DNA from: a virus
Direction: 5' to 3' (one strand)
Virus record (IMG/VR): IMGVR_UViG_3300002231_000759
Location: 5,416 to 38,915 of that record
Length of the DNA: 33,500 nucleotides
Shown here in pieces: positions 1 to 33,500 of this stretch. The notes beneath the pieces were generated by a model that searched no databases, was not told where the DNA came from, and saw only the letters and a program-made list of their open reading frames with translations. Both the position numbers and the translations under genes were made by a program. How positions within the stretch are numbered: the stretch's first letter is position 1; every line of letters starts with the position of its first letter.

Positions 1-214
1 GCGGCATTTGATAACGCAATATTATCTAATGCGTATCAATGTTTATCACTCAAGCAACCTTGGAAGTTTTACAACGATCGATGTTATAGGACAATGAAAA
101 GTTTGCATCCAGATATAAAAATTGAAAGATCAGGAATACTATCACTGCGCAGTTGATGATGCGGAAACCCAAGCAAGACATTTAATCAAAATACTGTCTG
201 CGGAAAACATCTAA
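1..214 (+). CDS. 3'-5' exonuclease, DEDDh (Rv2179c/DexA-like), 5' partial, frame break
   Basis: The gene enters from the left edge. Frame 1 reads AAFDNAILSNAYQ, then PWKFYNDRCYRTMKSLHPD, and stops at 154-156. Frame 2 continues with HCAVDDAETQARHL and stops at 212-214. This order (Exo II with F-D-N, a PW-[KY]-[FW] segment, then the Exo III motif H-x-A-x-D-D-A-x-x-Q-A) is what I know of the Rv2179c-like/DexA branch of RNase T-type exonucleases. The Exo I D-x-E residues lie outside the window. The join falls on the A5 run at 117-121: with four A's the frame reads straight through, giving about 70 residues here. Such enzymes degrade DNA or RNA from 3' ends and fit a phage replication or host-takeover region. 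The family call rests on two motifs in two frames; the break may be a sequence error or a real mutation. Confidence 0.7.
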
Positions 215-235
215 ATTTTTAAGGTTCAAAAAACT

Positions 236-787
236 ATGTTAAAAGCTACTACACTACTCTTAACTGCAACACTATCAGCCTGCCAGTTCGTTCACTTAGT
301 GCCGACATCAAATGAAGACGGTGTTCCAAATGTTATTCTCGCGCTACCAGCAGAGCAAACTATCATCGCTGTCGACCCGATACCTTGTCACGATGCCGAC
401 GATCCCGATCCGCGTGATTATTATTTAGATATACTCAGCGATAAACTCAATGACTTACGACTACTAGATGAGGACGGCAACAGATTGAGAGATGTGCATT
501 ATTATATGTGGGATCTGAGAGAAGATTGTCCATTAAATATTGCAACCACGCGGATGGCATTTTGGTATCCAATCCAACGCGGACTAGACTACACTTATAT
601 CAGTACTCACTATGAGCACACAGATCAAACCTGGATACGGGTGTTCTCGCATGAGACATTACATCAGTTAAATTTCTTGCACTGCAGAGACCCAGACATA
701 CCTTCTGGCGTGTGGTGTCTACAAAGTTTAAATTATCCGTTAGATGGCTGTGAGTTTCCTTCTGTAGATCTCTGTTTGAAGCCGTGA
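236..787 (+). CDS. Predicted lipoprotein with metzincin-like zinc motif
   Basis: This 183-residue protein begins with a short signal peptide ending in the lipobox LSA-C (Cys16), so it should be lipid-anchored in the envelope of a Gram-negative host. Residues 139-149 read HETLHQLNFLH, which has the metzincin spacing H-E-x-x-H-x-x-x-x-x-H, with N146 where metzincins usually have Gly. A Cys (150) follows at once, and S-L-N-Y-P (164-168) sits where matrixin-type enzymes have a Met-turn such as L-M-Y-P, with Asn replacing Met. There are six further cysteines. I infer a secreted zinc peptidase or a decayed relative of one; zinc binding looks possible, while activity is uncertain because Gly and Met are both replaced. 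A cargo gene affecting the host surface, for example superinfection exclusion, would be consistent, but no function is shown. Confidence 0.55.
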   Translation: MLKATTLLLTATLSACQFVHLVPTSNEDGVPNVILALPAEQTIIAVDPIPCHDADDPDPRDYYLDILSDKLNDLRLLDEDGNRLRDVHYYMWDLREDCPLNIATTRMAFWYPIQRGLDYTYISTHYEHTDQTWIRVFSHETLHQLNFLHCRDPDIPSGVWCLQSLNYPLDGCEFPSVDLCLKP

Positions 788-800
788 GCGGCGCAATTAA

Positions 801-828
801 TTGAACATGGCGTAGCAAGTACTATATA
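801..828 (+). promoter_or_regulatory. Possible sigma70 promoter upstream of 881 gene
   Basis: TTGAAC (801-806) and TATATA (823-828) are 16 bases apart, in the 93-base gap between two genes. They are followed by a tandem GGTTAC-type repeat (829-845) and a short CGGT-TGTG-ACCG hairpin. Seen by eye only; no regulator is assigned. Confidence 0.4.
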
Positions 829-880
829 AGGTTACGGTTACGGTTGTGACCGCAATAATTTATGTACAAGGACACTAACT

Positions 881-1042
881 ATGAGCACCGTCAATGAGCG
901 CGATTACATTGTGCGACAAGCTAGAGACGAACTGAAGGAGGAGCAACGCCGCGAAGCGATCGACAAGATGAAGATACAATTGCGACAACAAAAGTGGTGG
1001 CATCGTTTGCTACCATTTACTATCACTTGGAGACGTAAATGA
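881..1042 (+). CDS. Small basic hypothetical phage protein, 53 aa
   Basis: A short gene starts at ATG 881 behind the SD-like ACAAGGA (866-872). The product begins MSTVNERDYIVRQARDELK and continues as a charged helix rich in Glu, Gln, Arg and Lys, then ends in the hydrophobic-basic tail WWHRLLPFTITWRRK. That pattern suggests an amphipathic helix with a membrane-facing C terminus. Its stop overlaps the next ATG (ATGA at 1039-1042), so the two genes are probably translationally coupled. Similar short proteins occur in other phages as far as I recall, but I know no function. Confidence 0.6.
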   Translation: MSTVNERDYIVRQARDELKEEQRREAIDKMKIQLRQQKWWHRLLPFTITWRRK

Positions 1043-1512
1043 GCATCCAAATTAGATCGGTTCCGAGTACTGGCACTACGTTTCTAACCGAGCTACTAAA
1101 CGCGCATGGGTTCGACACAAGCGCCAAGCATTGGATTGAAAGGCTTAAGACTGAAACAGGACTAATCATCGCACCGATGCGAGACCCTAAAGACGCATGG
1201 GCTACTTGGGTTGCTAAGAAGCGAGGAGCACCTTATGCACCTACATTCGAGATGTTCTTTAATTGTTGGGATCAATTTAACTATAACTATGAGCACAACA
1301 AAGACCTTGTGATCTTAGACATCGATCTGTGGACACGCGATTTGTCGCTGGAAATCATAGGTGCTTACCTTGGCAAAGAACTGAAAACCAACTGGATACC
1401 ATTGAATTACACTGGACGTAGCTGGAAAGCACTGGAACCTGAGCAGAAAATTGATTTGTCGCCAGTGTACGACTTACCACTAATACAAGCATATGAATAC
1501 GAGGCTCCGTAA
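1039..1512 (+). CDS. Sulfotransferase-like P-loop protein
   Basis: A 157-residue protein. Residues 5-16 (IRSVPSTGTTFL) resemble the 5'-phosphosulfate-binding loop of sulfotransferases, and RDPKDAWATW (48-57) resembles the 3'-phosphate-binding motif R-D-P-R-D, which together bind PAPS. The spacing between the two is short and the protein is about half the usual length, so this is a minimal or truncated family member. SD GGAG (1029-1032) lies inside the upstream gene and the ATGA overlap couples the two. If active it would sulfate an unknown acceptor; a kinase-like P-loop role is the alternative. The fold call is moderately secure, the reaction is not. Confidence 0.55.
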   Translation: MSIQIRSVPSTGTTFLTELLNAHGFDTSAKHWIERLKTETGLIIAPMRDPKDAWATWVAKKRGAPYAPTFEMFFNCWDQFNYNYEHNKDLVILDIDLWTRDLSLEIIGAYLGKELKTNWIPLNYTGRSWKALEPEQKIDLSPVYDLPLIQAYEYEAP

Positions 1513-1547
1513 CATGGACACTTAAACAGCACTGTTAATCTAGCAAG

Positions 1548-1576
1548 TTGAAATCCGAAGATTGATGGACTAAGAT
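1548..1576 (+). promoter_or_regulatory. Sigma70-type promoter for tRNA and downstream operon
   Basis: TTGAAA (1548-1553), a 17-base spacer and TAAGAT (1571-1576) lie just before the tRNA at 1584. An imperfect inverted repeat, ACAG-CA-CTGT (1526-1535), sits immediately upstream and could be an operator. The promoter would serve the tRNA, the endolysin and perhaps the primase-polymerase operon. Confidence 0.5.
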
Positions 1577-1583
1577 TAAAAGT

Positions 1584-1658
1584 CGCGGAGTAGCTCAGTC
1601 GTAGAGCGCTTGGTTCATAGCCAAGAGGTCGGAGGTTCAAATCCTCCTTCCGCAACCA
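1584..1658 (+). tRNA. tRNA-CAU (Met or initiator-like)
   Basis: A full cloverleaf can be drawn: acceptor 1584-1590/1648-1654, D arm GCTC/GAGC, anticodon stem CTTGG/CCAAG with loop TTCATAG (anticodon CAT, 1616-1618), variable AGGTC, T arm GGAGG/CCTCC, discriminator A1655 and an encoded CCA. The first acceptor pair is C1-A72, the mismatch typical of bacterial initiator tRNAs, and the 3' end CGCAACCA also matches initiators. The anticodon stem has two G-C pairs next to the loop rather than the three of an initiator, and the D loop is one base short with a single G where two are usual. Elongator Met, initiator Met or an Ile-CAU tRNA (modified C34) all remain open. Confidence 0.9.
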
Positions 1659-1674
1659 ACAACAAGAGGCAATT

Positions 1675-2088
1675 ATGATTTGGACACCATACGACCATCC
1701 TGCAACATATTCAACAAATTCAATTAAGCGCTTAGCGTCCTGCGCAGCGCCGATCCAACAAGTATTTAACGACTTAGCCATTGAAGGGTGGGACATCTCA
1801 ATCTTTTGTGGCGTTAGGTCTGAAGTGGACCAGACAAAAGCCTACGAAGCGGGTCTGTCTGGCACACCTTGGCCTAAATCAGACCATAACGCAGTCCCTC
1901 CTGATCTATCTAATGCCATCGACGCGGGTCCTTTCGTTCCAGGGATTGGAATACCTTGGAATATAACATCTCTGTGGGTGTATTTTGCAGGTGTCGTGCT
2001 CCTAAAAGCTGAGGAGTTAGGCTACACGTTCGAATGGGGCGGCTTCTACTCTAACGTTAAAGACTTAAATCACTTCTCGCTGAAGTAA
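1675..2088 (+). CDS. Endolysin, M15 family L-alanyl-D-glutamate/D-Ala peptidase
   Basis: A 137-residue single-domain protein matching phage M15C (VanY-like) peptidases along its length: FCGVRSEVDQTKAYEAG (44-60), KSDHN (68-72), AIDAGP (81-86), and the C-terminal GGFY...KDLNHF (to 134). The likely zinc ligands are H71, D83 and H133. It would cleave peptide stems of peptidoglycan at lysis. No signal peptide is present, so it needs a holin for export; a candidate lies far away at 21301-21519 on the other strand. SD AAGAGG (1664-1669) is well placed. Its position between a tRNA and the primase, in the early arm, is unusual for a lysis gene. Confidence 0.85.
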   Translation: MIWTPYDHPATYSTNSIKRLASCAAPIQQVFNDLAIEGWDISIFCGVRSEVDQTKAYEAGLSGTPWPKSDHNAVPPDLSNAIDAGPFVPGIGIPWNITSLWVYFAGVVLLKAEELGYTFEWGGFYSNVKDLNHFSLK

Positions 2089-2107
2089 CTAAATAAGAGG
2101 CTATAAC

Positions 2108-4483
2108 ATGGCGGATAAGAAAGCCGCCCAAGAGTTCTTAGACACTCTTGGCCAAGGTCCGTTTGTCTTCCAGACGTATACAGATTCAAAAGACGAGCGG
2201 AAAAAACAGCGTACAAATAGACATGGAAAAATTTATGATCCTAACGCTAGAGTCCTAGTAGGCACCCTCGACAAGCACTACGATACACTTGCTATGCTTC
2301 AGAACCACGGAGCCGGGGTGTTCGTACAAGTGAATTCTGGGAGCGCCAGAGGCGCTATAGAAGTCACTGGTGTACGTGCGTTATTTGTGGATATAGATGA
2401 TGCCATTCAGTCTGACTATATTCTAGGTGTTATAAGCGCCCATATGCCGCGGCCTAGTGCCATCGTCAACTCAAGTCCTGAGAAGTACCACGTCTATTGG
2501 CGCATGACGGACTGCCCTCTAGGGGCATTTAGGACGATGCAGCGACAGTTAGCGGTGCAACTAGCCACGGACTCCTCAGTAATAAACCTCGATCGTGTTA
2601 TGCGCCTTCCAGGGTTCTACCATCTAAAGACTGAAGCTGCACACTTGGTGACAGCACACTGCAACCCGTCCATAGTATGTACAATGGCTGAGATACAACG
2701 AGGTGGGCAGTCAGCACCAATGGTAACCCCAACTAACGTTGCGTCTACCACAGTGGAACAAGACACGTTAGATGTATTTGGACTCAATATAAAGGATACA
2801 TACAAGAAGCCGACTGTATGGGAGGCTGGTAATCGAACGCAAGCAATGGTGGCGTACGTAGGTCAGTTAGTCGCAGCTGGATATGGGGCTGAGTGGATAC
2901 GTGAGGAGATGATACGCACTAACGTCGAAGATTGTCGAGTCGGAGACAAGCCTAAAACACTAGGTGATTTAGAGCTTAATGTGCTTGGAGCGGTCCCGAA
3001 ATTTATCGCTAAGCGAGAAGCTGAAAATCGTCCGCTGAACGTCCCGCCTCCACCTCCTGACATCAAAAACAAAATCCCTCAACCCCCTGCAGACGTGCCA
3101 GCACCTCCAGTTAGAGTGGCTGAGCCGTTCTACAATCGACCAGAAGACAATACCTTGGACCAATGGGAATCAAGATACGTATACATTACGACAGGAGGTT
3201 TGATCGGCAACATGGATGTGCAGGGCAAATACTCTGTAACGACGAAAGAAGATTTTAAGACTGACATGTCTAACGTGCGCGCCAACGCAAAGACACTGAT
3301 GTACGTAAAGTGGATGGCGTCGCCACGGCGCAAGACTGTACGTGATGTTACGTATGTACCTAACGGACCTAAGATCGTAGTTGAAGACGGCGTGGAGATG
3401 TTCAACATTTATGAACCAGCCAAGATAACACCTGTGACTGCGGCAACGTTCGACTTCCGTAGAGTAGAGCCTTTCATCCACCACCTAGAAATAATTTTCC
3501 CAGACACACCAGAATACACTACGTTCACCCAGTGGCTGGCGACTACAGTAACTCAGCCTGAGTACCGCGTACCGTGGGCACCGTTTTTAATTAGTGAACC
3601 TGGAGCTGGCAAAGGATTTCTGCAACAAGTCATAGCCAAGTTAGTAGGAGAGCACAACAGCGCTCTCATAGGATCAGATAGACTCGTCAATCAGTTTAAT
3701 TCGTTTATGGCAGATACAACGTTTGTGTGCATCGATGAGATTGAAATTAGCACGAGTAAACGAGCTACTGCCAACCTTAAAACCTTAATGACTGAGCCTA
3801 GACTGGAGATAAACAAAAAAGTCGTAAGCGAAAAACAAAGACGTGTATACCCAAACTTTATAATCTTCGCAAACCGTCCTAATGTAGCAGTCATTGAGGA
3901 TAAAGACAGACGGTTCTGGGTCCATAAATGGAAAGGTGTGCAGCCAGAAGACTATTACGTAAAACTATTTGAATGGAAAGAGAACCCTGAAAATATACGC
4001 CATTTATTGTGGTGGGTTACACACATAGATCTTAAATCCTTTAAGCGGTCCAAAGCGCCTGTAATGACACAGACAAAACGCGACATCATTGATAATAACT
4101 TGCCAGACTACGCGTTTGAGATGGTGGACGCAATCCGACACCGCGAAGGTCCGTACCAAGCAGATGTTATAGCGTTCAAGACAGTTGTAATGTATTCAGA
4201 GAAACGAGTAGGCCGAGATTTAAACGCTGCAGACCGCAACTTACTAACGGAAATTTGGGGTCGATATACTGAGAAGCCAACAGACGATATTGGGCGTGTG
4301 ACCATTAAAGGCTTAGACAGAGTACGATGTCGCTGTATCCGCAACTATGACAACGTATGGTTAAACGGCACTAAAGAGCAGTGGCAGTATGAAGCTACTC
4401 GGGCGCATCAAATGGTGGTTACACCTGAAAGCGTAGATCCTCCAGATCTCAAAGCTGTACCGCGCACGGAGGATGCAGGTTAG
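2108..4483 (+). CDS. Primase-helicase (AEP primase + SF3/DUF5906-type helicase)
   Basis: A 791-residue replication protein. The N-terminal third is an archaeo-eukaryotic-type primase like RepB/PrimPol: FVDIDDA holds the D-x-D pair (D95, D97), SSPEKYHVYWR gives the catalytic His128, and NLDRVMRLPGF (160-170) is the conserved RLPG segment with a preceding Asp. A Pro-rich linker lies around 310-335. The C-terminal part is a superfamily 3-like helicase with Walker A EPGAGKG (Lys502) and Walker B VCIDEIE (Asp543, Glu544), as in NrS-1-type primase-polymerases (DUF5906). It should prime and unwind the phage origin and work with the polymerase encoded directly downstream. SD AAGAGG precedes the ATG. 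The call is strong; whether the AEP domain also polymerises DNA is unknown. Confidence 0.88.
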   Translation: MADKKAAQEFLDTLGQGPFVFQTYTDSKDERKKQRTNRHGKIYDPNARVLVGTLDKHYDTLAMLQNHGAGVFVQVNSGSARGAIEVTGVRALFVDIDDAIQSDYILGVISAHMPRPSAIVNSSPEKYHVYWRMTDCPLGAFRTMQRQLAVQLATDSSVINLDRVMRLPGFYHLKTEAAHLVTAHCNPSIVCTMAEIQRGGQSAPMVTPTNVASTTVEQDTLDVFGLNIKDTYKKPTVWEAGNRTQAMVAYVGQLVAAGYGAEWIREEMIRTNVEDCRVGDKPKTLGDLELNVLGAVPKFIAKREAENRPLNVPPPPPDIKNKIPQPPADVPAPPVRVAEPFYNRPEDNTLDQWESRYVYITTGGLIGNMDVQGKYSVTTKEDFKTDMSNVRANAKTLMYVKWMASPRRKTVRDVTYVPNGPKIVVEDGVEMFNIYEPAKITPVTAATFDFRRVEPFIHHLEIIFPDTPEYTTFTQWLATTVTQPEYRVPWAPFLISEPGAGKGFLQQVIAKLVGEHNSALIGSDRLVNQFNSFMADTTFVCIDEIEISTSKRATANLKTLMTEPRLEINKKVVSEKQRRVYPNFIIFANRPNVAVIEDKDRRFWVHKWKGVQPEDYYVKLFEWKENPENIRHLLWWVTHIDLKSFKRSKAPVMTQTKRDIIDNNLPDYAFEMVDAIRHREGPYQADVIAFKTVVMYSEKRVGRDLNAADRNLLTEIWGRYTEKPTDDIGRVTIKGLDRVRCRCIRNYDNVWLNGTKEQWQYEATRAHQMVVTPESVDPPDLKAVPRTEDAG

Positions 4484-6355
4484 ATGTTAGCACTAGACAT
4501 AGAAACAGCACCAGAGCAAGGACACCCAGAAGAATACGCACTCCAACCTTGGAGACTCATCGAAGGCAAGGCGCGTATCTCCAATATCGCGATTGCCAAA
4601 GACACTGGAGAGTCTATGCTAGTTACTAAAGGCTATCGCACGTTGCTGCATAGCCTTGCAGGGTCTGACGTGTACACTTGGAACGGTGTGTTCGACGTGG
4701 CTTGGCTCATCGCGGCAGGTTACTGGAACGAAGTTAAAGCAATTAGATGGCACGACGCCATGTTGCTGTGGAAGTGGGGCAGCAATTCACAGCGAAAAGA
4801 ACTGATGCCTGCATGGTCGCTTGCTGATGGAGCAAAGAATTTTTTCCCTAAAGAGACTTGGCTTCCAGGTTTTATAAAGATGAAAGAATCTAACCACGAA
4901 GCCGGTGACGACGATAAGTATTGGGAGATGCGTGCAAAGTTAGATGCTATAGTCACAGCGAAGATTTCGGTTGCAGCCACGGAGAAACTAACTCCGAAGC
5001 AAATACACTCTGCGGCTATTGAGTCAGAGACCATCCCTGAAGTAGCCAGATCCTGGGTGTGGGGTGTCAAGGTAGATTACGACTTAGTCACAGAAGTCTT
5101 GCCAGTCATTACCAATGAGATGTGCGAGATCGAATTCAGACTTGGTGTTAGCAACGCACAAAACGCTACAGAGTCAGCCTTGTTCGTCACTGATCCAGCC
5201 ACATGGACTCCAAGCAAAGTATTGCGTAGCCCCAAGCAGTTAGGAGAGTTGCTGTATGTAAAGTGGAAACTTACACCTAAAGATTTCTCAGATAAAACCG
5301 GAGCCCCTAAAACAGACAAGGCCGCACTTACCTATCTGGCGGATCAATTTGACAAGTGCATTGAAATTCTACGATGGAGAGAACTTAATACGCAACTTAC
5401 GAAGTATTTACAATCGCCATTAAAAGCGCGAGAGTATTTAGGGTCTGATATCGTACATCCAGCACCTAAGATCTTCAGCACCTACACAGGACGGTTCACA
5501 TACGCTAGTAAAACCCAGCGCAAATACCATACAGGTATAGCACTCCACCAGTGGCCGCGTAACAAAGAGTTTAGACGTTTAATCGCACCACCTGAAGGGT
5601 ATAAACACGTTGAATTTGACGCGGCTGGGCAAGAGAGTAGGATCATGGCGCACCAGTCAAACGACTTAGCGATGGTTGAAGTGTTTAAATCAAACAAGAA
5701 GTTCCACGCGATGACAGGTGCTAAAATATCTGGCATGAGCTACGAAGCGTTCATGAAAGGTCGTGAGGCTGGTAACCAACAGATCAATGGCGAGCATGGA
5801 CTTTACTACCAAGGGAAGTTTATAAATTTAAGTTCTAACTTCCGCATAGGTACAAAGAAGATGCGTATCCAAGCCAGAGTTCAATACGGTATGGACGTAG
5901 ACTTTTTGACTGTACGTGGGTGGCAGGACGCGTTTGCACGTGCCTATCCTGGCGTAAAAATATATTGCGGTGACGCCATTAAACGCGCACAAGCAACTGG
6001 ATACGCGGAGACACTAGGAGGACGCAGGTTTCATTTAAGTAATTGGAGTAAAGAATATCGCTGGGGAACAGAGAGTTCAGCGATCATGACTCCTATCCAA
6101 GGTACAGGCGCTGATATGAAGAATTTGGCGCTGCGTGAGTTATCCCGCCACTACCCTGAGTTTATATTTATTTACGACTTGCACGATGGATTGCATATGT
6201 GGGTTAAAAACGAAGTGCCGAATAGCACGTTAATGGAAGCACGTGATATGCTAGATACTATGGACTATGAAAAAGAGTGGGGTGTGCAAGTACGTATACC
6301 ATTGACGTGGGATGTATCTGTAGGACCTCGCTGGTCAGAACTGGAGGAATTGTGA
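4484..6355 (+). CDS. DNA polymerase, family A, with 3'-5' exonuclease domain
   Basis: A 623-residue replicative polymerase starting at the base after the primase stop, with GGAGG at 4468-4472. The exonuclease domain shows LALDIETAP (D5, E7) and YTWNGVFDVAWL. The polymerase domain shows motif A FDAAGQESRIMAH (Asp379), the O-helix stretch GKFINLSSNFRIG (444-456), PIQGTGADM, and motif C LHDGLH (Asp568). Aligned by eye on Lys445, the residue equivalent to E. coli Phe762 is Leu449, Tyr766 is Phe453 and Gly767 is Arg454; motif C has HDG rather than HDE. There is no 5'-nuclease domain, as in other phage polymerases of this size. The overall call is firm; the residue equivalences depend on a manual alignment. 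Confidence 0.92.
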   Translation: MLALDIETAPEQGHPEEYALQPWRLIEGKARISNIAIAKDTGESMLVTKGYRTLLHSLAGSDVYTWNGVFDVAWLIAAGYWNEVKAIRWHDAMLLWKWGSNSQRKELMPAWSLADGAKNFFPKETWLPGFIKMKESNHEAGDDDKYWEMRAKLDAIVTAKISVAATEKLTPKQIHSAAIESETIPEVARSWVWGVKVDYDLVTEVLPVITNEMCEIEFRLGVSNAQNATESALFVTDPATWTPSKVLRSPKQLGELLYVKWKLTPKDFSDKTGAPKTDKAALTYLADQFDKCIEILRWRELNTQLTKYLQSPLKAREYLGSDIVHPAPKIFSTYTGRFTYASKTQRKYHTGIALHQWPRNKEFRRLIAPPEGYKHVEFDAAGQESRIMAHQSNDLAMVEVFKSNKKFHAMTGAKISGMSYEAFMKGREAGNQQINGEHGLYYQGKFINLSSNFRIGTKKMRIQARVQYGMDVDFLTVRGWQDAFARAYPGVKIYCGDAIKRAQATGYAETLGGRRFHLSNWSKEYRWGTESSAIMTPIQGTGADMKNLALRELSRHYPEFIFIYDLHDGLHMWVKNEVPNSTLMEARDMLDTMDYEKEWGVQVRIPLTWDVSVGPRWSELEEL

Positions 6356-6525
6356 TGAACGAAGAAGATAAAAAAGAAGTTTTTGAAACACTGTCAGCAC
6401 TGAGGGACAGTGGCGATGTAAATATGGTCGGAGCGCCTTTAATGATAAAGCTAACTTACTGCGTATCTAAAGCAGAAGCGTACGCAATTTTCAAAGAATG
6501 GGCGGAGAGTTTAAATGACAAATAA
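6355..6525 (+). CDS. Small hypothetical protein, 56 aa
   Basis: This starts at ATG 6355, overlapping the polymerase stop (TGATG), with GGAGG just upstream (6342-6347 region). A longer reading from 6277 would overlap the polymerase heavily and is not needed. The product is acidic at the N terminus (MNEEDKKEVFETLSALRDSG) and mostly helical, without a recognised domain. It is embedded in the replication operon and overlaps the next gene by 11 bases, which suggests coordinated expression with the nuclease. No function can be assigned. Confidence 0.6.
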   Translation: MNEEDKKEVFETLSALRDSGDVNMVGAPLMIKLTYCVSKAEAYAIFKEWAESLNDK

Positions 6526-7273
6526 AATACCTTGGTCGTTCTCACGGCTGAAAGATTTTGAACAATGCCCACGCAAATTCCAAGGTAAGTACATAACCAA
6601 AGAGTTTGGTGGCGCAGACTTTGAAGTCTACCATCTAAAAAGAGGTAAGATGATCCATAATGCATTGGAGAACTATCTTAAAACAGGTGATGTTAAACTT
6701 CTCAGCGACAAGACAAACCCAGATCTTATCTACCAAGGCACGGAGCTTTCCAAAGTAGGTAAGTCAGTGCTTAAAGTTCCACTGGACTTTCTAGTTCCTA
6801 TGCTTGAAAAGCTGCGGGCCAGCGAGGGGCTTGACGTTGAAACTCAAAAGGCGTTTAACACACAATTTGAGCCAGTGTCTTGGTTTGGTCGCGGGGGTGC
6901 TGTCTGGTTCCGCATCGTCATGGACGTCAAAGCATTCTCAAACCCGCACACGCTTGTAATCTTAGACTGGAAGTCTGGGAAGACTTTTGGGGACGTAGAC
7001 CAGTTGAAGATGGCCGCAGGTGTGGGGATGAAGATGCACATACAAGTTGACCATGTAATAGTTGCCTACGTGTTTGTAGACCACCCGGAAGCGCCACCGC
7101 TCATCGCAGAGTACACACGTGATGATATCGATGACATCTGGCAGGAGTTTGGCGATCGTGCTGAAATGATCCAGCTATGTGTAGAGTCTGGCGTTTGGGA
7201 GCCAAAACCGTCTAACTTTAACTGTACGTACTGCGAAGCTACACCACATCAATGTGAATACAAGAAGGATTAA
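6515..7273 (+). CDS. RecB/Cas4-like PD-(D/E)XK nuclease with four-Cys cluster
   Basis: A 252-residue nuclease of the RecB/AddB/Cas4 type. It starts PWSFSRLKDFEQCPRKF (6-22), then RGKMIHNALE (43-52) with the family His48, MDVK (Asp137), the catalytic ILDWKSGK (Asp151, Lys153) and QLKMAA (Gln163). Cys18, Cys237, Cys240 and Cys247 have the layout of the Fe-S cluster that staples the domain in AddB and Cas4. It probably resects or processes ends during replication, recombination or degradation of host DNA. SD GGAG lies just before the ATG. No CRISPR array or cas1/cas2 is present, so there is no reason to call it Cas4 in function. Confidence 0.85.
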   Translation: MTNKIPWSFSRLKDFEQCPRKFQGKYITKEFGGADFEVYHLKRGKMIHNALENYLKTGDVKLLSDKTNPDLIYQGTELSKVGKSVLKVPLDFLVPMLEKLRASEGLDVETQKAFNTQFEPVSWFGRGGAVWFRIVMDVKAFSNPHTLVILDWKSGKTFGDVDQLKMAAGVGMKMHIQVDHVIVAYVFVDHPEAPPLIAEYTRDDIDDIWQEFGDRAEMIQLCVESGVWEPKPSNFNCTYCEATPHQCEYKKD

Positions 7274-7275
7274 TT

Positions 7276-7620
7276 ATGTTTAAAGAACTGCAACATTGCT
7301 TTAACTCACTAGAGAAGACGTTCGGACCAAACATCGCTATGGTAGTTAAGATGAATGAAGAGTCTACTAAACTAAAGCGTAAAATGGATATTAACCTCGT
7401 TGTATTTATAGAGACAGCTGAAGGCACAGCTGAAGTTGGAGTTGAGTCGTGCTACCCGTTTAAAAAGAAGCAAAACTATGTTGACTGGGTCGCTGAAATG
7501 ACAGATGCACTCAGTGCTGAGATCCAAAACGTATATGCTCAACTAGGAGTCTTGTATGAACGAGCCGGAGAAGAAAGTCAAAGCAGCAATAGTAAAGTTG
7601 ATCCTAAATATTTGGCCTGA
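7276..7620 (+). CDS. Hypothetical phage protein in replication operon
   Basis: A 114-residue protein starting MFKELQHCFNSLEKTFGPN, with AGGAT upstream. It appears to be a small alpha/beta domain (strands around INLVVFIETAEGTAEVGVES, helices at both ends); the last 22 codons overlap the start of the VRR-NUC gene in another frame. I recognise no motif or catalytic residues. Its fixed place between two nucleases suggests a role in DNA metabolism, but that is only context. Confidence 0.65.
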   Translation: MFKELQHCFNSLEKTFGPNIAMVVKMNEESTKLKRKMDINLVVFIETAEGTAEVGVESCYPFKKKQNYVDWVAEMTDALSAEIQNVYAQLGVLYERAGEESQSSNSKVDPKYLA

Positions 7621-7900
7621 TGCTTGGAGTTTTATGCCTGTGCAAACAGGGTTTGGAAAATCAGGAGTGCCTGACCACTTGTTCTGCGTTCCAATAGAGA
7701 TCACACCAGAAATGGTAGGAGAAACATATGGGATGTTTGTTGCAGTTGAGGCTAAGCGTTCAAAAAAGACGCCTACTCAAAACCAATACCGGGAGCTAAG
7801 TCTAATTTTGAAGACAGGTGGATTAGGTCTTTACGTGGCTGGGCTCGAAGCGTTGCCACATTTAGAGGCTACATTGAAGGAAAGATTTTGCCAGAAATAA
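7556..7900 (+). CDS. VRR-NUC domain nuclease
   Basis: A 114-residue single-domain nuclease of the PD-(D/E)XK superfamily. The core is visible as GFGKSGVPDHL (32-42, Asp40), VAVEAKRSKK (62-71, Glu65 and Lys67) and TPTQNQ (72-77). VRR-NUC domains act on branched DNA in some proteins and occur alone in many phages, often beside an SNF2-type helicase, as here. The start at 7556 is chosen because CTAGGAG lies 6 bases before it, even though it overlaps the previous gene by 65 bases. It may work with the SNF2 protein on replication or recombination intermediates (inference). Confidence 0.85.
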   Translation: MNEPEKKVKAAIVKLILNIWPDAWSFMPVQTGFGKSGVPDHLFCVPIEITPEMVGETYGMFVAVEAKRSKKTPTQNQYRELSLILKTGGLGLYVAGLEALPHLEATLKERFCQK

Positions 7901-9453
7901 TATCACTACCACAACATAACTCAGTACTAATACCAGCGCAGAAATGTGCTGGACTTAATTTTAATGGATTGAGGTTTGAGCAGACCACATATAAGTTTCA
8001 ACCTTATATTATCTGCGAACATAGTTTAGACCTATGTAGAAAAGCAGCGGCACGTGGTCTTACGATCCACACAGATATTTTAAATAATTATGAGTGGCCT
8101 ACTCGCTACGCAGCGCCGTTCCACCACCAAATGATTACGTCAGATTTTATTTTACGCAACCCTCGCAACTTCGTGTTTAACGATATAGGCACTGGGAAGT
8201 CACTCTCAGTACTTTGGGCAGCAGATTATTTAATGCGCCTCGGCTTGGTTCGACGCGTGCTTATATCAGGCACACTGTCGACGCTCCATGCAGTCTGGAA
8301 GCAAACTATATTTGAGCATATGATGTACCGCACCGCGTGTATTTTGCACGGAACACCGCGTAAACGTGCTCAGATTAAAGAAGACTTCGATTTTTACATT
8401 ATCAACCATGACGGATTAAAAAATCCTGAGTTTCAAAATGCACTTAAGGCACGTGGTGACATTGATATGGTGATCGTAGACGAAGGTGCTATCTTCCGAA
8501 ATCAGAAGACTGATTTATGGTCTGCATGTAATAGTGTGTGTGGCCCAGAGACTGGGAGAGAATTGACATGGATGACAGGATCTCCGATGCCTAACAAGCC
8601 AACTGACGCATGGGCACAAGCACGGATCGTCAATCCTAAGACAGTACCTAGATATTTTAGTCGGTTCCGGTCTCAGACGATGACAAAGTTGACACAGTTT
8701 AAATGGGTGCCGACTCCTGGATGGGAGACCACAGTATATACAAGCTTGAGACCATGTATCCGATATAAACGTGACGAGTGCATAGACCTGCCAGCGATGA
8801 TGGTAGTGGAGCATAAAGTACTTATGTCGAAGCAGCAGAAAGAACTTTACGCCAAGATGAAGGAAGACCTCACTATAGAGATGGACGGAGGTTTAATTAC
8901 TGCCGCGAATGAAGGCGTTAAAATTAGTAAATTATTGCAACTGGCGTGTGGAGCAGTTTATAGCGCGGATGGGTTCCAGCATTTCGTTGATGTACAACCT
9001 AAGTTCGATGAGCTTAAGGCCATTCTTGCAGAGACTGGAGACAAGTTAATTATCTTCGCACCCTTCAAGCATATTATTACGCGGCTTAGATCCTGGTTCA
9101 ATGAAAAAATGCCTGACGTGACGTTTGGTGTGGTCAACGGAGATGTCAGCATGTCAGCAAGAGGGGAGATTTTTCATGATTTTCAAGATGGAGACTTGAA
9201 CGTTATCATTGCACATCCTAAGTCTATGGCTCACGGGCTTACGCTCACAGCATCCAATACGATTCTATGGTGGGGTCCAATCGATGACTATGAAATTTAC
9301 GAGCAGGCAATAGGTAGGATCACACGTCCGGGGCAACTCCGTCACCAATACGTAAAGCATTTAATCTGCTCACAAGCTGAGCAGGCAGTATACAAACGCT
9401 GTAAAAATAAAGAGTCGATGCAAGGACTACTTTTGGATATGATAAGTAATTAA
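7888..9453 (+). CDS. SNF2-family DEAD-like helicase/translocase (TTG start)
   Basis: A 521-residue superfamily 2 ATPase. Q motif-like HHQ (79-81), Walker A NDIGTGKS (Lys104), motif II IVDEGA (Asp198, Glu199), motif III-like MTGSPMPNKP, and motif VI QAIGRITRPGQ (473-483) are all present in order. It should translocate on duplex DNA using ATP and may remodel forks or strip proteins. The start is TTG 7888, with GAAGGAA (7876-7882) as SD, overlapping the VRR-NUC stop by 13 bases; no ATG fits that spacing. Motif II has Gly-Ala in place of the usual Ala-His. Confidence 0.87.
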   Translation: MPEIISLPQHNSVLIPAQKCAGLNFNGLRFEQTTYKFQPYIICEHSLDLCRKAAARGLTIHTDILNNYEWPTRYAAPFHHQMITSDFILRNPRNFVFNDIGTGKSLSVLWAADYLMRLGLVRRVLISGTLSTLHAVWKQTIFEHMMYRTACILHGTPRKRAQIKEDFDFYIINHDGLKNPEFQNALKARGDIDMVIVDEGAIFRNQKTDLWSACNSVCGPETGRELTWMTGSPMPNKPTDAWAQARIVNPKTVPRYFSRFRSQTMTKLTQFKWVPTPGWETTVYTSLRPCIRYKRDECIDLPAMMVVEHKVLMSKQQKELYAKMKEDLTIEMDGGLITAANEGVKISKLLQLACGAVYSADGFQHFVDVQPKFDELKAILAETGDKLIIFAPFKHIITRLRSWFNEKMPDVTFGVVNGDVSMSARGEIFHDFQDGDLNVIIAHPKSMAHGLTLTASNTILWWGPIDDYEIYEQAIGRITRPGQLRHQYVKHLICSQAEQAVYKRCKNKESMQGLLLDMISN

Positions 9454-9456
9454 TAC

Positions 9457-9491
9457 TTGACAGTTTCGGTAACTCAGATACACTTTATAAC
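9457..9491 (+). promoter_or_regulatory. Sigma70-type promoter for 9523-12005 operon
   Basis: A perfect TTGACA lies at 9457-9462, four bases after the helicase stop. Possible -10 boxes are TACACT (9479-9484, 16-base spacer) and the stronger but distant TATAAC (9486-9491, 23-base spacer). This is the only larger gap in the replication arm, and it precedes a gene with its own SD (AGGA 9511-9514). The TTG of the -35 box can be read as a start codon but need not be one. Confidence 0.55.
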
Positions 9492-9522
9492 TCACCAGCA
9501 ACAGAAATTTAGGACCAATACT

Positions 9523-10032
9523 ATGGACTACACAATTGAGCAGTTGCTCAAGACGTATGTTGGACTCCGAGACGAAGTATCAGACTTGGAGAAAACATTT
9601 AAACGCGCTAAGAGTGATAAACAAACACTCATGGCCAAGATAGAACTGCTACTTAGAGATAAGTGCGAAGAGTTAGGCGTAGACAATGTATCTGCAGGTG
9701 GGTTAACTGCTTATTCGTCAACAAAAGATCGTGTATCGATCAGTAGCAAGGATACCTTCGCACAGTTTCTCGTCAAGTCGATGCTTACAAATCTACAACC
9801 TCATATGTACTTCACTGAGGACGGAGGAACATTTAACGACTTCGGAGAGGTAACGCTACAAGAACACGTAGACGCTGTGCTGTCTGAAGGTACTTTGGAG
9901 CTACTAACGCTTTCAGCAAATAAAACAAACTGCAAAGCATACATGGACGAGCATGAAGGTCTCATGCCAGATGGTGTATCATACGCGTCCGAAAATGTTA
10001 TTACTGTACGTAAAGGTCGAGGTAAAAAATGA
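9523..10032 (+). CDS. Hypothetical phage protein, N-terminal coiled coil
   Basis: A 169-residue protein, taking ATG 9523 with AGGA 8 bases upstream; a TTG start at 9457 would place the promoter -35 box inside the gene. Residues 1-55 form a charged helix (MDYTIEQLLKTYVGLRDEV and onward), likely a coiled coil. The C-terminal half ends NKTNCKAYMDEHEG, LMPDGVSY and NVITVRKGRG. This layout matches, from memory, a widespread phage protein family ending L-P-x-G-v...t-V-R-R, usually found near replication and single-strand-binding genes, without known function. ATGA overlap at 10029 couples it to the next gene. Confidence 0.65.
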   Translation: MDYTIEQLLKTYVGLRDEVSDLEKTFKRAKSDKQTLMAKIELLLRDKCEELGVDNVSAGGLTAYSSTKDRVSISSKDTFAQFLVKSMLTNLQPHMYFTEDGGTFNDFGEVTLQEHVDAVLSEGTLELLTLSANKTNCKAYMDEHEGLMPDGVSYASENVITVRKGRGKK

Positions 10033-10964
10033 CAGATAATCTCCCATCCATATTTGAGAGTACCACTCCTGGAGCGGTCCCAGAACATCTAAAGCAATAT
10101 CAAGATGAATCAGCTGGTTCGTTAGTGACAGGTTTTGTAGGACTTCCATCGTTATCAATCCGTGGAAAACAGTTCCACTATGAGAAAGACGGTGTAGAAG
10201 TGACAGTACCAGCAGGCACCGCAGCCCAAGTCGTAATCTTAGCTGCAGATCCTGCACAAGGAGTTGCCAAGGCTTGGTATACAGACGCTTATAGTTCGGG
10301 TGACGCTGCGCCTCCTGACTGCGCCTCTAGCAACGGGATTACACCGGATGCGTTCTATACTTCCCCTGTATGCAAAAGTTGCACAGCGTGCCCTAAGAAC
10401 GCATTTGGCAGTGGTACGAACGCAGCAGGCAACGCCACGGCAGGCAAAGCGTGTAGCGACTATAAAAATCTATTTGTAGTTCTTGCAGACTCGTTAAACG
10501 GATCTATCTACTCGCTGAGAGTACCTGCTACAAGCCTAAAAGAGCTTAGTCGGTTCGGCAAGGAGTTGGGTGCCCATAAAATGCCTATGCACGTGGTTAG
10601 AACACAGTTGACATTTGCAGACACTGAGCACCCGCAACTTATTTTCACGCCTATCGGAACATTGTCCGAAGTGGACGCAGCTAACGTTGACAAACGTAGT
10701 AAGTCTACAGAGTTGTTGATGTCGCTGCCCAGCCAAAACCAAACCAAGCCACCAGCAGAGCCTACAGTAGCGACTATTGAACCACCTCCAGAAACTACAG
10801 CGCTGCCTCCACCTCCTGGAGCCATGCCATCACCACCTCCAGCCGCCGATGAGAAAATAATGACTGAAAAAGCAGGCGGCGCTACGTACGAGTCATTTAT
10901 AGAAAATGGATGGACCGACGAACAAATGATCGAAGCTAATTACTTAATAGACACCCTATCTTAA
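10029..10964 (+). CDS. Cys-rich phage protein, candidate DNA-binding/SSB role, GWT motif at C terminus
   Basis: A 311-residue protein. The centre has a cysteine arrangement D-C98-A-S-S-N-G, C115-x-x-C118-x-x-C121-P-K-N-A-F-G-S and K-A-C142, likely binding zinc or an Fe-S cluster; I recall the same C-S-S-x-x-G / C-x-x-C-P-x-N-x-F-G-S layout in other phage proteins of unknown function near replication genes. A long Pro-rich linker (about 236-280) leads to a C-terminal motif TYESFIENGWTDEQMIEANY. That motif recurs twice in the next protein. A role as a single-strand DNA-binding or replication accessory protein is inferred from position alone. Confidence 0.55.
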   Translation: MTDNLPSIFESTTPGAVPEHLKQYQDESAGSLVTGFVGLPSLSIRGKQFHYEKDGVEVTVPAGTAAQVVILAADPAQGVAKAWYTDAYSSGDAAPPDCASSNGITPDAFYTSPVCKSCTACPKNAFGSGTNAAGNATAGKACSDYKNLFVVLADSLNGSIYSLRVPATSLKELSRFGKELGAHKMPMHVVRTQLTFADTEHPQLIFTPIGTLSEVDAANVDKRSKSTELLMSLPSQNQTKPPAEPTVATIEPPPETTALPPPPGAMPSPPPAADEKIMTEKAGGATYESFIENGWTDEQMIEANYLIDTLS

Positions 10965-10974
10965 GGAGCACTAC

Positions 10975-11808
10975 ATGAGTACCATTGACATTATCACTCA
11001 AGTTCAAGCATCGTTACGCGTTGCAGATAAGCTACTAAGCGAATACGCTGCGCACTTAACTGCAAACCCACCTGAATCAGAAGCAGCACTCGAAGAAGTC
11101 GCAGAGACAGCTACAGCGCCGATCGAAGATCCTGCACCTCAAAGCACCCCAGAAGACCGCGACGTCCGCGCCTCGGATACGCGCATGGAGTTGGAGCCTA
11201 CAGAAGCGATGGGCAAATTCTCGATCCAAGACTACCGCAACAACGGCTGGACAGAAGCCCAGTTATTGGCAGAAGGTCTGGTGCGAGAAGTGGCAGTCCC
11301 TATTGAAGAGCCTACGCACAAAATGACTGCATTGGCGAACGGCGCTTCATATGAGCAGTACGTTAAATCAGGGTGGTCGCATCAGCAAATGCTTGACGGC
11401 GGTATTGTGGAGCCAGACTCTGTTGATACACCGCCAGCACCTGAAGCACCCGAACTCGCAGTGAGTGAGTGGCCGAAGAAAGACGGCGACGAGTGGATAG
11501 ATTCTGCAGGGGATGTATGGAACCCATCATCACACAGCAGATCGAAAAACATGGATAAAGGATTCCCACCAAGTGTTACTAAGAGCGGTGTGTTTAAGAA
11601 GCGTAAAGGTCAAGTGGCCTCAGTAGCACCTGCAGCACCAGCACCTGCAGCACCAGCACCTGCAGCACCAGCACCTGCAGCACCAGCACCTGCAGCACTA
11701 GCACCTGCAGCACTAGCACCTGCAGCACCAGCACCTGCGGCACCAAGCGGCACTGACGAGCCGTTGGACGAGGAGCTTGCAGCGATCGTAAAAGGATTTA
11801 ACGCGTAA
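10975..11808 (+). CDS. Replication-region protein with two GWT motifs and Ala-Pro repeats
   Basis: A 277-residue protein behind a strong SD (AAGGAG). It has a short helical N terminus, two copies of a GWT-type motif (FSIQDYRNNGWTEAQLLAEG and ASYEQYVKSGWSHQQMLDGG), then a segment DEWIDSAGDVWNP, SSHSRSK and SGVFKKRKG. The latter resembles a phage motif I know as D-x-x-G-x-x-W-[DN]-x-[RP]-x-H-[AS]...G-x-[WF]-[RK]-x-[RK]-[RK]-G. An Ala-Pro tract (about 218-257) follows, encoded by a 15-base tandem repeat, and the acidic C terminus DEPLDEELAAIVKGFNA resembles the exposed tails by which SSB-type proteins recruit partners. Function is unknown. Confidence 0.6.
   Translation: MSTIDIITQVQASLRVADKLLSEYAAHLTANPPESEAALEEVAETATAPIEDPAPQSTPEDRDVRASDTRMELEPTEAMGKFSIQDYRNNGWTEAQLLAEGLVREVAVPIEEPTHKMTALANGASYEQYVKSGWSHQQMLDGGIVEPDSVDTPPAPEAPELAVSEWPKKDGDEWIDSAGDVWNPSSHSRSKNMDKGFPPSVTKSGVFKKRKGQVASVAPAAPAPAAPAPAAPAPAAPAPAALAPAALAPAAPAPAAPSGTDEPLDEELAAIVKGFNA
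11626..11745 (+). repeat. 15-bp tandem repeat, 8 copies (Ala-Pro tract)
   Basis: The unit GCACCTGCAGCACCA repeats eight times. Copies 5 and 6 end in CTA (Pro to Leu) and copy 8 has CTGCGG. Each unit encodes A-P-A-A-P. The near-identity of copies suggests recent expansion and possible length variation between relatives. Confidence 0.95.
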
Positions 11809-12005
11809 TGCGGTCTACATCATACAAAGAACTTGCTGACTTAGAGGTTGTCCGAGAACGTTGTGGACTCCTCCAAAGTGACGTCGCCTCGATGCTTGAT
11901 ATATCGCCTCAATCTTATTCAAGACTAATGGCGCAACTCAACTCGAAAGGGCCTCACGCGTTGGGATATGATTTGGATATAGCCGTGCAAAAAGTTAGGA
12001 ATTAA
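11808..12005 (+). CDS. Small XRE-like helix-turn-helix protein
   Basis: A 65-residue protein whose ATG overlaps the previous stop (TAATG). Residues 12-42 (LEVVRERCGLLQSDVASML and DISPQSYSRLM) fit a helix-turn-helix of the XRE/Cro type: a helix, the turn after MLDIS, and a recognition helix SPQSYSRLM. It is the only candidate transcription factor in the window and sits at the end of the early arm, suitable for timing the early-to-late switch. No operator can be assigned. Confidence 0.6.
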   Translation: MRSTSYKELADLEVVRERCGLLQSDVASMLDISPQSYSRLMAQLNSKGPHALGYDLDIAVQKVRN

Positions 12006-12006
12006 G

Positions 12007-12157
12007 TTAACGAGAAAGCTTAAAAGTTACTACGTTAAACCCTATCACTAATTGGACTCGACGTTGCATCTCTGCCACGTCTGCTTCATCTCCAAGTACC
12101 CCTGCCCTGCTTGACCATGTTCTTCAACGTGGTCTTGCTAGGCTTCCATGTTGGCAC
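12007..12157 (-). CDS. Small hypothetical protein, 49 aa, frame break at G4 run
   Basis: Downstream of the giant virion gene the - strand is open in two frames. The first reads VPTWKPSKTTLKNMVKQG from a GTG at 12157; the second reads VLGDEADVAEMQRRVQLV then IGFNVVTFKLSR and stops at 12007. They join if the C4/G4 run at 12099-12102 has one base less. An internal ATG (Met14) is an alternative start. The reading depends on the inferred indel, so it is tentative. Its end lies one base from the stop of the convergent HTH gene. Confidence 0.4.
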
Positions 12158-12158
12158 C

Positions 12159-15100
12159 TCACCAGCCGATCAGTGCATCGATATTGCCTTGGTTAACTCT
12201 CGTAGATTTAAGCATAGATCTAATATCTTCCTCAGCGACATCCGCCTTCGCAGCTGCTTTTACGATCTTAATCATCTGCTTAAATGCTTTTTCTTTAGCG
12301 TTTCTGGTGCGCTTGTATGCATCCTGCAAGTCTGATTCAGTCACAATATTAGGGTCTCGCATTTGTCGCTTTAAGATGCTTCCTGCACTTCGACTTATAT
12401 CGTTGAACTCGTACGCTCGAAACTTTAACGACACACGAGGATCAAAAGTTGTCACTCGCATACCTACAGCGCCAAGTGCTTCTGACTGAACTGAATAGAC
12501 CTGACCTGATGGACTTCTCTCACCTTTATAGGCTTTATAAAATCGGTTGCCAACACCAACAAAACCTGGGTCCAATGTGGTAGCTAGATACTTTAATATC
12601 TCTTGCGTTTTCTTCGCGTCTGATTCAGCAGGGTTGTATACCTGCGCGCCTGATGGCTTCCTGTTTTTATATGTATCAACAGCCGCACCAAACATAATAT
12701 CTCTGCCAACAAAAGGTGCGAACGTCTCCTCCATCGCGGAGCCAAACGCCTCTGCTAAATCTATTTGACCATCTTTAGCTCTGAGAAGAGCATTAATAGG
12801 TCGCTTAAGCATGTTATAAGGGTCGATAAACGATAGATCTATAAACTCTATGTTTCCGTCAGCATCGTGTCCCATTGGAAGTATATTAGAGTTACGGTTC
12901 CAAGGTGCTGAGAGTAATCTGATAGCCTCCTCATCGTCGTCATCGAGTCCTAGAGCTGCGAACGCGGCCAGCTGCAACGCATAAATACTTGCGCCAGCTC
13001 CTATGATCCCACCTATTTTATGTCGTGCATACTCTGGGTGTTCTGCGTAGTCATTGGCTATAGCTTTCCACTTATTTGCCGTAGTGCGAATGATCTCAGC
13101 CGAAAACGTAGGGAACGTACTTACGACAACGTTCTGACGAAGCCACTTAACACCTAACCCTGTTAGAGAATATGTTGGGTACTCATCACGAATCTTATCT
13201 GCTGCGTCTTGTTCGATACGGTCCAGTAACTTTTTTGCGTCAGCTTTAATCTTCATACTGACGCCTTCAGCCTGTGCATCCTTTAAAAGTTGTTGGTCTT
13301 CAGTTGAAAGCTTCTTATCTATGATCAAACGAACTTCATTATCCCAGCCGACCATTTTCCAAAAATCGTCACCGAATCTGTATAAAGTCTCCGCGAGTTT
13401 TATCGTATTTTGAACGCCAGTTACAACTGGGTTATCAAACTTTTCTAGAAAAATATCAAAGTTTGAATCCGCTAAGTTATCCATAAACTCGCCTGCGTGA
13501 ACCGCATCGTGCATAACCCCTAGTTTAACTAGTTTCAGTATATGCTGATGCCGCTCTTCTCGGGTTCTTAGTCTGAGCTGTCCACCCTCAGACTTCCAGC
13601 CAGTGCCATGACCTACTAGAGCTTTTCCATCTTTCTGTACAAGCATAATCCGGCTTACAGCGCCAGCCCAATCATAATGCCCAGCGCCTACCGCAAACAA
13701 AGCACCTGATAAAAAGTTGCGTGACGTCGTAACTGGAGACAGCACAGTCTTGCCAAACTTTACTGCGCCGTTAATAAGCACCGCCTTACGCATCAAGGGG
13801 GAGAAATTATTCTTATGTAGTATATCCTCAAGTGCCAAGTTGATATCTTTATCGATCGACATACCACTAAGAGGCGCGTAGGACGTATCCGTCTTAGACG
13901 CTATAGTGTCGAACTCTCTATCTATAGGCTCATGCCCTTCTTTCCACAGCCAATTTTCTTCTTTGGAGGTGCCAATATCTTTTAACTTATTCAAGAACCT
14001 TTCGTTGTAGACTAAGTTACTTAACAGCGTAGCTGATTTCGTATACATAGCTCCAATTTCTTCGTATTCTCCAAGCAGCGCTTTCACTTCAGGTGCTAAG
14101 GCTTCGTTTTTCTTTTTTAAAATACTAAAGTCACGCTGACCTACTTTATGCTCTTTAATGTATCCAGACAGCTTGTCGTACGCAGTGCCTTTCTCAATCA
14201 CACTCCGCATAGTTCGCCACGCTTTTTCGTGGGCAGCCTCTGCGTTGATCCCAGGCATGATCTTTGTGACATCGTCAATAAAATCTTGGTGCCTGTCAGC
14301 TTGGTTGTTCAACACTTCAATACTCGCCACTACGTTGTCGAACGCAGCTTGAGCCTTCGCATCTAAGCCACTTCGGACTGCAGCCAGAGCTTCTTGTGAT
14401 GGGTTAGGTGTATGCAACAACGCAACCACTTCTGGATCTAACTTAGCTTCGTTTGTCTTAAGCGACTTCTGAAGTTTTTGTTCATAAATTCTGCGTTTAA
14501 AATACATCGTGGCTGCGTCTTGAGTCGTGTCGTCAACCTGAGACGCCCAGTCCTTTACGTCGAACGCTTTGTACGATGCATGTAAATATCTACCAAGTTT
14601 ACTCCTAATAGTCTCTTGAAGTTCTTGTCGTTGGAGTACCAATTCAATTCTAGGCAACAAGCTTGCAGGTACGTCTGCTATCAGATCCTCAATATCTTCA
14701 TAGGTGGTGTTTGGATTCATAAGCACTTCGACAACTTCAGGGTGTTTATCTGCCATCGAGTCCAGCACATCATCGATCGTCACTTGAACATTTTTAATGT
14801 ACTCGTTCGACAAATAATCTATCTGGTATCGCATCATCTTTAAGTCAGCTTGGATATCTTCAGATAGTGAAGACATAGCATCTTCGTCTCCTTGAAGTGC
14901 CGCTACAAGTGTCTTATTAACTTCAGGAGAAACGCGCTTTAATTTTGTAGCGCCGTACTTTTCAGCAACGTCCTTAGTTAATTCTGATAGTCTATAAGCC
15001 TGCTCTCTCTCCTCAACGTTAATATCCGTGTCCCGATCGATCTTAGCTCTGAACGTTTTGTCGGACAGCAAACTTTGAGCTAACATAACGCGTTTGCGCA

Positions 15101-15677
15101 TTTTACTAATTTTCTGTTTATTAGTTTTAGACCTACCACCAAGCGTAGACTTGACACCAGTTGATTGCGGCCAAACAACATTGTCTTTTTTGTTTATCCT
15201 TTTTGATGGTGGCACGTATGGCGGACCTCCAGGTGGGCCTTTTGGAGGTTCTTTAGGAGGCTTGACATCTTTTCCTAATTTAGTAGTAGTTGCAGACGCG
15301 CCAACTTTAGGTGGCACCACCATAGAGCCTTCAAGTGGTTCTATAGTAGACTTAGGTTCCACTGTTTGTGACGCTTCGCTCGTTCCTCCGACAACTTCCT
15401 GAGTCTGTGCTGGCGGTGTCGGTTGCTCCAATTTTGACGTATTTGTCGTTGCTGCAAGCGGCGTGGTCTCATCGCGTACCCTCTTAACGGTTACGCCTTG
15501 ACGCTCTACTTTACTGACGATGTCAGAAAGATCAGCATCAAGACTATTAATGTACATGTTAACAGCTTCTATATCAGACACACCTTGATCTTTATATTTA
15601 TTGATTTTAGCGATGTCTGACTTATTTAAGTCTTTACCTCTACGTTCAAACTTTTTTATACATCTAGCCAAGCTCAT
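12159..15677 (-). CDS. Giant polyvalent virion protein, likely ejected/internal
   Basis: A 1172-residue protein, ATG overlapping the previous stop (TAATG). The N terminus MSLARCIKKFERRGKD resembles the start of other phage large polyvalent proteins. A Thr/Pro-rich linker contains KEPPKGPPGGPPYVPPSKR (142-160), followed by long helical regions. A segment FGKTVLSPVTTSRNFLSGAL and, near residues 885-910, the hydrophobic GGIIGAGASIYALQLAAF may insert into membranes. Then APWNRNSNILPM...GNIEFIDLSFIDPYNMLKRP matches, from memory, a signature of ejected internal proteins in podovirus-like phages. I infer a role in DNA delivery, like T7 gp15/gp16. No lytic transglycosylase motif is visible. Confidence 0.65.
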   Translation of the reverse strand: MSLARCIKKFERRGKDLNKSDIAKINKYKDQGVSDIEAVNMYINSLDADLSDIVSKVERQGVTVKRVRDETTPLAATTNTSKLEQPTPPAQTQEVVGGTSEASQTVEPKSTIEPLEGSMVVPPKVGASATTTKLGKDVKPPKEPPKGPPGGPPYVPPSKRINKKDNVVWPQSTGVKSTLGGRSKTNKQKISKMRKRVMLAQSLLSDKTFRAKIDRDTDINVEEREQAYRLSELTKDVAEKYGATKLKRVSPEVNKTLVAALQGDEDAMSSLSEDIQADLKMMRYQIDYLSNEYIKNVQVTIDDVLDSMADKHPEVVEVLMNPNTTYEDIEDLIADVPASLLPRIELVLQRQELQETIRSKLGRYLHASYKAFDVKDWASQVDDTTQDAATMYFKRRIYEQKLQKSLKTNEAKLDPEVVALLHTPNPSQEALAAVRSGLDAKAQAAFDNVVASIEVLNNQADRHQDFIDDVTKIMPGINAEAAHEKAWRTMRSVIEKGTAYDKLSGYIKEHKVGQRDFSILKKKNEALAPEVKALLGEYEEIGAMYTKSATLLSNLVYNERFLNKLKDIGTSKEENWLWKEGHEPIDREFDTIASKTDTSYAPLSGMSIDKDINLALEDILHKNNFSPLMRKAVLINGAVKFGKTVLSPVTTSRNFLSGALFAVGAGHYDWAGAVSRIMLVQKDGKALVGHGTGWKSEGGQLRLRTREERHQHILKLVKLGVMHDAVHAGEFMDNLADSNFDIFLEKFDNPVVTGVQNTIKLAETLYRFGDDFWKMVGWDNEVRLIIDKKLSTEDQQLLKDAQAEGVSMKIKADAKKLLDRIEQDAADKIRDEYPTYSLTGLGVKWLRQNVVVSTFPTFSAEIIRTTANKWKAIANDYAEHPEYARHKIGGIIGAGASIYALQLAAFAALGLDDDDEEAIRLLSAPWNRNSNILPMGHDADGNIEFIDLSFIDPYNMLKRPINALLRAKDGQIDLAEAFGSAMEETFAPFVGRDIMFGAAVDTYKNRKPSGAQVYNPAESDAKKTQEILKYLATTLDPGFVGVGNRFYKAYKGERSPSGQVYSVQSEALGAVGMRVTTFDPRVSLKFRAYEFNDISRSAGSILKRQMRDPNIVTESDLQDAYKRTRNAKEKAFKQMIKIVKAAAKADVAEEDIRSMLKSTRVNQGNIDALIGW

Positions 15678-16042
15678 TAATCGACTTCCTCTAGGAATGC
15701 AGCAATGATCATTAAGATTTCTTCGTCCTCGCGTAAAATGCGCGTATGTAGTTTAAAGTCTGGCGCACTACTTCCACCGCGTAAGTTGCTATCCGTCGCC
15801 GTAACTTCAACACCATCTCCGTTATAGTAGTCCGATGCGTAGTAGTTACTTTGGTAATGGTTGGACGTATAGTAAAAATCGTCGTTCGCAGCAACTGCAC
15901 CATCGCCATTGTAATGATCACTAGCGTAGTGGTTACTTTGATAGTGGTCAGCGGTGTAATAGAAATTATCTCCGGCAACCGCGCCTTGCGTATAGTGGTT
16001 GGACGCGTAAACATTACTTGCATAAAAATTTGACCCGTACAC
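15677..16042 (-). CDS. Tyr/Asn-rich tail-associated protein, GTG start
   Basis: A 121-residue protein from GTG 16042, directly behind the previous stop (TAATGTG). It is rich in Tyr, Asn and Ser, with SNHY/SDHY steps, and carries two copies of a 29-residue unit (from FYYTADHYQSNHYASDHYNG to FYYTSNHYQSNYYASDYYNG). The C terminus LREDEEILMIIAAFLEEVD is hydrophobic-acidic. Low-complexity Y/N/S proteins of this kind occur among phage tail fibres and adhesins. An ATG at 16044 opens another frame of 110 codons with an implausible Thr/Arg-rich product. Confidence 0.55.
   Translation of the reverse strand: MYGSNFYASNVYASNHYTQGAVAGDNFYYTADHYQSNHYASDHYNGDGAVAANDDFYYTSNHYQSNYYASDYYNGDGVEVTATDSNLRGGSSAPDFKLHTRILREDEEILMIIAAFLEEVD
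15788..15963 (-). repeat. 87-bp tandem duplication (29-residue unit)
   Basis: The FYYT codons of the two copies lie 87 bases apart (F codons at 15964-15962 and 15877-15875). Similarity is clear at the protein level and partial in DNA, so the duplication is not recent. Confidence 0.7.
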
Positions 16043-16043
16043 A

Positions 16044-16801
16044 TTATGTACTCACAACCGTAACAGCGGTTCGCTGACCATTTGAATCTGTAGTCGCGGT
16101 AATTCGGTCGGCACTATCTGCTGCGTTCCTAAATGTTACCGTCGTCCCAGAAACTGCCACCTTACCGCATGACTCTGATCGCATAAGTCGTAGTTGCTAG
16201 TTCAAATGTCTCACTGTTCTCTATAACGTAGGTGAAGATATCGTTCAAGCTTATGTCGTTCAGGTTAGTGCTAGCAGTTAAGGTGCGAGCTGCTGTAGCC
16301 CATGCTTTGTCCGCCGCCACTTGTGTAATATCCACTAAACCTGTAGTGGCTGCTATTGACATATACACCAAAATTAGACGGCGCGCTAGCTGCGAGTAAC
16401 GCGCTATCAGTGCCTCGCATGTCAGTATTGCTTGTGACGGTATCGACCGCTCCAGACGTTGTAGCTAACGTATCACCTGCTGATATCTTAGGGCGGTATA
16501 ACTCAAACGTACGTGTTACTGGAGCCATTGACGCTTGAGTTATATGCAAAACAGAACTCCTCCGAGTCGTTTCCAGATCCTATTGTCATATCTTCAATCT
16601 AAAAGAAGTGACGTATACCCCCGGCATATTTGTCGCGTCTAACTCCGCGACTGTAGGAGTCGTGTATGCTGTCGCAGTACCTCCATTTCTTGATCTGTAC
16701 GCAGTGAAAGTAGTGAGCCCTGATTCGCGTGTTTCTAAATCTGTAGCGTCAACTGCAACAAAGTATATGACTTGATCCGTAACACCACTTGGAATCCTCA
16801 T
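16044..16801 (-). CDS. Tail-associated beta protein, broken into four or more frames
   Basis: Repaired, this is a 251-residue protein. The first frame (16586-16801) reads MRIPSGVTDQVIYFVAVDAT through TNMPGVYVTSF; then IEDMTIGSGNDSEEF; then LHITQASMAPVTRTFELYRP; then VYMSIAATTGLVDITQVAAD; then KVAVSGTTVTFRNAADSADR, ending at 16044. In phage proteins I know, the segments MRIPSGVTDQ, NMPGVY, DMTIGSGNDSEE and HITxxxMAPVTRTxELYRP occur in one chain. The breaks are at T16600 (one base missing) and at AAAA 16548-16551, AAAA 16370-16373 and CC 16165-16166 (one extra each, + strand letters). The usual role is a baseplate or tail-fibre-associated structural protein. Five segments in 758 bases means either poor sequence here or a decaying gene. 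Confidence 0.6.
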
Positions 16802-16983
16802 TGTAACTTGCCTCCGAGTCTCGCGGCTGCCAGTTGACCAAAACCCCTGTCAATACTCTGCACCGTAGTTAGTTTTTTCGTAGATGTAATACCGCTCGCA
16901 GCTTTAGGGCTAAACGACTGTTTCCTACCTACCCCTGAGTACCGCCTACCGACTTGAGTCTTCTGACTACCTGAAAGCGCCAT
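16798..16983 (-). CDS. Small basic protein in tail operon, 61 aa
   Basis: A 61-residue Arg/Lys/Ser/Gly-rich protein (starts MALSGSQKTQVGRRYSGVGR). It starts in a TAATG overlap with the tail protein upstream and ends in an ATGA overlap with the next gene, so it is locked into the operon. It has no hydrophobic stretch and no recognised motif. It could be a small structural or chaperone protein. Confidence 0.6.
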   Translation of the reverse strand: MALSGSQKTQVGRRYSGVGRKQSFSPKAASGITSTKKLTTVQSIDRGFGQLAAARLGGKLQ

Positions 16984-19971
16984 TACACAAGCCTCGCAGT
17001 GTGTGAACTAGTGACTGCTGTTGTAACTGCTGTAATGGTTGCGACCTTAGTGCTACCAACGTAGTCCGTAATGTCAGTTACCTGCTGATTAAGAGTTCCA
17101 GCATTAAATACTAGCAAGCGACCGTTGTAGAAGTCGTCGGTGCTGCTAGCAGCTACGCCGTCTACGTTCCCTAATGTACGCTGTTGTAGTAGTACCCGCA
17201 GTAAACGTCACCGGGACCGCAGTGGCTGCGTTGTCAGTGATGTACAGCAACTCCGCCGCTGTCGGTGTGCGCAGTTCAAACTCGGAAACTGTTGGTATAT
17301 CAGCGATATCTGCAGACATATCAGTACCTGCAGGAGTCCCAAGCTTAGGCTGCATGTCAGCGGTGTCGGCCAAGATTGAAGCTACATCGCCACCTTGTAT
17401 AGCGCCAGCAATATTTAGTGTGGGCGACCCTGTCCTATTATCTGTAACGGTCTTATATATTCCACGTATCTCTGTAGTTCCATCCGCCCCATTTAGTGTG
17501 ACTGTTCCAAGTTCACCGCCGATAGTAAGTGTATCGCTACTCGTAACCCCAGATTGAGTTAGACCACCGGAAAACCGTCTATACTCTGCGGTCATCGTAC
17601 CGAGCCCAGTGCGATTGAACGTAGGAGCGCCCGACCCTGCTACAGTGCTATAGCAATCTACAAACGTGTAGTCGCCAGCCCCGTTCTGCGTCACCGTATC
17701 TCCGAACCCGCATTGTTGTGCTACACACGGTATAAGAGTTGTTGTGCCAAATAAACAGTCCTCGAAAAATACAGCTGAACCCGTCGTTGTGGCAACACCA
17801 CTGACACTACCAAACCGAGAGAATACGCTGCCTCCGATGTTTTGCGTCCCGAGTGCTAGTACAGCCCCATTACCGTTTACATCGTAGCCTTCAAAATCTG
17901 CATCTAAGGTTAAGGTGCTACCAGGGTACACTTCTACTTTTTTCAATCCTAAGTTACTCAAGATGCTTTTTAGCGCAGTGACAGTTGAAACAGGGTTAGA
18001 CGCTACGCCATCTACACCTGTAATGGTGCCGGTGTTGGAAGCTGTACTGTCGAACCATACTGCACCATTTGAATAACCCTCACTTCCCTGGGAAAAGGCT
18101 ATGAACGCCTGATCCACTTTAAAATTAGCTGACGTGAGCGCTGTATCAATTGTGCCGTTGTCGTTATAAAACCGGATGCGGACGTTGCCAAGGTTAGCGC
18201 CAGTGCCAACGTATTGAGTAAACAGTGTGAATACAAATTTTTGGTTCGTAGATGAATTAGACCCGTTGATAGACCCAACTGTTTTAAATGAACTGGCCGT
18301 GTAGTCGTAAGCTTGTACCCGTATCGAGTCGTTGCCACCTTGCAAGTACCCTGAAACCTCAAGGGATTGCGGCACCCCACTGCCAAGGTTCGTGGTTAGC
18401 TCAACGTCCATGCCGCCAGATACAGTGGAGAAATCCAAGTAGGTTCCATCCAACTCCTCAGTGTCGCTGTACGATCCACTTGTCGCCGTTACTGGAGTTG
18501 TCAGTGTCTCCCCTGTGAACTGCTTGTGTGTAGCAGCACCTACGTTGGCAATGCCTGTTACCTGCGACTGTTTAGCTGGGAAATCGTCGCCAGACAGCCC
18601 TGTCCCATCGTATTGGTCCTCAAGATTGCCCAAAGCGGTAGCATTTAAAGCGGTGAACTCTGACGATGTAATTGCACCTGCAGCTATCTTAGCCGCAGTG
18701 ATGGCATCAGTGGCAATCTCTGTGGCTCCGATGGCACTCGCAGCGATGCCGTCTGCAGTTATCCAGTCGGTAGGTATCGTAGGCAAGTTGCTTAAGTTCG
18801 TAACATCTGCGGTCGCTGTCACACTATCAACTACACCCGCGGTCGTGTTAATGGCAGTGCCATCGCTGACGATATCTGTAGCCACTAGTGTCGACGCTGC
18901 ATCTAACGTGGTCTGAGAGGCTGTTCTTAAATCTACGTTACCGCCATGACTTAAGTAGTACTTGGACCCTGATGCAGGGTTAGTAATCCACGCAGGTTCT
19001 ACCGTTGCTTGCTTAGTAGTCACTGCGTAGTCAACAATCAATCGTGACTGCCCAACACCTGTACCACCTACAATCGTAACGTACATCCCATTATAGATAT
19101 CTGCTACTGCTGATGCGGTCGTATCCAGCGTGATAGTGGTTGCGCCTCCTGCCGATGCAGTTCCCGCGTCCGCTTTATTGTTCGCGAGTCCAAATGAGTC
19201 ATCAACTTGGTGGTCAGATTGCAGTTCGTCCCACACCGCGTCTGCGATCTCCGCGACTGCATCAGCCGCAAGTTCAGAAGCGCCGATGGCATCTGCTTGG
19301 ATGGACGTAGCTGTTATCACGTTTGTCCCAACCGAACTGACAGCACACCCTGCGGCTCCTGTTATCTCTACTGCTGTCAATGCACCTGCGGCTACTTTAG
19401 CATTGGTGATAGCACCAGTAGCAATCGATGTTGCAGTAATAGCACTTGCATCTATACTCTCTATGTTCACATCTGGGTTGCCAGCACTGGCTGTGGTAGC
19501 GTTGTCAGCCCAGTATGTAGTGTTTACATCTGGAACCCCTGTCTGTGCGGGAGTTGGAAGCACCCCACCAGCAAAATACGTGACATCAACTTCTGGAACA
19601 CCCGCAGTGGTGGGTGTAGCGACCGCTGTACCATTCCAGTGAGTTACATCTACCGTCCTATCAAGTCCATCAGTTTGTGGGTACATTACAAGCGTTGTGG
19701 TTTTGGCATCTGTGGTAGTTGTCTTAACAATGACGACTACTGTGTCCGCATTCATTTCTGTCGCTGTAAGATCTAAGTAGTAAACGCCACTAGACGTTGC
19801 TATTTCAGTCGCTTCCGCTGTAACATCCGCGAACGCTCCTGCGTCTTTAGATACCTCAGAGTCAAGTGCAGCAGCACCACTCACCAACGATCCGGTATTG
19901 TCTAAGATGGGGAACGTCACCCGGAACGCTTGGTTCTTTACAGGAAACGGTGTCGCGTCTGTAGCTGCCAT
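16983..19971 (-). CDS. Large tail fibre/adhesin-like protein, 995 aa after repair
   Basis: The main frame runs from ATG 19971 (SD GGAG in the end of the upstream gene) to a stop at 17146. The C terminus continues one frame over as VDGVAASSTDDFYNGRLLVF...VATITAVTTAVTSSHTARLV to 16983; dropping one base of CCC 17169-17171 joins them. The N terminus (about 1-110) is a beta domain, followed by Thr/Pro/Val repeats such as TTAGVPEVDVTYFAGGVLPT and then A-I-x-x-x-x-I-A repeats. The middle (from about 560) looks like a right-handed beta-helix of the pectin-lyase type. This layout fits a trimeric phage fibre or a host-recognition protein. No enzymatic motif is seen. Confidence 0.7.
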
Positions 19972-20661
19972 TTAAAATACTCCTGGGTTGCCAACAAATG
20001 GCACCCCTCCAAATCGTTTTATATAAGGGTGTTCAGCCGTACTTGCCGCTGCCTCTTGCATTGACCCTGCAACTATGCCCCAAAATGTCGAGCCAATAGA
20101 AATATCAATTGTCGGTGTACCACTAGCTCCCGCCTTCTTAAACATCACCATTGAATCCAAACCGGCGTTGTTATCTTCATAATGCACTTGAGTTACACCA
20201 GTTCCCATCGTCGGGTCCGTGTTCCAAAAGTTACTCGCGGCTATCAGAAGGTCTGTTGTGGACGATGATACGGTCGTAGAAGGTGAAGTACTATTGCCTA
20301 TCGCGGTACTAGATGCCCTGAACGGTGTAGTCTGGTCTACACCTGAGAAATTAGCTGCCCCTGCGGCCTGTTCAGATTTTGCCGCTGTAACAATCTCAAC
20401 CGAGTATGTTCCAGCCGTTGGCAAATCAGTAGCTAACATGTAATAAATTGCTACTCGACCATCATCAGCATTGATTGTTGTACCTAACAATGTCATAGCA
20501 ACTGCGTTAAACTTCGCACTACTGAAAGTTGTTCCGCCACTTCTCCATGCCCCACAACCAACAATTAATATATCAGTAGCTGCTGTAGTCGTGTGGTTGA
20601 AAGACAGTGTCTTAGTATTTAGTGATTTACCAGACGTTGTGCCGACTTCACTTATTGCCAC
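19972..20661 (-). CDS. Beta-sandwich structural protein of tail region, GTG start
   Basis: A 229-residue protein beginning at GTG 20661 (TAGTG overlap; SD AAGGAGC). It is rich in Thr, Ser, Ala and Gly, with regular beta strands: TLSFNHTTTAATDILIVGC, FNAVAMTLLGTTI, ANFSGVDQTTPFRASSTA and STFWGIVAGSMQEA. The pattern (hydrophobic strands, an N-F-S-G-V-D-Q-T-T-P-F step) resembles jelly-roll domains I know from phage tail proteins. It probably decorates the tail. Its stop is followed directly by the ATG of the large tail protein. Confidence 0.55.
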   Translation of the reverse strand: MAISEVGTTSGKSLNTKTLSFNHTTTAATDILIVGCGAWRSGGTTFSSAKFNAVAMTLLGTTINADDGRVAIYYMLATDLPTAGTYSVEIVTAAKSEQAAGAANFSGVDQTTPFRASSTAIGNSTSPSTTVSSSTTDLLIAASNFWNTDPTMGTGVTQVHYEDNNAGLDSMVMFKKAGASGTPTIDISIGSTFWGIVAGSMQEAAASTAEHPYIKRFGGVPFVGNPGVF

Positions 20662-20942
20662 TATGCACGCTCCTTAAGCGCACGCTTATAAATTTCGTAC
20701 AAACCACCAACGCCGTTGCCTGTAGGCCCATAAATTTCTTTCTCTGTGATCGAGCCTCCACCAATATAGGCCGCAATTTTTACAAATATACCTACGATGT
20801 CGTGCGCGCCGTAAGGATAAATTTTCTGGCCTAACAAGGTGGTGCCGTCATACAATCTAATGCCCATTGCTTTGCTTACTGTATCGTAGCGGAACATAAC
20901 TCTGTGAAGTCTAAATGTAATTTCTTTGCTGCGGTACGCCAT
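20661..20942 (-). CDS. Hypothetical tail-operon protein, 93 aa
   Basis: A 93-residue protein, ATG in a TAATG overlap with the gene before it. The N-terminal half is beta-like (KEITFRLHRVMFRYDTVSKA, IRLYDGTTLLGQKIY), the C-terminal end helical and basic (LYEIYKRALKERA). I recognise no family. The context between a secreted protein and tail proteins suggests a virion or assembly role. Confidence 0.55.
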   Translation of the reverse strand: MAYRSKEITFRLHRVMFRYDTVSKAMGIRLYDGTTLLGQKIYPYGAHDIVGIFVKIAAYIGGGSITEKEIYGPTGNGVGGLYEIYKRALKERA

Positions 20943-21304
20943 TACTGAACAACCTCCAATTTAATGAATATAGGCTTACCGGGAGCCAGCAGCATATGAG
21001 GTGGTTCACCAGGAGCAGACCAGTATGCTACGTCGCTTGGTTCACTCTCATTAGCCGCGTTACCTGCAACCACATAGACGCTGAGCGCATTTGTGTCATC
21101 AGGGCGAGAGAATAGGATCTCACCGTTGGCGTCTAAATCTCCTATCACCTCAGAAACTCCGTCAGTCGTAGCGTAGGCACGCATGTACTCTACTGGACCA
21201 CCGTCAGTACTCGGTGTCGCAGTGACTTTGAAATCAAGAGCTTGGAGGTGTGCTGCGAGTGCCGTCAATATAGCCACTGTTAGTCCAAATTTAAATAACT
21301 TCAT
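20942..21304 (-). CDS. Secreted FN3-like protein
   Basis: A 120-residue protein with an N-terminal signal peptide (MKLFKFGLTVAILTALAAHL, likely cut after LQA at 22). The mature part resembles one fibronectin type III or Ig-like beta domain (DFKVTATPSTDGG, ALSVYVVAGNAANESEPSDV). There is no lipobox. Export to the periplasm next to a holin candidate could make it part of the lysis set, but spanins have no FN3 fold, so an envelope-interacting or virion role is as likely. The ATGA overlap couples it to the gene before it. Confidence 0.55.
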   Translation of the reverse strand: MKLFKFGLTVAILTALAAHLQALDFKVTATPSTDGGPVEYMRAYATTDGVSEVIGDLDANGEILFSRPDDTNALSVYVVAGNAANESEPSDVAYWSAPGEPPHMLLAPGKPIFIKLEVVQ

Positions 21305-21519
21305 TTAGCTCGCTCCAGTAGTTCTTCAAGTTTGGTTTCAATAGATTTCTGCTTTCCCCAATTACCACTTATCAACTTATACCCTGTGTGGATCAGCTTC
21401 ACCTTTTGGATTACTTTAGGGGTGCCTATAACAGCAGCTACCTGCGGGAAAAATAGCCCTGCCAATACAGCTGAAATCGTGTCTTGGTGTGCAATCAATA
21501 AATCTAATAGTGTATTCAT
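21301..21519 (-). CDS. Small membrane protein, holin candidate
   Basis: A 72-residue protein with SD AGAGG. Residues 14-33 (ISAVLAGLFFPQVAAVIGTP) are hydrophobic enough for one membrane span, followed by a Lys-rich region and the charged helix KSIETKLEELLERAK. Size, single span and charged tail suit a class III-like holin, and the M15 endolysin of this phage needs one. No signature proves it; a small structural membrane protein is the alternative. Confidence 0.45.
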   Translation of the reverse strand: MNTLLDLLIAHQDTISAVLAGLFFPQVAAVIGTPKVIQKVKLIHTGYKLISGNWGKQKSIETKLEELLERAK

Positions 21520-21528
21520 AATTAACCT

Positions 21529-21873
21529 CTACGTTGGTATAGCCTTGACTGTCTTTAAAGACCTATCCTTGTGGCGTGTAATCTCAAATTTATACACTGT
21601 CTTTGGTTTGTTCATCATAGCCTCGATCCTTGTGGCTAGTGTGTCAATTGATTTAATTATAGGCGACATATCCACGTTTGGGGAGAGCGCTGGATTCTGC
21701 ACTGCGTCAACTAATTTATTTAAACCTTTCACTACCGCCTCTTTACTATCAGAAGACGCCTCACGTATAGCCCCGATGATCGCATCCATATCAATATCGT
21801 CAGCATCAGGCTCAAAATCCAGTCCGTCGTAGCGGTCCTCCTCCATCTCCTCGGCTGTTCTTACTCGATTCAT
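21529..21873 (-). CDS. Acidic hypothetical protein, 114 aa
   Basis: I chose ATG 21873, which overlaps the stop of the polyvalent gene (ATGA) and has AGAGG 9 bases upstream; a TTG at 21882 would add three residues without a better signal. The N terminus is very acidic (EEMEEDRYDGLDFEPDADD), the middle helical (KEAVVKGLNKLVDAVQNPAL), and the C terminus basic (YKFEITRHKDRSLKTVKAIP). The last part looks like a strand-rich cap. No family is recognised; similar acidic-helix-basic proteins occur next to virion genes. Confidence 0.55.
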   Translation of the reverse strand: MNRVRTAEEMEEDRYDGLDFEPDADDIDMDAIIGAIREASSDSKEAVVKGLNKLVDAVQNPALSPNVDMSPIIKSIDTLATRIEAMMNKPKTVYKFEITRHKDRSLKTVKAIPT

Positions 21874-24800
21874 GTCAAACAACCTCTTAATTTCTCTGCT
21901 ATATTACGCTTTCTTGTCGTTTTATCCCATAGTTTCTGAGCACTTATAGTCCCTGTCACCGATTTTCCGTTTTTAATGCCGGTGTGATGTATCCTAACAG
22001 TTCCAAAATCCTGCTTGGTCAAAGGCTTAGCGCCCGCCACCTCTGCTTCTTTTGTAGCAGCTTCTGCAGCAATAGCTGACTGTTTAGCTGGCATCGCAGC
22101 GATGCCTTCGTCTTGAGCAACTTCAACAGCTTGCTCTCTAAGCGCGTCCATCGCCTCTGGATCACCCCGTACTGCGCTCTCAGCCATGTCAGCATCAGTC
22201 GCATATTCAGTCACAAGGTCACTTAAAATTGTGTCGTACGTAGGCGCTGCAGCGTCAGTAGCACTGGCTGGCTGGTTCTCAGTCGACACTCCTGTGGATA
22301 TTGATTTTGTAGTATCTCCAGTCTCAGTCCATGTTTTAAATTCACTAGACGACATTTCAGTCACAGGGCCTACAGCCCACCCACGTTCATAATTTGACTT
22401 ATACGCTGCAACCGCTTCAGATTCAGTGGTGAACCCCAGCATCACTTTATGCTCATCAAACTTTCCATTTGTATCTACTTGGTTTATGACAAATACCTTG
22501 TCACTTTCTACTTGGTCTCCAACAAATACATCAATAGCGTCTCCATCCGCGCCGATAGTGCCTTTTATATCTCCATAGTGGTGTTTAAGAGTCCGTTCCC
22601 AAGGATTTGCAGGATCTTTGCTTTTGCGTATAGATCCTTTCGGGTTTTCGATGGCTATATCAAGGCCCTTAAGTGTGATATGGCCTTTCTTGTAGTTATC
22701 AGTCTTTGATTTGAGCGTCAGTAGGCTCGGGAAGATTATTAGTTGGTGACGCCGCCGCTTTGTTAGCTTCTGCGTCCAACTCATCAATATACTGCTGCTC
22801 GTCTAAATACGCGTTCCTGTCTGCCTCCATTGAGGCATCACCTCTATTTACAGAGTACACGTTAGTTCCAGACAACGTCTTAAATACTTTATCCGACAAC
22901 TGCGCGTTTCGTGCTACACCACTGATGTAGCCGTATTGCTCCAAAGATTCAGCTGCATCGTCTAATGACACACCACCTTCTTTAGGGAATATTGGACGTC
23001 CTTGGTATCCACGCTCGTTGAAATGCGCTTCATCAATGCCCATAGATGTAGCGGCTTCGCGGCTTAGTCCTTGGCCTTTTGAAATAGCTGGTTTCAAAGT
23101 GTCTGTTTCGGAATCAATAGGCACTTCTTTTAAGCGTATATGTTTAGGTGACCTATCGACTGGCTGGCTTTCAGCATATCGTTTTGCAGCCACACTCTTC
23201 CAAGCTTGCCCTGACATACTACCGAACTCAGATATATTAGCATTCCGGTTTATCTGCCTATCAGTCAGCGACGGATCAGCTATTGATAACTCTGATTTAC
23301 GGTCTGCAACCGACATATTAACCCACGAGTCTTCAATATCTTTTCGGTTGTCAGTATAAAATTTGTGCTCTAAATCTGAAGCTTCTTGATGCCTAGCTGC
23401 CGCCTGTCTAACTAATTCTTGTGCGTCTAATTCTGCCTGCATCCTTGCGTCTAATTCTGCCTTAGAATCTAGTTCTATTGACAGACCTCCTTTTGAGTTG
23501 GCCCAGCCAATAACACTGCGAATATTTACTTGAGACCCTTCAAATCCTTGCGGATTTTTTATTACTTTAGATCCTGGCTTTTTAACAGCGTCGGCCCAAG
23601 TCCCAAATTGCTGGTATGTAAGATCTCCAGCGTCTATCGCCGCCTCAATTTGTTCTCTGGACTTATAAGGAGCTAGTGTCTTGGCTAAGTCGTTTGACGC
23701 TATGATCCGTGCGTTGCGTTCTTCTTTAGTTCCTGACTGAATTATTCCAGCATCCTTTGCCAGCGCTTTAGTCGCTTTCTGCGTCATACCTTCGAGTTTA
23801 GTTGCAATGCGTTCAGCTTCAGACTCGCGCTTCTCAGATGTATATTCTGTAGCAACTTTTTTGTATGTAGGCTTATCAGCTGCTCTCTTTTCGTCTTTCT
23901 TCTGCTCCATTGCAGGCTTAACGTCTTCAATATCAACTTGTTGTTGTTGATTTGAAAACAGACCACCATCGATATCCGCAGGTACGTCTTCAGTACCTTT
24001 AAGTTTTTCGTCTATTTTTGCTTGTGCATTGGCTATAGATTGACGTTGTGGCTGCGCGCCAAACATATAACCCTGAGTTTCAGTAGGAGCCACATTAGTA
24101 GTTGGCTGGTCTAAATGATCGTTTTTAAACATATCGTATTCATCTTGAGATACGGTTAGAGCATCAAAGTCTTCCGCATCGAAAAGTTCTACGTCGTTCG
24201 CAATTGCATCAAAGTCTTCTGCATCGAAAAGTTCTACGTCGTTAGCTATAGAGTCTAACTCGGCAGCTGCTGCGTCGTCAGCCGCTACAATTGCGTCTGC
24301 ACCTAACTTCTCTTGTCATATCTAAGATTTTAGTGGACGTATCACCTACAGCACCTCCCTCCTGCTCCATCAAGTCAAGATGTTCGTCAATCGTCTCCGG
24401 GTTTTCTTGAGTCTGTGGAGACATTTGGTCAGGAAGGGGGCTAGTAGGCTCCGTGCTTTGGATCACCTCCTCTGGGTTGTTGACAATATCTTCAGCGAGT
24501 GCAGCCATTTGCGGATCTACTGACGCTGTTTGATCGGCAGGATTTCGAGGTGCGTTTGGATCTGTTGGACCAGCAGGATTTTGAGGTGCGTTTTGGTCAC
24601 TACCACCTAGATCTACGGTATTTGGACTCTCTGAAGCTGGTTTAGACATAACACCCGCCGCACCACCGAATACACCACCAGCAGCGCCAAGTCCTGCAGC
24701 CTCTCCGACTCCCTGCATAGTTTCTTGAGAAGGGTCTACTTGCTGGGTGGCGATGTTCGCCGCAGCTGCTCCAAAACCTTCTTCACCCGCTTCAGATATT

Positions 24801-25603
24801 GCTTCACCTGCAAAGCCCTTTAGACCTTCAACCAGTCTAGATTTTCCAGGCAGCTTGGTGCCACCAAGCGTCTTTTCTAATATCCCAGCACCTGGAAGCA
24901 TATTAAGGCCGACTGATATAATTCCAGATGCAATAGCCGCATTTTGAGATAGTGCTAGCGCTTTATCCGCTTTTGCAGCTTCCCTATCCGTAGCGTTGGC
25001 GATTTTAGGATCTACATCCCACATCTCATCTGGTAGTGCCATTAAACTTTCAAACGCAGACGCGCCTGCATCAGCACCTTGCATCGCAGCGCCTGTGCCA
25101 ACAGCTGCGGCAGTGCCAGCTTTGAACGCTGTACCCTCTGCGAAGCCTTTCGCCAGCAATCCAGCTTTAGCGCCTCGACCTGCCAAGCCTATTGGAAGCA
25201 TCATTGGAAGCTGTTCTGCAATGAACGACGCAAGAAGTTGCGGGTTGGAAACCGTCTCCCAAAACGAAGTAAGTGCTTTATCGAAAGTACCGTCTGCAGC
25301 TTCAACCTTAGCGTCTCGAAGCGCCTCTTGGTTTAAAAGATCTTTTGATTTATGTGCTGCTAGTTGCTGTGCCCACTCACCACCTTTAGCAGACGCAAAA
25401 TTATCCATATCACCAAATGGTGAGAGACCGTATATATCACCAACAGTTTTAAGTAGACTCGCAGCCCCAGACTCGAAGCTGACCACAGTGTCAGCCGCAA
25501 AGTCTGTCGCTCCATAGTCTTCACCATCGTAACCAGCGCTCTGGTCTGCTTGCTGGTATGATGAGCTTTCATTGGAGAATAGGTCATCGTTTTCGTAGGC
25601 CAT
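21870..25603 (-). CDS. Giant polyvalent virion protein with pyrophosphatase-like domain (3 frames joined)
   Basis: Repaired length is 1243 residues. Piece 1 starts MAYENDDLFSNESSSYQQAD (SD AGGAG) with Ala/Gly-rich hydrophobic stretches at about 120-180 and 215-240 that could cross a membrane. It runs into piece 2 after TKILDMTRE, where one surplus base lies in AA or TT at 24305-24309; the frame continues GADAIVAADD and then MFKNDHLDQ. Piece 2 ends SPTNNLPEPTDAQIK; one base fewer in TTT 22705-22707 continues it as TDNYKKGHITLKGLDIAIEN. That begins a domain (about 970-1090) matching the inorganic-pyrophosphatase-like domain I know from phage polyvalent proteins: HYGDIKGTIGADGDAIDVFV, FDEHKVMLGF, EFKTW. 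I infer an internal protein ejected into the host. Confidence 0.65.
24161..24250 (-). repeat. 45-bp tandem duplication
   Basis: Two copies of a 45-base unit (starting GCATCAAAGTCTTC on the + strand at 24161 and 24206) differ at only a few positions. They encode D-V-E-L-F-D-A-E-D-F-D-A-I/L twice in the polyvalent protein, in the frame that links its first two pieces. Confidence 0.9.
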
Positions 25604-25618
25604 TAAGTATTAGTTCTC

Positions 25619-26788
25619 CTAATTATTTTGAGACTGTAAAATGTTGTTCAGTGTTCTAGTTGCTTTTCGCCTCTCACCTGGAGTTATATTTGGGTCGTTT
25701 GTCATACGTTTTAGAATATCTAATTTACTTTTACCTGTAGCTCGTTGCTCGCGTATAACTTTAGATCCTAACGACTCACTCATAGATCCTTCAGCTACTT
25801 TAGGTGTTCTTGATGCTGCTTCATAATCTATCAAAGATTTAGCATCTGCTGTTTTAGTTGCTTGATTTTCTCTTGTCCACTCTTGCTTTTGAGCTGCTTG
25901 CCGTGACTGTGCGGCTCGGTACGCTTCACTACGTCCTGCGTTAGACACTGCATCCTGCATGTCTCGTCCACGTCTAAGTGAATCGGTGCCTCCACTAGGT
26001 GGGCCGCCACTTAGTCCAAAGAAGCTTGTGGTTGACTCACCTTCCGCGTCGTATCCAGTAGTTTTTGCCGTTATTTTTCAAACAACTGAGCACGTCGGTC
26101 TGTAGTACCTAAAGTCTTTATAAACTGCAGCCTATCCTGCTCAAACCCAGCCGCAGCTGCTTGCCTCCCAAGCGCTTGATCAAATTCTTGCGAACTCCGT
26201 TCACGCCACTGATCCTGTTTTAAATTTAAATTGTAAATCTCTTTAATTTGGTTGTAATCTGACAGTTCTTTTTTGTTCATTAAGTCTTGCTTCCCCTCCA
26301 TTATATGAAGTGTACTTCGCAGCTCCGCCATTTCTTTCGCGCCTAACTTCTCATGGTCCATAAGCCGCATTTTACTATCTTCAGATCTTTTCTCGCCTAA
26401 AATTTTAAACCTGTTATTTAGGTACATCTCGGTTTCTTTGTTCGACGCTCTTTGGTCAATCTGCTCACTAACATCTTTGGCTCCTTCAGATTGAGACTCT
26501 AGCCTATGTTTTTGCAACTGCTCTTCTTTTTGCGTCTGCCGTTTAAACTCTTGTTCGTCTCGAATTTGGTCACGTCCAAATTTAACAGTATCTCGTTCAG
26601 TTTGGCGTGTGTACGCTGTATCTGACGTCTTGAGTCCCGCGCTCGTATGCTTTGTCAGCTGCGTCCGTTCGGTACGAATTTTGTAAGTCAGCCAGACGCT
26701 TAGTGCGTTGCTCTTCAAGCGCCATAGTTCCTACTTGCTCTGCGCCTCTTCCTATACCTGCGGCGATGCGACTTATTAGCCCACTCAT
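25619..26788 (-). CDS. Helical virion-type protein, 389 aa after joining 3 frames
   Basis: Frame 1 reads MSGLISRIAAGIGRGAEQVG to DKAYERG; the next reads LKTSDTAYTRQTERDTVKF and ends GTTDRRAQLFEK; the last reads TAKTTGYDAEGESTTSFFGL, then MQDAVSNAGRSEAYRAAQSR, and ends at 25619. One base fewer in CCC 26636-26638 and one more in TTTTT 26074-26078 give a single frame. The product is a nearly continuous charged helix (Gln, Glu, Lys, Arg), likely a coiled coil, with a Gly-rich hinge before the last third. It sits between two virion genes and resembles the internal core proteins of T7-like phages in character only. Confidence 0.55.
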
Positions 26789-26790
26789 AA

Positions 26791-27339
26791 TTACACCTCT
26801 AACCGTTCAGCGATGCCCATAACATCTGACTTTGTCACACCTTGCAACATGCCGTTCATCTGATTCTTCTGCACTCCGTATGTATCAAGGAGCATTTTAA
26901 CTACTTGGCCTTTTGTCTGATCAATCGATTTTGAGTCTAACTTGAACGCACCTGCAGCCTCTCCGACACCCATAACCAATTCAGAAACTTCTTCAGCCAC
27001 TGGGAGAACCATATCTCCTGGAAGCTGCCCATCAAACTGTTGCTCAATACGATCGACTATCATAGTTGTCACTTGTGCAATAACTTGTTGTGGCTTATCT
27101 CCAGACCCTTTAAGCTGCTCCGTAATTGCGTTTGACGATTTATCGTTGTTGTATAAAAGTTCTGACGCAATTTCCAATGCTGAGTTGTATATCTTTTGCT
27201 CTTCTGGGTCCGCCTTAAACTCTTTTGCACCTGATATGTTCGTTGTAGGTAGCGAAGTTGGCTCTTGACCGTCTTGAAATTCCGAAGTTGGCGCTGCTGG
27301 ACTAGGTCTCTGTGCTGCTGTTACTAAACCGTTATCCAT
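26791..27339 (-). CDS. Hypothetical virion-region protein, 182 aa
   Basis: A 182-residue protein behind a clear GGAGG. The first 40 residues are Pro/Ser/Thr-rich and disordered; the rest is helical and acidic (YNSALEIASELLYNNDKSSN, VTTMIVDRIEQQFDG, PVAEEVSELVMGVGEAAGAF). I recognise no family. Position between an Ala/Gly-rich membrane-type protein and a helical rod suggests an internal or tail-assembly component. Confidence 0.6.
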   Translation of the reverse strand: MDNGLVTAAQRPSPAAPTSEFQDGQEPTSLPTTNISGAKEFKADPEEQKIYNSALEIASELLYNNDKSSNAITEQLKGSGDKPQQVIAQVTTMIVDRIEQQFDGQLPGDMVLPVAEEVSELVMGVGEAAGAFKLDSKSIDQTKGQVVKMLLDTYGVQKNQMNGMLQGVTKSDVMGIAERLEV

Positions 27340-27341
27340 CT

Positions 27342-28367
27342 TTAATACCTCCGAGTAGATGATTTCAAATCAGATCGCAACGCACTTCTAACGCCTTCAC
27401 GTGTAGGCGATCCATTAGAGTGGGTAGCAGCGCCTAATGGCGTGCCTCCGCCTCCATATCCCACACCTGCAATCGTTGAGTTCTCCCTGCGATATTTCTC
27501 CAGTTCCAGTGCTTGGTTGGGAAGTTCTGGTGGTGGTACGAGTGATTGCAGAACTTGAGCGCCCATTATGGTTGGAATAGGGTTTCGCTGCATCCAAGAC
27601 GCGCCGTTTTTGGCTTTACTTATAAGACCTCCACCACTTCCTTCTAAGTTATTGCCACCTGCACCTCCTAAACTACTCAGCCCTTGTTGAGAGCCAGATG
27701 TATAGTCTATTGGCGTATACCCATTTATAGGTGTTTGTCCTGGCTGTAGCGGCATACCTGTCGACGCGGTAGGTGTGGACGCTTCTAGCACACTACTTCC
27801 AGATTTAACGCCTCCACCAATAGGACCTGCAGATGGTGCATTCGAAGACGCAAGTAACGTAGGGTCAGAGACGACTTGGTTGGGGATTGTAGGCGTCACT
27901 CCTGGTGCATTCAAGGTTGCAGCACCTGCAAAATCAGCTGATGTCACAGCGGCTCCTGCGCCTTCCGCCATACCAGCCCCAGATGCGGCAAAATCTGCAC
28001 TCGCGAAGTCTGCGGCTGTTAAAGCTGAGCCGCCTTCCATGCCAGCTACTGGGATCGTCGATTCTGTTAGTGCTGTACTTCCTACCGCTGCGCCGCCTTC
28101 CGACATTGAAGAGATCGCCATTCCTCCGAAATAAACTACGGCAGCTGCTATGGCAATTTTTCCAAGATCCGAGTGCGAAAATCGTTCAACTTCTTTAAAC
28201 GCACGTTGAAACTCTTTACCAACACCTCCGATTATATTCTTCGTGCCTTTTTCAATGTTTCGTCCAGCACGACCAACTTCTTTTATAGCGCCGCCGACTT
28301 CATCTACTGCACCACCTAAAATTTTAGTTGGGGATAGTGGTCCAAGCGTATCATCCAAAAACGACAT
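27342..28367 (-). CDS. Ala/Gly-rich virion protein with hydrophobic segment
   Basis: A 341-residue protein. Residues 1-70 form an amphipathic region (GGAVDEVGGAIKEVGRAGRN, then KEFQRAFKEVERFSHSDLGK), followed by a hydrophobic span at 71-88 (IAIAAAVVYFGGMAISSM). The middle is Ala/Ser/Gly/Pro-rich and of low complexity, and the C terminus basic (RSALRSDLKSSTRRY). This combination occurs in small internal virion proteins that cross the host membrane with the DNA in T7-type phages; here it is inference. AGAGGAT precedes the ATG. Confidence 0.55.
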   Translation of the reverse strand: MSFLDDTLGPLSPTKILGGAVDEVGGAIKEVGRAGRNIEKGTKNIIGGVGKEFQRAFKEVERFSHSDLGKIAIAAAVVYFGGMAISSMSEGGAAVGSTALTESTIPVAGMEGGSALTAADFASADFAASGAGMAEGAGAAVTSADFAGAATLNAPGVTPTIPNQVVSDPTLLASSNAPSAGPIGGGVKSGSSVLEASTPTASTGMPLQPGQTPINGYTPIDYTSGSQQGLSSLGGAGGNNLEGSGGGLISKAKNGASWMQRNPIPTIMGAQVLQSLVPPPELPNQALELEKYRRENSTIAGVGYGGGGTPLGAATHSNGSPTREGVRSALRSDLKSSTRRY

Positions 28368-28379
28368 TTTTTAATCCTC

Positions 28380-30782
28380 TTATGCTGTACCTTCAGCTTC
28401 TTTAGCAGCAACTGCATCAGCAAACATTTGCCAGAATGCAGTTGCGTCTGCATCAAATTGATCTAACTCCTCCTGAGAGTACGTAGTCCCAGAAGATGTG
28501 GAAGCTGGTGGCGGAGCTGCTGGGCCTTCGATCGGTGCTGCCACATCAAGTTTTGATGCCGTCATTAAGTCGGGGTTTTCATCCAGCACACGTTGCATCT
28601 CGGCTTGAATCTCTTCTTCAGTGCGCATATTAGACTCTGGCTCTCCAGCTGGCCCTAAATCTGCAACTGCGTTATTCGTGGCTGCGTCCCGTTGCTCTTG
28701 ATCCGTCATTTTTTCGTTAGTATCTTCTGCGCCTGTACTTAACCACTCAGTTCTGACCCATCCTAAATCTACGTCCCCAACTACATCCATCGCATCTAAA
28801 TACAAATCCATAGACGCTTGAAGCGCTGATGATGCTGCTCGCTGTTGTGGCTCAGACATTGTATCGTCTTGATAAATCTTAGTAGACTCAGTCATAAAGT
28901 TTCGATAAATATCAGCTGCAAGCAAATTATTTTGAATGATATTTTGATGATCCGCGGACGTATCCTCAAGCCACATACGGTATTGAATATCAGTCATTTG
29001 AGACGCTTCTTGAAATTGCTGACTGGCGTCTAACAACTCTTTCTTAGCCGCCGTGTCCATGTTAGCCATCCATCGCTCGTTAAACTGCGTTTGATCGTTT
29101 TCTTTGGATTGCCAAGCTTGTTGCTCCTTCAGCAAGTTCATTTCAGCCATAAGTTCACCGGCTTTAATGAACCCATCAAACTCATTTTGAGCTTTCTGCA
29201 TATCGTTTTCATGTTTCATCGCAGCTGCAGCAACGAACCCATCATATGCTTGTTGGTCATCTTGCATAGTCTGAGCAGCTTCAAGCTGTGCGTCTTGAAG
29301 TTCTCTGTCCGCCACAACTTGTGTATTCTTCAATGTTTGGTTTGCAAATAATTGTGCGTTGCTGCGTAGCTCTTCAGATTTTAACTGGGCCTCTAATAGT
29401 GTCTTCTTGCTATCAAGATCGTAGCGATTTTGGAGCGCCTCATGGTCTCGTTGCTTCTGAGCTATTTCTTCTCTAGACGTCAACTCTGCTAGTAAGTTTT
29501 GAGAATCTGCGTCTAGCCTATCTCCTTGAAGAACAGATTGAGATTTAAGCTCCCGTAATTGCAATTTGTCGTCAGATGATAGCTGGTTAGCATGCAGTGT
29601 AGCTCTCGTTGATAGTTCATCCAACGCACGCTTTTCTTCTGATGTCAACGTAACATCAACGTTACGCTCTTTAGATTTAAGTGTCGCCATTGTCTGCCAT
29701 TCTGCAGAACTTAACGATTCAGTATGCATCTTCTCTCGGGACGACAGCTCATCCAAAGCACGTTTTTCTTCAGATGTCAGTGTGGCGTCTACATTACGAT
29801 CTTTAGACATTAATTGAGCTAAATTTATCTTCTCGTCTGATGTCAATGCCTCTGTATGCATCCGCTCCCTGGATACTAAGTCATTCAACTGCTCCTGTTG
29901 TTCAACAGATAATTTCTGTCCTTGCAAATAAACTGCATTTTGGAGTGACGCCATTAGCTGCCGCTCTGCAGAGTTTAATCCTTCAGTGTGTATTTTAGAC
30001 CTAGACTCCAAGTCGTTTAACTGCTTTTGCTGATCTACAGACAACGCAATACCTTGTACGTAGCGTGCATTTTGAAGTTGGTACAACAAATTCTGCTCAT
30101 TAGAATCTAATTCTTGTGTAGCAAGTCGCTGCTTCGACTCCAAATCATTTAACTGTTTTTGCTGGTCCGCAGTTAATTCAGCCCCTTTAATATCACGTGC
30201 GTTTTGGAGCTCTAGCAATAAATTGCTTTCAGTCGCAGTCAGCGCTTGAGACTGTAAATTAGTTTGCAAATGAGCACCTACATTAGTCTGGCGTTCAGCA
30301 CTAGCTAACGTCGCGGCTCGATCAACTAGTGGCGTCATATATTGCAACGCAGCGCCTTCAGCTGCTCGTTCGCTAAGCGTAGACTCGCCCATTCCCCTAT
30401 CTTGCGCTGATCTAGCACCCTGCGCCCTAGCTAGTGCGAGATATGGAGAATTTGACTGTGCTAATGATACAAGCCCTGACGACATGTCGTTGGAAATTTC
30501 TTGTTGCGTCTTAGGTGCTAGTGGGTCAGTCGTTTTAGGCGCTCCTGAACCGCCATCCAACGTTCCAAGGTCAATAGGGTCTGCGTCTGTGCTTAGAGGT
30601 GCCACTCCTGGATCAGTGCCCGCTCCTGTTGTTGGAGGTGCGTCGCCTGTCGCTGTGTCTATAACAGTTGAAGACACTGGATCTTGCACAGTCGGTGGCT
30701 CCAACTCAGGAGGTGTCGTCGTATCTGTAGTCACTGTTTGGAACGTCGGATCTTGGTTTGAAAGTGTTACTAACGCAACCAT
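28380..30782 (-). CDS. Long helical-rod virion protein with six 44-residue repeats
   Basis: An 800-residue protein. The N terminus (1-95) is Thr/Pro-rich and disordered. Residues 180-443 are six tandem units of exactly 44 residues (consensus: x-L-x-S-x-E-x-x-L-L..., then L-S-x-x-Q-Q-K-Q-L-N-D-L-E-S-R...H-T-E), each divisible into two related 22-residue halves. A period of 22 equals two hendecads, which favours a long straight, weakly right-handed coiled coil. The helix continues to about 620 with other sequence (KSEELRSNAQLFANQTLKNT and onward). No enzyme motif is present. I infer an internal core or tail-tube rod; its length and place among virion genes support that. GAGGGT precedes the ATG. 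Confidence 0.65.
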   Translation of the reverse strand: MVALVTLSNQDPTFQTVTTDTTTPPELEPPTVQDPVSSTVIDTATGDAPPTTGAGTDPGVAPLSTDADPIDLGTLDGGSGAPKTTDPLAPKTQQEISNDMSSGLVSLAQSNSPYLALARAQGARSAQDRGMGESTLSERAAEGAALQYMTPLVDRAATLASAERQTNVGAHLQTNLQSQALTATESNLLLELQNARDIKGAELTADQQKQLNDLESKQRLATQELDSNEQNLLYQLQNARYVQGIALSVDQQKQLNDLESRSKIHTEGLNSAERQLMASLQNAVYLQGQKLSVEQQEQLNDLVSRERMHTEALTSDEKINLAQLMSKDRNVDATLTSEEKRALDELSSREKMHTESLSSAEWQTMATLKSKERNVDVTLTSEEKRALDELSTRATLHANQLSSDDKLQLRELKSQSVLQGDRLDADSQNLLAELTSREEIAQKQRDHEALQNRYDLDSKKTLLEAQLKSEELRSNAQLFANQTLKNTQVVADRELQDAQLEAAQTMQDDQQAYDGFVAAAAMKHENDMQKAQNEFDGFIKAGELMAEMNLLKEQQAWQSKENDQTQFNERWMANMDTAAKKELLDASQQFQEASQMTDIQYRMWLEDTSADHQNIIQNNLLAADIYRNFMTESTKIYQDDTMSEPQQRAASSALQASMDLYLDAMDVVGDVDLGWVRTEWLSTGAEDTNEKMTDQEQRDAATNNAVADLGPAGEPESNMRTEEEIQAEMQRVLDENPDLMTASKLDVAAPIEGPAAPPPASTSSGTTYSQEELDQFDADATAFWQMFADAVAAKEAEGTA
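29454..30245 (-). repeat. 132-bp tandem repeat, 6 copies (44-residue unit)
   Basis: The repeat is strong in protein and partly in DNA; units 4 and 5 (around 29586-29849) are the most alike. Unit phase is kept with no insertions, so the array spans six times 132 bases. Older copies have diverged, indicating a stable structural repeat rather than a recent expansion. Confidence 0.85.
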
Positions 30783-30793
30783 TTAAGTACCCT

Positions 30794-30994
30794 CTACCCA
30801 GTAGCTTCTTCGGCATCGACCATCGTGGTACTCGCTACTGGGGTCACAGTCAGCTGGTCGTTTAAGATCCCAATTAGGAATTTCTTCGCTGTGGCAACTC
30901 TATCTGAAAACTCGAAAGCAGTTTCGTTCGCTCTAGGTCTCGATGTTTCCAATAGCTCTAAACATAGTTTGGCATATTGTTGAGATTCGTTCAT
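30794..30994 (-). CDS. Small hypothetical protein, 66 aa
   Basis: A 66-residue acidic helical protein starting MNESQQYAKLCLELLETSRP, coupled by ATGA to the gene before it. A disordered C terminus (TPVASTTMVDAEEATG) follows two helices. No family is recognised. Confidence 0.6.
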   Translation of the reverse strand: MNESQQYAKLCLELLETSRPRANETAFEFSDRVATAKKFLIGILNDQLTVTPVASTTMVDAEEATG

Positions 30995-31383
30995 TTGTTA
31001 AGCTCCTTTGATAGCTCTTCTATTCGTCGGATTGTAGTTTTGCTCATGTCCATCTGTGATTTGTTGCAGTCTTTAATTACATCAATCAGTTGCCCTAGTT
31101 GTGCTCCAATAACAGCTTGTGCAACAGAGTTTTGGTTCATTACCTCTGTTTGCTCTCGGATCGCGTCTATTTGCTCATGAGAGTTGCTATACCACAATTT
31201 ACGTCCTTGAGCATCTGTAGCTGCATGCCAATCATACAAAGACTTTAAATGCTCCTCCTGCGACGGGATCAGCACACTCTTTTCCGGCAACATATTTCTA
31301 ACCATAGCCTCTAATCCTTTCGCAGCTAATGACCCTGCTACGATCATTGCACCAATTACAGAAAGTTCTTCGTTGTTCATCAT
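30991..31383 (-). CDS. Hypothetical protein with N-terminal hydrophobic segment and coiled coil
   Basis: A 130-residue protein. Two ATGs are adjacent (31383 and 31380); GGAG lies 3 and 6 bases before them, so the second may be the real start. Residues 8-22 (VIGAMIVAGSLAAKG) are hydrophobic, and the C terminus is a charged helix (MDMSKTTIRRIEELSKELNK). The layout suits a membrane-tethered or tail-chaperone-like protein. It lies just downstream of the fibre gene; no function is recognised. Confidence 0.55.
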   Translation of the reverse strand: MMNNEELSVIGAMIVAGSLAAKGLEAMVRNMLPEKSVLIPSQEEHLKSLYDWHAATDAQGRKLWYSNSHEQIDAIREQTEVMNQNSVAQAVIGAQLGQLIDVIKDCNKSQMDMSKTTIRRIEELSKELNK

Positions 31384-31453
31384 AGACTCCGTTTGTTTTT
31401 CGTACTACTTAATTTTGTGGCGTCTTCGTGACGTTGTGCCTCCTTATAGCCCT

Positions 31454-33500
31454 CTATGAATTATCTGATCTGGATATTTCAATCCAGTTGTTCACCGAAA
31501 TACACAGAAGCACAAGCGCATCGTCAGTGTGGTCTAGTATAAAATCAACACCTCCAGCAAGCCGTATGGTTGTGCCATTGCTAACAGTAATGTCACTGGT
31601 CGAATCGTCTGATCTAAGCACTAGAATATCGCCTTCACCGCCTCCTGTGAGCGTTGTCAGTGAGTCAGCTACTCCAGTACCACCTTCACTAATTAACGTA
31701 TGGTAGCTTTTTGTCACTGTGACTGCGCCAGTGGCAATAGTTAGCGCACTGGTAACTAGATTAAGTTCATTCGTAACCAAAACACGTCCAGTGGATTGAA
31801 CACCGTTGGCGTCAATGACGAATATTTCTGTGCCTGCACAGCTAAGTCCTATCTCGTTAGTTGCGCGTTCATACATTCCCGTAGTCGGACTGCCACTCCA
31901 TGCAATGGCCGGATCGCCCGCAGTACCTGTACCGGCTAAAATGTCGCCTGAAAATGTTGTATCCTGATTCGAATCTATCCTCATGGCCTCAGTCAACGTG
32001 CCTGCTTGGTCCGTCAGGAATACTAGTTTCGTAGGATAGTCGTTTGTACCCCAAGTACCATCTCCAGATACGCTAATGCTAGCACCTGGATTTTGCGTGC
32101 CTGAGTCGTCAGCACTAAATCGAATAATACCAATTGGATCACCGCTTATAACATTTGTATCTAGGTCGTAAAACTCTAGTTTTGGGTTGCCGGATCTACT
32201 TAGGAATACATCCTGAGCAAATGTAGCATCTTGATTTGAGTCTATTGTAAGGGCAGTGACTGTAGAAGTACCTAGCTCCAGAGAGTCTGGTATGCCTCCT
32301 GTCGGGCCATAGAGTCGGATAAAACCACCAGACTCTTCGCTGGCTCCACCTGATATGGTCAACGATCCATTTGATGCAGAGGATTCAATGTTTGTTGCGG
32401 TATCGATAACAATATCGCCGCTAGTGTCCAGCGTAACGGCTGTAGAACCTCCTGCATACAGGACAAGATCATCAGAACTTGCGTCATAGTGTATGATATC
32501 TACGTTATTAGACCTTAGGAGAATGTCATCTGCTAACGATCCGCCAAGCCCTCCATATAACCTAAGAGAAGCACCTGCCGTTGCGGAACCACCTTCACTG
32601 TTGATTCTGAATGTTTCTAGTGAAGAGTCGTAGTTTATGACCGCATCTGTGCCTGTTCGAATGCTAAAGTCATTTGCAGTGCTTACAGTGCTTCCACCAT
32701 ACATGAGTATATTTGCACCTGTAGACCCCGACGAACCTCCACTAATAGCTGTTGAGCTAGTGTCGTCATTAGAAAATATCGATCCTGTTACGTCTACGTC
32801 ACCTGCGAACGTAGCGTCTTGGTTTGAGTCTATCGTCATCGCAGTAGTGATAGTGCCACTGTTATCAGTCTGGAATAGCATCGATGTTGGATGATCACTG
32901 CCTCCAGTCCAAACACCTGATGCTTGAACACGTATCCGAGCACCTATATTGTCACTAGTAGAATCATCTCCCAAAAAGTCAACGCGGCCAATTACATCAC
33001 TGGTCGTGATATTGCCAGTTCGATTAGTGATGAATGCTGGGCCTGATGCGTTCTCAACCCTGCTATTTGCAGCTACAGTCATCGCTCCCGCAAAAGTCGA
33101 TTCTTGGCTTGAGTTTAGTGTAAGGGCTGCCGTACCGCCTGTTGACAGTATTAGCGATGAACTGACAAGGCTCAAGCCATTGCTGGGAGCACTTGTAAAT
33201 GAATAAGCTGGTAGCGCAGCCGTGCCATCTTGGTTTGTGATTTTTGAACCTGTCGATATAGCCAAAAACCCGTTAGAGCCATCGATCTGAAACTTCAAAA
33301 CACCTTTTGACGCAAAGTTTAGATCGCCATCTACGCCCCCATGATACATGCCTGTACCTGTATGAGCCGTAAAGGAATACGCTGGTGCACCTACTGAGCC
33401 GACTGCTGCATTGAGCGTACTGCTAAAAACCCCGGTTGTAGCTGTAACTGCTGCAAATGTGGATGCGCCTGTAACTCCCAATGTACTTGAAATCGTCAAA
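31454..33500 (-). CDS. Tail fibre-like protein, 5' end outside window
   Basis: At least 681 residues are open to the right edge, so the N terminus is missing; the first possible start, TTG 33499, is not credible as the true one. The sequence is a run of short beta repeats with the signature L/M-T-I-D-S-N-Q-D-A-T-F-A-G-D (for example at residues 126-138 and further on), as in fibre shafts of marine phages. The last 100 residues (AVTVTKSYHTLISEGGTGVA through FILDHTDDALVLLCIS, ending WIEISRSDNS) look like a compact C-terminal head domain that I have seen in other phage fibres. It probably mediates host binding. Confidence 0.7.
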   Translation of the reverse strand, partial: LTISSTLGVTGASTFAAVTATTGVFSSTLNAAVGSVGAPAYSFTAHTGTGMYHGGVDGDLNFASKGVLKFQIDGSNGFLAISTGSKITNQDGTAALPAYSFTSAPSNGLSLVSSSLILSTGGTAALTLNSSQESTFAGAMTVAANSRVENASGPAFITNRTGNITTSDVIGRVDFLGDDSTSDNIGARIRVQASGVWTGGSDHPTSMLFQTDNSGTITTAMTIDSNQDATFAGDVDVTGSIFSNDDTSSTAISGGSSGSTGANILMYGGSTVSTANDFSIRTGTDAVINYDSSLETFRINSEGGSATAGASLRLYGGLGGSLADDILLRSNNVDIIHYDASSDDLVLYAGGSTAVTLDTSGDIVIDTATNIESSASNGSLTISGGASEESGGFIRLYGPTGGIPDSLELGTSTVTALTIDSNQDATFAQDVFLSRSGNPKLEFYDLDTNVISGDPIGIIRFSADDSGTQNPGASISVSGDGTWGTNDYPTKLVFLTDQAGTLTEAMRIDSNQDTTFSGDILAGTGTAGDPAIAWSGSPTTGMYERATNEIGLSCAGTEIFVIDANGVQSTGRVLVTNELNLVTSALTIATGAVTVTKSYHTLISEGGTGVADSLTTLTGGGEGDILVLRSDDSTSDITVSNGTTIRLAGGVDFILDHTDDALVLLCISVNNWIEISRSDNS

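What the first reader, a model, noticed from the sequence alone, without database searches (positions are those of the whole stretch)
12007..26788. Single-base frame breaks at homopolymers split at least five late genes
Ten breaks on the - strand arm (near 12100, 16165, 16370, 16548, 16600, 17170, 22706, 24307, 26076, 26637) interrupt open, sensible protein sequence. Nine sit on or next to short runs of G, A or T; eight need one base removed and two need one added. Long late genes at 12159-15677 and 28380-30782 are intact, as is the whole replication arm. A raw gene list would therefore report many false short proteins. Simplest cause: sequencing or assembly error in part of the molecule; the alternative is real mutation in the tail region.
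Basis: partly seen in the sequence, partly recalled or inferred. Interest (0 to 1): 0.75.

Follow-up and report, generated by a model that had tools for sequence, protein, structure and literature searches.

The report
Sequencing indels break phage late genes
At least five structural genes of this uncultured phage look broken because the assembled sequence carries about a dozen stray single-base errors, nearly all one surplus base; relatives have the same genes whole, so this is a data-quality problem and not new biology.

Summary
In detail: in 12.1-26.7 kb of the minus-strand late arm, single-base frame jumps split continuous coding sequence. A codon model finds them there and no comparable jump in the rest of the 52,312-bp record. 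Frameshift-aware alignment to homologues places nine of the jumps in genes that are single open frames in relatives.

Details need correcting. I count 12 indels. The site at 16600 is two surplus bases about 16 bp apart, not one missing base. A further surplus base near 12164 cuts the 3' end of the gene called intact (12159-15677). Eleven of 12 indels are surplus bases; only 26074 lacks one. The homopolymer link is not supported: distances to runs match random positions, and 21 of 22 runs of 5 or more in the region carry no break.

Relatives do not share the splits. All 40 IMG/VR stretches matching a motif spanning two breaks have the in-frame length of 46 bases; the window has 48.

Best explanation: uncorrected, insertion-biased sequencing or assembly error in poorly covered stretches. 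Recent real mutation is unlikely; programmed frameshifting is excluded where homologues exist. Breaks at 24316 and 26074 rest on codon usage alone.

The parts
12013..15677 (-). ADP-ribosyltransferase-like or polyvalent virion gene (ORF 12159-15677 plus its cut-off 3' end); two surplus bases, near 12164 and 12106
   Evidence: 33% identity to vB_Pun_Y3 WPJ21803.1. Frameshift-aware alignment to Y3 and to L094 both put +1 shifts at 12164 and 12106. Homologues L093-L099 and Y3 have about 40-47 more C-terminal residues. Tail alone against Y3 C-terminus: 11 of 1000 codon shuffles score as high; a plain profile search of single frames found nothing.
16050..16801 (-). Adhesin-like gene D, split by five surplus bases (near 16612, 16596, 16553-16547, 16366, 16197-16172)
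   Evidence: More than 60 IMG/VR homologues read through the conserved stretch in one frame; shifts located by alignment to L005, L029, L025, L052, L012, L016, L021; motif length 48 in window against 46 in 40 of 40 stretches
17004..19971 (-). Large adhesin or tail-fibre-like gene C, one surplus base near 17166-17178
   Evidence: L032, L043, L047 and L053 carry both sides in one frame; alignment shift at 17166-17178
21870..25603 (-). Giant polyvalent virion protein gene with InPase domain (PF18823); surplus bases near 22707 and 24316
   Evidence: 22707: POI1126, Mwe-JY07 and douglas 12A4 read through in one frame. 24316: codon model only, score 170 with 0 stops in the new frame against -251 with 35 stops or worse in the others.
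25619..26788 (-). Coiled-coil gene just upstream of the giant gene; surplus base near 26629, missing base near 26074
   Evidence: Codon model. The gene just upstream of the giant gene in L099 aligns across 26629 (score 67 against a shuffle maximum of 50); a gene in L094 gives a +1 shift at 26626. 26074: codon model only.
28380..30782 (-). Intact late gene (control)
   Evidence: Single frame throughout, no jump
4484..6355 (+). DNA polymerase gene, intact (control)
   Evidence: Aligned over its length to Xp15 with no shift

Best explanation
The breaks are base-level errors in the assembled sequence. About 12 single-base indels, 11 of them surplus bases, were left uncorrected in three poorly supported stretches (12.1 kb, 16.2-17.2 kb, 22.7-26.7 kb) of an otherwise sound 52-kb phage record. 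The genes in the real phage are whole. Shown here: the frame jumps, their sign, their absence from homologues and from the rest of the record. Inferred: that the cause is the sequencing or assembly process, probably insertion-biased long reads or low-coverage patches.
For: Frame jumps are confined to 12.1-26.7 kb of 52.3 kb; uniform placement of 12 would give this with probability about 2e-7. Homologues read straight through at 12164, 12106, 16612, 16596, ~16550, 16366, ~16190, ~17175 and 22707. All 40 IMG/VR stretches with the motif around the two 16.6-kb breaks are in frame; the window is not. No ageing: segments downstream of breaks have no stops and broadly the same coding score per codon as intact genes (0.13-0.45 against 0.23-0.34). 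Eleven of 12 indels are surplus bases (P about 0.003 for a balanced process). PMC6487183 reports that PacBio subreads are enriched in insertion errors and that a polished long-read mock-virome assembly kept 22.78 indels per 100 kbp; 12 in 52.3 kb is about 23 per 100 kb.
Against: No reads or platform information were available. The errors are clustered, which needs a local loss of coverage that cannot be checked here. Long homopolymers in the same region are spared, which argues against a homopolymer-type error process such as pyrosequencing. No second record of the same phage species was found to compare with.
Confidence: 0.9

Rival explanations
1. Real, very recent frameshift mutations in this DNA molecule: a defective or decaying phage or prophage whose late virion genes have been inactivated.
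For: The bases are as given, and the breaks fall in virion genes, which a decaying prophage could lose while replication genes stay intact.
Against: A dozen independent single-base indels in at least five genes with no premature stop by substitution in any segment and no loss of coding signal after the breaks. The other late genes are intact. Eleven of 12 in one direction. A virion-less lineage would not be expected to dominate a viral contig.
Confidence: 0.07
2. Programmed frameshifting or recoding: the phage makes each late protein by shifting frame at these sites.
For: Programmed frameshifts are known in phage tail assembly genes (general knowledge).
Against: Relatives encode the same proteins in one frame at nine of the sites. 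The sequence at the sites shares no visible motif. Five shifts within one short gene has no precedent known to me.
Confidence: 0.01
3. The pieces are truly separate small genes that overlap, as in many phages.
For: Phage genes often overlap by a few bases.
Against: Pieces on the two sides of a break match successive parts of one homologous protein. Many pieces lack their own start codon near the break.
Confidence: 0.02

Closest known systems
Indel errors in long-read viral metagenome assemblies (PMC6487183)
   Same: Scattered single-base indels, insertion-rich for PacBio subreads, that shorten gene calls in phage contigs; about 23 per 100 kb after polishing, close to the density here
   Different: Platform of this record unknown; here the errors are clustered in less than a third of the molecule
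Gene-fragmenting errors in long-read assemblies of small genomes (Kastor, PMC12007338)
   Same: Frameshifts recognised by comparing with intact genes of relatives; insertion errors there are not tied to any particular homopolymer, as here
   Different: There deletions at homopolymers dominate; here surplus bases dominate
Pseudoalteromonas phage vB_Pun_Y3 (OR779980.1)
   Same: Shares the ADP-ribosyltransferase-like gene (33%), adaptor and stabilization proteins
   Different: Its genes are whole; its giant gene and ADP-RT gene are adjacent, while here about 6 kb of adhesin-like and small genes lie between them

Membership tests
Assembly or sequencing indel artefact | Genes are whole in relatives | tested here: met
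   for nine of 12 sites
Assembly or sequencing indel artefact | No coding decay downstream of the breaks | tested here: met
   zero stops in every segment, coding score broadly as in intact genes
Assembly or sequencing indel artefact | Reads disagree with the consensus or coverage is low at the sites | not testable with these tools
   no reads held
   mean distance to a run of 3 or more is 9.2 bp against 10.3 bp at random; 21 of 22 runs of 5 or more in 15.9-26.8 kb unaffected
Programmed ribosomal frameshifting | Shift site conserved in relatives | tested here: not met
   relatives are in frame
Decaying prophage | Premature stops by substitution and relaxed codon use | tested here: not met

The most novel reading that the evidence does not exclude
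The indels are real, and this DNA represents a defective phage population in which adhesion and ejection genes are selectively inactivated, for example a satellite-like or helper-dependent form packaged by an intact relative.
Probability: 0.02. Interest if true: 0.6.

Novelty: not a real feature. Interest (0 to 1): 0.1.

Why it matters
It matters for annotation only. An automatic gene list of this record would report false short proteins and would miss a giant InPase-bearing virion protein and two adhesin-like genes. It also shows that frameshift-aware comparison with environmental relatives can find and sign such errors without reads.

Tried and rejected
Same-species or close records: none by megablast against phages or by protein patterns for G1, helicase, G2, gene A and a late protein from L003 in viral contigs, so no direct contig-to-contig check. 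Relatives of the virus record are not drawn by the genome search. A plain profile of the ADP-RT C-terminus did not detect the tail in any single frame; only the frameshift-aware alignment did, and the tail alone is only moderately significant (11 of 1000 shuffles), so the two breaks at 12.1 kb are less certain than those at 16-23 kb. Homologues spanning 24316 and 26074 were not found. In one search two of the three comparison proteins were taken in the wrong frame; only the L099 row is used. In one search the per-codon value for 33498-31457 used a wrong frame and is disregarded. Homopolymer causation and programmed frameshifting were considered and rejected.

Full report
What the window is. 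The window is bases 5,416-38,915 of a 52,312-base virus record. The plus-strand arm carries primase, DNA polymerase, exonuclease and helicase genes. The minus-strand arm carries head, portal and terminase genes to the right of the window and adhesion, ejection or virion genes in the window. Its closest annotated relative for the late arm is Pseudoalteromonas phage vB_Pun_Y3, at about 33% identity for the best gene.

Checking the observation. A codon-usage Viterbi model trained on intact genes finds frame changes inside continuous coding sequence at about 26629, 26074, 24316, 22704, 17179, 16601, 16557, 16364 and 16180, and a weaker one near 12107. No comparable jump inside a gene appears elsewhere in the 52 kb. 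In every segment between breaks in genes A, G, C and D the chosen frame has no stop and a positive coding score, while the other two frames score negative and carry up to 64 stops.

Using relatives. The piece at 16801-16586 has more than 60 homologues in IMG/VR. Nearly all stop matching at the same place, because the frame changes there, while their own ORFs (170-1098 residues where not cut by a contig end) run through the whole conserved stretch. A frameshift-aware protein-to-DNA alignment against individual homologues places one surplus base near each of 16612, 16596, 16547-16553, 16366 and about 16195 in this one gene. A degenerate pattern over the first two of these breaks, with free gap lengths, matched 40 stretches in viral contigs, all 46 bases long; the window matches it at 48 bases. 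The 17.2-kb break lies between two halves of a protein that L032, L043, L047 and L053 encode in one frame. The 22.7-kb break lies just before an InPase domain (PF18823), in a stretch that Ochrobactrum phage POI1126, Microcystis phage Mwe-JY07 and Vibrio phage douglas 12A4 read in one frame.

The gene at 12159-15677, reported intact, ends about 40-47 residues before its homologues do. Alignment to Y3 and, separately, to L094 gives the same two surplus-base positions, 12164 and 12106. The tail alone is only moderately significant (11 of 1000 shuffles score as high), so I rate these two as probable.

Weaker sites. The 26629 break is supported by the codon model and by a gene just upstream of the giant gene in L099 that aligns across it (score 67 against a shuffle maximum of 50). 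The 24316 and 26074 breaks rest on the codon model only, but with large margins.

Sign and context of the indels. Eleven of the 12 are surplus bases; only 26074 lacks one. The positions are not closer to homopolymer runs than random positions are, and 21 of the 22 runs of five or more in the region are unaffected. The title's link to homopolymers is thus not supported.

Cause. The pattern fits residual, insertion-biased base-calling or assembly error: confined to three patches, one direction, no loss of coding signal after each break, genes whole in relatives. A study of long-read marine viromes reports insertion-enriched errors for PacBio subreads, shortened gene calls, and 22.78 indels per 100 kbp left after polishing of a mock community (PMC6487183); this record has about 23 per 100 kb. 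The platform of this record is not known, and I could not map reads, so error against very recent real mutation is decided by inference, at about 0.9 to 0.07. Programmed frameshifting is contradicted by the relatives.

Verdict. No biological novelty.

Noticed in passing
window 21870-25603 and 12159-15677: In vB_Pun_Y3 the giant DdrB-like gene and the ADP-ribosyltransferase-like gene are adjacent, and in L093-L099 the ADP-RT part lies within one very long ORF; here about 6 kb of adhesin-like and small genes (15677-21870) lie between the InPase giant gene and the ADP-RT-like gene.
   Followed up: partly
window 16050-16801, L005-L069: A widespread environmental phage protein family (N-terminal motif MRIPSGVTDQxIYFVAVDATDLKTRETGL) with highly variable C-terminal modules; in L043 and L047 counterparts of the window's genes C and D are parts of one gene. 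No match in the annotated phage collection and no PHROG or Pfam family for gene C, no Pfam for the D piece.
   Followed up: partly
window 28380-30782: 800-residue coiled-coil-like late protein with repeated LTSEEKRALDELSSREKMHTE-like units; no match in phages.
   Followed up: no
window 1584-1658: A tRNA-Met (CAT) gene in the early arm.
   Followed up: no
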